From Flammeovirgaceae bacterium BBD 1991-12 (GTDB lineage Bacteria; Bacteroidota; Bacteroidia; Cytophagales; Cyclobacteriaceae): a DNA stretch of 55,925 nt. The stretch lies in assembly GCA_001657315.1 (NCBI GenBank), contig LYSV01000018.1:102696-158620 (forward strand), written 5' to 3'. Within the stretch, counting starts at the first letter, position 1. Each line of letters starts with the position of its first letter. Position numbers and translations under genes: made by a program. The notes beneath the pieces are model-generated. The model ran no database searches, was not told where the DNA came from, and saw nothing but the letters and a program-made list of their open reading frames with translations. Below are positions 1 to 55,925 of the stretch, piece by piece.

Positions 1-2
1 AA

Positions 3-1178
3 TACGATGTGTTTACCCATGCCGGCCCGGGAGCAGCATGGAGAGCACCGGGTGCCGTACAGGGCATTTTTGGGTTGGAACAGATAATGGATGAGCTCGC
101 CGAAAAGATCGGGATGGACCCATTGGCGCTCAGGGATAAGATCGATCCCAGCAAAGTGAGAGGCATGGGCAGAAAGATAGGCGCTGAGCGATTTGACTGG
201 TCCAGAAGAAAACCTGCCGGTGCTGATCCGGGCACTATCAAAAAAGGAATAGGTGTGGCACAGTCAAGCTGGTGGCGTATCCATTCTACCAATGCCACGG
301 CAGAAGTGAAGATATTCAAAGACGGAGCCATAGAGGTACGATCAGGGGTGCAGGACATTGGCACCGGCACCAAAACCATACTGGCACAGGTGGTGGCTGA
401 GGAGTTTGGCCTTCAGCCGGAGGATATCATGGTGCGGATAGGTGATACGCTTTTCCCGGATGCGCCGGGTTCCGGAGGTAGTCAGGTAACTGCGTCCATA
501 ACACCGGCGGCAAGAAATGCAGCTTATCAGGCCAAATTGAAACTCTTCAACATCGTGGCCGACCAATGGGAAGTCAGTGCTTCGGAATTAAAGGCAACCG
601 ACGGATACATCATTTCGTCAAAGGATGAGTCCAGGAAAATGACCTTCAGGGAGGCGCTGGCATCTATGCCAGTGAGCCAGATCACGGCAACGGAAAGCCG
701 TACAAAGGAATATGAGGGGGATTACCTGCACTGGGACCTGGGTTCGGTACAGTTCGTAGAACTCAATGTGGACACGGAAACAGGCTTCATCAAAATTGAC
801 AAGGTGACCGCTGCCCATAGCTGCGGCCGGCCGATCAATATTACCCAGTTGGAAAGCCAGGTTAACGGAGGTATCATCCAGGGGATCTCGTATGCTCTGT
901 ACGAAGATCGTATTCTGGACCGCAATACCGGTCATATGGTGAACCATACACTGGATACCTATAAGGTGCCTTATGCCATGGATATTCCGGAGATAGATAT
1001 AGCCCTTATGGAAGACTACAATGCCAAATCCTCTACAGATGCCTATGGCATCGGAGAGCCGGCCAATATCGCAACGGCTGCGGCCATTGCCAATGCAGTA
1101 TACAATGCCATAGGGGTACGGATCAGAGAGATCCCCATTACTCCGGCAAAAGTACTGGAAGCCTTAAACAAAGCTTAA
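3..1178 (+). CDS. Xanthine dehydrogenase/aldehyde oxidoreductase family, molybdopterin-binding subunit (5' truncated by window edge)
   Basis: C-terminal part of the large molybdenum-cofactor subunit of a xanthine dehydrogenase-family hydroxylase. The reading frame is open to the window edge, so the N-terminus lies outside; about 390 residues are visible of a family that is usually about 730 (separate subunit type). The visible part holds the AAWRAPG cofactor-binding segment, the GSGGSQ loop and, near residue 350, the GIGEP motif whose Glu is the family's catalytic base. The adjacent FAD subunit with extra cysteines resembles the PaoABC periplasmic aldehyde oxidoreductase type more than purine dehydrogenases. 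Substrate cannot be told from sequence: aldehyde or N-heterocycle. The FAD subunit follows after 12 bases, so the two are co-transcribed; the small 2Fe-2S subunit is expected upstream of the window. Family certain, substrate unknown. Confidence 0.93.
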   Translation, partial: YDVFTHAGPGAAWRAPGAVQGIFGLEQIMDELAEKIGMDPLALRDKIDPSKVRGMGRKIGAERFDWSRRKPAGADPGTIKKGIGVAQSSWWRIHSTNATAEVKIFKDGAIEVRSGVQDIGTGTKTILAQVVAEEFGLQPEDIMVRIGDTLFPDAPGSGGSQVTASITPAARNAAYQAKLKLFNIVADQWEVSASELKATDGYIISSKDESRKMTFREALASMPVSQITATESRTKEYEGDYLHWDLGSVQFVELNVDTETGFIKIDKVTAAHSCGRPINITQLESQVNGGIIQGISYALYEDRILDRNTGHMVNHTLDTYKVPYAMDIPEIDIALMEDYNAKSSTDAYGIGEPANIATAAAIANAVYNAIGVRIREIPITPAKVLEALNKA

Positions 1179-1190
1179 AATCCCTTAGGT

Positions 1191-2204
1191 ATGAAAAAGA
1201 TCCGCTGGTACGATGCTACCACCATCAAAGAAGCCCAACAGGAGGTGGATACCACCGTTTCTGCCATCCTGCAGAATAATAAAAGAGGTACCTCGATCAT
1301 AAAATCAGGCGGCTTAGACGTCATGGACCTTATGAAAGAGGGATTGATAGCACCAGAAAAAGTGGTGAATATCAGGAATGTCACCGGGCTGGATAAAATT
1401 GAATTCAGCGCAAAATCAGGGGTTAGAATAGGAGCCAATGTTACCCTTGCTGCTATCGAAAAAAACAGTGATATCCGCAACAGCTATCTGGCGCTGCATC
1501 AGGCAGTGGCAAAAGCTGCCACTCCCCAGCTCCGGAATATGTCTACCCTGGGGGGTAACCTGGCACAGCGGACCCGTTGCTGGTATTTCCGGTCAATTGA
1601 TCATCCGTGTCTCCGCAAGGGTGGAGATACCTGCTTTGCCAAAAAGGGGGAGAATGAATATCACGCTGTAATGAACAATGGCACCTGTGCCAGTGTGTAT
1701 GCCTCTTCCGTAGCTACCGCATTGATGGCCTTTGGAGCTGTGGTGGAGATCGCTGATGAGAATGGTGGAAGGAAGAGTATTCCCATTGAGGAGTTTTTCG
1801 TAACGCCTTATGAAGATATCCGAAAGGAAAATGTGTTGAAAGCCGGTGAGATCATTACGGCGGTGGTGCTACCTGCGGTAAGTGACAAGGTCAGGAGTTA
1901 CTACATTAAGCAGGGCGCGCGGCAGTCCTATGACTGGGCGCTGGCTGATGTGGCAGTGGTGATGGAAATGGCTGGTAAGAAATGTAAGGATGCCAAAGTA
2001 GTATTGGGAGCTGCCAGTCCTGTACCGGTAAGAGCCAAAGGCGCTGAGTCCGTATTGATGGAAAACGGTGTTTTGGAAAGCAGTGCTCTTGCAGCAGCCG
2101 AAGCCTCCATGGAAAAAGCCACTCCGCTGGAAAAGAATGGGTATAAAGTGACCGTCTTCAAAACTATTCTTCAAAGAGCCATTTTGAAAGCTACACAATC
2201 ATGA
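1191..2204 (+). CDS. Xanthine dehydrogenase family FAD-binding subunit with extra Fe-S cysteines (PaoB-like)
   Basis: Middle, FAD-binding subunit of the molybdenum hydroxylase; it passes electrons from the Fe-S centres to the acceptor. The length of 337 residues fits the separate-subunit family. Residues 1-170 form the FAD_binding_5 fold, with the STLGGNLAQ flavin-binding segment at about 118-126; the C-terminal third is the CO_deh_flav_C domain. Between them are four cysteines at about 130, 140, 148 and 166, in the position where E. coli PaoB carries an additional [4Fe-4S] cluster; ordinary FAD subunits lack these. The ATG at 1191 follows the large-subunit stop by 12 bases. The stop overlaps the start of a small downstream gene (ATGA), indicating translational coupling. 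Assignment to the PaoB-like subgroup is from cysteine pattern only. Confidence 0.92.
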   Translation: MKKIRWYDATTIKEAQQEVDTTVSAILQNNKRGTSIIKSGGLDVMDLMKEGLIAPEKVVNIRNVTGLDKIEFSAKSGVRIGANVTLAAIEKNSDIRNSYLALHQAVAKAATPQLRNMSTLGGNLAQRTRCWYFRSIDHPCLRKGGDTCFAKKGENEYHAVMNNGTCASVYASSVATALMAFGAVVEIADENGGRKSIPIEEFFVTPYEDIRKENVLKAGEIITAVVLPAVSDKVRSYYIKQGARQSYDWALADVAVVMEMAGKKCKDAKVVLGAASPVPVRAKGAESVLMENGVLESSALAAAEASMEKATPLEKNGYKVTVFKTILQRAILKATQS

Positions 2205-2410
2205 GTATGAATCATCTTACTGCAAATACACGATGCAAATTCTTCAGAGCCAAAAGCCCCTATGACGGTGCCGTTGACCTGAATATCGATAACCTGGCTA
2301 CCTGCTGGTGCATAAAAACACAGGGACCTGCCGCTCCGGATAACGGCTATGTGGATCCGGCACGATGTGTGGAAGGCCGTGGGTGCTTTGTGATGCCTCA
2401 TCTTCACTAG
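2201..2410 (+). CDS. Small cysteine-rich protein coupled to the molybdenum hydroxylase operon
   Basis: A 69-residue protein whose ATG overlaps the stop of the FAD subunit by four bases (ATGA). That spacing, and the consistent strand, argue that it is real and translationally coupled. It has no signal peptide or membrane segment. Five cysteines are visible at about residues 12, 35, 37, 56 and 62, with a CWC pair and a short RGCF segment; His residues sit at the C-terminus. The pattern suggests metal or disulfide binding, but I do not recognise a named family. From its place it may assist assembly or electron transfer of the hydroxylase (inference). No further gene follows on this strand before the converging minus-strand gene that ends at 2465. 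Confidence 0.7.
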   Translation: MSMNHLTANTRCKFFRAKSPYDGAVDLNIDNLATCWCIKTQGPAAPDNGYVDPARCVEGRGCFVMPHLH

Positions 2411-2464
2411 CCATTACGTGTAGCTCAGGGATCAATATCAGTTACCTTTGATATTCAGGTTAAC

Positions 2465-4072
2465 CTACCGTGAAGTTTTTGAAGCAGTTCTTACTCCCCG
2501 GCAGCCCAGTATGGCGGACCTGTAGAGCATCACTACGGCCCGATCTACTCCGTAACGTGAACTGACGTGGTCAAAGGGATGAGCATCATTGCCCACTTCA
2601 TTCAGGCGGACCACACCCCCTCCCTTAAACCCACCACCGCTTGCTTCCTGCCCTGTAGCCAGTTTGTCCAGGGGAGGCCAATCCTCATTTCCCTTTTCGG
2701 CGTATGTAACCTCTACCATGCCATCACCGTGACTTCCCCTGAATTTCCTGCCCGGTTCTGTTGATGCAGCTACTACCGCCTCGGACAGCCCTCCGCTAAG
2801 ATCCATCACCCAATACCATGAGGCACCGTATATCGCTCTGTTGCTATCATCAAGATTGCCCTCATGCATATCGTTGAACATGCCATAGCTACCGTCGGCA
2901 AAATAGCCCCGTTGCAGTTTGTCCAGATTGCTGTCACCCCATGCATAAGCACGTGGTTTAGGGTATTCCGGTCCCTTTGCTGCCTTTTCCACCTCCATTT
3001 CGGTCATCGGCCGAAGCGCGGCCCAATCCAGATAAGACATGACATCCGCCCAGCTAAGATGATTAGCCGGTCTGTCAGGGTCACCTGCCTCGTATTTTTG
3101 ACCTTTGAGTACAATGGTACCACGATTCTTATAGTAATTCCGGCCACCAATATTGGACCGGAAGTCAGTACCATAGTCATGCAGGGAATTTAGAAAAGCC
3201 GCATACTGCCCTTGTGTTAGTTCATATTTCATGATGTAGAATGCCTGATAGCCCTTTGGAAATCCACCAGGTACCGGCCCCTGATGATCGCCCCGGGAAA
3301 CTTCTCCGCCAAAGTTGTGATACCATAGCCCGCCTTTGTTCTGCCCTGTTTCAATGGGTAATTCTGACTCAATTTTATAGGGACCATCGAAGGAACCGTC
3401 CCCTCCTGACCGGTAATATGCCCCAAGGCCAAGCATGCTTTCATCGACAGCACCAAGGTAAAACGGAGCTTCAGGAATATATACCATTTCCAGGGCATGA
3501 ATTTCACTTTTAAATGCAAACGGACTTCCGAAATGATAAAGATCCTGAGCAGCCAATGAAAGGGATACTGTCCATGTTACCCGGCCACGGCTTGGTTCAT
3601 TAGGGTAAATAAAAAAGCCCAGTTGGTCATCGCTGATGGTTATTTCTCCCTTTGATCCGGCACCGGGTGTATCCACTATGACAGCAGAGGTGATCTTTGC
3701 ATGCACATAATCGGTGGCCCTGGTCGGAAACCCAGATTCAGGATCGGGATAGAGCTTTACGAAGACCCAGGCAGCATCATAATTCCTTTTGTTGCGCCAG
3801 CTATGATCCCACGAAATGGTAAAGGTCAGTACGTTTTTTAGGTCAGGGTAGTTTTCTTCCGTGATGGCCTTATAGTTACCTGCTTCACGTTCCGGCAATA
3901 TTCTGAAGTGTTTATTGTAAATACGTATGTCCGATGAACGTACCGTTCCGGGAATGCATAGGAGCATTAAGGTCATCGTGATAATGACACCAAAGCATCT
4001 GTAGTTATGCCTCAGATCCTCTCCGTAGGTTTTGCAAAATGACTTTTGGGTTTGAGTTGGTAACATGTTCAT
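2465..4072 (-). CDS. Secreted SUMF1 (formylglycine-generating enzyme-fold) domain protein
   Basis: About 535 residues. The frame opens further to a TTG at 4126, with ATGs at 4105, 4072 and 4066. I chose 4072 because it gives a compact basic N-terminus before the hydrophobic segment (GVIITMTLMLLCIPG), a likely signal peptide. The N-terminal half is a beta-rich region without a family I can name. The C-terminal half has the SUMF1 layout: a YELTQGQYAAFLN segment, the WADVMSYLDWAALRPMTE segment corresponding to the usual RLPTEAEWE, then AYAWGD, and a closing GCRGVRTA. SUMF1 folds in Bacteroidota often occur in secreted structural or gliding-associated proteins rather than true sulfatase maturases, and the catalytic cysteine pair is not evident here. 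No T9SS tail is seen. It is convergent with the molybdenum operon. Confidence 0.82.
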   Translation of the reverse strand: MNMLPTQTQKSFCKTYGEDLRHNYRCFGVIITMTLMLLCIPGTVRSSDIRIYNKHFRILPEREAGNYKAITEENYPDLKNVLTFTISWDHSWRNKRNYDAAWVFVKLYPDPESGFPTRATDYVHAKITSAVIVDTPGAGSKGEITISDDQLGFFIYPNEPSRGRVTWTVSLSLAAQDLYHFGSPFAFKSEIHALEMVYIPEAPFYLGAVDESMLGLGAYYRSGGDGSFDGPYKIESELPIETGQNKGGLWYHNFGGEVSRGDHQGPVPGGFPKGYQAFYIMKYELTQGQYAAFLNSLHDYGTDFRSNIGGRNYYKNRGTIVLKGQKYEAGDPDRPANHLSWADVMSYLDWAALRPMTEMEVEKAAKGPEYPKPRAYAWGDSNLDKLQRGYFADGSYGMFNDMHEGNLDDSNRAIYGASWYWVMDLSGGLSEAVVAASTEPGRKFRGSHGDGMVEVTYAEKGNEDWPPLDKLATGQEASGGGFKGGGVVRLNEVGNDAHPFDHVSSRYGVDRAVVMLYRSAILGCRGVRTASKTSR

Positions 4073-4348
4073 GGGTGTTGCTTTTCGGAACGGTACGTAG
4101 ATCATGCAGATCAGGGTTGTCTGCAACGCTTGGTAATACCTATACCTATTTAATCATTCATCATGTGTGTGGGATCAGGATTTCAAACTTATCATGGACT
4201 CCAACGTCAGTTTTGCCTCCTGTCAGCCCCTATGAATCAAGAGTGTTAAAAATTGAATCACAGGTGTCAAAGCTCCTGCTTCATGGGAGCTAACTTGATG
4301 CTCGATACACGTGGTGTGAAAATTCTATTCATCTTAATCTATAAAGAA

Positions 4349-4720
4349 ATGAAAACATACAGATTCATTTTAGTTCTATTGTTGGCGATAACTTATTCCG
4401 GTTGCGGAGACGATGATGGTGGCGAAACTTCCCCTGGTGGTTGTCCGTGGAATGGTAACTGTAGTGGCCTGGCGCCGGAAGGTGCCTATGATTGTAACGG
4501 AAACTCCCTTGTCCAATGCATCGGTGGATCATGGGAATTTGTAGCAGCATGTGGATCCTTTACAAAAGGTGGTCGATCCTGCACCTGTAAGGGTGGCTGC
4601 GGGACGAACACGGTGGAGTGCAGTTTTGCTTTTGAGATCTGTGGCGGACAATCCTATGAAACGTGTGGACCGAATGCCACGGCCGTTATCACCGATAAAT
4701 GGCAATGTGTACCGGATTGA
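4349..4720 (+). CDS. Small cysteine-rich lipoprotein
   Basis: The frame is open from 4253, but the ATG at 4349 gives a textbook lipoprotein signal: a hydrophobic stretch, then TYSGC with the lipid-bearing Cys at residue 19, followed by an acidic DDDGG spacer as is usual for surface-exposed Bacteroidota lipoproteins. The mature part of about 105 residues has 12 further cysteines and many Gly/Asn, so it is probably a disulfide-knotted extracellular domain. No named family is recognised. It stands alone on the plus strand between two minus-strand genes; the converging glycosyltransferase ends 20 bases beyond its stop. Confidence 0.8.
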   Translation: MKTYRFILVLLLAITYSGCGDDDGGETSPGGCPWNGNCSGLAPEGAYDCNGNSLVQCIGGSWEFVAACGSFTKGGRSCTCKGGCGTNTVECSFAFEICGGQSYETCGPNATAVITDKWQCVPD

Positions 4721-4739
4721 ATAGGGTGTGGCAGATGAC

Positions 4740-5567
4740 TTAACCTGAGCTGACCACTCGCCAAAACTGATCATCAAACCTTCTTTTAAAGGGAATGACA
4801 ATATGTTTATCCCTCCATGGTGCCAGTTGATGCCATGTGTTGAATCCGGCGGCTGAAAAGATCCTATGGGCATATGGATACCAATCCAACGGATTTTGAT
4901 CGTGAATTAGTATGGCAGAAGGAGGTAGGGGGACCTTTACATCAGACAGTATAACAAGCTTTGGTGTAATTCCTTCGATCGTGGCTATATCTTCGGCATG
5001 ATCGATAAGGACTCTCAATTCATCTTCATGAGAGGTATGAATAATGAGCCAGACCGGTTCTTTGGAATCCATGAGCGGAGGTGGTTTTTGTGATTGACCG
5101 GATAGGTAATCAAGTGATACATCAACAACCCTTTTGCAATGAAAGTCAATAAATTGCTGATGTTCAGTTTCCAATGGTTCAAATCTGTAGGCCTGATCAA
5201 ACTCCGGTGTTTGAGTGATTTGATTTTTGTACTTCTTCCAGATCAGTCTTCTGGCCAGGTAGTTCCGTTGTTTGCAATGGATCAGTTGCGGTCCTAATTC
5301 ACCGAGGATCCCACATGGAAAAGTGTCTATAAACAACTGATCGAAATGGAAGTGGTCAGTGCGAAAACGGATTTTTTCAGCTAACTCTTCTTTTGTGGTA
5401 GTGTTGTCAGCCTCAATGAACAAAACTTCTTCCGATTTGAAAAGCCTGAATACTGAATTGTTAGCCGTTATTACCTTGCAGGGTTCGGTTATCCCAAGGG
5501 TGCGGATGAAGGTTTTTATCCTGGTGAGATGACCAAAGCCACCACCCATTCCGTAGAATGCGATCAT
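4740..5567 (-). CDS. GT28/MurG-like glycosyltransferase
   Basis: A 275-residue protein whose N-terminus has a strand followed by the glycine loop GMGGGFGHLTR, the pattern with which MurG-like (GT28 fold, GT-B) enzymes begin. The C-terminal part keeps a plausible acceptor region with an AAGFNTWHQL segment, equivalent to the G-G-x-N/T loop that binds the nucleotide sugar in this fold. It is shorter than MurG (about 355), so the fold assignment is tentative. It is the last gene of the minus-strand operon; its ATG overlaps the stop of the lipoprotein gene upstream by four bases, so the two are translationally coupled. The role in the cluster is probably sugar transfer to a surface glycan or glycoconjugate (inference). 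Confidence 0.68.
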   Translation of the reverse strand: MIAFYGMGGGFGHLTRIKTFIRTLGITEPCKVITANNSVFRLFKSEEVLFIEADNTTTKEELAEKIRFRTDHFHFDQLFIDTFPCGILGELGPQLIHCKQRNYLARRLIWKKYKNQITQTPEFDQAYRFEPLETEHQQFIDFHCKRVVDVSLDYLSGQSQKPPPLMDSKEPVWLIIHTSHEDELRVLIDHAEDIATIEGITPKLVILSDVKVPLPPSAILIHDQNPLDWYPYAHRIFSAAGFNTWHQLAPWRDKHIVIPFKRRFDDQFWRVVSSG

Positions 5568-6214
5568 TTTTGCTTTTTTAGCAACTCTGCACAGATCAGG
5601 AATTTCTGCTCATCAGGAATATCTTCTATTAACAGAACTCCAAGGGCGAAAGAGCTTCCAAAATTGCGGACACTATACTGCTCCTTTATGCGTGTCAACG
5701 GATCATCAGCTTTCACCCTGATAGCCCCAATTACCTGGTCATCTGTTTTTACCTTGATCCTATGGTTTTCTGGAATGCTGATCCTGTACGCGTCCGTCAT
5801 CTCTTCGTTGTGGGCAATTTTGACATGATCTTCTTCGATCTTTACTTTCCACAGTAATTCTTCATTTTGATCCCTCAATTTGAAATCATTCCCCTTATAC
5901 CTTACGGCAAAGCGCATTTGATCATTCTGGTCGAAGTATTTTCGTTTACCATCATTTTTTGCGATACCAAAAAGGTCAACTGTGGCCATGGAAACAATGA
6001 GCTGATCAGCTTCGACGGAGATTTCAGCAAGACTCTCATTATTCGTGTTATTGATGTAATACTGTTTTTTAACTGGAGTGGTGGATGGACCGGGAGCATT
6101 ATCTTCCGGACTTTCCCCTGTCTTTTCTTCCGGTACTCCACTACAGGCCAGCAGCACTATGAACAGTGCCGGAAGGCTATTAAACAATATACTTTTTGTA
6201 GGCATTGATTTCAT
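5564..6214 (-). CDS. Predicted lipoprotein in the glycosyltransferase operon
   Basis: A 216-residue protein with a lipoprotein signal: hydrophobic core then VLLACSG, Cys at about residue 24. A Pro/Glu/Ser-rich linker follows (about 27-48), then a beta-rich globular region with many charged residues. No family is recognised. Its start lies inside the end of the upstream glycosyltransferase gene (35-base overlap) and its end overlaps the start of the downstream MurG-like gene (4 bases), so it is locked into the operon. This suggests an envelope-side partner, for example a binding or anchoring component for the glycan made by the cluster (inference). Confidence 0.78.
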   Translation of the reverse strand: MKSMPTKSILFNSLPALFIVLLACSGVPEEKTGESPEDNAPGPSTTPVKKQYYINNTNNESLAEISVEADQLIVSMATVDLFGIAKNDGKRKYFDQNDQMRFAVRYKGNDFKLRDQNEELLWKVKIEEDHVKIAHNEEMTDAYRISIPENHRIKVKTDDQVIGAIRVKADDPLTRIKEQYSVRNFGSSFALGVLLIEDIPDEQKFLICAELLKKQK

Positions 6215-7280
6215 GGTCTAATGTATATTGATCGATGATTTTTGCTTTTAGCGCTTCTCCAAGATCTTTCCTTTTTTCATTAAGTGATACAAACTGGTAT
6301 AATACTTTTCTGCACCCGTCCTCATCGCCAACCTGAAAAAGCAAACCGTCCTGTTCATGCGTAATAAGGTCAGCCATACCGTCAATGTTGGAGGCAATGA
6401 CCGGGACCCCGAGTGATCCCGCTTCCAACATGACATTGGGCATACCATCGTAGAAGGAAGGTATGACGACTGCTTCACAGCACAAATAGTATTTCATTAG
6501 CTCATACCTGTCCTGAAAAGGAAGAAGGCTGTACGATAATCCTTTTTCACTTAAATCACGTTGATGATCTTCCTCTATATCGCCGATGAGCAGCAGGTGT
6601 ATCTCATCGGAGAGGCTTGTTTTGGTAAGCGCCTCGATAAAAAACTGAATTCCCTTTTTAGGTTTTAGCTGACCGATGAGACCAAGGCAGATCTTATTTG
6701 ATGCATGCTGAGCTTTCCAGTTTTTTGCATAGTTCTTTTCACTTTTCGAGGGCCTCCAATCGGTAAGGTCAATCCCATTTGGTACAAAATGAACACTCAG
6801 ATCCGGTACCCACCGGTTGATCTTCTCCTGTTTTTCGCTGCTTACAGAGAATATGAGGGCAGATTGCTGCAAGGCATACTGAAGGCTTTCCCGTTTCCTC
6901 GGAGTAAATATAGCAGTATCAAAATCATTTCCCCGTAAGAAAATGATCAGTTTTGTGCTCATCCATTGCGCATATATGGGTGTGCCTATTATTGAAAGAT
7001 ATCCTCCAAAGGATACCACATAATCAAATGCTCCCAGGGTTTTAATGTAGTTCCACGTTATATTCAGGGTGTGGGGTTCACTCTCTTCATAGTTGATCGC
7101 GGTATACCCACCGTTTTTTTGTTGTTTTCTTTTAAACACTTTACCCCGGTGGATAAAGTGAATGATCTCAATTTGGTACCCAACGCCGCGTAAACCGTTT
7201 ATCAACCTATCGCAGGATTGGGCCATGCCGCCTCTTTGCGGTGGATAGTTTTCTGTTAGCCAAAGAAGTCTGACGGCCAT
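6180..7280 (-). CDS. Glycosyltransferase family 4 (GT-B) protein
   Basis: A 366-residue GT4-type enzyme. The N-terminal Rossmann half begins with LLWLTENYPPQRGGMAQ, the strand plus PPxxGG loop typical of the family. The C-terminal half holds the nucleotide-sugar site: a LIGQLKPKKGIQ segment at about 200 and then PSFYDGMPNVMLEAGSLG with VPVIAS, the EX7E-like region. The ATG at 7280 lies directly against the TGA of the upstream gene with no bases between, and its end overlaps the next gene by 35 bases. The enzyme presumably adds a sugar at the cytoplasmic face to a surface glycan or glycoconjugate. Donor and acceptor cannot be read from sequence. Confidence 0.93.
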   Translation of the reverse strand: MAVRLLWLTENYPPQRGGMAQSCDRLINGLRGVGYQIEIIHFIHRGKVFKRKQQKNGGYTAINYEESEPHTLNITWNYIKTLGAFDYVVSFGGYLSIIGTPIYAQWMSTKLIIFLRGNDFDTAIFTPRKRESLQYALQQSALIFSVSSEKQEKINRWVPDLSVHFVPNGIDLTDWRPSKSEKNYAKNWKAQHASNKICLGLIGQLKPKKGIQFFIEALTKTSLSDEIHLLLIGDIEEDHQRDLSEKGLSYSLLPFQDRYELMKYYLCCEAVVIPSFYDGMPNVMLEAGSLGVPVIASNIDGMADLITHEQDGLLFQVGDEDGCRKVLYQFVSLNEKRKDLGEALKAKIIDQYTLDHEINAYKKYIV

Positions 7281-8288
7281 TCAGCTATCAAAAACATTGG
7301 TGGCATCGTCGTCCATCATTACCTCCCCGGTATCACTGTGGTCAAAGCTGTCGTAGTCGTATCTGTCAAAATATCCTCCGTACCATACATAGGGAACCGC
7401 CATAAAAACATCCTCATATTCCACGGATTCATCTTTGCTGGTCGGGGCGTTCGTAGTAGGATTAAGGGGTTGGAATTGTCCATATACAGATTGGATAGCG
7501 TCAAAAAATGCTTTTACATGTAATACATGATCACCAACTTTCTTAATTTTCACTTTTACCTTAGCCACATATTGATCGTTGTGGTCAATAATCTGAACGC
7601 CGGGGGCTTCAGTACCATTCCATGTATATTCCTTTTTCGGCAAGGTCATTTTTATGAAACACTGATGTACAAACTTTGTCTTTGACTTGTATTTTGTTTT
7701 TCCACTGGCACTTCGTTTGGTCCACCTGAGATCTTTGATATCATCCTTTACCGCGAATTCCAGCAGGGTGTCATCTGTCAAAGGTACTTTTGAAATGATA
7801 TAGGTAGGACTGTATAGCTTTTGCTTTCTTACTCCAATGGTGCTTTTAACAGGCTCAAGTACCTTACGGGGATTTCTGAAATCCAGACTGGCTGATAATT
7901 TGGCATCATCACCTGCTTTATCTTTCAATACGTTGAGTATTGGCAGGAAAAATAGTCTCAGATAGTTGTTAACATCTTTTTGCTTTAGTTTTTTACGTCT
8001 GATTAAAAGGACAATCCCAACAATTACAAGCAATAAAGTGCCAAAAAGGATCCACCCGATTTCTGAAACAGCCGCTGCAATTATTGACACGAAAGCCACA
8101 ACAAATGAGGCTATTGCCCAACGCATAAGGATGGCTGTCATATCATCTTCCAACTTATCCAGTGAAGAGACCCTGGATAAAAAGCTGATCCACGCCTTTA
8201 TTTTCATCGTGGTACTTAAAGTCTTCTCTTGGTAGAATTGTTTTTGCTGGTGGGTGAGTGAGTTATATAGCTTTGATGCTTTACCCAT
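7281..8288 (-). CDS. Unknown membrane protein in the glycosyltransferase operon
   Basis: A 335-residue protein that I do not recognise. Residues 1-55 are polar and helical. Two adjacent hydrophobic helices follow at about 57-78 and 80-93, separated by a very short turn, with a basic RRKKLKQK stop-transfer after the second; both ends are therefore predicted in the cytoplasm. Residues about 100-280 are mixed alpha/beta and Lys-rich. The tail carries aromatic and acidic residues (YGGYFDRYDYD, then DDDATNVFDS). The stop codon is immediately followed by the ATG of the GT4 gene, so expression is coupled. It is 10 bases downstream of another glycosyltransferase. Possibly a cluster-specific export, scaffold or acceptor protein (inference). 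Confidence 0.8.
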   Translation of the reverse strand: MGKASKLYNSLTHQQKQFYQEKTLSTTMKIKAWISFLSRVSSLDKLEDDMTAILMRWAIASFVVAFVSIIAAAVSEIGWILFGTLLLVIVGIVLLIRRKKLKQKDVNNYLRLFFLPILNVLKDKAGDDAKLSASLDFRNPRKVLEPVKSTIGVRKQKLYSPTYIISKVPLTDDTLLEFAVKDDIKDLRWTKRSASGKTKYKSKTKFVHQCFIKMTLPKKEYTWNGTEAPGVQIIDHNDQYVAKVKVKIKKVGDHVLHVKAFFDAIQSVYGQFQPLNPTTNAPTSKDESVEYEDVFMAVPYVWYGGYFDRYDYDSFDHSDTGEVMMDDDATNVFDS

Positions 8289-8298
8289 TGGGTTCAGT

Positions 8299-9480
8299 TT
8301 AAGTGTAGACTAATGTTACTAATTTATCATAAAAAGCAGAAAGCTTCGTATCTATTTTGTCCCATGTATATTGTCTGGTCAGTTTGTTGAAGGCGTTTTG
8401 CGCCAATTGCCGGTTATAAAGGGGATAATCCGTTAACAAACGTATGGCTCTGGCCAGCTCTGCAGGGCGATCCGGCCTGACCAGCCTGGCCTCCGTATCG
8501 GGTTCCAGTATTTCCCTCACCACCGGCAGGTCAGAAGCTATAACGGGTGTTTTGCAGGCCATGCTTTCAAAGATCTTTAATGGAGAACAACCCTGCTCTA
8601 GGTTTCTGCTGCATTCGGTAAGCGGCGCCACAGTGCAGACTGCATGTTGTATTATCCTGAACAGGGTTTCTTTGGGCAGCTTGTGTTTCCAGATCACCTG
8701 CTGTTCCAGACCAAGTCTGGCTGTCAGCTTTTGATATGGCCTTGATAGTTTTTCCTTATGCGCAGAGCAAATAATCAGTTTAAGGGCGGGTTTATCCTGG
8801 AGATATTGCATGGCTTTGAGCAGCACATCCACACCTTGCCACGGTTGAAGTGCTCCAAAGTAAACAATATATTGTTCCGGTGAACCGGGCATTCTCCTGA
8901 GTGGCCCAGGTATCGTAGCCCCATTGGTAATTGTATGGATCTTGTCCTCCTGTACATCTCTGGAAACGAGATGGGTTTTAATGGTTTCTGAAGGGCAAAT
9001 AATCGAATCACACTGCCGGAGACACCAGTCCTCAAGCTTTTTGATCTTTTGAATGGTATCTTTTGTTATGTAGGCATACCTGTTCTGTAGTTCAATGGAC
9101 GGAAGTCCGTTGACCTCAAACACTGAGGTAATATTCGGTCTTTTTAACACAGGTATTCCACCCCATACATCCCGGAAATGACCTATCTGCAGATGATACT
9201 GAGAGTTCAGTATTTTGTCCACCCATTTAGAATAGTCAAGGGCACGTCTTAGAAAGTTGGGTTCCGGGGTCTGAAATTGCAGATGTTTAATAGGTTTTTT
9301 TATACGTTTATTATTCTGCCGTGGAAGTGTGACCAACAAAGTTTTGCCAAATTTATTATTCAGCACAGTTGACATATTATCAATATGAATTGCCGAACCC
9401 TTGAATGAAGGGTAGGGGTCGAACGCGGTATAAACGGATCGGTAATTAGATTTCAAAGTTGATATAATGAAAGGTGCCAA
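8299..9480 (-). CDS. Glycosyltransferase family 4 protein, TTG start
   Basis: A 393-residue GT-B enzyme and first gene of the minus-strand glycan operon. The N-terminal segment TAFDPYPSFKGSAIHI is the usual GT4 opening (loop plus KGxAxHI), so the start must lie upstream of it. In that frame the only usable start is the TTG at 9480; an in-frame TAA lies two codons further up. The donor-site half has YFGALQPWQGVDVLLKA and the region LKIFESMACKTPVIAS, both classical. A Cys-rich CLRQCDS segment sits mid-protein. The next gene begins 10 bases after the stop. The MocR gene upstream, on the same strand, ends 53 bases away, so read-through from it is possible. Confidence 0.91.
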   Translation of the reverse strand: MAPFIISTLKSNYRSVYTAFDPYPSFKGSAIHIDNMSTVLNNKFGKTLLVTLPRQNNKRIKKPIKHLQFQTPEPNFLRRALDYSKWVDKILNSQYHLQIGHFRDVWGGIPVLKRPNITSVFEVNGLPSIELQNRYAYITKDTIQKIKKLEDWCLRQCDSIICPSETIKTHLVSRDVQEDKIHTITNGATIPGPLRRMPGSPEQYIVYFGALQPWQGVDVLLKAMQYLQDKPALKLIICSAHKEKLSRPYQKLTARLGLEQQVIWKHKLPKETLFRIIQHAVCTVAPLTECSRNLEQGCSPLKIFESMACKTPVIASDLPVVREILEPDTEARLVRPDRPAELARAIRLLTDYPLYNRQLAQNAFNKLTRQYTWDKIDTKLSAFYDKLVTLVYT

Positions 9481-9533
9481 TGGTTACATACCGCAGAGAT
9501 CAGGTCAGATAAAGAACGCAGTAATAACATCCT

Positions 9534-11030
9534 TTAACAGGCTGACCCTTTAAACTCCTGAAAAAGCCTTGACATTCTCAGGATCTTTTCCCTGATCACA
9601 TGTTCTCTTACAGAAGAGAATCCCATGACCAAACCGTTTTCCTTTTTTTCCTTCAGGAAGTACTTGCTGTATGGAAACGCCACAATTCCGTGGTGTTCAA
9701 GGAAACCGGAAACCTCAACATCGTCAATATGGGACGGAAGTCTGGCGATAACATGCAGCCCGCCACTGACCTGATGGAGCTGTATGGTTTTTTCAAAGTA
9801 CCGGTTAAAATGCTCAATGAAGCAGGCCCGTCGTTCGTTGGATATCTGAACCACCTTACGTAAATGTTTGCTTAAATAGTCCTTCTCAATAAAAGAGGAC
9901 ATCACCTTTTGAGTGACGGGAGAAACGAAACGCAGGGACTGCTCGTAAAGTGCTTTTATATCTTCTACCAGGTAGGGGGGTACGATGAGATACCCCAACC
10001 TTATGGCAGGATGCAGGAGTTTATTAAAGGTGCCCTGATAGATAACACTATTGCTTCTGTCCAAACCAAAAATGGAGGTGATGGGTTTTTCCCAATTGCT
10101 GAATTCATGATCATAATCATCCTCCACAATAAGGCAATTGTTGTCACTGGCCCAGTCCAGTAGTTCCAGTCGCCGCCTGAGTGTCATCTGAACACCTGAC
10201 GGGTATTGGTTTGAAGGAGTGGTGTATATCAGTTTAGGGTCTCTGAGATGGCTGGCCTTTATGCTTTTGATATTTAAACCTTCACTATCTATAGATGCAT
10301 TTATTATATTGGTTTTCAGGCTTTTAAACATTGCTATTGCATTAGCATAGGTGGGGTTTTCCAATACCACCTGATCTCCTTCGTCCAGTAGTAGATCTCC
10401 TACAATAGAAAGGGAATGCAATGACCCGGTTACGATCACCACCTGCTGGTAATCACAATGGATATTTCTGTAGATCCTTAGATAATCCACAATGTTCTTC
10501 CTCAGTGCGTCCAGACCCAGTGTTGCACCATAGGACATTTCTGAAAAAGTGACCTCCTTCCAATAGTTGTTCGTCAGGTTTTGCCATTGCCGGACAGGAA
10601 ATACGTCAAGGGGCGGAAGGCCTGGTCTAAAGGCGATCCCCTTATGCTCGCCCCTGTTCATAAGATCCACATGCTTCCTGAACTCACGCGCCCTTTTGGA
10701 AACACGTGGATTTACCTGAATATGGTTAACGGTTTTCAGGCTGTACTCGATCTTTTTATGCTGTACATCATTAACATAGTAGCCTGATCCCTGCGTGGCA
10801 CTGATATACTTTTCAAAGCAAAGTACTTCATACGCTTTGATCACGGTACTTCGGGACAAACCAAGGTCCCTCGCCAGCAGACGGGTAGGAGGAAGCTTGC
10901 TGCCCTTTACCAACTGCTTATTGAGAATAGCCCGCATAACGGCATTGGACAGCTTTAAGTACAGGCTTTGACCATTTTCCTGATCATTGAAACCATGCTC
11001 AAAAAGGACACTGTTTAGCTTGCTATTCAA
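9534..11030 (-). CDS. MocR/GabR-type regulator (GntR HTH fused to an aminotransferase domain)
   Basis: A 498-residue transcription factor. Residues about 20-88 form a GntR winged helix (SKLPPTRLLARDLGLSRSTV, then a GSGYYV wing). Residues about 130-495 are a fold-I aminotransferase domain that binds PLP: the EDDYDHEF segment at 303-310 supplies the Asp and Tyr, and GTFNKLLHP at 333-341 carries the Schiff-base Lys at about 337, so the effector site looks intact. MocR proteins sense amino-acid-like ligands through PLP and usually control a divergent metabolic operon. Here the divergent operon encodes D-amino-acid enzymes. The 226-base intergenic region contains an inverted pair of TTGGTA-type sites, as expected for its operator. 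The effector is probably a D-amino acid or a related amine (inference). Confidence 0.95.
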   Translation of the reverse strand: MNSKLNSVLFEHGFNDQENGQSLYLKLSNAVMRAILNKQLVKGSKLPPTRLLARDLGLSRSTVIKAYEVLCFEKYISATQGSGYYVNDVQHKKIEYSLKTVNHIQVNPRVSKRAREFRKHVDLMNRGEHKGIAFRPGLPPLDVFPVRQWQNLTNNYWKEVTFSEMSYGATLGLDALRKNIVDYLRIYRNIHCDYQQVVIVTGSLHSLSIVGDLLLDEGDQVVLENPTYANAIAMFKSLKTNIINASIDSEGLNIKSIKASHLRDPKLIYTTPSNQYPSGVQMTLRRRLELLDWASDNNCLIVEDDYDHEFSNWEKPITSIFGLDRSNSVIYQGTFNKLLHPAIRLGYLIVPPYLVEDIKALYEQSLRFVSPVTQKVMSSFIEKDYLSKHLRKVVQISNERRACFIEHFNRYFEKTIQLHQVSGGLHVIARLPSHIDDVEVSGFLEHHGIVAFPYSKYFLKEKKENGLVMGFSSVREHVIREKILRMSRLFQEFKGSAC

Positions 11031-11051
11031 AATTGTTGTGTACTGAAAAAG

Positions 11052-11103
11052 AAAATTGGTATGCCTAAGGTAGTGAAAATATATATAGCTTGCCTACCAA
11101 TTT
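11052..11103. promoter_or_regulatory. Putative MocR operator: inverted TTGGTATGC / GCCTACCAA pair
   Basis: Between the divergent MocR and oxidoreductase genes, AAAATTGGTATGC at 11052-11064 faces the near-complement GCCTACCAATTT at 11092-11103. Each half contains TGGTA; the first has the full TGGTAT, the reverse complement of the ATACCA core recognised by GabR-type regulators (established for GabR; inferred here). The same 13-base sequence recurs twice upstream of the SusC gene. The AT-rich ATATATAG between the halves could be a -10 element for either direction. It lies 22 bases upstream of the MocR start, which suits autoregulation. Confidence 0.6.
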
Positions 11104-11256
11104 CAGGATCTCATGGACATGAACGACCAGTTACTGAATATAAGCTGACGCAAGACAAGGATGGAGAAGATCCGAACCTGGAATAATACTTGTCCCGAAC
11201 GATTGGCTTTTTGCTTTTACAAGGAAATAAAAAATAGTTACCAGCAGTATTTGATC

Positions 11257-12252
11257 ATGATCACCGTACTACAAATCGGACTTGGCCCACTGGGTCAGCA
11301 AATTTCAAAATACATTACCGATAAAAAGGGAGTGAAAACCGTGGCAGCGGTGGATTTAAATCCCGCATGGAAAGGCAGGGATCTTGCCGATCTGGTGGAT
11401 AGTAAGCCATCAGGTGTTATGATAGAAGCCACCGTGGATCAGGCTTTGCAGCATCTTTCCGGGAAACCTGATGTGGCCATAATCACCACTGTCTCCAGCA
11501 TTCAGAAACTGGAATCGCAGATAGAAGAAGTAGCCAGACATGGTATACCTATGGTATCCACCTGCGAGGAATTATCATATCCCTGGGAGGAAAGTCCGGA
11601 AACAAGTAAAAACATTGATGCCTTGTGCAGGAAATACAAGGTAGCTTGCCTGGGTACCGGGGTGAATCCCGGTTTTCTGATGGATTACCTTCCTTCAGTA
11701 TTAAGTTCAGTCTGCAAAGAAGTAGAGAGTATTACTGTTGAAAGGTTTCAGGATGCTGCGCCCCGTAGAATTCCTTTTCAGCAAAAAATAGGGGCAGGCC
11801 TGGATCTGGAGGCTTTCAAAGCCAAAGAGCAGACCGGTACTCTGAGGCACGTTGGTCTGAAGGAGTCTGTTTATTTCCTTGCCGGTAGTCTGGGGTGGAA
11901 ACTGGAAAAGGTTACAGAGGAACTGCATCCTGTGATGGCCGAAGAAAGTATCAGTATACCCTCTATGGAAATAAAGAAAGGGGATGCCCGCGGTGTAGAG
12001 CAGATCTCCTGTGGATACCTGAATGGGGATTGTAAGATCAGAATGCATTTTAAGGCCGCTGTAGGTGAGGCACGTTCCTTTGACAGGATCACCGTAAAGG
12101 GTGTTCCATCTTTCACATCTGAAATTGACAACGGTGTTAATGGTGATATAGCCACTTGTGCCATTACCATTAACAGTATTAAAAGTGTACTGAATGCCGC
12201 CCCGGGGCTGCAAACCATGTCCACGGTACCCGTGCCCGGTTATATCAATTGA
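11257..12252 (+). CDS. NAD(P)-dependent DapB-like / 2,4-diaminopentanoate dehydrogenase-like (native amine dehydrogenase) oxidoreductase
   Basis: The frame is open from 11161, but the ATG at 11257 puts the nucleotide-binding strand VLQIGLGPLGQQI (GxGxxG) right at the N-terminus, as in the family; the upstream 32 codons look non-coding. The protein has 331 residues: a DapB_N-type Rossmann domain, then a C-terminal domain of the 2,4-diaminopentanoate dehydrogenase type. The STCEELSYPW segment corresponds to the catalytic Glu region of native amine dehydrogenases. These enzymes interconvert an amine and a ketone with NAD(P)H. In this operon it may oxidise or reduce an amino-acid-derived amine or imine (inference). 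It is the first gene of the operon divergent from the MocR gene; the transaminase follows after 30 bases. Confidence 0.85.
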   Translation: MITVLQIGLGPLGQQISKYITDKKGVKTVAAVDLNPAWKGRDLADLVDSKPSGVMIEATVDQALQHLSGKPDVAIITTVSSIQKLESQIEEVARHGIPMVSTCEELSYPWEESPETSKNIDALCRKYKVACLGTGVNPGFLMDYLPSVLSSVCKEVESITVERFQDAAPRRIPFQQKIGAGLDLEAFKAKEQTGTLRHVGLKESVYFLAGSLGWKLEKVTEELHPVMAEESISIPSMEIKKGDARGVEQISCGYLNGDCKIRMHFKAAVGEARSFDRITVKGVPSFTSEIDNGVNGDIATCAITINSIKSVLNAAPGLQTMSTVPVPGYIN

Positions 12253-12282
12253 AGTTTAATTCCATGTAACGATCATTTTAAA

Positions 12283-13152
12283 ATGGGACAGTATCCTTCA
12301 AAAGTCTATCTGAATGGTGAAATTGTTGATCATCAGAATGCCAGAGTATCCGTTTTTGACCGGGGTTTTTTATTTGGAGATGGGATCTATGAGGTAATGG
12401 TGCAACTTGATGGAAGTTTTTTCTACGAAAAGGCACACCTACAGCGGCTTTCCGACTGTCTTCAAAAGATCAGCATAGCATTTGACGTCAACACCCTTCC
12501 TGCCAGGATACAGGATCTCCTGCGGGCTTCAGGTCTGCAGGAGAAGGATTGTCTGCTGTATATCCAGGTTACACGCGGCACCGCCCCCAGAAAACACGCC
12601 TTCCCTACGAATGTACCGCCTACAGTGATGATGTATGCATTGCCTCATGTGCTGCCGGATATTAATACCAATGACACTTCAGCGATCACCATGCCGGATT
12701 TTCGCTGGTCCCGCTGTGACATTAAAATGACCTCACTGCTGGGTAATGTGATGGCCAATGATACGGCAATAAAACAAGGGGCATTCGAGGCCGTACTGGT
12801 CAGGGATGGGAAGATAACCGAGGCGTCACACTGCAACGTGTTTTTTGTAAGGGACAGTATTGTTCATACACATCCTGCCGATGAACACATTCTTAATGGT
12901 ATAACCAGACAAATTGTTATAAAATTGTGTGCGGATCTGGGGTTGGAGGTGAGGGAAGAAGCAGTCCGGCAGACAGACATTGCCCACATGGATGAGGCAT
13001 TCCTGACAGGCACTACTACTCAGATAGCGTCCGTCAGACAAATTGATACACATGTTTTTTACAGTGATGGAAATGCCGGCAAGGTGACCAGAAGACTTCA
13101 GGAGGCCTTTTTTGAGTTAAAGAAGGGAATGAAAAAGGTTCTGCAGGATTGA
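12283..13152 (+). CDS. dat: D-amino acid transaminase (class IV aminotransferase)
   Basis: A 289-residue fold-IV PLP enzyme of normal length. Visible motifs: VYLNGEIVD and DRGFLFGDGIYE at the N-terminus, TRGTAPRKHAFP at about 97-108 (the RGTxPRxH motif that marks D-amino acid transaminases rather than branched-chain ones), RCDIKMTSLL with the PLP Lys at about 148, KITEASHCNVFF with the conserved Glu at about 180, and LTGTTTQIASV that holds the phosphate. It moves the amino group of D-amino acids such as D-Ala or D-Glu to a 2-oxo acid in the cytoplasm. Its neighbours (D-aminoacylase, serine hydrolase) support a D-amino-acid role. Its stop lies 53 bases before the ATG of the deacylase. A branched-chain or aminodeoxychorismate function is less likely. 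Confidence 0.9.
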   Translation: MGQYPSKVYLNGEIVDHQNARVSVFDRGFLFGDGIYEVMVQLDGSFFYEKAHLQRLSDCLQKISIAFDVNTLPARIQDLLRASGLQEKDCLLYIQVTRGTAPRKHAFPTNVPPTVMMYALPHVLPDINTNDTSAITMPDFRWSRCDIKMTSLLGNVMANDTAIKQGAFEAVLVRDGKITEASHCNVFFVRDSIVHTHPADEHILNGITRQIVIKLCADLGLEVREEAVRQTDIAHMDEAFLTGTTTQIASVRQIDTHVFYSDGNAGKVTRRLQEAFFELKKGMKKVLQD

Positions 13153-13205
13153 AGAATTGTTTTTTGCCGGATGCCCTGTTTATCAGATACAAACCCAATA
13201 ATACC

Positions 13206-14792
13206 ATGATCAGCAAAAATTTCATTCTGCTACTGACAGCCCTGCTTGTCCTTGTTGGTTGCTCAAAAAGTCCCGATTTTGATATTATCATTTTAAACGG
13301 AACAGTTTATGACGGATCGGGCAGTGAGCCGGTCGTTATGGATATCGGCATAAGAGGTTCTGTGATCGAAAAGACAGGTAACCTTTCAAAGGCAAAGGGG
13401 AACGTTATTATTGAAGCCGGTGGCCTGGCCATAGCGCCTGGTTTTATTGATATGCATGCTCACCTTGACCCTATACTCGAGCTTTCAGAATGCGAAAGCA
13501 TGGTCAGGCAGGGAGTAACCACCGCACTGGGCGGGCCTGACGGTTCCAGTCCATGGCCATTTGGTAATTACCTGGACACGCTCAACAGGATAGGAGTGGG
13601 AATGAATGTAGCCTACTTAATAGGGCACAATACTGTAAGGAGAAATGTCATGAGCCTGGATAACCGGCCACCAGCGCCTGAAGAGCTGGAACAGATGAAG
13701 GCTCAGATCGGACAGGCAATGGACGAAGGGGCCTTTGGTATTTCCACAGGGCTGAAATACCTGCCGGGTGCTTTTTCTGAAATTGATGAGGTTATTGCTC
13801 TCTCGAAGGTAGCCTCTTCCAAAGGAGGCATCTATACCTCACACCTTCGTGAAGAAGGCCTTGGTCTGCTCCCGGCGGTCAGGGAAGCCATTACCATATC
13901 CAGAGAAGCCGGGATCCCTGTGGTACTTACCCATCACAAGGTAATAGGTAAGCCGATGTGGGGGAAAAGTGTACAGACGCTGGCTATGGTAGACTCCGCA
14001 CGGGCAGCCGGACTTGATATAAAGCTGGATCAGTACCCTTACAATGCCAGCTATACCGGTATTTCCATCTTAATACCCAGCTGGGCACGGGCTGGCGGTA
14101 ATGATGCCTTTAAGGAAAGACTGACCGATCCGGCACTAAGGGACAGTATAAAGGCAGGGATCATTTACAATATGCGCAATGACCGGGGAGGAGACGACCT
14201 CACACGGGTGCAATTTGCCAAAGTAGAGTGGATGAAAGAACTGGAAGGTAAAACGTTAAAATACTGGTGTGAAAAAAAGGGACTTGAGCCGGTCATAGAC
14301 AATGGCGCCGAACTGGTAATTGAAGCGCAGGTAAAAGGGGGGGCGTCATGTGTTTTCCATGCCATGGATGAACGGGATGTAGAGCGTATCATGCAGCACC
14401 CACAAACCATGATCGCTTCGGACGGAAGGCTGGTAAAGCCGGGGATCGGCCATCCTCACCCAAGATGGTATGGCACTTTTCCAAGGGTACTGGGCCATTA
14501 TGTCCGCGGGAAGTCCATCATTACTCTGCCGGAAGCCATATACAAAATGACAAAGCTTCCTGCCACTACATTGGGATTGAAAGACAGGGGACAGATAAAA
14601 CAGGGCATGAAGGCGGATGTCGTTGTATTCGATCCTGCATCAGTTATAGATAAAGCCACATTTGAAGCACCTCACCAGTATTCGGAAGGGATCAGATATG
14701 TGATGATCAACGGTCAGATGGCTGTGGATGATGGAAAATTCCAGCACCGCAAGGCAGGTGAAGTGCTTAGAAAAGAAAAGTCCGCAAATTGA
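13206..14792 (+). CDS. N-acyl-D-amino-acid deacylase (D-aminoacylase), lipoprotein
   Basis: The frame extends to a TTG at 13149, but the ATG at 13206 gives a clean lipoprotein signal ending LVLVGC (Cys at residue 19), so 528 residues. The rest is an amidohydrolase-superfamily D-aminoacylase: FIDMHAHLD with the HxH pair at about 84-86, SHLREEG and THHKVIG carrying further metal-ligand histidines, and the late ASDGRLVKPGIGHPH segment with the catalytic Asp. It hydrolyses N-acyl-D-amino acids, or D-configured dipeptide-like compounds, to free D-amino acids. Lipid anchoring places it in the envelope, probably periplasmic, just before uptake into the cell where the transaminase acts. Same strand and short spacing to both neighbours indicate one operon. 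Confidence 0.92.
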   Translation: MISKNFILLLTALLVLVGCSKSPDFDIIILNGTVYDGSGSEPVVMDIGIRGSVIEKTGNLSKAKGNVIIEAGGLAIAPGFIDMHAHLDPILELSECESMVRQGVTTALGGPDGSSPWPFGNYLDTLNRIGVGMNVAYLIGHNTVRRNVMSLDNRPPAPEELEQMKAQIGQAMDEGAFGISTGLKYLPGAFSEIDEVIALSKVASSKGGIYTSHLREEGLGLLPAVREAITISREAGIPVVLTHHKVIGKPMWGKSVQTLAMVDSARAAGLDIKLDQYPYNASYTGISILIPSWARAGGNDAFKERLTDPALRDSIKAGIIYNMRNDRGGDDLTRVQFAKVEWMKELEGKTLKYWCEKKGLEPVIDNGAELVIEAQVKGGASCVFHAMDERDVERIMQHPQTMIASDGRLVKPGIGHPHPRWYGTFPRVLGHYVRGKSIITLPEAIYKMTKLPATTLGLKDRGQIKQGMKADVVVFDPASVIDKATFEAPHQYSEGIRYVMINGQMAVDDGKFQHRKAGEVLRKEKSAN

Positions 14793-14816
14793 TGACCCAT
14801 TAAACTACCCGTCACC

Positions 14817-15890
14817 ATGATTAAGCTCAGGTATTCATTTTTGTTGTTACTGATGGCAGGTGCCTTCTTATTCTTCGTTGTTTCATGTACCGATACGCCT
14901 CCCGCGGTTTTTCCCGGCGAATCATGGGCTTATGCAAAAGATGCAGGTGACTATGGCTATTCACAGGCACAACTGGAGAAGGCAAAAGCTTATTCGGAAA
15001 GTATTAATACTGCGGCAGTCATCATCGTTAAAGGCGGAAAGATCCTTTATGAATGGGGAGAGGTGGAGAAGAAATTCAACACACATTCCATTCGTAAGAG
15101 CTTTCTGAGCGCGCTGTATGGGAATTATGTCCGGGATGGTATCATAGACCTTGACCAGACCATGGAAGCTTTGGGTATAGAAGATGATCCACCACTTTCA
15201 GAAGAGGAAAAAAAAGCTACGATCCGTGATTGCCTGAAGGCACGGTCAGGGGTATATCATCCTGCTTTATACGAATCTGCCGGAATGAAGGCGCTTAAGC
15301 CTGAGCGACACACGGAAAAGGCCGGTACGCACTGGTACTACAATAACTGGGATTTTAATGTAGCAGGCACTATTTTCAGTCAGCTGACAGGCAAGGGAGT
15401 ATACGAAGCTATTAAAACCAAAATAGCGGACCCCATCGGAATGAAGAATTTCCTGGTAGAAGACGGGAACTACGTTTCAGGAGAAGAGTCTATCCACAAG
15501 GCTTATCCGTTCAGAATAAATGCACGGGACCTCGCACGTTTTGGCCTGCTTATGCTGCGGAAAGGACAATGGAATGGTAAACAGCTTATTCCTGAAGAAT
15601 GGGTAGAAGAAAGCACATCATATCATTCAGACGCCACGTTGTATTCATGCGATGGCTACGGCTACATGTGGTGGGTTGTGAAGGATCACAACAAGTTTCC
15701 CCATCTTCCGGGAGTAACACTAAAAGAAGGTACCTATTCTGCAAGAGGTGCCGGAGGGCACTATGTATTGATCATACCTGATCATGATATGGTCATTGTC
15801 CACCGTGTAAACACCGACCTTAGGGATAACCGGGTCAGTAAAGAGGAATTTGGTAAACTGGTTGCCCTGATTCTGGAGGCAAAAAATTAA
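14817..15890 (+). CDS. Beta-lactamase-family serine hydrolase, lipoprotein
   Basis: A 357-residue class C beta-lactamase-fold enzyme. The signal ends FFVVSC with the lipid Cys at about residue 24. The catalytic motif SIRK (Ser about 91, Lys about 94) is followed by YYNNWDFN, which corresponds to the YxN motif, and by GAGGHYVLIIP near the C-terminus, corresponding to the KTG/HxG strand. This family includes D-Ala-D-Ala carboxypeptidases, D-aminopeptidases and esterases. Next to a D-aminoacylase and a D-amino acid transaminase, a peptidase or amidase releasing D-amino acids, possibly from muropeptides, is the best guess (inference). It is the last gene before a 1-kb gap leading to the SusC/SusD pair; 24 bases separate it from the deacylase. 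Confidence 0.9.
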   Translation: MIKLRYSFLLLLMAGAFLFFVVSCTDTPPAVFPGESWAYAKDAGDYGYSQAQLEKAKAYSESINTAAVIIVKGGKILYEWGEVEKKFNTHSIRKSFLSALYGNYVRDGIIDLDQTMEALGIEDDPPLSEEEKKATIRDCLKARSGVYHPALYESAGMKALKPERHTEKAGTHWYYNNWDFNVAGTIFSQLTGKGVYEAIKTKIADPIGMKNFLVEDGNYVSGEESIHKAYPFRINARDLARFGLLMLRKGQWNGKQLIPEEWVEESTSYHSDATLYSCDGYGYMWWVVKDHNKFPHLPGVTLKEGTYSARGAGGHYVLIIPDHDMVIVHRVNTDLRDNRVSKEEFGKLVALILEAKN

Positions 15891-16391
15891 CCATGTGGGT
15901 TAGTGATCATTGATTCCTCCTGAGCTATGATCACGAGTTGGTTCATAATTGTAGCCAGACAGGGTATGTGATACTTACAGAAGCCCCTGTCACTGGCTTG
16001 ACCACTTTCTTGAAAAACTGTAAATTATCCAAATCATACCCCCCGTAAAGGGTGAAATTTTCCCGCCACAATCCGGTGTATACTGAATGTAAACCAGTCT
16101 CTTTTCCCCTCGTAGTCTAAATGATCCAATTTGGAGTTGGTACAAATCAAAAAAAAATGAATTATGACAGCTCCGGTAAAAACAAAAAAGCCTTTAGCGC
16201 ACTGAGGTATAACCCTATTCATTTTCTCCATGCATTCTTTGGTATCAGTGGATGAACTGGGGTATGAAAGATTGTGCTACAGTCAGCAAAAAGCCCGTTT
16301 ATGAATGGATAACGGCCATTGATATTTGTATTGATCGATTTCCGGACGCGAAGATGAACTAATGTTACTTATGGAAATTTAAGGGCAGTAT
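15891..16391. other. Gene-poor gap after the D-amino-acid operon
   Basis: No confident gene. Several short open stretches look protein-like but are broken. On the minus strand, a reading from about 16231 down to 16034 would need a frame change near 16060 to continue to about 15944. On the plus strand there is a 32-codon ORF at 16157-16255. These may be remnants of a decayed gene or chance. No terminator with a T tract is evident after the serine hydrolase stop. Confidence 0.4.
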
Positions 16392-16427
16392 AAAATTGGT
16401 ATGCTTAATGAACAAAAATTGGTATGC
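16392..16427 (+). promoter_or_regulatory. Direct repeat AAAATTGGTATGC x2, putative MocR-responsive operator of the SusC/SusD operon
   Basis: AAAATTGGTATGC occurs at 16392-16404 and again at 16415-16427, identical over 13 bases with 23 bases from start to start (about two helical turns). The same 13 bases are found at 11052-11064 beside the MocR gene. Two same-orientation sites containing TGGTAT (ATACCA on the other strand) match the direct-repeat organisation known for GabR. The location, about 540 bases upstream of the SusC start and just upstream of a possible promoter, fits control of SusC/SusD. Binding by the MocR protein encoded at 9534-11030 is inferred. Confidence 0.65.
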
Positions 16428-16442
16428 CCATTCAAAAAAAAA

Positions 16443-16467
16443 TTGATTTACTTTATCTATTAGTTTC
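16443..16467 (+). promoter_or_regulatory. Possible Bacteroidota-type promoter for the SusC/SusD operon
   Basis: Just downstream of the direct repeat, TTG at 16443-16445 and TAGTTTC at 16461-16467 resemble the Bacteroidota -33 TTTG and -7 TAnnTTTG elements. The spacing is a little short (15 bases between), so the match is weak. Transcription from here would give a leader of about 500 bases before SusC. Confidence 0.3.
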
Positions 16468-16968
16468 AATACCTAAACAACAAGCTTACATCGGTGATAG
16501 TCAGTATAATACAGTCTGTATTTGTCCTGTTGGTTCCTCAGATGTCCGAATACACTGTTGACCAAAGGGAAGTATGCGCCAATACTATCAGTCATTTTCT
16601 CACTCACTTTAAGGCAAAATACCCGGGGGATCATATTCGCAGAGGGCCGGGTGGCTTTCTGTCTGAAAAGATCGATGATTCACCCGGAGGAAACTTTATA
16701 CAGGAACCAATACAACCCTCATCCCGGATATATCAGTTATCTGGAAACCCGGGCAACGACACCATTGACATGACAAGGACAACACCTGTAAATTACTTTC
16801 TTCTCTACGGGAAAAGCCAAACGACCAAAACAGTCTCTTTTACCAACAATAAACTCTGTTAGAAGAGATCGATCCGACACCGGATTGATAAATCATACAG
16901 CAACAGCCTAATTAAAATCTATAATCTATGAACTAATTAAACTTCTCACCTATCTAAACTTTAGAACT

Positions 16969-19900
16969 ATGACGAAACCTTTATCAGTTATTTTAACCTT
17001 GGTTCTGTTGCTGCCTTTCTGGGCCCGGGCACAGCAGAGAACAGTATCGGGGACCATTCGCGGTGAAAACAGCGAAGCAATTCCCGGTGCGAACATTATC
17101 GTAAAGGGCACTACCACGGGGACGATCAGTGATATTGATGGAAACTACAGCATTACCGTGAACAATGATGCTACGCTGGTCTTTTCATTTTTAGGGTATG
17201 AAACTCAGGAAGTGCGAGTAGCAGGTCAGTCAGTAATTGACGTGTCACTGGTGTTTAGCTCCAAACAGTTGACTGAAGTAGTGATCGTGGGATATGGTAG
17301 TCAGCGTAAGGAACAGCTTACCGGTTCTGTGAATGTAGTAAATGCAGAAACCTTACAAAAGGTTCCCACGCCTTCCTTCCAGGACGCCTTGCAGGGTAGT
17401 TCACCCGGAGTACAGGTAGTGGCGCAGGACGGCGCTCCAGGTGGAGGTGTTTCTATACGTATACGGGGTATTGGTTCGATCAATGCGTCCAATGAGCCTC
17501 TGTACGTCATCGATGGTATTCCGATCACCGCCGGTAACGGTCCTTTGTCCACTACGGATTTTGACAACGGAGGAAGAAGTGCCAACCCATTGGCTTCTAT
17601 TAACCCTAATGACATTGAAAACATTGTTGTACTAAAGGATGCTGCTTCAACGGCAATTTATGGATCACGGGGTGCAAATGGTGTGGTTTTGATCACTACA
17701 AAAAGTGGAAAGGCCGGAGATGCAAAAATAGAGCTGAGAACCCGCATCGGCTTTTCTTCTCCTGCCTTTAATAACCTGCTGGAACCATTGAATGAGGAAC
17801 AGTATCGTCAGCTATATATAGAAGGGCATGTTAATGCAGGTAATGACGACACAGAGGCTGAGGCGCTAGAACGTTATAACAGGCAATTTCCGGACCAGGC
17901 CAATACTAATTGGATCGATGAAATTACACAAACGGGCGTAACGCAGGATTATAATATCAGTGCTTCCGGTGGTACGGACAAATTTACCTACTTTGTATCC
18001 GGTAATGTTCTTCAACAGGAGGGAATAGTTGTTAATAACAAATTTGACAGATATTCGAGCCGCATAAATCTTGCTGCCAGTCTGACGGAAAAACTGACCC
18101 TTACCAACAATTTGACTCTTTCCTACTTCGATCAACGAGGAATTACCGACGGAACCCGCTGGCAAGCCCCCTTTTATGTAGGCTATCTGATGGCTCCCAC
18201 CGTGCCCGTCAGGGATGATCAGGGGAGGTTCTACGGGGATCACAAAAGTTTTTTTATGGGGGGCAACAACCCCAGAGGACACCTCTCTGATGACCGAAGA
18301 GAACGTGAGCAAACCCGAATCATCAACAACTTCAGTGTATCCTATGATATACTTGACAACCTCAGTTTCACTTCAGCATGGTCATTTGATCTGATCCAGA
18401 TTGACGACTTCATTTTTAGTAATAGTCGATATGGGGACGGTCGTAATGTAGGTGGTGAGGCCCAGGAAGCTGCCACTGACCAACTGAACTGGCTGGGTAC
18501 TCAAACGATAAATTACTCCAATACCTTTAAGGAATTACATAATTTTGACGTGCTGGTTGGGTATGAGGCACAAAAAGTAGTCACCGATCAATTGGACATT
18601 GCTACCCAGGGTGTGCCTAGTCCCTTGATCCATGTATCTGCCGGAGCCAATCCACAGGGACAAACATTCAACAGCAGATCCGAATTCTCTTTTGAATCAT
18701 GGTTCAGTCGCGTGAATTATGATTTTGATCAACGATATTATGCGACGGCTTCACTTAGGAGAGATGGTTCTTCACGTTTTGGGCCTGAAAATCGTTATGG
18801 AACTTTCTGGTCAATAGGTGGAGGTTATGCGATCAGTGAAGAGAGCTTCATGCAGAACATTAGTGTCATTGACTTTTTAAAACTACGTGCCAGTTATGGT
18901 CAAACAGGTAATGCTGCTGTTGACGACAACAATGTCGATACAGATGATAACTACTTGTGGGCCGAAACCTATGGTTTTGGCCGTGAATACGATGGAGCAC
19001 CTGGAGCCGCTCCTCTTTCTACAGGAAATGCTGCTCTCACCTGGGAATCACAAAACAGTTATAATGTTGGATTGGACTTCACCGGATTTGGTCAGCGTCT
19101 CAATGCCACAGTGGAATATTTTATTCGTCAATCTACTGATTTGATCCTGAACCGTCCTCTGTCACGTACTACAGGTTTTCGCGAGCAGGTGACGAACATA
19201 GGCGACATGGAAAACCGGGGCATCGAAGTACAGGTCAATGGTGATGTGATCTCGAACAATGATTTCGTATTGAATGCAGGCTTCAACTTTACATCTATCA
19301 ATAACGAAATTACCAGGCTGGATGAAGCTATCGTGGATGACACTAAACGTAGGGAAGAAGGGCGTGACTTTCAGGAGTACTACCTCTACGGTTGGGCTGG
19401 AGTTAACCCTGACAATGGTGATCCTCTTTGGTACACCGATGAGACCAAGTCTGAAACCACCAGCAACATCAATGAAGCCAGACGCTTTTATGATGGAAAA
19501 AGCGCCACTCCGGATTTCTTTGGGGCCTTCAACCTAAGTGCAAGGTACAAGGGAGTAACACTGGCAGGTCAGTTGAATTATCAATTTGGTAATTACCTGT
19601 ATGACGGTCCTGGTTGGGTCATCCACGGAGACGGCCGGTTCACACCGCGCAGCACATCCACCTACGCGTTTGAGAACCGCTGGACTACTCCGGGACAGAA
19701 TGCCAAATTTCCACAACATCGCTGGGGAGGGAATCAAAGCTCTAATCAAAGGGACTCGGATCGTTACCTTTTTGAGGGTGACTATATGCGCCTCAGAACC
19801 GTCAGCCTGTCTTACGATTTTCCGGCCAGTTTGTTAAGCACTGTCAAACTTCGGGCCTTGCAGGTATCCGTACTTATGAATAATATGTGGACATGGACCA

Positions 19901-20007
19901 AGGATGATGACTTGTATTTTGATCCTGAGCAGACCATTAGTGGAGTCTTCAATACAGTTACCCCTATCAATAAAACCATCAATTTTGTTCTAAACATCGG
20001 CATATAA
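16969..20007 (+). CDS. SusC/RagA-family TonB-dependent outer-membrane transporter
   Basis: A 1012-residue outer-membrane transporter of usual SusC length. A signal peptide ends near WARAQQ (residue about 22). Next is a carboxypeptidase-regulatory-like domain (TVSGTIRGENSEAIPGANI, DIDGNYSI). The plug domain follows (GYGSQRKEQLTGSVN, IRIRGIGSINASNEPLYVIDG-type segment, AAStAIYGSRGANGV region), and then a 22-strand barrel closing with INFVLNIGI. It imports oligomeric substrates with its SusD partner and TonB energy. No glycoside hydrolase or polysaccharide lyase is adjacent, whereas D-amino-acid enzymes lie upstream and share an operator-like motif. A peptide or amino-sugar-peptide substrate is thus more likely than a polysaccharide (inference). 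SusD begins 7 bases after the stop. Confidence 0.97.
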   Translation: MTKPLSVILTLVLLLPFWARAQQRTVSGTIRGENSEAIPGANIIVKGTTTGTISDIDGNYSITVNNDATLVFSFLGYETQEVRVAGQSVIDVSLVFSSKQLTEVVIVGYGSQRKEQLTGSVNVVNAETLQKVPTPSFQDALQGSSPGVQVVAQDGAPGGGVSIRIRGIGSINASNEPLYVIDGIPITAGNGPLSTTDFDNGGRSANPLASINPNDIENIVVLKDAASTAIYGSRGANGVVLITTKSGKAGDAKIELRTRIGFSSPAFNNLLEPLNEEQYRQLYIEGHVNAGNDDTEAEALERYNRQFPDQANTNWIDEITQTGVTQDYNISASGGTDKFTYFVSGNVLQQEGIVVNNKFDRYSSRINLAASLTEKLTLTNNLTLSYFDQRGITDGTRWQAPFYVGYLMAPTVPVRDDQGRFYGDHKSFFMGGNNPRGHLSDDRREREQTRIINNFSVSYDILDNLSFTSAWSFDLIQIDDFIFSNSRYGDGRNVGGEAQEAATDQLNWLGTQTINYSNTFKELHNFDVLVGYEAQKVVTDQLDIATQGVPSPLIHVSAGANPQGQTFNSRSEFSFESWFSRVNYDFDQRYYATASLRRDGSSRFGPENRYGTFWSIGGGYAISEESFMQNISVIDFLKLRASYGQTGNAAVDDNNVDTDDNYLWAETYGFGREYDGAPGAAPLSTGNAALTWESQNSYNVGLDFTGFGQRLNATVEYFIRQSTDLILNRPLSRTTGFREQVTNIGDMENRGIEVQVNGDVISNNDFVLNAGFNFTSINNEITRLDEAIVDDTKRREEGRDFQEYYLYGWAGVNPDNGDPLWYTDETKSETTSNINEARRFYDGKSATPDFFGAFNLSARYKGVTLAGQLNYQFGNYLYDGPGWVIHGDGRFTPRSTSTYAFENRWTTPGQNAKFPQHRWGGNQSSNQRDSDRYLFEGDYMRLRTVSLSYDFPASLLSTVKLRALQVSVLMNNMWTWTKDDDLYFDPEQTISGVFNTVTPINKTINFVLNIGI

Positions 20008-20014
20008 CTGTGAA

Positions 20015-21466
20015 ATGATGAAAAGATTAAAAAATATATATAAGCTATTGGCATTGATTCCATTGGTATTGATCGCTGGTTCCTGTGGAGACGATTTCCT
20101 TGATCTCGATCCTCCATTGCAGGTTCCGAATGAAGATTTTTTAAAGAATGTGGATGATTTTCAGGCTGCCATAAACGGTGCCTATGATCAAATGCAGCTT
20201 GCGGATTATTATGGACGTTACTTTCTGCTGATCCCGGATATCATGGGTGAGGATATCAAGCAAAATGCCAGCGCCAACCGGGGTAAGGAGTGGGCTGAGT
20301 ATAATGGAGCTCCTACCACGAACCAGAACGAGCACAGGGAGTTTTGGGCTGAGATCTATGAGATCATTAACATGGCCAATCTAATGATCAATTCTGATTT
20401 TGAATCGGTTCCAAGCAGACAGGAAGAATTCAATAACCTTATTGGCCAGGCCTATGCCATTCGTGCACTGGCTCATTTTGATCTGGTCCGTTTGTTTGCC
20501 CAAACGTATGTTTTTACTTCGGATGCATCACATCCGGGTGTTCCCATTGTTACTGAATTTGACAGAGAGGCACGACCTGCTCGTAATACTGTAGCCGAAG
20601 TATATGCGCAGGTCATATCGGATTTTGAGGAGGCAATTTCTTTACTCACGATCACACCTAAAAGTACCGGAGTTATTTCGAAGGAGGCCGTACAAGCTTT
20701 ACTTTCAAGGGTATATCTCTATATGGAGCGTTATGAAGATGCAGAAGACCTTGCTACCGAAGTGATCAGCGGAGGGCGTTTTGAGCTGGTATCGAGAGAT
20801 AAGTATGCTGACCAGTTTTTTGATGGGGGATCGTCGGAAGCTATTTTCGAAGTTATTTTCAACCTGGTCGACAATCCTGGGGCAGATCATCTTGGAGGTA
20901 TGTATAAGGAATCCGGCTATGGTGATTATCTGCCTTCCCGTCAATTATTTGCCCTGTTCGAAGACGATGATATAAGAGGTACTCTATTCATAGAAGATGA
21001 TAACCTTGATGATGGTATTTATGCAGATGCTGACGGTGTAGGCAGACGGGTATATAAGTATCCCAGTGAGGGACCTGATATTGCTACAGATAATTTACCG
21101 GTCATCCGTCTGTCAGAAGTGATCCTGAACCGGGCTGAAGCCCGTGCCAGGGACGGCGATGATGTGGGAGCACTGGCCGACCTCAACCTGATCCGTGAAC
21201 GGGCTGGTATAACCGAGCTTGATGGTTTGGCAGGTCAGCCTTTGGTAGATGCGATCCTCGAGGAAAGAAGAAGAGAATTGTTTGCAGAAGGACATCGTGT
21301 TTTTGACATTACCCGTCATAAACTGAATGTCGTACGTACAGATTGTACAGCGCCCGATAATGCCTGTACGATAAACTATCCTAATGACAGGTTCATATTA
21401 CCGTTACCTCAGGAGGAAACTGACGTAAATAAAACGATAAAACAGGCACCTGGCTATGGTATCTGA
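20015..21466 (+). CDS. SusD/RagB-family surface lipoprotein
   Basis: A 483-residue substrate-binding lipoprotein that caps the SusC barrel. The signal runs through LALIPLVLIAGSC with the lipid Cys at about residue 24. An N-terminal SusD-like domain follows (LDPPLQVPNEDFLKNVDDFQ), with TPR-like helices including IIGQAYAIRALAHFDLVRLF-type sequence. The C-terminal RagB/SusD domain has RLSEVILNRAEARARDGD and an EERRRELFAEGHRVFDITR segment, both strongly conserved in the family. It pairs with the SusC gene 7 bases upstream. A perfect intrinsic terminator begins 23 bases after the stop, so SusC and SusD form a two-gene unit. Ligand is unknown; see the SusC entry for context. Confidence 0.97.
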   Translation: MMKRLKNIYKLLALIPLVLIAGSCGDDFLDLDPPLQVPNEDFLKNVDDFQAAINGAYDQMQLADYYGRYFLLIPDIMGEDIKQNASANRGKEWAEYNGAPTTNQNEHREFWAEIYEIINMANLMINSDFESVPSRQEEFNNLIGQAYAIRALAHFDLVRLFAQTYVFTSDASHPGVPIVTEFDREARPARNTVAEVYAQVISDFEEAISLLTITPKSTGVISKEAVQALLSRVYLYMERYEDAEDLATEVISGGRFELVSRDKYADQFFDGGSSEAIFEVIFNLVDNPGADHLGGMYKESGYGDYLPSRQLFALFEDDDIRGTLFIEDDNLDDGIYADADGVGRRVYKYPSEGPDIATDNLPVIRLSEVILNRAEARARDGDDVGALADLNLIRERAGITELDGLAGQPLVDAILEERRRELFAEGHRVFDITRHKLNVVRTDCTAPDNACTINYPNDRFILPLPQEETDVNKTIKQAPGYGI

Positions 21467-21489
21467 TTTGACCTCGTAGATTGTGAAAA

Positions 21490-21518
21490 CCGCCTGACAG
21501 TGTCAGGCGGTTTTTTTT
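21490..21518 (+). terminator. Intrinsic terminator of the SusC/SusD operon
   Basis: CCGCCTGACA and TGTCAGGCGG form a near-perfect palindrome with a one-base centre (21490-21510), followed by eight T (21511-21518). It lies 23 bases after the SusD stop. Confidence 0.93.
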
Positions 21519-21550
21519 ATTTACTCGTCTCACCTCCCATGCTCGCCGGG

Positions 21551-21687
21551 AGTCGTGGCACCACTCTTCATGGAGTCCGGTGGACGGATTTCGTTTTGAT
21601 ATTTTCATTTAATATTTCGTCCATCGGACCCCTTGAGTGGTATGCGCATTAATCTTTTATTTCCAGAGTACCAGTGGTGCTACGACT
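21551..21687. repeat. Long imperfect inverted repeat (about 137 bases)
   Basis: AGTCGTGGCACCA at 21551-21563 is complementary, with one mismatch, to TGGTGCTACGACT at 21675-21687. Inside, ACCACTC (21560-21566) matches GAGTGGT (21635-21641), and GTCCGGTGGACG (about 21575-21586) matches CGTCCATCGGAC (21618-21629). The arms could fold into a cruciform or RNA hairpin, or be the ends of a small decayed element. There is no coding sequence inside. It sits between the SusCD terminator and the Asp-box protein gene; the remaining bases of this 346-base gap show nothing further. Confidence 0.5.
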
Positions 21688-21812
21688 GTTCAATGAAGTT
21701 TCGTTTATGTAAATAAGGTGCGTTCGCCATATCCGTCCACATAATGTTCAATACTGATAATGCTCACTTTTAGCTATATTGAGAAGTGCATAACACTAAC
21801 TTTTGTCTTCCC

Positions 21813-24638
21813 ATGAAATACCTCGTAATCCTGTTTTTTCCTCTTGCAGCCTTGTCACAACCTCCCGCAGCTTTGGATGCCTACCGCTGGCGGAATATTG
21901 GCCCGGCGAACCAGGGAGGGCGTATCGTTGATATAGAAGCACTGGAGGGGCAATTCAGGAAAGTATGGATGGCTACTGGTTCAGGTGGTGTTTGGTACTC
22001 TGAGAATGCCGGTACCACGTGGACCCCCATTTTTGACAACTACTCCACTGCTTCTATTGGAGATATAGCAGTGAATCAACAGACCCCTTCAGTTATCTGG
22101 GTAGGAACGGGCGAAGCCAATAACCGGAACAGTGTGTCATGGGGCGATGGGGTGTTCCGTTCCACAGACGGAGGTAAAACCTTTCAAAATGTGGGACTTA
22201 ACAGCACACATCAGATCGCACGGGTAGTGACTATTCCTGACAATCCGGAGGCGGCATGTGTTTGCGCCATCGGGCACCTATGGGGTACTTCCGGTGAACG
22301 AGGATTATTCAAAACCACGGATGGGGGGCAAAACTGGGAGAAGCTGACCAATGGTTTGCCTGATGACCGGAAAACAGGCTGTACAGACCTGGTGATGGAC
22401 CCTACCAATCCGGACATCATGTATGCCGCCTTTTACGAGCGGCTTCGAAAACCCTGGCATTTTCATAGTGGTGGGAAGAATGGAGGCATCTTCAAGACTA
22501 CCGATGGGGGAAAGTCATGGGTAAAACTGACGCAAGGGTTGCCATCTGACTCAACCGGCAGGATAGGACTGGCCATTTACAGAAAAGACCCAAAGATCCT
22601 TATGGCCCTTGTGGAAGCTCCCATATCGGAAGACCTTTCAACCCCGGGTTCAGGTTTATATCGTTCTGAAGATGGTGGACAGACCTGGACATATGTCAAT
22701 ACCTACAACAACCGGCCTTTTTATTACAGTCAGGTACGGATCAATCCATCGAATGACCAGCGCGTTTACCTGCTTACTACCCGGTTTATGGTGTCCGAGG
22801 ACGGTGGCAAGACCTTGAAAAACGGCAGCCTGGATGAAGAAGTGCACGGTGATTTTCATGCTATGTGGCTGGACCCTGACGACGCTGATCGCTACTACCT
22901 TGGAGCGGATAAAGGCATGTCTGTCACGCACGACCACGGGAATAAGTTTCAGCTTTTTGATAATCTGCCCATTGCCCAGTATTACAGGATCGGTTTTGAT
23001 TATCGTGATCCATACTACGTCTATGGTGGCCTGCAGGACAACGGGTTCTATGCCACCGCAAGCTTCTCAAGGGATATCCGGGGTGTACTTAATGACTCCA
23101 ATTGGAAAGTACACTGGGGGGATGGCCAGTATACAGCCTCCGATCCCGACAACTGGCGTACCGTCTACACATCGGCAGAGAACGGTAGCCTGAATCTGTA
23201 TGATCCCGTGACCCACCGGATTGAGAGTATCCGGCCCAGGCGAAAGAATATCTCCAATTTATCAGATCATTACACTGATGAGAAGACCAATCCCCGGCTT
23301 CCATTTCGTTACAACTGGTCCGCCCCCTTCAAAATGGTTAAATCAAAGAATCTGTACTTTGCCGGTAACCACATGTTCAGATCCACCGATGGGGGCAAAA
23401 CATGGACGATCATAAGTCCCGATCTATCCACCAACGATCCTGAAAAGACCAAATACCGTGCAAGTGGTGGCATCACCCCGGACAACTCTGGCGCTGAAAC
23501 GCACTGTACCATAAGTACAATGGCCATCTCCGGACAGGATGAAGCCGTTATATGGGCAGGTACGGACGATGGCCGGTTGCACCTTACCAGAAATGGAGGC
23601 AGGCAATGGAGATCTGTCAGGGAAAACATCGGTGATGTACCCGACGGGATCTGGGTGAGCAGGGTAGAGGCTTCTTCCCATCGCCCCGGACGGGCTTATG
23701 TTGCCTTTGATGGGCACCGCAGTGATCATAATGCGCCCTGGTTGCTGGTTACGGAAAACTATGGCCGGACATGGCGCTCATTGACGAAAGGATTACCTGC
23801 AGATATGGTAATACGCGTTGTTCGTGAAGATCCCGTCAATCCCAATCTGCTTTACATCGGTACCGAGACGGGAGTTTGGGTCACACTCAACCGGGGAGAA
23901 AACTGGTTCCCTTTCATGTCCGGCATGCCAACGGTCAGTATATATGATCTGGCTGTTCATCCACGTGATCATGCACTCATTGCCGGCAGCCATGGGCGCA
24001 GCCTGTTTGTGATGGACAATATCCACGCCCTGCAGCAGTTGGATCCAACCGTAATTAATACTGACCTCCATCTGTTTGATCAGCCGGTGGCTACTCTCTG
24101 GGAAAATGTGAGCCGTGGCGGCCAGCGGGGTCACTTCTGGTATGGAGGAGAAAATCCGGATATCATCAGGCCCGTTTCATCGATACCCCGTGCCAGGTTC
24201 GAAGTAGATGTACCTGTTTACTATTTCGTGGGTACCACTGATTCAGTAGAATTAAAACTTGAGATATCAGGCGATAAGGGTACTGCAACGCATAATATCA
24301 GGTCCGGTCCTGGGCTTCATAAGTTCCTGTGGAACAGGGAGTTTGATCCCAACCCTTACACAACGGAAGAAAAGACACAGCTTCAGCAGGCATTTCAAAG
24401 GCTGGATACCGCCAGAAACAGTTTGCGCATGGTTATGAAAAGGTTCCGTCAGGCCGGAGACTCCATTGCAGTTCAGCGGCGAATAGTGACCAGCCTGATC
24501 AATTTGCTGGAGGTGGATCCGGCGCTGGGCATTCAAAAGGCGAAAGCCGACGATTTTCAGGTTTCTCTGGTTTACGGTGATCTGCGGAAAACGAAGAGTT
24601 TGAGGATCAGGGAGGATCCCTTGCTGAGGAAGGAGTAA
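21813..24638 (+). CDS. Secreted Asp-box (BNR/sortilin-like) beta-propeller protein
   Basis: The frame extends to a GTG at 21786, but the ATG at 21813 gives a compact signal peptide (MKYLVILFFPLAALSQ), so 941 residues. It begins with the WRNIGPANQGGRI opening common to this secreted Bacteroidota/Acidobacteriota family. At least eight Asp-box motifs of the S/T-x-D-G-G-x-T-W type follow (STDGGKTF, TTDGGQNW, TTDGGKSW, SEDGGQTW, STDGGKTW and others), spread over residues about 40-720 and predicting one or two multi-blade propellers as in sortilin/VPS10. The C-terminal 200 residues contain a beta domain and a helical end. No catalytic sialidase Arg triad is evident, so a binding or structural role is more likely than hydrolysis. 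There is no T9SS tail and no lipobox. It has its own transcript beyond the SusCD terminator. Confidence 0.88.
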   Translation: MKYLVILFFPLAALSQPPAALDAYRWRNIGPANQGGRIVDIEALEGQFRKVWMATGSGGVWYSENAGTTWTPIFDNYSTASIGDIAVNQQTPSVIWVGTGEANNRNSVSWGDGVFRSTDGGKTFQNVGLNSTHQIARVVTIPDNPEAACVCAIGHLWGTSGERGLFKTTDGGQNWEKLTNGLPDDRKTGCTDLVMDPTNPDIMYAAFYERLRKPWHFHSGGKNGGIFKTTDGGKSWVKLTQGLPSDSTGRIGLAIYRKDPKILMALVEAPISEDLSTPGSGLYRSEDGGQTWTYVNTYNNRPFYYSQVRINPSNDQRVYLLTTRFMVSEDGGKTLKNGSLDEEVHGDFHAMWLDPDDADRYYLGADKGMSVTHDHGNKFQLFDNLPIAQYYRIGFDYRDPYYVYGGLQDNGFYATASFSRDIRGVLNDSNWKVHWGDGQYTASDPDNWRTVYTSAENGSLNLYDPVTHRIESIRPRRKNISNLSDHYTDEKTNPRLPFRYNWSAPFKMVKSKNLYFAGNHMFRSTDGGKTWTIISPDLSTNDPEKTKYRASGGITPDNSGAETHCTISTMAISGQDEAVIWAGTDDGRLHLTRNGGRQWRSVRENIGDVPDGIWVSRVEASSHRPGRAYVAFDGHRSDHNAPWLLVTENYGRTWRSLTKGLPADMVIRVVREDPVNPNLLYIGTETGVWVTLNRGENWFPFMSGMPTVSIYDLAVHPRDHALIAGSHGRSLFVMDNIHALQQLDPTVINTDLHLFDQPVATLWENVSRGGQRGHFWYGGENPDIIRPVSSIPRARFEVDVPVYYFVGTTDSVELKLEISGDKGTATHNIRSGPGLHKFLWNREFDPNPYTTEEKTQLQQAFQRLDTARNSLRMVMKRFRQAGDSIAVQRRIVTSLINLLEVDPALGIQKAKADDFQVSLVYGDLRKTKSLRIREDPLLRKE

Positions 24639-24754
24639 ACACTTTGGAGCCTGTACTTTACCCCAATTGTGAGATACGATAAAGTGTCATAGGAAACTAC
24701 CCTGCATATCATAAAAGGAGGAACTGATTTCAGACCTTCTGTCACTGGCTGTTT

Positions 24755-27700
24755 CTATTCCGGGGAGCCCTTGCCAAGAACCAGTTTCTTAACATCTGTC
24801 AATTTAGAATCCATATAAACCAGGATGATATAAATACCGGCTTTGCTGAAAAACTGGCTGCTTTGATCATTCAGGATATAGTCGTTAGTCCCCGCCGTCA
24901 GGGGGAAGGTTTCAGACTGACCCAGCGGATTGATGACAATGAAGTAACCTTCTTGGAAAACATAACCGTTTATGCTGAGTGTTACTTTTCCATAAGCAGG
25001 GTTGGGGTAGCACCTGATCTCCCCTGAAAAATGTTCTTCCGCTCCGGTCGTTATCGAAAGTGTCACGGTCCTGATCACATCGGTATCGGTGATCGCAACT
25101 GTTCCATTGGCATCTTCATAGCCTTCTGCCGATATCATGTAGCTGTACATGCCGGCCTCTAGGTCCATTATTTCAGCAACCCCTGTGGCATCAGTGATAT
25201 ACTCTGCATCATTAAAGCTGATGTTAGCGTTTTTTATAGCGTCCATACCATTGGTCACCTCAAATATCACGGTATAAACTGGCGGTGGCAAAGCTGTCAT
25301 CAATATGGTCTCATTCCTGTCGCTGTTGGTCACGGTTACTGTTCCGCTGGCATCTTCATAACCCTGTGCGGTAACCGAATAATGGTAGGTGCCCGCTTCT
25401 GCATTCATTACTGTTGCTTCACCATTTGCATCTGTGACATAGACTGAACCATCAATATTTACCCTGGCATTCCGGATGGTATGTATACCGTCTGTTACTT
25501 TGAAGGTTATTGTATACACAGGCATTTCCAGGGCTGTCATTACGATGGTTTCGTTGCTGTCCCCATCGGTTATGGTTATTGTTCCGGTGGCATCTTCATA
25601 GCCCTGTGCAGTTACTGAGTAATGGTAAGTGCCCGTTTCTATATCCATTACTGTTACCTCTCCATTTGTGTCTGTAAAAAAGTCTGAACCATTAAAATAT
25701 ATCCTCGCATTATGAATGGCATTGGTGCCATTGTTTACCGTGAAGATAACAGCATAAACGGGTGGTGGCAGGGCCGTCATTACGATGGTTTCATTGCTAC
25801 CCCCATCGGTTATGGATATTGTTCCGGTGGCGTCTTCATAGCCCTGTGCGGTCACTGAGTAATGGTAAGTACCCGCTGCTATATTGCTAATGAGCACAAT
25901 ACCATGGCTGTTTGTGATATAACGCTCACCATTAAAAGTAATGGTAGCATTTTCTATCCCACTTGCATTATTTTGAATAACAAACGTTAAAGAAAAACCG
26001 GCACCCACACTCTGAATGGCTTCAAAATCCTGTACGGTGTTCGCGCCAATGCTGCTTACTTCAAATTCCAATGGGCTGAAGTTGAATCCGGTCAGTTCAG
26101 GGTGAATGGTGTAGGAACTATTTGAAGTCACCCAAACCTTATAATTTCCGTTCAGGTCTGTCAGTACCGGCTCGCCAAAACCTTGCACGTTTACACCTTG
26201 TACCGGATAGCCATTTTCATCAGTAACGGTACCTGAGATCGTATGATCACCTATCGGTGATGCCACAAAGTTTGGCTCTGAGGGAGGCGGGTTTTCCCAG
26301 AAGTGTGCGACATAGGCATCATGATAGGGAGGTGAAAAAGTATAACCTTCCAGCTGAGGTGTAATACGCCCGCTCCACCTACGGGCCATTTGAAGGCCAA
26401 AATCACCGGTTTTACTGGTTGCAGCCTTTTTATTGTCAAAACCCAGGATCTTTACCCCCTCCACCGGGTTGCCATTTACATCTACTACCTTGCCGCTGTA
26501 AAATGCTTCATTTGCATGCACTTCTTCGAAATTGATCTCCATATCGCTCTCGAGGCTGTCTATTTCGACCATAGCCGGTGAAAACAGCGAAGAGAAGGTA
26601 GTTCGCATAGGTTTGATAACCCCAGACCACCCAATAGTTAATTGAGTAAAATATGATCCCTGTCCGAATGAGTAAACCTCCTGGTCCAGTCCACTGATGA
26701 GTACGTTATTTATCGGATTGCCATTGACCTGCTTGGTCACTTTCCCGCGTAAAGTGGCAACACCCACATATTCCAGTATGAAATTGATATCGGCAATGTC
26801 ACTTTGACCGACCTCTACTATATATTCTCCCGTGGGAAGATATCCCAATATCTCTGCTGAAAGTGTATACACTGAGTCCTGCGGGACATACGCTGAAAAA
26901 TGGCCGCTTCCGTCCGTATATACCTCATCGGACAGACCTTTTATACGAACCCGGTTGAGCCTTACACCATTCTCATTGGTCACTATTCCTGATATGTTAA
27001 CTTCTCTTTTGAGATACGCTGTAAAATTGAGATTGGTGATCACCTCTTCAGGACTTTCCAGCGTTATGGAAGAAGGCGAAAAGGTGTACCGGGGATGAGT
27101 GGGGGTAATGATCACGGATCTGTCTTTACCCACCCTGAACTGGTATCGTCCACTTTGGGTAGTTACAGCGGCAGACCTTCCATCACTTAGTGAAATGTCT
27201 TTCATGGCGTGACCGTATTCATCACGTACTATACCGTGCAACATAACCGTTAGCGATCCTGTATGATTTCCTGCTGCACGGATCCCTGTAAGTCCGGTAT
27301 CAGCCAGTCCGCGGGCGCGTGTCATGATCTCTGAATTCAGGCTTTCATAGGCCCCTCCACGGGCTGAACGGGATGTGCCGGTCACCGGACCCAATGGATT
27401 GTAATACTCAGTATATAGATATTGGTCTTCCTTGTAATAATCCGAGCATAACTCCTTTACGTTGCCGGATAGGTCATAGATCCCTAATTCGTTCGCTGCC
27501 TTCAGGCCCACAATGTTGGTTCCTTTATTGTTTTTGGAAGGGTCACCAAAGTTATTGCCTGTCATAGGATTATCCATATTGATATCTCCAAACAGGAACC
27601 ATCCGGCAGCCCTGGCGTCATTGGTACCACCATAGGTATATCCGTTGGATTGATTGCCACCTCTGGCTGCATATTCCCACTCTGCTTCGGAGGGCAACCG

Positions 27701-29497
27701 CTTGCCTGCCCAATCCAGAAACAACTCTATTCCCTTTACGGTCAGCCAATTGGCCGGATATTGTTCAAAACCGGGTTTAATTGAAAGCTGGTTGCCGTCC
27801 CAGGTCAGCTTCGAGTGTAGTTTAAAGTCGAATGTGGCAGCATCTGATTTTACATGGCAGAGCAGGATTGGGTCAGCATTTGTCAAGAGACCATTTCCAT
27901 CCGTTTTTAGCATACCGGTATTGTAAAACAGACTGTTCTTATCTACATCCACATGCCAGGAATCTACTGTGGCATTCAGAAAAGCAAGGAACTGAGCATA
28001 GGTGATCTCATAACTTGCCATGCTGAAATCCTCCAAAAAAACAGTGCGTTGCGGGGTGATATTCCTGACGAAAAGCCGACCAAACGATTCAAAACCTGGC
28101 ACGATCATCGTCAGCTCGGGATGTCCCATGGAGAACTCCCCGCCCTTCACCTCCACCATTTCGATTTGAATGGAGCTGTTATTGTTTTTCCATGGGGTAA
28201 AGGACCTGACCGGAGACTCAAAGAGCACTCCGTCTTTGCCTCTGGTCACTACTTTCCAGAAATAGGTTGAATAAGGTTCCTTAACTGCTACTGTCATGTA
28301 ATTTTCCCTGAGTCCTGGGGCTACCAGGGTTTTGGGATCAGGATCTTTATCCTGGTACAGATCATAATAAATAGCTTCATCCCGATTAAGTGTCGCAGGT
28401 GTCCACTGAAGGGTTGGTCGTTTGCCGGTATTGACAAGGTTGTCTTCTACCAGCAATACCGGAGCTGAGGGACGTTCATACGGAACATAGGACAGTACCT
28501 GACTTTCCGTATTATTCACGCCGTCCGTGGCGATTACCTTCCAGTATTTTCTGTTATAGGGCTCTTCGATGTATAAAGTTATTGCATCACTTCTGATATC
28601 CCGGGCAACCAATGTGGCCGGATCGGGATTGTCATCCACATAGATACTGTAACTTAACGGATCGAGATCCTTGTCAGTGGAGGGTGCCCATTTAAAAGTG
28701 ACCTGCTTGCCTATGTTGGTGACACTGCCATCAGGAGACAGCAGTACCGGAGGGGTGGGAGGGTCATTAAAATAATTTTCTGCGGCAAACCAACTCAAAG
28801 AGCTTGAAACTATACTGCCGTCATAGCCATCCACTGCTTCCACTTTCCACCAGTAAATGGCCTGATCGTCGAGCCGGAAGGGGATGGTGTACCGGTTGGT
28901 GGTGAGATCTGCTGCTATGAGGGGTGGATTATTATTGCCCGTGCCGAAATACAGTTTGTAGGTCACCGGATCATTATCCGGGTCGGTGCTTTGTGACCAT
29001 TGCAGTTCTGTATTCTCACTCGAAATATCCCTGGCGCCAAATGCCGGTGATATGATCTGCGGGATGGATGGAGGATGGTTTTCACGTGTGGTCGTAAAGT
29101 TGTATATACCACTGCTTTGAGTTGTGCCATCGCTTATTTTAGCCACTACCTTCCAGTAGTAGGTGGTATTGTATTGAAACTGATTGGTACTTTCGTCATA
29201 TGCAAATAAAGCAGTATCTGCATTGATCGAAAAGCTAAAGGCTGAAGCCGGCCCATCCGTCCAACCGTTGTAGATGTCTGCTCTGTACAATGGAGGATCT
29301 GAAGCTGTGCCCAGGTACAGGTCATAAACTACAGATGAGCCCTGTGGCACCTCTTCATCGATCCATAGCAGCAAAAAAGAGTTTTCCACTGGTAGCCTGG
29401 TCGTATTGTTTGCCGGAACGAGCAGGTCCACACCTGCCGTGTGACCTTTCAGCGAACTCAACAGGAAAAGTATTATCCATACCTGCTTGTGGCACAT
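24755..29497 (-). CDS. Giant T9SS-secreted protein: Ig/FN3-like repeats, SUMF1 domain, carboxypeptidase-regulatory-like repeats
   Basis: About 1580 residues; the frame continues to 29587, but the ATG at 29497 gives a better signal peptide (MCHKQVWIILFLLSS). In order: four to five Ig/FN3-like modules (repeated TDPDNDPVTYKLYFGT-type segments), a SUMF1 domain (VEVKGGEFSMG, LPSEAEWEYAARGG, YDLSGNVKELCSDYY, then RGGAYESLN), six or so carboxypeptidase-regulatory-like modules (VTDENGYPVQGVNVQG type), four 80-residue repeats, and a T9SS type A sorting tail starting CYPNPAYGKVTL. It is therefore exported through the outer membrane and probably attached to the surface. The SUMF1 part may bind or be structural; I see no sulfatase nearby. 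It converges on the Asp-box gene. Confidence 0.92.
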   Translation of the reverse strand: MCHKQVWIILFLLSSLKGHTAGVDLLVPANNTTRLPVENSFLLLWIDEEVPQGSSVVYDLYLGTASDPPLYRADIYNGWTDGPASAFSFSINADTALFAYDESTNQFQYNTTYYWKVVAKISDGTTQSSGIYNFTTTRENHPPSIPQIISPAFGARDISSENTELQWSQSTDPDNDPVTYKLYFGTGNNNPPLIAADLTTNRYTIPFRLDDQAIYWWKVEAVDGYDGSIVSSSLSWFAAENYFNDPPTPPVLLSPDGSVTNIGKQVTFKWAPSTDKDLDPLSYSIYVDDNPDPATLVARDIRSDAITLYIEEPYNRKYWKVIATDGVNNTESQVLSYVPYERPSAPVLLVEDNLVNTGKRPTLQWTPATLNRDEAIYYDLYQDKDPDPKTLVAPGLRENYMTVAVKEPYSTYFWKVVTRGKDGVLFESPVRSFTPWKNNNSSIQIEMVEVKGGEFSMGHPELTMIVPGFESFGRLFVRNITPQRTVFLEDFSMASYEITYAQFLAFLNATVDSWHVDVDKNSLFYNTGMLKTDGNGLLTNADPILLCHVKSDAATFDFKLHSKLTWDGNQLSIKPGFEQYPANWLTVKGIELFLDWAGKRLPSEAEWEYAARGGNQSNGYTYGGTNDARAAGWFLFGDINMDNPMTGNNFGDPSKNNKGTNIVGLKAANELGIYDLSGNVKELCSDYYKEDQYLYTEYYNPLGPVTGTSRSARGGAYESLNSEIMTRARGLADTGLTGIRAAGNHTGSLTVMLHGIVRDEYGHAMKDISLSDGRSAAVTTQSGRYQFRVGKDRSVIITPTHPRYTFSPSSITLESPEEVITNLNFTAYLKREVNISGIVTNENGVRLNRVRIKGLSDEVYTDGSGHFSAYVPQDSVYTLSAEILGYLPTGEYIVEVGQSDIADINFILEYVGVATLRGKVTKQVNGNPINNVLISGLDQEVYSFGQGSYFTQLTIGWSGVIKPMRTTFSSLFSPAMVEIDSLESDMEINFEEVHANEAFYSGKVVDVNGNPVEGVKILGFDNKKAATSKTGDFGLQMARRWSGRITPQLEGYTFSPPYHDAYVAHFWENPPPSEPNFVASPIGDHTISGTVTDENGYPVQGVNVQGFGEPVLTDLNGNYKVWVTSNSSYTIHPELTGFNFSPLEFEVSSIGANTVQDFEAIQSVGAGFSLTFVIQNNASGIENATITFNGERYITNSHGIVLISNIAAGTYHYSVTAQGYEDATGTISITDGGSNETIVMTALPPPVYAVIFTVNNGTNAIHNARIYFNGSDFFTDTNGEVTVMDIETGTYHYSVTAQGYEDATGTITITDGDSNETIVMTALEMPVYTITFKVTDGIHTIRNARVNIDGSVYVTDANGEATVMNAEAGTYHYSVTAQGYEDASGTVTVTNSDRNETILMTALPPPVYTVIFEVTNGMDAIKNANISFNDAEYITDATGVAEIMDLEAGMYSYMISAEGYEDANGTVAITDTDVIRTVTLSITTGAEEHFSGEIRCYPNPAYGKVTLSINGYVFQEGYFIVINPLGQSETFPLTAGTNDYILNDQSSQFFSKAGIYIILVYMDSKLTDVKKLVLGKGSPE
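25040..25998 (-). repeat. Four in-gene tandem repeats with an exact 240-base period
   Basis: The anchor (c/g)TCTTCATA recurs at about 25111, 25351, 25591 and 25831, exactly 240 bases apart, within the 1.6k-residue T9SS gene. Each unit encodes 80 residues with the core GTYHYSVTAQGYEDATGT or a close variant, plus ETIVMTALPPPVY-like linkers. The middle units are most alike at DNA level and the outer ones more diverged, which suggests recent expansion from the inside. Confidence 0.88.
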
Positions 29498-29827
29498 GAA
29501 TAATTTCCGGGCTGAATTACTTCTGCGAGCTTGTTTTAGAGTGAAATGAGATGCCAAAAAAAGAGAATAACAGGAATCTTGTCTCATGAGAAGACGTTAA
29601 GGTTAAAAAATATACGCATGCCTCATAAGCCGTTTGTACTGCTATTAAAAAACCTGAGGAGTCCGGTTAGGGAATTTTCATAAAGCCACGCACTATTACA
29701 CTTCAATATATCTCTTGTCATCATCCGGCAACGCTGAATTTTATGTAAACTCTTCTTTATCTACAAAGTTATTGTAGAAAAGTAACCGGATATATAAAAA
29801 AGCTGCATGTCAGGGGAGTAGACAGTT
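29498..29827. other. Intergenic region upstream of the giant T9SS gene
   Basis: 330 bases between two minus-strand genes. The first 90 bases are an in-frame upstream extension of the T9SS gene that could be coding if the start is at 29587. The rest is AT-rich, with no recognisable gene or terminator. Confidence 0.4.
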
Positions 29828-31345
29828 TCAGTCAACAATGGTTATCTTTTGCATGAAAAACTTCGTGTTGGATTGTAATACCAATAAATAAACTCCTGGG
29901 TACATCCCGCTTATATCAATTTGATCATCGGTTACGTTCCCGTTTTGAACCAGGGCTCTCTGCAAAGAGAATATGCTGTATTGCCAATACTCAGCATGCA
30001 TTGCTTCAGGTATGGTCAAATAAACTACATCAGTGGCTGGATTGGGGTGAGAGAGAATACCGGTCCTTTCGTATTTATCAGGCATATCACTAACAATCCG
30101 TTTGATCCTGGATTCCGACATGCCATAGACAAAATGATCCTCATTGAATACGACCAGCCTTACCTTTGAGCTTAATCTGATATTACGTTCAGCTACAGCA
30201 GGTCTGAGATTGAATGACCCGGTGCCAGCCGGGACTTTACCCGCCATTAACCATTTTGACTTTGTATTTGACCTGAACCAAACCTCAACACCGTCTGAGG
30301 CGGTTTTAGCTTCCCACCGGATCGTGTAATTGTAATCTTCGTCAATTGAGGTTATGGCAATGGCTTCAGGGTCTTTTTTATACTGCCGGAATAACCATTT
30401 TTGAAAGAGTGTATCCCGAAGAATGGTGTCCATAGAACTGGTATGGCAAAAGAAAGGGTTGCGGTTGCAGGGATAGCGGTATTCCGTGTAGAAAAACCTC
30501 TGATGTTCATCAATACGTTCTTCGATTTCGGCCTCAGAAAGGTTGATGATCTCGTCACCAAAGGAGTGGGTAGGATATACTTCATTGCCCAGCGATTCGA
30601 GTTTGCTGAATACTGCCCGAACATTCGAATTGGCATCATCGTACCGGTGATGAACAGCCCAGATGGATAAATGGTCGTACAGTTGATCATCAGCCCTTTC
30701 ACAAACTTCAGGGCATCCTCCTGCCGTGTTCATGGGAACAAGGGCAGCGAAATAATCTTTTAGGTGGCCCGGTACTGTAAATGTTCCTATTCCTCCCATG
30801 GAATGCCCCGTCAGGTAAATTCTGTTGGGATCGATCCTTTCAGTGAACAGCAAGTGATCTATAAGCTTTTTCAGGAGATCCAATGATTTTTCCTTGTCCC
30901 AACCGTTGTATCCCTCCTCAAAGAACAGTGGATTGAAGATATGAGGAGCTACAACGTAACTGGGATAGCGCTGCTGAAGGGGTGATTCCAACCATCCGAG
31001 AGCATAGGATCCGGCGCATATCAGAAACTGGTCTTTTACCGCCCCGAAATTCTCTGCACCGTGTAGAGCGACGATCAGTGGTAGTTTTGATCCATCATCC
31101 GCGGTATCCGGAGTAAACAGCCGGTAAGGGATAGCTACTCCGTTATGGTCAAACTCGTAGTTTTTAAACGTGTCAGGAATAACTACCGGAGGACAGAGAC
31201 TGGATTGAGCCATGGAGGTTTGCCACCATGGTAAAAGCATGACGGCCATCAGGATCAGGATGTTTTTGTCATGGTGTTTGTGCAAGCAAATCAAAATAGT
31301 TTTTTCTAATGGTTTTATCTCTGAAAATGGGGGCAACGAATTCAT
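29828..31345 (-). CDS. Secreted alpha/beta-hydrolase esterase with T9SS sorting tail
   Basis: A 505-residue exported hydrolase. The N-terminus has a long n-region and a hydrophobic core (NILILMAVMLLPWW) ending at MAQ. The catalytic domain (about 55-300) has LPLIVALHGAENFGA for the oxyanion loop and LTGHSMGGIGTF with the nucleophile Ser at about 182, the pattern of feruloyl-esterase/PHB-depolymerase-like (LpqC) enzymes. A beta-sandwich linker (about 340-415) follows, then a T9SS type A tail beginning LSHPNPATDVVYLTI and ending in the usual hydrophobic-basic stretch. It probably cleaves esters of a polymer or surface lipid outside the cell; the substrate is unknown. It is separate from its neighbours by more than 240 bases on both sides, so it is probably a single-gene transcript. 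Confidence 0.9.
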   Translation of the reverse strand: MNSLPPFSEIKPLEKTILICLHKHHDKNILILMAVMLLPWWQTSMAQSSLCPPVVIPDTFKNYEFDHNGVAIPYRLFTPDTADDGSKLPLIVALHGAENFGAVKDQFLICAGSYALGWLESPLQQRYPSYVVAPHIFNPLFFEEGYNGWDKEKSLDLLKKLIDHLLFTERIDPNRIYLTGHSMGGIGTFTVPGHLKDYFAALVPMNTAGGCPEVCERADDQLYDHLSIWAVHHRYDDANSNVRAVFSKLESLGNEVYPTHSFGDEIINLSEAEIEERIDEHQRFFYTEYRYPCNRNPFFCHTSSMDTILRDTLFQKWLFRQYKKDPEAIAITSIDEDYNYTIRWEAKTASDGVEVWFRSNTKSKWLMAGKVPAGTGSFNLRPAVAERNIRLSSKVRLVVFNEDHFVYGMSESRIKRIVSDMPDKYERTGILSHPNPATDVVYLTIPEAMHAEYWQYSIFSLQRALVQNGNVTDDQIDISGMYPGVYLLVLQSNTKFFMQKITIVD

Positions 31346-31793
31346 GACGATTTTAAATGGTTTTAAGATGATCCGGGCACCTGGTTACAGGAAGTTACCG
31401 GTTAATGTACTGGTATATGACACTGCAATACGCCAGGACGTTGGAACGCAGGAGTATTTGTAAAGCACTATTCACACCTGTTACGCACCTTTGCTTTTTT
31501 AATTCATGTATTACTTTATTTAATGTATTATAAAATATTGATAATCAAATATTTAAAATTTTCATATAATTTTATTCAAAGCTCTTTATCCAAGTTTTGC
31601 GCCAAAATTTGTGATCGCCGGAATCCGGCACTGATCATATAGGGTAGCATTCCAGCAGGCAGGTTATATACATACGCCAACCGGGACGGTGAGTGAGAAG
31701 TTGTGAGGTTGATTATAATGATTCACCAGAGTGGATCATACTTCATATAAAGGAATGGCACTGACAAACTGGTTATGGACAACCGACTTAAGT
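31346..31793. other. AT-rich intergenic region
   Basis: 448 bases between two minus-strand genes. About 31490-31610 is very AT-rich (runs of A and T with TATAAAATATTG-like stretches) and probably carries the promoter of the secreted esterase. No gene, terminator or repeat is recognised. Confidence 0.4.
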
Positions 31794-32386
31794 TCAGTAT
31801 ACTTTCATAGAATAGAAATCCTCACCCTCCGGAAAGTCTGCATTATACCTGCCATCTTTACCCTGGATGGCCTTGATCTTCATTCTGATAAGCCACGTTC
31901 CAGTGCCAAATCTTTCCTTGCTTAGCTGCAGTTCCCTCGCAGAGGCATTCTTGAACCGGTACCGTGAAGGATCTGTTGACCTGTCCATTCCATTGATCCA
32001 CACTTCATTGGCTATCCAGCCTTTCATGTTCCACCATTTGTCACTTTCGGGATTGGCGGGCGCATGGTCCGGTTGATTGGCAGGCCATTCGCCTACCTGA
32101 CCGGAAACATGAAGGTTCAGGGTGTCTGCCAGCAGATCGGTATAGATCTTCATGTCCAGTGTACCGTAACTGCCTGTGGGGTAGGAATAGCCGATCCATA
32201 CAAAGTGATCATTCTGGAAAAAATATAACATAACATAACACTATCAGTCACCCTGATCGGCGCTATCCCAAGCCTGTGGAAGTCATCCAGATTCCCATCC
32301 ACCAATGGAGGTGGTAATTCTTTTTTAAGATCCCTGCATGATAAGATCAAAAGAGACAATATGAACAGTACCCCTGTGAACCTCAT
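31794..32386 (-). pseudogene. Frameshifted lipoprotein gene; broken at a pentanucleotide repeat
   Basis: Two overlapping minus-strand frames form one protein: 32386 down to about 32225 encodes a lipoprotein signal ending LLILSC and about 35 more residues; the continuation down to 31794 encodes the remaining 140 or so. At the switch point the plus strand reads ATAAC three times in tandem (32225-32239). Removing one copy joins the frames into a sensible sequence (...DSVMLYFFQNDHFVWIGY...), so a 5-base slippage insertion explains the break. The protein has a WWNMKGWIANEVW region and resembles carbohydrate-binding or DOMON/CBM9-like secreted domains (DGNLDDFHRLG opening), but I cannot name a family firmly. 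It may be a pseudogene, a phase-variable gene or a sequencing error. Confidence 0.72.
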
Positions 32387-32627
32387 AAACGATTGTTATG
32401 CTCACCTTGAATAAAGTAAAATTTAACATATCCAATGCCCAATAGCAAGTGGTTTGGCCTGCTGTATATAAATGGTAGATGTTTTTGGAAGCTAATGGCG
32501 TTTAAAATTACATTACTTTGAAAGCAGTATTTACGTAAACAACAGTAGGTCTGGGCTCGTCTACCTTTTGTCTATCTTCAGATCAAATTCAATGGTTCAA
32601 AACCTTAAAATCAACCATTCATAAAAA

Positions 32628-34400
32628 ATGAGACTGTGTATTATCACTTCTGCAATACTCATTGCAGGCAATTTATCTTTTTCCCAGGAAAGGAAAGACA
32701 TGAGATCTCTTTTCAGGTCTTCTATGGAGGAAACTGATCTTACCCCTGACAAGCTCATGGAGGTTGGCACAAACATCTACGAAAGGAGCAAAGCCATTGA
32801 CCATGCAGAGGGGACCTGGCAGGGGCGCATTGTTATTGCAAAGGCATACTATGAAAACAACGAACTGGACACCGCAGCTTTGTCTCTGCTGGAGATGATC
32901 CCCAAATTGGAGAACACTAATAAACGGTCCTACGAACTAGGGCTGGCAAGGAAACTTTTAGGCCAGATCTTTATGGAGCTTAATGAGCTTGAAAAAGCCC
33001 GTGAAAATTTGCTGAAGGCTCAAGTAACTTTTAGGGAATTGCCTGACTATAGTTTTCTGTGTGGCACGATCTCAGGTCTTGGCATGATTTATTATCAGGA
33101 AGGGGACTATCCTGAAGCACTGAAGCATTTCATAAAAGCCAAAGAGCTGGTGGACAACGCCGAAGTATCACGACTGACCAAAGCCGGGCTTTTGACCAAT
33201 ATAGCCCGGGTGATGAATGTAATGGACAGAAAAGACGAGGCTATTCCCTATGCCAGAGCCTCACTGGAGCTCAACCGTAAATCAAACCATTTAATTGGCA
33301 TGTGCAGAGCCTGTAACATACTGGGTGCGATCTATGGAGACCTTGGAATATCTGACAGTGCCCGTTACTACTTCGGGCGGGCTATCAGACTGGCAGATCC
33401 GAATAGTCTCTGCTTTACGACAGTTATCAGGAGATCGGTAGACGGTCTGTCAAGGGTTTTTATACAACAGCAGAAGTATGACAGAGCCATTTCCCTGTTA
33501 AGATCAATACAACCGGCTTTACCACCGTATGGTCTGGAAAACCTTTTTAACACGCTGGCTTTCAATTATCTGGAACTGGAGGAGCCGGATAGCGCTGTTC
33601 ATTATGCAAAAAAAGCGCTGACCGCAGGACAAAAGCATAATACGAAACAGACTATTCGAAACGCCTACAACTATCTGCAACTGTCGTTTCGGCAATTGAG
33701 AATGTTTGACTCAGCCTATTACTATTTCCGGAAGTTTCACCAATATGATGATTCTCTTTACTATGAATCCAACCAGAGAAAATTCAATAACCTCAGGCTG
33801 GATCTGGCTACATTGGAAAATGAACGTGAAATTAAATTTATGCAGCAGGAGCAGACCATCAACCGGTTGCAAAGTCAGACGGCCATAGCCGGGCTCACAT
33901 TTGGTCTGGTTTCCGTGTCACTGTTCTTTTTCTACCACCATAAGCAGCAGGAGAGCAAGCGGCAAACGCTGGAAAAGAGCCTGGAGCTCAACAATCAAAA
34001 ACTCACCAGTCATACACTGAGCATGCTGCATAAGAATAACGGTTTTATGCAGATAGAAGAGGAAATTGATGTCATGGTGAGAAAGGGAGAATTTCAACCC
34101 AAAAAGATCAGGCAGATCATTGCCATGAATAAATCAGGGGATAATGACTGGGAAAATTTCAATAACTATTTCGGGCATGTTCACAACGGTTTTGGTAACA
34201 GGCTTCTCAGGAAGGCTCCTCAACTTAATGTTACGGAGCAGCGCCTCTCTTTTTTGATCAAGATGAAACTGACCAACTCAGAGATCGCGTCCGTACTGTT
34301 CATAGAGCCAAGAAGTGTAAGTATGGCAAAGTATCGTCTGAAGAAAAAGCTGGAACTTCCGGACGATCAGGATCTGCATCAATTTCTGGATTCCATATGA
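32628..34400 (+). CDS. Membrane-anchored TPR regulator with C-terminal LuxR-like HTH
   Basis: A 590-residue regulator of the Bacteroidota TPR-HTH class. The signal-like N-terminus ends near FSQE, so the TPR part (about 45-380; repeats such as GLGMIYYQEGDYPEALKHF) is predicted outside the cytoplasm. A coiled coil (about 385-415) leads into one membrane helix at about 418-436 (GLTFGLVSVSLFFFYHH). The cytoplasmic side has a helical linker containing LTSHTLSMLHKNN, a motif common to this class, and ends with a helix-turn-helix (VTEQRLSFLIKMKLTNSEIA, then PRSVSMAKYRLKKKL) at about 536-580. It likely senses an envelope signal and regulates transcription directly. The stop overlaps the ATG of the following hydrolase gene (ATGA), so the two are co-translated. 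Confidence 0.9.
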   Translation: MRLCIITSAILIAGNLSFSQERKDMRSLFRSSMEETDLTPDKLMEVGTNIYERSKAIDHAEGTWQGRIVIAKAYYENNELDTAALSLLEMIPKLENTNKRSYELGLARKLLGQIFMELNELEKARENLLKAQVTFRELPDYSFLCGTISGLGMIYYQEGDYPEALKHFIKAKELVDNAEVSRLTKAGLLTNIARVMNVMDRKDEAIPYARASLELNRKSNHLIGMCRACNILGAIYGDLGISDSARYYFGRAIRLADPNSLCFTTVIRRSVDGLSRVFIQQQKYDRAISLLRSIQPALPPYGLENLFNTLAFNYLELEEPDSAVHYAKKALTAGQKHNTKQTIRNAYNYLQLSFRQLRMFDSAYYYFRKFHQYDDSLYYESNQRKFNNLRLDLATLENEREIKFMQQEQTINRLQSQTAIAGLTFGLVSVSLFFFYHHKQQESKRQTLEKSLELNNQKLTSHTLSMLHKNNGFMQIEEEIDVMVRKGEFQPKKIRQIIAMNKSGDNDWENFNNYFGHVHNGFGNRLLRKAPQLNVTEQRLSFLIKMKLTNSEIASVLFIEPRSVSMAKYRLKKKLELPDDQDLHQFLDSI

Positions 34401-35779
34401 AATATGACATGAAACGCCTAAAACCCATTGGAGTATTGACCTGCTCAAGGCCAGATACCGCTGCTGTGAGAGTATGTCTGTTGCTGATCCTGTTCAGTAA
34501 GGGGCTATGGAGTTATGGGCAAATGCCTGCTTCCCCTGGTTTTGAAGTAGTGACGGTAGTTGACCATGCGCAGAACGTGCCGGGTGATCCCGGAACCGAT
34601 CTTTCATTTAAATTAAGTATATGGTACCCTGGCAAAACGAACGCTCACGAACCGATGACTTTTCAAACCTATATCCGGCTGCTGGCCGACCGGCCTGATA
34701 CGTCGGATGAAAGTATAGCAGCCTTCAAAAGACATCCGTTGTCCATAGGTGCAGAGGAGAGAAATCTGCAAAGGCTATTGAATAAAAAGATGAGAGCGGT
34801 TCATCAGGCACCGTACAAAGGACGCTGGCCGGTGATCTTGCTGCTGGGTTCTACAAAAGGTTACTATTGGGTGCCCACGGCCGAAAGGCTGGCAGCGCCT
34901 GGATTTGTGGTGGCGGCCATCCCATCCATGAGATATCCTGTTGATGAACTGTCTGTGATCCGGCGTACGATCAATGTACTGGCCGAAAAACCCTATGCCG
35001 ATACGGATCATATTGGAGTGCTGGGCTATAGCACCGGAGGGGTCAATGCTTTGCTTTTACAAATGAATAGTCCAAAAGTGAAAGCTGTACTAACCCTGGA
35101 GGGATCGGATATCCAGCCGGATCATATACGCATTGCCAATCATCAGCTTTTTGAAAAGCATCCCCTTTTCCAGTCAGTCAACCGGCAAACACCCCTTTGT
35201 GTTATCTACAGCGGTCGGGGTAGCTACGGCAGGTCCACTGGCTACAGTACCAATTTCAGCTTTTATGATGAAGTCGTCAATCCCTACTACCTGGTGGAAG
35301 TCCACAACCTGCATCATGAAGGAGGGACGGGGTTAGCTTATTTTTCTGATATCGAACCCCGTCTTATCTCATCTGACACCACCTTTACGTTCAGGGAAGA
35401 CTATGAAATGGTATCCGGTATTATGCAATCCTTCTTTGAAACCTTTCTCACAGATACCAGCTACAATACGGCAACAAACTTTTTGGAAGTCATTAAAAGC
35501 AAAGGCGGTGACAGGGTATTGGCAAGACCCTACACCGAAGCAAGGATAGCAGGGATCAGCCGGGCGCTCATAAACCTGCGATTCATTCAACAGGCAAAAG
35601 AAGTCCTCAGATCCGGGTTCAGCCATTATCCGGACTCACCGAGACTGTTGCTGCTTCAGGCAGAAGCGTATTTACTGGAGCAAAACAGGGGTGAGGCATT
35701 GAATATTTTCAGATCGCTGGAAGAAGAAATTCAATGGCGGGATGAGATCTCAGAGCTGAAAAAGAAGTTTGGCCTGTAG
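34397..35779 (+). CDS. Alpha/beta hydrolase (dienelactone hydrolase/PAF-AH-like), exported
   Basis: A 460-residue protein with a hydrophobic N-terminal segment (about 24-40, VCLLLILFSKGLWSYG) acting as signal peptide or anchor. The hydrolase part has WPVILLLGSTKG at about 144-155 and HIGVLGYSTGGVNALLL with the nucleophile Ser at about 212 in GYSTG. A His-containing segment with HNLHHEGG at about 300 may supply the catalytic His. The last 90 residues (AKEVLRSGFSHYPDSPRLLL) look like one or two TPR helices. The start overlaps the regulator's stop by four bases. Coupling to a TPR-HTH regulator suggests that it acts on, or answers to, the signal sensed by that regulator (inference). The substrate is unknown. 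Confidence 0.85.
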   Translation: MKYDMKRLKPIGVLTCSRPDTAAVRVCLLLILFSKGLWSYGQMPASPGFEVVTVVDHAQNVPGDPGTDLSFKLSIWYPGKTNAHEPMTFQTYIRLLADRPDTSDESIAAFKRHPLSIGAEERNLQRLLNKKMRAVHQAPYKGRWPVILLLGSTKGYYWVPTAERLAAPGFVVAAIPSMRYPVDELSVIRRTINVLAEKPYADTDHIGVLGYSTGGVNALLLQMNSPKVKAVLTLEGSDIQPDHIRIANHQLFEKHPLFQSVNRQTPLCVIYSGRGSYGRSTGYSTNFSFYDEVVNPYYLVEVHNLHHEGGTGLAYFSDIEPRLISSDTTFTFREDYEMVSGIMQSFFETFLTDTSYNTATNFLEVIKSKGGDRVLARPYTEARIAGISRALINLRFIQQAKEVLRSGFSHYPDSPRLLLLQAEAYLLEQNRGEALNIFRSLEEEIQWRDEISELKKKFGL

Positions 35780-35804
35780 AAATGTTAAAAATCCTTATCA
35801 GGAC

Positions 35805-36140
35805 CTACCATTGAGCTACCTCACCGTTTTCCAGCACATGTCCTGAACCAATGATAGAGGTTAAAATGAATATTTCTGAGGCGTCTGCATTCAGGTATTC
35901 CCTGAACACCTCGCACAATGTCCTTTGAATGTTGCCAATGTCATCTTCCGGCCAAAGGGATGGGAGAAACAGGTGGATCATGGCACTGTACTGCTCGCCA
36001 GCCTGTACAAAATCGGATATTGCAGTCAGGCTGATATCCCTGATATGAACATTTATTTTATCCGCCCATTTTTTTGCGAGAGCATCAAGTTCATCTTTAA
36101 TGGGCTTTTTGTTCCTAAGGTAGCAGACTGCAATAGGCAT
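35805..36140 (-). CDS. Tautomerase-superfamily-like protein with Pro at position 2
   Basis: A 111-residue protein starting MPIAVCYLR. Removal of Met would expose an N-terminal Pro, the catalytic base of the 4-oxalocrotonate tautomerase/MIF superfamily. The beta-alpha-beta pattern (about 1-60, then LFLPSLWPEDDIGNIQRTL) fits that fold, and the length is near that of the MIF/CHMI members (about 115). I cannot name a specific enzyme. It converges with the alpha/beta hydrolase gene, leaving only 25 bases between the stops. Confidence 0.6.
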   Translation of the reverse strand: MPIAVCYLRNKKPIKDELDALAKKWADKINVHIRDISLTAISDFVQAGEQYSAMIHLFLPSLWPEDDIGNIQRTLCEVFREYLNADASEIFILTSIIGSGHVLENGEVAQW

Positions 36141-36554
36141 GATTCGTTTGGTTTAATTTATCCAACAGTTTTTTACATGAACGTTTTGCAGTTTTTCAAC
36201 GGCGCAGTTCGTTCATTGCTGATCATAACCACAGATCAGTTGTTTTAATAAAGCTAATAATTACATACCAGTTTAAAGGTGTGATATAGCCCCAGTAAGC
36301 CAATGGGTAGATACAGTCTCTGATATATGTATTCACATACCGTTTCCAAAGCGTTTGTTATTCGATCCGACAGGGACAAAAAAGGCGACCCAGTGGCCTG
36401 CTTAAGGTTTGTCGACATTTTGTAGACACCTTCTTGCCTGATTTTTAAGGGGTTATCGCTTACTATGTTGAGTCAACGTTCATTAAACGATTGAAACCTG
36501 AGGGCGTACACGCCTGATGTATTTTTTGCTACATCCTTAAACATTTTTGATGAG
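36141..36554. other. Intergenic region between divergent genes
   Basis: 414 bases between the tautomerase-like gene (minus) and the PKD T9SS gene (plus). It must hold promoters for both. An ATACCA at about 36266 lacks the flanking bases of the MocR-type motif. No gene or hairpin terminator is seen. Confidence 0.4.
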
Positions 36555-38879
36555 ATGAATTGTCCCAAAACACAACATATTATTGTCCGGAGTTTTCTGA
36601 TGCTCCTGACGGTGCTGACAACTTTTACAGTGAGGGCCGCCGATTGTCCTGCAGAGAACGCCAAAATGGTGATAAAACCAGCCGGACAACCAGCCGAATA
36701 TCTTCTTTCATTTTCCACGGAGGGGGAATTTGACTTTGCCCATTTGTCCGTGTATGTTACCTATCTTGATGCCAACTATCCCTCTAAAAACCAGGAGTAT
36801 CATATGGATCACCTTACCGACGGGGATTATGAGCAAAACCTGCAATTTGATCTGAATGGGAAATATTCAATTTACCTGTATGTGCTGTCTCCGGATTGTT
36901 TTATTGATCTGGAGGATACAATAGAGGTTGTTGGTGCGGAGCATTCGATGAACTGCTCAGCTTCTATGGAGGTTGAGCTGCTCAATGAGGATCTGGGTAT
37001 ATACGAAGTTACATGGCCCGAAGTGTCCTTCAATTTTGATCTTCCCAAACCCTACCATTTTACGGCAGAGCATCAGTTCTATGAATATGGCGATAGTATT
37101 GTAAGGATCACTGTACCTACTACACTTGCTTCGGTAAAAAGGCTGAAACCCAGGGGTTATAATGACTATTTCACTGATGAGGGTAACGTAATATACAAGC
37201 AGACAGAGCCCTACGTGCACCTTTCACCACGTCGGCATATGTATCTGGAAACGGGCGAATACATAGTAAAAGGCAGAAGATCATATAGTTTTGAAGATGC
37301 CGCAGGGGAAATGTTTCAATGTGATGTGACCGGGGAAGCTACTCTGAAAATGTCGGAAACACCGGCACAACCTGACTGTGATTCATGGAAGAGAGATATA
37401 AAGCTACAAAGTCATGCCCACTGGGCGAACGAGGATCTTAAGGCCGGTAAAAGGATGTTCAGCATTAAGTACCTGGGGCTTCCGCAAACGGATGATCTCA
37501 TGGAGCATGATGCCCTGGCCTTTTGGTTTGAGGCACGTGAGATACATTGGGATTTTGGTGACGGTGAGGGCATAGTCCTCGAGAGGACTTCCGCTCTGCT
37601 CGACTACCACCACAGTAACTACAGTATCAGGTCGCATGAATATACACATAATGGATCCTACATTGTGTCGTTCAGGGTCATATCCATGTCAGGCTGCACG
37701 CTGATGGAGACCAGTGAAGTTATTGAGATCACAGAGCTGGAGGAAGAATTTGCGTGTGAGGAACTGGAAGTTTCTATTCTTCATGAAGATCTGCCCTACG
37801 GCCAGAATTACCGGTTTACCTTCTCACACAACCTTTCTGACCTGACCGGCGCCGGTACAACGTTTGACAAGGTAGTGTGGAAATTTGATGATAGCCAGGT
37901 GTTTGAGCAGGAAACCGTTGACTATATGTTCAGGACTAACGGAGAGCATACAGTCGGGCTGGAAGTGTTCTATGAGGGGTGCCAGCGTACATTTCAGGAG
38001 GTAGTTAAGACCGATGAATCCTTTTGCAATCCCTGGGACTTTTCCGCTCTGTTCAATTACTGGCCTGAAAAGGATTCGGTCTATATGATGGCACGGAATA
38101 CAGGTAGCAGCTACCGGTATACCTGGCAGGCCGGTAAGGCGGACAGCACAGGACTGGGACTGTCCAGTGTAGTGATGCCGCTGGATAAGGACAATGAAAC
38201 GGTGTTGCTGAAAATGACAATAGAGGATACCAATGCCCACAGTCCGTACTATGGCATAGTGCTGAGTGATTCGGTTGTACTCAATATAGCCCCTCAGAGC
38301 TGTGCCGGCAACGTGCTGTTGACACCTTCCATATCACCGGACGAACCCAGGAAGGTCTCATTCAGGATTGCTGCGGGATACGGCCTGGACTTTTACAGCA
38401 TGACCTTTGGTGATGGTCATAGCCATTACGGGAGCAGGATATGTTTTGATGAGGAGGGTCATTCGGATATTGTGGACCACACCTACGTCGCCAGTGGTAC
38501 CTATGAAGTGCAACTTTATGTTATCACCTCAGACCGCTGTATTGTCAGCCTCAAGCAAGAGGTGAAGATAACGACAATTCCTGATCCTGCCGATGAAGAA
38601 GGAGATATCATCACAGGGTTTGCCGGGAAGAAGAATAGTTCGGGCCTGATAACCGCATACCCTAATCCTGCAACTAATGAATTATATATCTCCACCAAAA
38701 ACATGGAGCCTGACATGCCCTGGAGCGTTGTTGACCTTACCGGGAAAAATATGTTAGTAGGGCAATTGAACGGGACAGATTCAAAGATTGATGTAGGTAT
38801 GCTTCCTGCCGGGCTTTACATATTAAGGATAGGAATACCCGGGGAGGAGCACCTGACAAGAATCGTAGTGAACCCGTAA
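36555..38879 (+). CDS. PKD-domain protein with T9SS sorting tail
   Basis: A 774-residue secreted protein. The signal peptide ends near VRAADCP. The body contains PKD-like beta-sandwich modules, seen from IHWDFGDGEGI at about 335 and the EYTHNGSYIVSFRV segment, VVWKFDDSQ with the NGEHTVGLEV segment at about 460, and FGDGHSHYG with YVASGTYEVQLYV at about 630. The tail (about 700-774) starts AYPNPATNELYIST and is a T9SS type A sorting domain, so the protein is delivered to the surface. Cysteines occur in pairs through the modules. It is probably adhesive or structural. No enzyme domain is visible. A long hairpin lies just past its stop. Confidence 0.9.
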   Translation: MNCPKTQHIIVRSFLMLLTVLTTFTVRAADCPAENAKMVIKPAGQPAEYLLSFSTEGEFDFAHLSVYVTYLDANYPSKNQEYHMDHLTDGDYEQNLQFDLNGKYSIYLYVLSPDCFIDLEDTIEVVGAEHSMNCSASMEVELLNEDLGIYEVTWPEVSFNFDLPKPYHFTAEHQFYEYGDSIVRITVPTTLASVKRLKPRGYNDYFTDEGNVIYKQTEPYVHLSPRRHMYLETGEYIVKGRRSYSFEDAAGEMFQCDVTGEATLKMSETPAQPDCDSWKRDIKLQSHAHWANEDLKAGKRMFSIKYLGLPQTDDLMEHDALAFWFEAREIHWDFGDGEGIVLERTSALLDYHHSNYSIRSHEYTHNGSYIVSFRVISMSGCTLMETSEVIEITELEEEFACEELEVSILHEDLPYGQNYRFTFSHNLSDLTGAGTTFDKVVWKFDDSQVFEQETVDYMFRTNGEHTVGLEVFYEGCQRTFQEVVKTDESFCNPWDFSALFNYWPEKDSVYMMARNTGSSYRYTWQAGKADSTGLGLSSVVMPLDKDNETVLLKMTIEDTNAHSPYYGIVLSDSVVLNIAPQSCAGNVLLTPSISPDEPRKVSFRIAAGYGLDFYSMTFGDGHSHYGSRICFDEEGHSDIVDHTYVASGTYEVQLYVITSDRCIVSLKQEVKITTIPDPADEEGDIITGFAGKKNSSGLITAYPNPATNELYISTKNMEPDMPWSVVDLTGKNMLVGQLNGTDSKIDVGMLPAGLYILRIGIPGEEHLTRIVVNP

Positions 38880-38897
38880 GTTCATCAGTAAAAGAGT

Positions 38898-38950
38898 AGA
38901 GGGGTACGGCGTTCGAAGGTTGAAAGGTTTTTTTGAACGCATACCTCTCT
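38898..38950. repeat. Imperfect hairpin downstream of the PKD T9SS gene, T run in loop
   Basis: AGAGGGGTACGGCGTTC (38898-38914) pairs, with two irregularities, with GAACGCATACCTCTCT (38935-38950). The loop contains a T run (38928-38934). It starts 19 bases after the PKD gene stop, so it may act as a terminator-like or mRNA-stabilising element, although the T tract is in the loop rather than after the stem. Confidence 0.5.
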
Positions 38951-39320
38951 GCTTTAACACTGCAAACACGTAACCTGACTATCAATTTGATCTGCAATGG
39001 GTGCCATTACCAGTCTGGAAGCAAGCGATAAACTCACACATCATGAGCCCGTCCCTATGAAAAAATTCGGGTGTTCACATCAAACAGCTCTGGTCATTCA
39101 CTCACTACGTTGCTCAACGTTACTTTATCATTACCGATCCCGCTTGTGGAGGTTGCCTGAAAGGTTGTTCACATTTTCAATAGGTGCCTTCATAATTTTC
39201 AGCAAAAATGCCAGTAAGGGCCTTGCCAGGCCATTAATCAACCTCTGTAGTCATTTTGTAGTTACAGGTATCCACTTTTTTCCGACAGAGGAATTTAGCT
39301 TGGCCAAAAATGTGATCTGA
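38951..39320. other. Gap before the surface-protein operon
   Basis: 370 bases. A 107-codon frame ending at 39320 has no signal or family features and is probably chance. The region should contain the promoter of the four-gene run that starts at 39321. Nothing else is recognised. Confidence 0.4.
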
Positions 39321-39821
39321 ATGAAACCATTGCTAAATGCGATGCTTCTGGTAGCTGCCTGTACATCAGCTTCAGGTGGGCAAAGTCTTGAACTGCAAAA
39401 GTCCGGTATGGCTACAGCAGGAGGATCGGCTGAATTCTACACACAGAACGGTCCGTATTTTATAAGCTATTCCATTGGCCAGCATTCACCGGTTACCGGT
39501 CTTCAACATAATGACCTGTATCTGCTTCAGGGTTTTGAGCATATCAGTTTGAACCGATCTGTTATGGAAAAAGAAGAACTATATGTTTTTCCTAACCCAA
39601 CTGGAGGACCAGTGACAGTTTATGGAAAGGTCCTCGCTACTTTCGAAGAGATCACTCTTTCACTGGTTAGTACCGATGGCAGAACAGTAAGGGAGGACAG
39701 GGTGATCACAACAAACGACCGGGTCATAGTGGATTATACGCGCATTAAAAGGGGAATGTACATCCTGAAGCTTGGCCATGCATCCCGGGAATATTTCAGG
39801 ACGAAAGTGGTATTACAATGA
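39321..39821 (+). CDS. Short T9SS type A sorting-domain protein
   Basis: A 166-residue protein. The signal region MKPLLNAMLLVAACTSASGGQS is followed by a small beta domain (SGMATAGGSAEFYTQNGPYFISYSIGQ is split by short linkers), a pattern known from many Bacteroidota surface proteins. The second half is a T9SS tail beginning FPNPTGGPVTVYG and ending in a basic strand. It is short enough to be mostly targeting domain, so it may be a small surface subunit. Its stop overlaps the ATG of the barrel-like gene (ATGA), and the adhesin gene follows, so it opens a surface-protein operon. Confidence 0.86.
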   Translation: MKPLLNAMLLVAACTSASGGQSLELQKSGMATAGGSAEFYTQNGPYFISYSIGQHSPVTGLQHNDLYLLQGFEHISLNRSVMEKEELYVFPNPTGGPVTVYGKVLATFEEITLSLVSTDGRTVREDRVITTNDRVIVDYTRIKRGMYILKLGHASREYFRTKVVLQ

Positions 39822-40450
39822 AGGCAATCATGTTGCTGTCCTCCATGTTCCTGTTTACCAGGCTGACCTTTGCTCAGCATGTCGGCGTAGGGATAGGTAC
39901 AACTTTGCTCAACGTGAGGTTTGAGAGTGAGGAAGATCCTGTTAAGCACAACCTCGAAAGCCTTCCCGGAGCTACGGCCTCTGTCTTCTTTATAAAAACC
40001 CTGGGGCAGTCTGAAGATGAGACTTCATTGAACATACATCAGGTATACGCTGAAGCAGGATATAAAAGCGGAAGAGTGACCGATGAAGCAGACCAGTTAC
40101 TATCCATCTGGAGCCTCCATCACTTGTCCTGCTCATTTGTATACCGCTATACACGGATATTAGGCGAAAAGGCCAACCCTTTTTTGGGTGGTGGTGCAGC
40201 TTACGACCACCTCCTGGAAGGCACACAATCACAAGGTTTCATGCAATACGACCTGACCGATCATCTGACCAGGTCAAATGTCAGTGCCATAGCAGAAGCG
40301 GGTGTAGCTTATCATATTTCGGAAGATTCATTTGCAACATTCTCTTTGTCCTGGTCCGGAGGACTGGCCAATGTGGAAAGGGATGTGCGGCAGAAAGCCT
40401 ACCTGAACAGCATTAAGCTTTCACTCGCCACTTTTTTTAAACTCAACTGA
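39818..40450 (+). CDS. Predicted outer-membrane beta-barrel protein
   Basis: A 210-residue protein with a signal peptide ending FAQ. The mature part alternates polar and hydrophobic residues and contains many Gly and aromatic residues (HVGVGIGTTLLNVRF at the start, NPFLGGGAAYDHLL in the middle), and ends with a strand closing in a Phe-rich end (KLSLATFFKLN), as in small outer-membrane barrels. No named family is recognised beyond the outer-membrane beta-barrel class. It is translationally coupled to the short T9SS protein upstream (4-base overlap) and lies 8 bases from the adhesin gene downstream. It may be a surface or export partner of those proteins (inference). Confidence 0.8.
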   Translation: MKAIMLLSSMFLFTRLTFAQHVGVGIGTTLLNVRFESEEDPVKHNLESLPGATASVFFIKTLGQSEDETSLNIHQVYAEAGYKSGRVTDEADQLLSIWSLHHLSCSFVYRYTRILGEKANPFLGGGAAYDHLLEGTQSQGFMQYDLTDHLTRSNVSAIAEAGVAYHISEDSFATFSLSWSGGLANVERDVRQKAYLNSIKLSLATFFKLN

Positions 40451-40458
40451 TCATCAAT

Positions 40459-43400
40459 ATGAAAGGTATTGTTTTTTCGATTTTTGTTCTACTCATAGCA
40501 GCGACAGTGTCTTTTTCCCAGGGGGACGGCATTGGTTTTTCCTACCAGGCCGTAGCCGTAGACCGGTCTCAGTCACAGGGTTTCGGACGTGATCCGGGAG
40601 GAAAAATATTGGCTGAACATGATCTGACCATTCGATTCTCCATTCGTGGCGATATGCCTGAAGGACCAACGGTGTTTCAGGAAACGCATGATACATCCAC
40701 AGATATTTTTGGTATTTTCCGGTGTATCATTGGTCAGGGTGAGCGAATCATGGATGCCGACCTGACAGAACTGCACTGGGGTCAGACTACCTATTATCTT
40801 GCAGTGGAAGTGGACATGGGGGCAGGTTTCTTTCTTTTAGGTACAGAAGTGCTGACTATTCCTCCATATGCTTCAGGCGGGGATGGGAACAACATGGATG
40901 AACTTCAGGACATTAGCACGGATGGCACCCCCGGGCATATGGAGCTCTCAAAGGGTTCACAGATCCAGCTCAACGTTGACGACAATGACGCTGATCCACG
41001 CAATGAGATACAGGATATCAGTACAGACGCGTCCCCTGGGCAACTGGCGATCTCGGATGGCTCTGAGATCCGGCTCAATGTTGATGATTGTGACGCCGAT
41101 TCACTTAATGAGATCCAGGACCTTGCACTCGAAAACGGTTTTCTTTCAATTACCAACAACAGTACGGCCACTGAAATAAACCTGAATTCTTTCCTAAGCG
41201 GTGCTTTTTCTACCAGTAACAACATTACCTTCAACGCTTCCGGAGACTTGACAAGTGATAGTTTTCTTTTCGGCAGCGCTCAGTTTGAAGATGATGCCAG
41301 CACAGAAGATGATGACGTGAGGCTGTTTTTTAATAAGCACAACGGCGCGTTCAGGGCAGGGCTTGGCCTGAATGGCTGGACAGATGTGGGTGATTATTCC
41401 ACAGCATTTGGCTATGACAACCGGGCCCTGGGTGAGGCATCCACAGCATTTGGTGTTATGAATTATGCACCCGGAATTGCATCTTTTGTGTCTGGTGGAT
41501 TAGTAGAAGCCCGGGGAACATCCAGTGCTGCTTTTGGGATTGCATGCATATCATCGGGAGATTACTCTTTTTCAACAGGATTATATGCAGTGGCCCATGG
41601 CAATGGTAGTCTGGCCATTGGAGAGGGGGCGGAAGCTTATTCCTATACTGAGGCGAGTTTGGGTAGACTCAATACAACCTACGTACCTTTGGGCGGAACA
41701 TTAGGCTGGGATCCCGCTGACCGCCTTTTTGTGCTGGGCAATGGGACATATGCCAGTCGTTCAGATGCATTGATCGTGTATAAATCCGGCAATGCGGAAC
41801 TTAACGGATTACTGACGCTTGACCCTGACAATGACAATACGGGCTACACATTCCCTGATGCAGATGGCATCAACGGTCAGGTATTGACCACCAACGGCAA
41901 CGGAACGTTGGGCTGGACCAATTCGGTCGGCAACAGTGTTTTTGTTACTTCCGATAGTGTCACTTCCAATGAGATCGGAAACTATGCCTATGATGACTTT
42001 GTGTTTGGGAGTCCTTCACTTGACTATATATTTAGCCCTGACACAGATACCCATTTCCGGTTCTTTTTTGATAAAAGTAAAGGAGCATTCCGGGCGGGCT
42101 GGACTACGTTTAACAGTTGGGATGATCAGTATCGTGGACTTTTTTCAACTGCATTTGGAACACACACCACTGCCTCAGGAGATTACTCACTTGCTACCGG
42201 GAATTTAACCACTGCCTCAGGTGATGGGTCCGTAGTCTTTGGGGCCTTCTCCGAAGCTTTTAGTTATGGAGAAACCGTCGTCGGTTTGGGCAGTACAGAT
42301 TATGAGGTCTTCGATCCTGTGAACAGCATATCCACCTTTTATCCTGCTGACCGGCTTTTTGTTATTGGCAATGGAAACGGTATCGTCAATGATCCTTCCG
42401 TTCGTTCGGATGCATTGGTCATGCTTAAAAGTGGAGCAACCCGTCTTCATGGCCATTTAACCATAGATGCTGATAATGTGCCCGGGCCCGGTGAGCCCTA
42501 TACACTGCCAGGCCAGGATGGTGAGGCAGACCAGGTCATGGTTACCGACGGGAACGGAACCTTGACATGGGTGGATTACAATAATCCTCAGAGCACGATC
42601 CAGGATCTCAGCCTGACGAACAATATCCTCACCATTACCAACAATCCAACCGCAACGGAAATAGATCTGAGCCCCTATCTTGGGGGTGTATTTTCCACGA
42701 CCAGCGGTGTTACCTCCAATGCAAATGGTGACTATGGCAATGATGATTTTGTCTTTGGAAGCCCTCAAACGGATGATGATGGAGTAACCACTCATCTCAA
42801 CAGAATGTTCTTTGATAAGTCGAAGGCAGCCTTTCGCGCAGGACACGCCTCGAACGATGAATGGGATGAGGGCAATCGTGGGTTTTATTCGTTTGCAGGA
42901 GGGTTCAGGTGTACTGCCGGTGGAACAGGCTCCATTGCTATAGGGTATGAATCAAGTGCAACAGATAATTTTGCAGTAGCCCTCGGGCGTCGTAGCTCAG
43001 CTCTTGCTACGGCCACATTTGCGGCCGGGTATGAAACGGATGCACTTCAGGCACATGCCGTAGCGATCGGAAGTAATATTATTGCTGATGGAGAACAAGC
43101 CATAGCTGTGGGAACACGTCTGATTGCCGCAGGTGAAGGTGCACGGTGTTTTGGCTCAGGCAGCATTTCTTCAGGTGACCGTTCCACCACCATGGGTACC
43201 GGATTACGGGCCAATGCTTTCGGCGAAACGGTGTTGGGGATATTCAACACAGATACTCCTCCGTCAGTGAATGGCGATGTTCAGTTTAATCCTCAGGACA
43301 ATTTATTTGTAATTGGCAATGGGACCGGTCACAATGACAGATCTGACGCATTCAGGATCCTGAAAAACGGGGATGCTGTCCATTTTGGAAAGGTCACTAT

Positions 43401-43845
43401 AGATGCTGATAATGAAGGGGGCAATGGCGGGTATACACTTCCTGAACAGGACGCACCTGTGATCGGCTATGTAATGATGTCCGATAATAATGGAACAGTG
43501 AGTTGGGTAGACCCTGCGACCTTTTTATCCGATAAAAGGCTGAAAACCGATATCAAATCCCTGGAAGGGAGTTTGGAAAAGCTCAATGTATTGAACCCTG
43601 TGCATTTCCATTGGAATGGTGTGTACAATAACGATCCCGATCCGTTGCAAACCGGCTTTATAGCACAGGAGGTGCAAACTGTTCTTCCTGAACTGGTCAC
43701 ACAGGACGAAGAAAGTGATTATCTCAGGGTGAATTACATTGGCATGATCCCCCATTTGGTGGAAGCAGTGAAAGCATTGAAGCAAGAGAATGATGAGCTA
43801 AAAAAGGGCCTGCTTGCCCTGAAGAAACTGCTTGAAGAACAGTAG
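40459..43845 (+). CDS. Trimeric adhesin-like protein: YadA-head repeats with C-terminal S74 intramolecular chaperone
   Basis: A 1128-residue surface protein. After a signal peptide (ends FSQG), residues about 30-140 form a beta domain. Then come repeats of NEIQDISTDxSPG-type sequence (about 150-240), stretches of YadA/hemagglutinin head repeats (STAFGYDNRALGEASTAFG and similar, around 310-400, 550-600 and 800-920), and the linkers GYTFPDADGINGQVLTTN. The C-terminus (about 1015-1128) is a Peptidase_S74 domain: LSDKRLKTDIKSLEGSL, FIAQEVQTVLPELV, then a coiled-coil tail. In phage tail fibres, S74 trimerises and then cleaves itself off; here it should trimerise the fibre. There is no T9SS tail and no membrane anchor visible. 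Confidence 0.92.
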   Translation: MKGIVFSIFVLLIAATVSFSQGDGIGFSYQAVAVDRSQSQGFGRDPGGKILAEHDLTIRFSIRGDMPEGPTVFQETHDTSTDIFGIFRCIIGQGERIMDADLTELHWGQTTYYLAVEVDMGAGFFLLGTEVLTIPPYASGGDGNNMDELQDISTDGTPGHMELSKGSQIQLNVDDNDADPRNEIQDISTDASPGQLAISDGSEIRLNVDDCDADSLNEIQDLALENGFLSITNNSTATEINLNSFLSGAFSTSNNITFNASGDLTSDSFLFGSAQFEDDASTEDDDVRLFFNKHNGAFRAGLGLNGWTDVGDYSTAFGYDNRALGEASTAFGVMNYAPGIASFVSGGLVEARGTSSAAFGIACISSGDYSFSTGLYAVAHGNGSLAIGEGAEAYSYTEASLGRLNTTYVPLGGTLGWDPADRLFVLGNGTYASRSDALIVYKSGNAELNGLLTLDPDNDNTGYTFPDADGINGQVLTTNGNGTLGWTNSVGNSVFVTSDSVTSNEIGNYAYDDFVFGSPSLDYIFSPDTDTHFRFFFDKSKGAFRAGWTTFNSWDDQYRGLFSTAFGTHTTASGDYSLATGNLTTASGDGSVVFGAFSEAFSYGETVVGLGSTDYEVFDPVNSISTFYPADRLFVIGNGNGIVNDPSVRSDALVMLKSGATRLHGHLTIDADNVPGPGEPYTLPGQDGEADQVMVTDGNGTLTWVDYNNPQSTIQDLSLTNNILTITNNPTATEIDLSPYLGGVFSTTSGVTSNANGDYGNDDFVFGSPQTDDDGVTTHLNRMFFDKSKAAFRAGHASNDEWDEGNRGFYSFAGGFRCTAGGTGSIAIGYESSATDNFAVALGRRSSALATATFAAGYETDALQAHAVAIGSNIIADGEQAIAVGTRLIAAGEGARCFGSGSISSGDRSTTMGTGLRANAFGETVLGIFNTDTPPSVNGDVQFNPQDNLFVIGNGTGHNDRSDAFRILKNGDAVHFGKVTIDADNEGGNGGYTLPEQDAPVIGYVMMSDNNGTVSWVDPATFLSDKRLKTDIKSLEGSLEKLNVLNPVHFHWNGVYNNDPDPLQTGFIAQEVQTVLPELVTQDEESDYLRVNYIGMIPHLVEAVKALKQENDELKKGLLALKKLLEEQ

Positions 43846-43907
43846 ATAGAAAGAGATCAGCGGCCTGCTGAAGATGGACCTTATCCTTTAATTTAAAAGA
43901 TATCACA

Positions 43908-44462
43908 GTGTTAAATAATATTGGTGGCGTTCTGTTGATCATCTTATGCTCTAATACGATCCATGGGCAACAGATAGCCGAAACCAATACTTTCAAAATA
44001 GAGGAGGCAGGCGTTTTGTTCGATGCCCCCGGGGGATGGACATTAGCCTCCAAAACCGGTGACCCTGGGCAAGGTATGGTACAGTATGTTTATACGCACG
44101 ATCATGTGAAAGGAGAGGGGCAACTCGTCAACCCGACTATCATCGTGACACTGGATAAAGGAAGTTGGTTCAATGATGAGTCACACTACCTGAAGGAAAA
44201 ACTGGGTTACCATCAGGAACTTGATGACTCGATCCTCAGGACTGTATCACCGGAAAATATGGAAAGCCCTCTCATGATCAGCGCTTACTATTCAGAAGGG
44301 ATCTCTGGTCTTGAAAACAACCCTTACGGGCAGCACCTCAGGATGGTCACCTTCTGGAATGAAAAAGTGGGTTTCCATATGGTGATACAAACCTCTTTGA
44401 AAGACCTGCAAGCCAACGAAGAGCACTACAAGGCCCTTTTAAAATCAATCCGCTATCAATGA
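43908..44462 (+). CDS. Small secreted protein of the adhesin operon
   Basis: A 184-residue protein; the start is the GTG at 43908 because it alone precedes the signal peptide (GVLLIILCSNTIHGQQ). The mature part starts with FDAPGGWTLASKTGD, a beta-rich region of the type seen in PsbP/MOG1-like secreted domains, and ends LLKSIRYQ, typical of that fold. This fold assignment is tentative. It lies 62 bases after the S74 protein on the same strand, so it is probably in the same transcript. No lipobox or T9SS tail. Function unknown. Confidence 0.75.
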   Translation: MLNNIGGVLLIILCSNTIHGQQIAETNTFKIEEAGVLFDAPGGWTLASKTGDPGQGMVQYVYTHDHVKGEGQLVNPTIIVTLDKGSWFNDESHYLKEKLGYHQELDDSILRTVSPENMESPLMISAYYSEGISGLENNPYGQHLRMVTFWNEKVGFHMVIQTSLKDLQANEEHYKALLKSIRYQ

Positions 44463-44718
44463 TAAGCCCGTAACCCATACAGTCTCCACCTGGAAAGATA
44501 TGCCACCATACACCTGGCATTATCAGGGTATATAACGGTGCCTCCTCAGGTAGTTCCCTACTTTGAGCACGGCTGACTTCGATTTTACTTCCACTAGTCA
44601 TTTTGTGGCCCCCATGTAGATGCCTCGTAGATCACAGGGATAGGATAATCGGATATTCATGTATGTATGTTGGTGTCAGATTGATGATAAAGTATCAAGA
44701 GCGATAACCTGACACCCA

Positions 44719-45627
44719 ATGCTTGAAATCGAGAAAAAACAACTTTACAGACAGATTGGAAAACTTGTCCGGCAAAAGTGCCTGGCGTATCCCGGGGACT
44801 TTCAACAAGTGGATGAACTGATTGTGCGTATCCAGGAAGGTTTGCAGAACGGGTTTCTCACAAGGAAGACTATTTCCCAACTCATCAGATGTTTTGACAG
44901 AGAGTTCATTGAAAATACCGTTCAGGGCCACGGCTTAAAGAAACCCTTTGGGTACGCGGGGGATTTTTTGATGATAGACAAGATATACACATTTTACAAG
45001 TCAGGACACCCTGAATTTAGGTTTTGGGATGAATACTTTCATCAACATGCAGCTACCAAAGCTGTAAGGAACAGGAAGGAATATTTTAAACGAATTATAA
45101 ATCAGAAGACCGCGGACAATCCTTGTTTACATCTGCTTAACGTCGCTTCCGGCCCGGCCCGTGACCTTTATGAAATGTATGGTGAATTGTCTTCTCCCCA
45201 GAAGGTAAGGACCACCTGCGTTGAAATGGATAAAAATGCCATCTCTTATGCCAAAAAACTCAATAATATGTTTTTATCCCACATTGATTTCAGACATCGG
45301 AATATCTTCAGCTATACCGATGAAAGGGAATACGACATGATCTGGTCCGCCGGCCTGTTCGATTATTTTAACGACAAAACCTTTTTGTCAGTACTGTTAA
45401 AGCTAAAAAAGCATCTCAAAAAAGGAGGAGAAATGATCATCGGAAACTTCAATGAAGATTACAATCCCAGCCGGCCTTACATGGAGATCTTTGGTGAATG
45501 GTTTCTTCATCATCGCACGGAAGAGCAGCTCCTGGATCTGGCCGGCAAAGCAGGATTTACCCGGGAACAGACAGGAGTGGGGAGAGAGGAAGGAAACGTG
45601 AATCTTTTTTTGCATATCAAAAATTAA
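44719..45627 (+). CDS. Class I SAM-dependent methyltransferase
   Basis: A 302-residue cytoplasmic protein. Residues about 1-115 are helical, with basic stretches, and contain GYAGDFLMIDKIYTFY, typical of a Bacteroidota/cyanobacterial group of methyltransferases with an N-terminal helical domain. Motif I is LNVASGPARDLYE at about 138-150; an acidic residue at the end of the second strand (CVEMDKNAISYA) binds the ribose; motif IV is MIWSAGLFDYFND. The C-terminal part has a GNFNEDYNPSRPYME segment. It transfers a methyl group from S-adenosylmethionine; the substrate is unknown. The 256 bases upstream hold no gene. It is isolated from the converging ABC gene by 100 bases. Confidence 0.87.
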   Translation: MLEIEKKQLYRQIGKLVRQKCLAYPGDFQQVDELIVRIQEGLQNGFLTRKTISQLIRCFDREFIENTVQGHGLKKPFGYAGDFLMIDKIYTFYKSGHPEFRFWDEYFHQHAATKAVRNRKEYFKRIINQKTADNPCLHLLNVASGPARDLYEMYGELSSPQKVRTTCVEMDKNAISYAKKLNNMFLSHIDFRHRNIFSYTDEREYDMIWSAGLFDYFNDKTFLSVLLKLKKHLKKGGEMIIGNFNEDYNPSRPYMEIFGEWFLHHRTEEQLLDLAGKAGFTREQTGVGREEGNVNLFLHIKN

Positions 45628-45727
45628 GGCACGGTTAAGCCCGGCAATCTGTTTGTCTACATTCTGTGTATCACTCATGCGGAATATGGGCAATCTTGAT
45701 TTTTTCGGGAATGTTATCCCTGATAAG

Positions 45728-46390
45728 TCATCTTTCAAGCTCCAGTTGATTCTTTACCAGTGCATAGTACTGGCCCTTTTGGTTTACCAATCCGGTATGT
45801 ACACCTCTTTCCACAATACGTCCCTTATCCATGACAAGGATCTGATCAGCATTTTTTACGGTACTTAGCCGATGTGCTATGACCAACACTGTTCGCCCCT
45901 CAAATACCTTTGTCAGGTTCTTCATTATTGTTGTTTCATTCGTAGCATCCAGCGCTGAGGTGGCTTCATCGAAAAAGAGGAAGTCAGGATCCTTGTAAAC
46001 AGCCCGGGCTATCAATATCCTCTGTTTCTGACCCTGACTCATGCCAATTCCTTCCTGACCGATCCTGGTGTTGAAACCCAGTGGCAGTTCATGAACGAAC
46101 TGTGAAATATTTGCCAGCTCGGCTGCCTTTTGCAGGCGTTGCAGGTCCAGATGCTCCGGCTCATCACTCATGGCAATATTTGAGGCGATAGAGCCGGAAA
46201 ACAGGAAACCATCCTGCATTACGGCGCCGCAAAGGCTTCTCCACCTTTTGCTATGTATCGCCTGCAGGTCCATTCCGCCTACTTCGATCTTGCCTTCCGC
46301 AGGCCGGTAGAATTTGAGCAAAAGTTTCAGTAGGGTCGTTTTGCCACTTCCACTCATCCCCACAATCGCTGTTACCTTACCTTCCGGTAT
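45728..46390 (-). CDS. ABC exporter nucleotide-binding domain, 5' truncated at junction
   Basis: The ATPase domain of a peptide or bacteriocin-type ABC exporter, missing its peptidase and membrane domains. Visible are IPEGKVTAIVGMSGSGKTTL (Walker A, split here for length), the MQDGFLFSGSI Q-loop region, MSQGQKQR (signature, with MSQGQ for LSGGQ), FLFFDEATSALD (Walker B) and AHRLSTVKNADQ (H-loop). The C-terminus is complete. A GTG at 46363 would open a 211-residue frame, but homology continues upstream to about 46390 and then stops abruptly; the in-frame stop is at 46118 on the other side of the junction (TCA at 46418-46420). A full exporter would be about 700 residues. The fragment cannot bind a membrane and is probably non-functional unless the assembly is wrong. 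Confidence 0.85.
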   Translation of the reverse strand: MPEGKVTAIVGMSGSGKTTLLKLLLKFYRPAEGKIEVGGMDLQAIHSKRWRSLCGAVMQDGFLFSGSIASNIAMSDEPEHLDLQRLQKAAELANISQFVHELPLGFNTRIGQEGIGMSQGQKQRILIARAVYKDPDFLFFDEATSALDATNETTIMKNLTKVFEGRTVLVIAHRLSTVKNADQILVMDKGRIVERGVHTGLVNQKGQYYALVKNQLELER

Positions 46391-49332
46391 TACACTACGA
46401 GGATTTTGGGGATCATTTCATTATTCAATGGACCACTGTATCCCGGTTTTTGGGTACTGCCGATGAGACGGTCACCTTCCAAATAGTACTTTACAAGAAT
46501 GGGGATATTGATGTATTCTATGACGACGTGGAGACCGCAGTTCTTAATTCTGCTACGGTCGGTATTGAAAATGCTGATGGTACGGACGGGGCACAGGTAG
46601 CTTTCAACACCGAGTATGTCAAAAACGGATTGGCCTTGAGGTTTGTCAAGCCGGCGATTGCCCTGACACCATTTATAAGCCAGGTAAGTCCACTATCGGG
46701 GGTTGTGCCTGCGGGAGGCAGCAGGAATATTTCAGTAACACTTGACGCTACCGAACTCAACGATGGTGTATACTTCGATGAGCTGAACGTGTCAAGCAAT
46801 GCACCCACGGATACAAGTAGTTCTGCCTTGTTTCAGTTGACAGTGATCGGGTTCCCTGAGATAACGGTTACTCCGGACAGCCTGAATTTTGACTCGTTGT
46901 TCGTGAGCCTCAGCACCTCAGCTTCATTGCTGATTGAAAATGTTGGTTCCAAAACGCTTGAGATATCTGACATTTCCAATATGAATACTGATTTCGCGAT
47001 AGATACCCTGGCACCAATCACGCTGCTACCGGATGAGTCGCTGCTTGTGGGCGTTAGCTTTACACCCACTAGTTTCGGACTCATTGAGGACTTCCTTACC
47101 ATATCCAGTAATGATGCATTCGGCAATGAAAGTGCTATGGTGTATTTGTCCGGTATTGGTGTGGATCCTCCTGTGATAAGTGTTTCGCCTGACTCCCTGT
47201 CCGTGGTACTGTATGAGGGAGACTCGGCCGTGGAAACGGTAAGTATTACCAATGAAGGGAACTTCCCGCTAAGCTATGCGCTAAGTCCTCCGTTCTTCGC
47301 ACAAGCCGGTGACAACATCGAGGCCAGGCAATATCCTGTTCTGGATCTTCCAAAGATCAGGAGCAAGGAAGCATTGGATTCCAGAGTAGGAACACCATTT
47401 CTTAATGCCAGCGGCGGACCGGGTACTTTCGGGTATACCTGGGTGGATAACAACAGCGGTGGTCCTGCCTATGACTTTATAGATATCAGTGCGACGGGTG
47501 AAGTAGCCAATGTTGGTGCTGATGGGGATGAAAAAGTACCTTTGCCCTTCACATTCAACTTCTTTGGTATAAACCAGGATAGTGTCACTATAGGTGCCAA
47601 TGGTTTCCTGACTTTTGCGGAGATCGTAGGGTCAAACTTTGTCAATGATCCTATCCCGAATACGGACAACCCAAATTTCCTGATCGCTGCCATGTGGGAT
47701 GACCTGGAACCTCAGGATGGGGACGGTGTTTACTATCAGGGAACCGCGGATTATTTCATCGTTCAGTATGAAAATGTTCCTGGCTTCGGATTTCCTCCGT
47801 TCTTCCCTGTTCCTGATCCGGTAAGTTTCCAAGTGATCCTGTTCCCGGACGGGTCCATTAAGATGCAGTATAAAAATGTGAATTCGACCATCAGAACAAG
47901 CTCTACCGTTGGTGTGGAAGGGCCTATGGGAATGAATGGGTTGCAGGTCATCTTCAATACGGAATTCCTGACCGACGAGCTGGCGATCACATTCACGCCG
48001 CCGATCTTAGGTACGGTAGCTCCTGGCGAAACAGAAGAAGTACCGATTACCATATTCAGTGATGCCCTTGAAGGAGGTGAAACAGCAACGGGTGATATCA
48101 AAATATCCAGTAACGACCCTGTTACGCCTGAGGTAAATGTACCTGTAATTGTTGAGGTATTGGAACTTCCTGAAATCCTGAGTTTTACTTTGATCAATGC
48201 CGAACTGAATGAGGAGGTCGGCCCGCTGGTAGAAGGTGATGTTATTGATCTGAATAATTATCTCAGTAACAGCTTTAGCGTAGTGGCCAACCCTGATTCT
48301 GCCGAAGTGGGTAGTGTGATTTTTGATTTCAACGAAATAATGGGATTTCAGAGGGAAAACAGAGCGCCCTATGCATTGGCAGGGGATACCCGTGGCGGCA
48401 CAAGGTTTAATCCGGTGGAGTTCCCGACGGGCTTGAATACCATAACGGCAACACCTTTCACCAGAAGAAACGGCAATGGCAGGGAAGGTACAGGGTTGAC
48501 GGTAAACTTTGAAGTGATCGGATCCGACCCGGCCGATGCATGCTTCGGAGACGAAGTGCTGTCTTATTTGCCCGGAAATCGGAAAAACGGATTGCCACTA
48601 CCTGAAAGCAGATCCAACCCAATGAAGGCACTGGGTGCACCACAGGAGAACGACAGTTACAATTTCGTAGCCCTGGGCTTTGGAGGGTCGATAGAGATCT
48701 CCATGGAATGCGAAGTGATCGACAGGCCGGGCAATGATGTACTGGTTGTTGAAACCTCCTTCCGGGATTTTGACCAGCTCTGCGAGTCTTATCCTGAGAA
48801 GGCTCAGGTCGAAGCTTCAGAAGATGGGATCAACTGGGTAGTGGTAGCCAGTGAAATATGTAAGGATGGTGCAGTGGACCTCGCTGATGGAGGCCTGGAA
48901 AGTGCCAGCTTCTTCAGAATCACAGATATCAGTGATCCCAATGATTTCAGAGGTAGTAATGCCGATGGTTATGACTTGGATGGTATTGTGGTGATCAACA
49001 CTGTGCCGGATACTGCAAGCCAGGTCGAGCTTGTGGAAGCGCTTACCGAAGAGGTGAATGTAGTTGCTGATGAAGAAGATGTAGAGATAAGGGCTTTCCC
49101 CAACCCGGTTGAAGATGATCTGAACTTCTCATTCAAAGGTGAGGACGGCCGTATGACCACAGTTGTTTACAACATGCGTGGTGAAATTATACATCGGTCT
49201 GTTGTGCGGATAACCAATGGCGAAGAAAACGGTGTGATAAACCTGAGACAGCATCGTCCGGGTCTCTATCACATGCAGGTGATCAATGAGTCGGGAGGAA
49301 TAGTTTCGCAGCTTAAATTCGTTAAACACTAG
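46390..49332 (+). CDS. T9SS surface protein with choice-of-anchor (Ig-like) domains, 5' truncated at junction
   Basis: About 980 residues of a larger secreted protein; no signal peptide is present and the sequence starts inside a domain. The first part, HFIIQWTTVSRF with FQIVLYKNGDIDVFY, matches the module that recurs intact at about 47690-47900 (YFIVQYENVPGF, FQVILFPDGSIKMQY), so the upstream half of that module is missing. Between and after are choice-of-anchor D/ASH-like Ig modules (FGLIEDFLTISSNDAFGNES type). The C-terminus is a T9SS tail starting AFPNPVEDDLNFSF. A TTG at 46450 could serve as a start only by chance. A clear terminator follows the stop. The break faces the truncated ABC gene head-on. 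Confidence 0.86.
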   Translation, partial: LHYEDFGDHFIIQWTTVSRFLGTADETVTFQIVLYKNGDIDVFYDDVETAVLNSATVGIENADGTDGAQVAFNTEYVKNGLALRFVKPAIALTPFISQVSPLSGVVPAGGSRNISVTLDATELNDGVYFDELNVSSNAPTDTSSSALFQLTVIGFPEITVTPDSLNFDSLFVSLSTSASLLIENVGSKTLEISDISNMNTDFAIDTLAPITLLPDESLLVGVSFTPTSFGLIEDFLTISSNDAFGNESAMVYLSGIGVDPPVISVSPDSLSVVLYEGDSAVETVSITNEGNFPLSYALSPPFFAQAGDNIEARQYPVLDLPKIRSKEALDSRVGTPFLNASGGPGTFGYTWVDNNSGGPAYDFIDISATGEVANVGADGDEKVPLPFTFNFFGINQDSVTIGANGFLTFAEIVGSNFVNDPIPNTDNPNFLIAAMWDDLEPQDGDGVYYQGTADYFIVQYENVPGFGFPPFFPVPDPVSFQVILFPDGSIKMQYKNVNSTIRTSSTVGVEGPMGMNGLQVIFNTEFLTDELAITFTPPILGTVAPGETEEVPITIFSDALEGGETATGDIKISSNDPVTPEVNVPVIVEVLELPEILSFTLINAELNEEVGPLVEGDVIDLNNYLSNSFSVVANPDSAEVGSVIFDFNEIMGFQRENRAPYALAGDTRGGTRFNPVEFPTGLNTITATPFTRRNGNGREGTGLTVNFEVIGSDPADACFGDEVLSYLPGNRKNGLPLPESRSNPMKALGAPQENDSYNFVALGFGGSIEISMECEVIDRPGNDVLVVETSFRDFDQLCESYPEKAQVEASEDGINWVVVASEICKDGAVDLADGGLESASFFRITDISDPNDFRGSNADGYDLDGIVVINTVPDTASQVELVEALTEEVNVVADEEDVEIRAFPNPVEDDLNFSFKGEDGRMTTVVYNMRGEIIHRSVVRITNGEENGVINLRQHRPGLYHMQVINESGGIVSQLKFVKH

Positions 49333-49355
49333 ATCCTGACGGCTTATTCATTAAG

Positions 49356-49383
49356 GGCCTCCTGAGTTGCAGGAGGCCTTTTT
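49356..49383 (+). terminator. Intrinsic terminator of the T9SS surface-protein gene
   Basis: GGCCTCCTG (49356-49364), a five-base loop AGTTG, CAGGAGGCC (49370-49378), then TTTTT (49379-49383). It lies 23 bases after the stop. Confidence 0.92.
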
Positions 49384-49982
49384 ATGTATCCAATTCTTAG
49401 TGGGCTCAGAACGAGGATAAGAACACCCGTGTAGCCGTGCATAAGTTACTCATACCCAAAGGACATGGGTGAAAAATTCCTGATACCCTCTGCGATCAGC
49501 ATAGGTCGCTCTACAGCCATGTAGAGGACTAATACCGGTAGGTTGACATCAGCAGCAGCCGATTTTAGACAGACTCTTTTGGCATTTTTGGTTTGTGCTG
49601 AGGTTAGTGGCAATTGCGAATGGGTATGACAATCCGGCCCGAAGGATAACGCCCAAATCAAAAACCTGATTGAAAGTTTTAAAGCCCGCCTCGATTTTTT
49701 TATTTTAGAAGAACCTCAATTTGAGACTTGCCAATGTGGTTGAAGAAAGCGGAAGTGGTTTAGCGCTTCTGTCACAGACAGTCTGTTTATCAAAGGATGG
49801 AGGACTATCCAGGGTGAAATCCCAGGAAGCTGACAAGAGAGCTAAGGAGTGGGTCCAGGATGGAGAGTTGGAACTTCCTGAATTTGACAAAGAGAGTATC
49901 TCTCAACCAGGAGATACTATAAGTATCCTTCAAAAGGATCAAGTCAACATGATGATATTATATTCCAAATCGAACTGTTCTT
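49384..49982. other. 600-base gap with no confident gene
   Basis: Short frames are present on both strands, including one on the plus strand from 49721 that runs into the metallo-hydrolase gene in another frame; it has no signal, family or good start. The promoter of the metallo-hydrolase should be in the right-hand part, where the sequence becomes AT-rich (about 49690-49715). This could be a decayed gene; nothing can be named. Confidence 0.4.
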
Positions 49983-50801
49983 ATGAGAATCAAATTTTAT
50001 GGTACCAGGGGCTCTATCCCGATATGTGATCGTGACTTTTTGGAGTTCGGTGGCAATACTACCTCCATTAAAATAACCAGGGATGATGGGCGTGTTTCCA
50101 TTCTTGATGCTGGATCCGGTATTCGAAAATTAGGCATGGACTTGATCAGGACCGGATGGAAACAGCCGGAGTTATTCATCGGGTTTTCTCATTTTCACTG
50201 GGACCACATTCAGGGCTTCCCGTTTTTTGATCCGGCATACAACAAAGATCAGATCATTAACATTTTAGCTATGGGAAAAGCAAGGCAATTGGAAAATCTG
50301 GAGGATATATTCAGGGGGCAAATGCGCTCAGAGTATTTTCCTGTACCTTTTGATGGAATGGGAGCAAAATTTAACTTTTTGAAGTTGGATGAAAACGAGA
50401 TAGAGCGTAATGGCATGATAGTCAAGGTGATCAAACAAAAACACCCGGGTGATTCTTATGGATACCGATTAGAGGATAATAATAAATGTGTGGTGATTTG
50501 TACGGACCTGGAGCATGGTGATGTCGTATCTTCAGAGATTGTGGATTTTTGCCAGGGAGCAGATCTCCTGGTACATGAGGCCCAGTACACACATGCTGAA
50601 TTGGCCAATCATAAGGGGTGGGGGCATAGTAGTTATGAGCAAGCGATGGAAGTAGCTGAAAGAGCCGGGGTTGGGCAGCTTGCGATGACACACCATGACC
50701 CCGGGCATAATGATGAATTCCTAAAAAAGATAGAACAGCAATGTCAGCATCGGTTTCCAAACTGTCAACTGGCTCGTGAAGGTGTGGAAATAATTGTATA
50801 A
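49983..50801 (+). CDS. MBL-fold metallo-hydrolase (PhnP-like phosphodiesterase type)
   Basis: A 272-residue cytoplasmic enzyme of the metallo-beta-lactamase fold. It starts MRIKFYGTRGSIP, the usual opening of the PhnP/RNase Z-like phosphodiesterase group, with FGGNTTS at about 22-28. LDAGSGIR at 41-48 supplies an Asp-containing loop, and the metal motif HFHWDH is at 70-75 (two His, Asp, His). Downstream are QKHPGDSYGYRL with a ligand His near 150, CTDLEHG with the bridging Asp, LLVHEAQYTHAE and MTHHDPGHND with further ligand His. This set is complete, so the enzyme should be active on a phosphodiester, for example a cyclic nucleotide or a phosphonate-derived diester. It is a single gene facing a minus-strand gene. 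Confidence 0.88.
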   Translation: MRIKFYGTRGSIPICDRDFLEFGGNTTSIKITRDDGRVSILDAGSGIRKLGMDLIRTGWKQPELFIGFSHFHWDHIQGFPFFDPAYNKDQIINILAMGKARQLENLEDIFRGQMRSEYFPVPFDGMGAKFNFLKLDENEIERNGMIVKVIKQKHPGDSYGYRLEDNNKCVVICTDLEHGDVVSSEIVDFCQGADLLVHEAQYTHAELANHKGWGHSSYEQAMEVAERAGVGQLAMTHHDPGHNDEFLKKIEQQCQHRFPNCQLAREGVEIIV

Positions 50802-50852
50802 TGCTTCAACGATCAGTTAAAGCAAAAGTTTCTTAAATCACGATCAATAGTT

Positions 50853-51866
50853 CTACCATTCCCATCCAAGGCCTGTACGAATAATATAGGCTGTTTGAGT
50901 GCCATTCAATGCGGGTTGGTTGTCAAAATTAAGAGACACTCCTGTCCGAATAAACAGATCAAATGGTAATTCATACTTTAGATCTATGTTGGTGTCAAAA
51001 CGAAATCTGGAAAAATCGTTTAGTCCGGTGAAACCAATATATTCTGCCAAAAGCTCTAAATCTCCAATATCATATAGGCTAAGCTCGGTGCTTATGTAAC
51101 CTTCCCAACTATTTTGGCTACCCTGTTCATTCGAAAAGGTTTCATTGTTGTTATTTACTCCAATTTTCAGAGCCCAGTAAGATTTATTGTTACTGTATAA
51201 AAAATTTCCAAAGCCGAGTTGCGAGTTCACTCTCAAATCAAGGTTTTGTTCACTATTGGAAAGAATGGAGTAACTGTTAATCACATACCAGCTGCGATCC
51301 AACAAAACCCGGAAGTTAAGTTGACCATCTTGTCTTACTATATTTTCTATATCATCCTGGAACGACCTGAGGCTGCTGTAATTTGCATCAGCTATCCACT
51401 TGTTCGCCCGATAACCAATAGCATTGCGGTTAGAAAACTGGCGTAGGTTCTGGGCTCTTGTGGCATTGAACCCAAGTTCAACGGAAGCGCTGAACCGATC
51501 TGCAAATTTGTCCTTGATTGGACGTATAAATACTACTTCGTTTAGATCCGCCTCTTTAAATATAGTATCGGTATCATAAATCTTAATTCTATTTTCTTCT
51601 ATAGTGGCAATCCTGCCTTGGTACGTTTCTTTGTTAATACTGATAATGAACCTGGTCCCTGTATAGATCTCACTAACCTCTACCCATTTGATTAGAAAAT
51701 TACTCTCTCCATAGGAAACGTCTATCTCGAGTACTCCTCTTTGCATACCCTGGATTTCACCTACGAGGATATTTCCATTGTCAAACAAGAGCGAATCAGG
51801 ACTGCTAATTGCCTTACAGGCAAATGAACCAGTTACCAGGAGTATTATCAGTATCCTTTTATTCAC
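50853..51866 (-). CDS. DUF481-type (YdiY-like) outer-membrane protein
   Basis: A 337-residue protein with a signal peptide; a Cys at the end of the hydrophobic stretch (TGSFACKA) makes a lipoprotein possible. Residues about 25-130 form a small beta domain (DNGNILVGEIQGMQRG, then IDVSYGESNFLIKW), typical of the DUF481 N-terminal region. From about 130 to the end there is a barrel of about 200 residues with alternating aromatic strands, ending ILRTGLGWEW-like, where the C-terminal aromatic residue marks an outer-membrane barrel. Function in the family is not known. It is 42 bases upstream-to-downstream from the PsiE-like gene on the same strand and could share a transcript with it. Confidence 0.85.
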   Translation of the reverse strand: MNKRILIILLVTGSFACKAISSPDSLLFDNGNILVGEIQGMQRGVLEIDVSYGESNFLIKWVEVSEIYTGTRFIISINKETYQGRIATIEENRIKIYDTDTIFKEADLNEVVFIRPIKDKFADRFSASVELGFNATRAQNLRQFSNRNAIGYRANKWIADANYSSLRSFQDDIENIVRQDGQLNFRVLLDRSWYVINSYSILSNSEQNLDLRVNSQLGFGNFLYSNNKSYWALKIGVNNNNETFSNEQGSQNSWEGYISTELSLYDIGDLELLAEYIGFTGLNDFSRFRFDTNIDLKYELPFDLFIRTGVSLNFDNQPALNGTQTAYIIRTGLGWEW

Positions 51867-51907
51867 TTGATTGGATTACAAATAAAGAGCCAGGGCACCA
51901 TAGAGTC

Positions 51908-52375
51908 CTATTGCTTATTTTTCGTCCTGGTTAATCTTTCAAGTACCCCAGGACGATACGCAAGATTGAGTAATCCCAGCACAAGCAATAGCAAAGCAAT
52001 TCCAATGACATTTATTCCTTTGATATGATCCAGTTCGTAAATGAAAAGGTGACGGATTACGGCAATCGTTCCTATCTCAAATAGTATTGCGAGATAGTTA
52101 TTTCTTTTTTTCTCATCCAGCGATGTAAGTAAAGTATGAATGAGTTCAATAATGATAGTGATCAACAAAATCCCGGCAATTAGTCCCTGGACATGAACAA
52201 GGAAAAGATCATCTACATTAATGGTCCTTTGACTGAGGTCAAAAGCGGTGGTTCTGTTAATAATAGTACGTATGACCAATGCGAGGTATTCAAACGTAGA
52301 ATAAACCAGAATGACACCTAGTATACCTACCAGTACCCAGGTGAAAGCGTGCAATATTTTGTTTATTTGCTTCAT
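51908..52375 (-). CDS. PsiE-like small integral membrane protein
   Basis: A 155-residue protein with four predicted membrane helices, at about 8-32, 60-85, 90-112 (less hydrophobic) and 118-140. The layout, with FEIGTIAVIRHLFIYELDHI between helices three and four and a final ALLLLVLGLLNLAYR helix, matches the phosphate-starvation-inducible PsiE family in length and topology. No enzymatic residues are seen and the family function is unclear. The ATG at 52375 is the only sensible start. Same strand as the DUF481 gene downstream (41 bases between). Confidence 0.62.
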   Translation of the reverse strand: MKQINKILHAFTWVLVGILGVILVYSTFEYLALVIRTIINRTTAFDLSQRTINVDDLFLVHVQGLIAGILLITIIIELIHTLLTSLDEKKRNNYLAILFEIGTIAVIRHLFIYELDHIKGINVIGIALLLLVLGLLNLAYRPGVLERLTRTKNKQ

Positions 52376-52535
52376 AGGATCAGGGATTGATTATTCATAG
52401 TGCTTAATAATTCAGAAAGGGATTGACAAAGCCTCTTGCCCAACGGATAGCTTAATCTAGGTTTAAAATAAGATTCCAGCCATTGAGCAGATAGTTTAAA
52501 GTCGATTTCATGCTGGTTTAGTTTCAAGACCAGTA

Positions 52536-53837
52536 TTATTTTTCCAATAGATACTTAGCTACTGCATGATAAGCTGGTAGGGAAGTAGGATCGATTTTTG
52601 CGTTTTTAGCTTCCGGATGTGAGGCAAAACGTACCAATACCATTTCGGCCTTTGGATCAATGTAGATGGTTTGACCATAGACACCGCGCGCAGCAAAAGC
52701 CCCATGTTCATTGTGCGTGATCCACCACATGCTCCTGTAGCTCCAATTCGTGAGTGATCCGTATACCGAATTCCTGAAGGCTTCCTGGCTTCCACCCTTC
52801 ATTATATCTTCCACCAATTCCTTTGGGAGTATTTGCTTTTTGTTGAAAAAGCCCTTCTTACGAACCATTTCCCCAAACATTGCCAGGTCCCTCAGGTTGG
52901 CGCTGAAACCACCTCCTGCAAAAGCTATTCCTGCGGCATCCACCTGGTAGTAGCCATCTACATGTGTTCCCAGGGGTTGCCAGATGCGTTCGGAAAGCAG
53001 GGTGGTTAAACTCTTGCCTGTTACCCGGGAAATGATCCATCCCATGGCGTCCGTATTAATGGTTTTGTAACCAAAAACATTCCCATGGTTGCCCTCTTTT
53101 TGTACGGTCTGTAAATATTCATAGTAGTTTGCAGGGCCGTTGTAGTTTTTTGGCTTTGGGAGTGGGTTCCCGGCTGCAGAGAAGGTCCAGATTTCAGCTG
53201 TAGGATCAGAATAATCCTCACTATATTTCAAGCCTGTGGTCATATCAAGTATCTGCCTGATAGTGGCATTACCAAAGGCTGAATTTTTCAGTTCCGGAAC
53301 ATAAGCGGCAGCTACTTCATCAGCATTTAAAACACCTTCTGCCAACAGTAGGGCGCCCAATGTTCCCGTAAAAGTTTTACTAACGGACATAGCTGCGTGG
53401 ACGCCTCCTGGTTCCAGTTCTCCAAAATATTTCTCATATACAATCGTCCCTTTGTGGAGAATTAGCATGCCATCCGTGTAGTTTTTTGACAGTGACTCTT
53501 CCCAGGTCATGGTTTGATCAGAGTGCCAGGGTATAAAGGTTACGTTATCAATTCCCGGGTCAATACTGACTTGAAAGCTATACCTGTTGGCTCTTGCGGC
53601 AGACACCTCTGTTGTAGGCATAAACTGGCGCATGTGGCAGACGCTGTAGCGCATGGCGGGAAATTGAAAAAAGCTTCCATCTGCAGCAGTTATAATTCTA
53701 TCCTGTGCAGGGGGGAATCCTTTCATCCATCCCATTTTCCCGGGGTCGGAATCTTCAGCATTAAGATGTTTTTGGGCATACAACTGGTGTGAAAATAGCA
53801 GTATGAATGCCAGCGATAAGGTGAAAAACTGTTTCAT
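52536..53837 (-). CDS. Beta-lactamase-family serine hydrolase, secreted
   Basis: A 433-residue exported class C beta-lactamase-fold enzyme. The signal peptide ends LYAQ at about residue 22. The catalytic motif SVSK (Ser about 151, Lys about 154) lies in AAMSVSKTFTGTLG. A DMTTGLKYSEDYSDP segment is typical of the family, and the KTG-equivalent region near the C-terminus reads AARGVYGQTIYIDP. The family covers esterases, D-aminopeptidases and carboxypeptidases. Unlike the lipoprotein serine hydrolase at 14817, it lies far from the D-amino-acid operon and shows no operator-like motif upstream, so I do not link the two. Flanked by gaps of about 160 bases on both sides, so probably a single-gene transcript. 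Confidence 0.9.
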   Translation of the reverse strand: MKQFFTLSLAFILLFSHQLYAQKHLNAEDSDPGKMGWMKGFPPAQDRIITAADGSFFQFPAMRYSVCHMRQFMPTTEVSAARANRYSFQVSIDPGIDNVTFIPWHSDQTMTWEESLSKNYTDGMLILHKGTIVYEKYFGELEPGGVHAAMSVSKTFTGTLGALLLAEGVLNADEVAAAYVPELKNSAFGNATIRQILDMTTGLKYSEDYSDPTAEIWTFSAAGNPLPKPKNYNGPANYYEYLQTVQKEGNHGNVFGYKTINTDAMGWIISRVTGKSLTTLLSERIWQPLGTHVDGYYQVDAAGIAFAGGGFSANLRDLAMFGEMVRKKGFFNKKQILPKELVEDIMKGGSQEAFRNSVYGSLTNWSYRSMWWITHNEHGAFAARGVYGQTIYIDPKAEMVLVRFASHPEAKNAKIDPTSLPAYHAVAKYLLEK

Positions 53838-53995
53838 CTTATTGATTTTTAAGTGAGGTTAACTTTGAATAGTTAAAAGACATTATTCATTTCCTTATGT
53901 TGTAGTTTCATTTGAAATCCGGTTGAATGAAGTTAAAATCTGTATAAATGCCTCTCTATATCTGCGTAGTGGTATCAGAAGTCTTTTTTGACGAA

Positions 53996-54523
53996 CTATT
54001 CTGCAAGAGGAGGGTAATTGGCCAGGATTTTATTAATACCTGCCTCCATTTTTTCTTGTGGAATCGTTTTTTTAGTTACCGTCGACGTGCCTTGTCCTGA
54101 CCAGATAAGGGTCTCTGTACCCATATCAACGATGTCAATGAAGAGGGTACCTACTGTGTAGGTTCTTGTATGGAACTGTGTGCTCGAAACACCAGTACGA
54201 AAACCCCAACGCCTGCCATAACTCCCTCCAACATTCATGGTCGTGGCTGAGGTCTGTTGTTTATCCTCTGTGTGTATTTGTAAATCAATCAAAACACCGG
54301 GGTTATCTGCAGCCACGTATCCCTTTGTGACCATGTTTTTGGAAATGGCTGCAAAAATCCTCTTTCTAACCAACTCATTAACCGGAAGTTTTTCAGAATC
54401 TTCGGAAAAACCAAAAGTCTTGTATTTGGTAAAATCAACCTGATTATCATATTCATATGAGGTGCGAATTGTCGAACAGGAGCAAAGGATCAAGGTGAAT
54501 AAAACTAATGTGATAGGTTTCAT
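53996..54523 (-). CDS. DUF4136 lipoprotein
   Basis: A 175-residue lipoprotein with a signal ending LILCSC, Cys at about residue 16. The mature protein begins with the DUF4136 hallmark of an aromatic-rich strand (DFTKYKTFGF), continues with a helix at VRKRIFAAISKNM, then a Gly/Arg-rich stretch GGSYGRRWGFRTG, and a final helical segment with EKMEAGINKIL and NYPP. Periplasmic or outer-membrane-associated; family function is unknown. It is a single gene on the minus strand, divergent from the outer-membrane barrel gene at 54714, with an AT-rich region of 190 bases between that should hold both promoters. Confidence 0.9.
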   Translation of the reverse strand: MKPITLVLFTLILCSCSTIRTSYEYDNQVDFTKYKTFGFSEDSEKLPVNELVRKRIFAAISKNMVTKGYVAADNPGVLIDLQIHTEDKQQTSATTMNVGGSYGRRWGFRTGVSSTQFHTRTYTVGTLFIDIVDMGTETLIWSGQGTSTVTKKTIPQEKMEAGINKILANYPPLAE

Positions 54524-54713
54524 AGCGAGTGAAGTATTTCAGGATAATAACCATAAAACATAGTTTTTTTCTAAATTGTTGGTCTAATAAGTCTATTTAT
54601 ACAACTTTTATAAAGAATGAAATTTTAAGTGAGAAAAATATTTCCACTGCTTCAATATCAATATTTTAGTAAATAATGATATTCGGGTTCAATCCATCAA
54701 ATATTACGGAACC

Positions 54714-55439
54714 ATGTCTACCTCCAACAAATATTCCCTGTTCGCTCTTTTTCTTATAAGTACCCTCTGCCATACCTCCATAATGGCTCAGACCAATGAA
54801 AGAAGTGATCCCAACCTTATCACTAAGGGTCGTGGATTCGTTAACCTGGCTTTCTCACTGGATCAGCGAGAGGCAGAAAATGAAAACCAATTCATTAGGG
54901 ATGTCATAGATCAGGATCGTCTGAATTACCGGATAACCAGTAATGGAGGATACGCCATCAAAGATAACTTTGTCCTGGGACTCGGCCTTGGATATGGGAG
55001 AAACCGTGAAGATTTAATACAAGTCAACCAGGATGGGGAGGAAGTTTTCACAAGGACCGTGGGGCAGGATTTCACGATCACTCCGAACATGCGCAATTAC
55101 ATTCCTTTAGGCCCAGGCAAATTCCAGGTTTTTATTCAAACAGACCTGAGACTCAATTTTGGCGAGTCCCTGAGACGAAACATTTTTGTGGATGAGGTAG
55201 AAAAACTGGAAACTGAATTCTTTCAAAGCCGGGTAGGAGTTTCCCCGGGTCTGATTATCTTCTTTAACCGATCATGGGCTTTTGAAACCTCGGTGGGTTT
55301 GGTGGGTTTGACTTCCAGGTGGACAACCGAAACCGTTAATAATGACACGGACAACCGGACCAGGATCCAGGAGAACAGCGTAGACCTCCAGCTTAATTTG
55401 TTGGAACTTAATCTTGGAGTAGCTTTTTACTTTGACTGA
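54714..55439 (+). CDS. Outer-membrane beta-barrel protein
   Basis: A 241-residue protein with a signal peptide ending SIMAQ (residue about 26). The mature part has alternating strands with Gly-rich turns (LGLGLGYGRNRED) and ends ELNLGVAFYFD, with the aromatic-rich closing strand expected of small barrels such as the OmpX/PorT-like porins of Bacteroidota. No named family is certain. The PCMD lipoprotein gene begins 21 bases after the stop on the same strand, so the two are co-transcribed. It may be an outer-membrane partner of that lipoprotein (inference). Confidence 0.84.
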   Translation: MSTSNKYSLFALFLISTLCHTSIMAQTNERSDPNLITKGRGFVNLAFSLDQREAENENQFIRDVIDQDRLNYRITSNGGYAIKDNFVLGLGLGYGRNREDLIQVNQDGEEVFTRTVGQDFTITPNMRNYIPLGPGKFQVFIQTDLRLNFGESLRRNIFVDEVEKLETEFFQSRVGVSPGLIIFFNRSWAFETSVGLVGLTSRWTTETVNNDTDNRTRIQENSVDLQLNLLELNLGVAFYFD

Positions 55440-55460
55440 CCCGAATAAATACTCATAATC

Positions 55461-55925
55461 ATGAAAAGATCAGGATGGTTAACCGCCACATTAATTACTT
55501 TGATTTTAGTTCCTTCTTGTATAGAAGAAGACATATTTGGTTTGTCCGATAACAAGCAGGTAAAGGCTTTTGAGGTCCCAGGGCAAGCAGGACCTACGAC
55601 GATCAATCCCTCAGATAATACTGTCATTGTACCCTTTGCTGAGGGTGCAGATGTTTCAGCCCTCACACCTACAGTTATTGAAATATCCAACCTGGCCAGC
55701 ATTGAACCTGGTGTAGGAGAAGTTCAGGATTTTAGAGAGACGGTAAGCTATTTTGTAACCGCTGAAGATGGCTCGGTTGCTGAGTGGGAGGTGACAGCAG
55801 TTATTGCCGAACCCACTCCACAACTTGAAAACAGTAATTTTGATGTATGGTACGATGCCGGGGGCTATTCACAGCCTGGTGAAAACGATAATAATACCCT
55901 TTGGGATACGGCCAACCCCGGACTT
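55461..55925 (+). CDS. PCMD-domain (putative carbohydrate metabolism) lipoprotein, 3' truncated by window edge
   Basis: The frame from the ATG at 55461 is open to the window end (155 codons). The signal ends LVPSC with the lipid Cys at about residue 20. A DUF5018-like beta domain follows (KAFEVPGQAGPTTI, then VSYFVTAEDGSVAEWEV). At about 135 the PCMD domain begins (LENSNFDVWYDAGG, then WDTANPGL), a family found in Bacteroidota surface lipoproteins and named for putative carbohydrate binding. The rest lies outside the window. It follows the outer-membrane barrel gene after 21 bases, in one operon. Function of PCMD proteins is not established. Confidence 0.85.
   Translation, partial: MKRSGWLTATLITLILVPSCIEEDIFGLSDNKQVKAFEVPGQAGPTTINPSDNTVIVPFAEGADVSALTPTVIEISNLASIEPGVGEVQDFRETVSYFVTAEDGSVAEWEVTAVIAEPTPQLENSNFDVWYDAGGYSQPGENDNNTLWDTANPGL

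Follow-up and report, generated by a model that had tools for sequence, protein, structure and literature searches.

A putative MocR-controlled locus for D-amino-acid utilisation linked to a SusC/SusD pair

The window analysed here comprised the whole stretch of 55,925 nucleotides. The locus within it consisted of a MocR-type regulator on the reverse strand, a divergent forward-strand operon encoding an oxidoreductase (Ord), a transaminase, a D-aminoacylase-like protein and a serine hydrolase, and then SusC and SusD, also on the forward strand. This gene content and order had been given in a preliminary description, and were borne out by ORF coordinates and by PF and NCBIfam profile matches. 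The regulator (9534..11030, reverse strand) combined a GntR-type winged helix-turn-helix (wHTH) domain (PF00392, 33.3 bits) with a fold-type I aminotransferase-like PLP domain (PF00155, 58.6 bits), both above cut-off, the combination by which MocR proteins are recognised.

Ord (11161..12252, forward strand; possible start at 11257 by homology) matched PF19328, the family of NAD(P) oxidoreductases resembling native amine dehydrogenases (nat-AmDH), at 115.2 bits. The next gene encoded a class IV D-amino-acid transaminase (12283..13152, forward strand; PF01063) with no signal peptide seen by eye. Its best NCBIfam model was TIGR01121 (D-amino-acid transaminase; 259.4 bits, below the cut-off of 277.45) and its best solved relatives were D-alanine/D-amino-acid aminotransferases. 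The segment VTRGTAPRKH aligned with VTRGTSPRAH of 1daa, and the Arg-x-His was present, which we take to be the carboxylate trap of the Bacillus D-amino-acid transaminase. The D-aminoacylase-like amidohydrolase (13149..14792, forward strand; PF07969; likely start 13206) was a predicted lipoprotein with the lipobox LVGC identified by eye, and its best solved relatives were the D-aminoacylases 1m7j and 1rjp (E 1e-85). Its usual Cys was replaced by Asp, as in 37 of 38 relatives, the remaining one having Glu; this position is presumably a metal ligand of A6 D-aminoacylase. The serine hydrolase (14817..15890, forward strand; PF00144), likewise a lipoprotein by its lipobox read by eye, was nearest among solved structures to the 6-aminohexanoate-dimer hydrolase 4gb7 and had homologues in three related loci (L061, L070 and L043). 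No inner-membrane transporter was found in the operon.

The SusC-type TonB-dependent transporter (16969..20007, forward strand) scored 840.9 bits against TIGR04056 (cut-off 368.25) and was followed by a SusD-type lipoprotein (20015..21466, forward strand; PF07980 and PF14322), so that the two were assigned as a SusC/SusD pair by TIGR04056 plus PF07980. Behind SusD lay an intrinsic-terminator-like hairpin (21485..21515, forward strand) of 14 pairs followed by a T run, whose stem was the longest among 7 terminator-like sites found in the region, where shuffles predicted 4.9. The BNR protein directly behind SusD matched NF045728 ('glycosylhydrolase') at 126.1 bits, below the cut-off of 175. As first described, SusC/SusD was without a glycoside hydrolase: none of the 7 proteins from MocR to SusD matched such a family. 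The possibility that this type of pair is usually found elsewhere with carbohydrate enzymes, raised at that time as an objection, was not borne out, 0 of 10 proteins scanned beside its six nearest SusCD relatives being a glycoside hydrolase. A carbohydrate or polysaccharide utilisation locus was rejected because no carbohydrate-active enzyme above cut-off was present in the 8 window proteins scanned or in those 10 neighbours.

The 13-base motif AAAATTGGTATGC, noted earlier at both promoters, was found at 11052 and 16392. Its copies formed 23-nt direct repeats, accompanied by an inverted copy, both of which had gone unremarked. At the divergent MocR/Ord promoter the operator (11030..11064, forward strand) comprised a degenerate box (11030-11041) and an exact box (11053-11064) 23 nt apart, with the distal box touching the MocR start; a motif scan placed the inverted third box (AAATTGGTAGGC) at 11092..11103 on the reverse strand. 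The operator before SusC (16393..16427, forward strand) comprised two exact boxes (16393-16404 and 16416-16427), again 23 nt apart. The recurrence exceeds chance, because all 3 exact copies of AAATTGGTATGC in the organism's own 8.59 Mb genome sit at the MocR/Ord and SusC promoters, the second SusC-side copy being at 16416. With up to one mismatch, 61 matches were found in the genome (36 for the reversed control). The window alone speaks less clearly, its 5 such matches (1.87 expected) being reached in 4 of 100 shuffles, and the distance of about 540 nt from the operator to the SusC start likewise tells against the motif. The pattern AATTGGTATG-N13-AATTGGTATG at up to three mismatches matched twice in the genome, perfectly before SusC and with 2 mismatches at the MocR/Ord promoter, and the reversed control also matched twice. 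As a spaced direct repeat near the regulator's own gene, the motif has the form of a MocR operator and is classed as a putative operator. The regulator also passed the NCBIfam PdxR cut-off (369.6 against 320), as would an ordinary PdxR serving vitamin B6 and linked only incidentally to the operon. This is extremely improbable, since exact genome copies of the operator lie only before Ord and SusC, and the operator accompanies the Ord operon across species.

Related loci were sampled as the nearest 80 of 382 Ord relatives, many of them represented by short contigs. A basic script served for ORF calling and gave no Ord ORF in 2 of the 80 (L115 and L139). MocR homologues were present in 22 of the 80 loci, the main matches being 42-69% identical and some cut by contig ends, and all 22 carried a D-aminoacylase gene. 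The motif (at most one mismatch) preceded the Ord operon in 21 of these 22 and in 1 of the 50 countable loci lacking MocR; 8 of the 80 loci did not enter this count, because the Ord ORF was missing or too little sequence lay upstream. The sole MocR locus scored without the motif, L081, does carry a box, which was missed because its Ord match fell in two pieces and the scan was placed too far downstream. L068, a close relative, had neither MocR nor the motif. Where a MocR or AraC regulator was present (33 loci), 23 loci had SusC and 22 an M14 peptidase. D-aminoacylase co-occurred with SusC (Fisher p 2.5e-7, with kinship ignored). With unlabelled rows disregarded, MocR-linked proteins in an Ord tree all fell to one side of a branch, as did AraC-linked proteins.

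The two operators recurred in different places among these relatives. That of MocR/Ord aligned with the Ord promoters of 9 relatives. That before SusC aligned with 12 M14 promoters, with SusC behind M14 in 11 of the 12 (the exception being L078), and the M14 genes were preceded by tandem boxes 22-24 nt apart. The same tandem box stood, in Flavobacteriaceae, before M14-peptidase genes that were mostly followed by SusC-SusD. From the operator and the co-occurrence of genes across relatives, the MocR-SusCD link is therefore taken to be a conserved regulon, and both this linkage and the D-amino-acid theme of the preliminary description are upheld. Further motif copies in the relatives' genomes lay mostly beside genes matching none of the probes.

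Other neighbours of Ord among the 80 loci, each class represented by one scanned protein, were S12 proteins with D-aminopeptidase as best model, below cut-off (6 loci), S58 peptidases (5), a GltP-like symporter (4) and gamma-glutamyltransferase (4). Glutamate-racemase-like lipoproteins occurred in 9 loci, 9 of 9 with the ACNTAT and GCTHYP motifs, and the one scanned reached 103.4, short of the 146.65 set as cut-off for glutamate racemase. The 20 neighbour proteins from more distant Ord loci were diverse, with gamma-glutamyltransferase, AstE/AspA-like proteins and M24/M28 peptidases each at single loci and no other common theme. Another candidate role for the block is the use of oxidised chitin, in which the D-aminoacylase-like enzyme would deacetylate N-acetylglucosaminic acid in the manner of OngB. 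OngB is a GlcNAc1A-active member of this amidohydrolase family and, in the part of PMC9537276 consulted, is clustered with TonB-dependent receptors in marine bacteria; the window protein matched PpOngB at E 2e-70. Such a role is nevertheless very improbable, as the D-aminoacylase match was better (1e-85), no hexosaminidase, sugar kinase or RidA protein was found in the eight window proteins scanned, and relatives carry peptidases instead.

Judged by sequence, the window's SusCD pair is not orthologous to that of the related loci: its SusC was 26% identical to the SusC of L074, and the L074 SusD gave no match. Its substrate is therefore assigned from the operator and by analogy. The loci of its six nearest kin (SusD 45-49%) held no match to Ord, MocR, transaminase, D-aminoacylase or M14. 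No motif was found near SusC in these kin, even in Balneolaceae genomes that own a MocR-Ord module, so the window offers the sole case of the operator linked to this type of SusCD. The regulon could then be real while a foreign SusCD, importing an unrelated substrate, has come to lie behind an old M14-SusC operator that perhaps drives it by accident. The pair's non-orthology and the setting of its kin favour this, as do the gap of ~540 nt from operator to SusC start, compared with ~60-90 nt to M14 in most relatives, and the nearest solved relative of SusD, 3kez, deposited as a 'putative sugar binding protein'. Against it, both boxes are still exact and in the tandem spacing of the relatives, SusCD forms the adjoining unit, with the terminator-like hairpin behind it, and the ten scanned neighbours of its kin included no glycoside hydrolase; we regard it as rather unlikely. 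A further gene in the gap and a remnant of M14 there were both set aside. An ORF of 122 aa in the gap (16494-16862) had no homologue below E 2 in the fetched loci, the window's own copies excepted. An M14 probe gave no match to the gap before SusC even at E 5, the best value for any probe being 0.12. An M14 homologue elsewhere in the genome (39-41%, contig C214) lay near other SusCD pairs and had no tie to the MocR regulon.

The best named models of Ord were PF19328 and NF040740, which would suit a 2,4-diaminopentanoate dehydrogenase of ornithine fermentation. That assignment is scarcely credible: the curated equivalog NF040740 scored 248.1 bits against a cut-off of 400, no ornithine aminomutase was found in the eight window proteins scanned, and the active site differs. 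When aligned to AmDH4, Ord had Arg at F168, Arg at R161 and His at H197. The Phe at P12 that marks 2,4-diaminopentanoate dehydrogenase (nat-AmDH group G2) was replaced by Arg in the window protein and 78 of 78 relatives, thus in 79 of 79 near proteins, and in 14 of 14 sister proteins. P12 was equated with AmDH4 F168 by elimination, this being the sole AmDH4 Phe between R161 and H197 that aligned with Arg here; the text of PMC11164908 gives no numbering for it. Group G1 is marked there by a catalytic Glu (P3), Arg P9, Arg P12 and His P15, and Ord had all four. The native substrate of G1 is reported as unknown and the group is expected to bind a terminal carboxylate and a second negative or acceptor group, with no more said. 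The earlier label of an amine-dehydrogenase-like oxidoreductase proved too generic, the G1 mark (PMC11164908) pointing to glutamate.

In 11 of 14 sister loci the gene directly upstream encoded a P5C dehydrogenase, the product of which is glutamate; this enzyme was found in 0 of the 80 near Ord loci. By our own stereochemical derivation, conversion of the methyl of (4S)-2,4-diaminopentanoate to a carboxylate gives an R centre, which is that of D-glutamate. Pocket chemistry, the transaminase, the racemase-like lipoproteins near relatives and the sister P5C dehydrogenase point to glutamate, perhaps D-glutamate, as the substrate. Because the glutamate formed by P5C dehydrogenase is the L form, the sister group may have L specificity, which sits uneasily with the D assignment. 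We give a limited chance to Ord being instead a broad NAD(P) D-amino-acid dehydrogenase, an L-glutamate enzyme or an enzyme for another dicarboxylate amine, such as a 4-substituted glutamate or 2,4-diaminoglutarate. This would suit the broad G1 requirement stated in PMC11164908, the sister-group P5C dehydrogenase and the 65 of 80 Ord loci with no transaminase gene in the examined stretch. Set against it are the clade A transaminase, racemase-like lipoproteins and D-aminoacylases, which speak for a D substrate in the clade that includes the window.

Taken with D-glutamate as the substrate of Ord, the locus is on balance probably a regulon through which MocR controls the use of a substrate containing D-amino acids. 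This substrate would enter across the outer membrane by way of SusC/SusD, and the D-aminoacylase-like and serine-hydrolase lipoproteins would free D-amino acids outside the cytoplasm. The cytoplasmic D-amino-acid transaminase would pass the amino group to 2-oxoglutarate, yielding a 2-oxo acid and D-glutamate. Ord, as a G1-type native amine dehydrogenase, would turn this D-glutamate back into 2-oxoglutarate, releasing ammonia and forming NAD(P)H. It would thereby complete the cycle, in the part that glutamate dehydrogenase plays for L-amino acids, and the whole would mirror ordinary transdeamination. MocR, which probably detects a D-amino acid through PLP, would bind the 23-nt direct repeats of AAATTGGTATGC and switch both units together. 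Gene content, the operator-like repeats and their conservation, co-occurrence and active-site residues were read from sequence; the reactions, the D configuration, the imported substrate and MocR binding and sensing are inferred. Weighing against this reading are the L-glutamate made beside the sister group, the features noted above that set the window's SusCD apart, the Asp in place of the usual Cys in the D-aminoacylase-like protein, the curated cut-offs missed by the transaminase, Ord and the scanned racemase-like protein, the PdxR match of the regulator, the lack of an inner-membrane transporter in the operon, the many Ord loci with no transaminase gene in the examined stretch, and L068. 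It is tentatively suggested that Bacteroidota and Balneolota may carry a dedicated 'D-amino-acid utilisation locus', a SusCD system organised like a polysaccharide locus whose targets would be peptides rich in D-glutamate, either peptidoglycan stem peptides or poly-gamma-D-glutamate. Its hallmark enzyme would be a D-glutamate dehydrogenase using NAD(P). This activity would be what nat-AmDH G1, or its clade found in these loci, does natively, and coupled to the transaminase it would amount to mirror-image transdeamination.

Bacterial-wall D-amino acids form a sizeable share of old marine organic matter. To our knowledge, outer-membrane importers and NAD-linked routes for D-amino acids are hardly described, and none was recognised in the open-access subset of the literature. 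The locus makes the G1 native substrate addressable by a single assay, suggests that SusCD is used by a MocR regulon outside carbohydrate metabolism, and has an operator simple enough for predicting further regulon members. The related gene sets also suggest a job for G1 amine dehydrogenases, a group whose role the authors of PMC11164908 could not place. Ord shares with that group the PF19328 fold family, the catalytic Glu, Arg P9, His P15 and Arg P12. The accessible text reports no clear functional evidence from NetSyn context, whereas two recurrent contexts were found here, D-amino-acid/SusCD clusters and P5C dehydrogenase pairs. Marine D-amino-acid users (PMC6965332, accessible part) likewise include a transaminase among their routes from D-amino acids to 2-oxo acids. 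The seven isolates there, none Bacteroidota by name, use mostly FAD-type oxidoreductases, and that part describes neither a D-glutamate step using NAD(P) nor an importer in the outer membrane ('tonb' 0 times). The ong cluster for oxidised chitin (PMC9537276, consulted in part) has in common a D-aminoacylase-family deacylase and TonB-dependent receptors, and its authors call the pathway akin to D-amino acid catabolism; it differs in its sugar-acid substrate and in its deaminase and regulator. MocR regulons such as GabR, TauR and PdxR (PMC5320631, in part) are alike in the GntR wHTH plus aminotransferase domain and in direct repeats spaced by about two turns of the helix, with an added inverted box at one promoter. 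In that part neither a regulon for D-amino acids nor one with SusC is described, and D-amino, aminoacylase, SusC and TonB each occur 0 times in the main text. The SusCD polysaccharide utilisation loci of Bacteroidota are alike in SusC/SusD, lipoprotein hydrolases and a dedicated regulator, whereas here no carbohydrate-active enzyme was found and the pair is accompanied by D-amino-acid-type enzymes, a MocR regulator (AraC in related loci) and an operator common to two units.

The MocR regulator gene lies on the minus strand (9534-11030), opposite a divergent operon. This encodes Ord, a PF19328 NAD(P) oxidoreductase resembling native amine dehydrogenases (11161-12252, plus strand), then a class IV D-amino-acid transaminase and two lipoproteins, the first D-aminoacylase-like and the second a PF00144 serine hydrolase. 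SusC and SusD follow after a 1.1-kb gap (15891-16968), with a terminator-like hairpin behind. Profile searches returned no glycoside hydrolase family match for any of the seven block proteins, MocR through SusD, and the gene content and coordinates of the preliminary description were correct. Lipoprotein signals were seen by eye on the D-aminoacylase-like protein and the serine hydrolase, and none on Ord or the transaminase. The MocR score exceeded the PdxR cut-off, which is read as family resemblance. In the D-aminoacylase-like proteins, the usual Cys metal ligand was Asp in the window and in 37 of 38 relatives, and Glu in one; D-aminoacylase is therefore a putative function for them. The Asp-for-Cys lipoproteins (window 13149-14792 and relatives) form a distinct variant.

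A 122-aa ORF inside the gap had no homologues among the fetched loci. Beyond the hairpin lies a 950-aa sortilin/BNR-repeat protein (21786-24638), which matched NF045728 'glycosylhydrolase' at a score under the cut-off. Similar proteins are encoded at Aquimarina Ord loci (L065, L067, L081), at L089 and close to some of the SusCD kin (L141, L150, L155). A 1610-aa protein encoded at 24755-29587 (minus) shows many repeated segments by eye. By eye, the minus-strand genes adjoining MocR (6180-9480) resemble glycosyltransferase genes from a surface-sugar cluster.

At an E value of 1e-60, Ord was found in one of 241 genomes searched from the host's order, its own. The nearest named copies (71-77% identical over the best segment) came from Flavobacteriaceae, Balneolaceae and one Kangiella-labelled bin, and the operon was probably acquired horizontally. 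The Ord genes of L064 (Balneola) and L068 (Kangiella), two contigs from metagenome project IP29b, are closely related (tree path about 0.1), and one bin may be mislabelled. Relatives were compared using the best 80 of 382 named Ord loci (near loci). A MocR homologue was present in 22 of these 80, all 22 with a D-aminoacylase homologue. The preliminary description had proposed a search for its gene order in other Bacteroidota, and this comparison supports the linkage. Clade A (Flagellimonas, Aquimarina, Allomuricauda, Aequorivita, Balneola) has MocR divergent from Ord-transaminase-(M20)-D-aminoacylase, followed in some loci by a serine hydrolase, an S12 D-aminopeptidase-like protein or an S58 peptidase. 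Five of its loci (L069, L071, L072, L073, L114) have a convergent set of SusD, SusC and the M14 peptidase behind. In clade B (Tenacibaculum, Maribacter, Hyunsoonleella and others), M14-SusC-SusD-Ord-(M14)-D-aminoacylase runs divergently from MocR on contigs long enough to include the regulator, and a glutamate-racemase-like lipoprotein is often encoded as well; in one exception, L078, M14 was present and SusC absent. An AraC regulator adjoins Ord in 11 other loci, a third group drawn mostly from Saprospiraceae and Roseivirga; SusC was present in 10 of them, M14 in eight and D-aminoacylase in seven. MocR-linked and AraC-linked rows were each confined to one side of a branch of the Ord tree (100/100; 49 unlabelled rows excluded), and the window lay within a 28-row set (100/100) containing all 22 MocR rows. 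Seventeen control loci, picked solely by SusD kinship, gave no matches to the Ord, MocR, transaminase, D-aminoacylase or M14 probes.

Ord resembles the amine dehydrogenase 7xdu/AmDH4. Assignment as a 2,4-diaminopentanoate dehydrogenase was rejected; the score was below the family cut-off, and Arg rather than Phe stands at AmDH4 F168. The text of PMC11164908 sorts native amine dehydrogenases into groups, among them G2 (2,4-diaminopentanoate enzymes, Phe at pocket position P12) and G1 (Arg at P12, Arg at P9, His at P15). That text is without P12 numbering, and P12 was equated with F168 by elimination. Arg was aligned at F168 in 79/79 near proteins and in 14/14 of a sister group, with R161 and H197 retained. 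By our own derivation, a carboxylate replacing the methyl of (4S)-2,4-diaminopentanoate would give the glutamate skeleton, and the change of priority would make the centre R, as in D-glutamate.

Gene context agrees with glutamate. Glutamate-racemase-like proteins were encoded in 9 of the best 80 of 382 loci (L074:12556-14097, L075, L076, L077, L080, L082, L083, L084, L108). All nine keep both cysteine motifs (ACNTAT and GCTHYP), and the eight full-length proteins have a lipoprotein-like N-terminal signal. The best model for the one profiled was glutamate racemase (103.4, cut-off 146.65). These proteins are apparently exported, in Ord/D-aminoacylase loci mostly with SusCD. A GltP-like symporter (under cut-off) and gamma-glutamyltransferase genes were each found in 4/80 near loci. 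A P5C dehydrogenase gene, whose product is L-glutamate, directly precedes the Ord-like gene in 11/14 sister loci; none was detected at any of the 80 near loci. This pairing supports glutamate of either hand, since the sister enzymes may well act on the L form. Among the sister G1-like loci (L057, L059, L060, L019-L032), the placing of the enzyme gene directly behind P5C dehydrogenase in these 11 hints at a glutamate-oxidising step of proline breakdown. On balance glutamate is the probable substrate of Ord, and D-glutamate specifically a tentative assignment.

Across the whole 8.59 Mb genome, the motif AAATTGGTATGC was matched exactly at three positions (11053, 16393, 16416), all in this block, which bears out the earlier claim of a motif shared by the MocR promoter and the region upstream of SusC. 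The pre-SusC copies (16393, 16416) are spaced 23 nt apart; a degraded copy at 11030 lies 23 nt ahead of the one at 11053, and a fourth copy, inverted with one mismatch, lies at 11092-11103. A tandem search at ≤3 mismatches returned two sites, pre-SusC and the MocR/Ord promoter. The reversed control also gave two chance matches, and therefore the exact copies are strong evidence and the degenerate copy is not. A shorter 11-mer had nine genome copies versus six for the reversed control.

Relatives were scanned at distances of up to 300 nt from the first Ord-operon gene; 72 loci were countable (22 with MocR, 50 without) and 8/80 were not. At ≤1 mismatch the motif was found in 21/22 loci with MocR versus 1/50 without, and at ≤2 mismatches in 21 and 4 (shuffle expectation 1.5 and 2.7). 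The single one-mismatch positive without MocR, L061, is a clade A contig ending just upstream. The MocR locus missed by the scan, L081, has the box; its Ord match is split in two pieces. Neither MocR nor the motif was found at L068, whose protein belongs to clade A. The box-to-Ord distance was 85-116 nt in 11 of 12 positive clade A MocR loci (9 nt in L066, by a longer ORF), with a degraded partner box 23 nt upstream in several. Most clade B promoters and those of convergent M14 genes have two boxes spaced 22-24 nt. Extra copies ahead of a citrate/sulfate-type symporter gene (L085:1325-1359, tandem; L076:782) suggest more regulon members in relatives. Both the Ord operon and SusCD very probably belong to one regulon.

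The SusC operator of the window, 540 nt ahead of the SusC start within the 1.1-kb gap, could be aligned with 12 M14 promoters from relatives, and in 11 of these cases SusC follows M14. No M14 gene precedes SusC in the window. The window SusC was 26% identical to that of L074, and the L074 SusD probe had no match within the window; by these comparisons its SusCD is distinct from that of the relatives. The nearest kin of the window SusD (45-49% identity) belong to SusCD pairs without the motif or D-amino-acid genes. Habitual pairing of SusC/SusD with carbohydrate enzymes in other genomes had been named as evidence against the proposed pathway; the ten proteins scanned beside these kin included M20, S41, PF00144 and housekeeping families and no glycoside hydrolase. 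The link proposed in the preliminary description is supported by the shared operator and its conservation in relatives; its weak point is that the window's SusCD is not orthologous to theirs. The likeliest history is that a different SusCD moved in behind the old operator, and we infer that it still serves D-amino acids. Import of D-amino-acid-containing material is favoured, and candidates may include peptidoglycan peptides, poly-gamma-glutamate and N-acyl-D-amino acids.

The block as a whole is likely to be a D-amino-acid pathway, in which the transaminase would yield D-glutamate. Its constituent parts are of known kinds; no description of this combination was found in the searchable open-access literature. 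The predicted D-glutamate dehydrogenase is the testable, more novel core of the system. The motif itself looks like an operator. PMC5320631 describes MocR operators whose direct repeats stand two or three helical turns apart and gives two direct boxes plus one inverted repeat as the commonest layout, and the box spacing and layout here fit that account.
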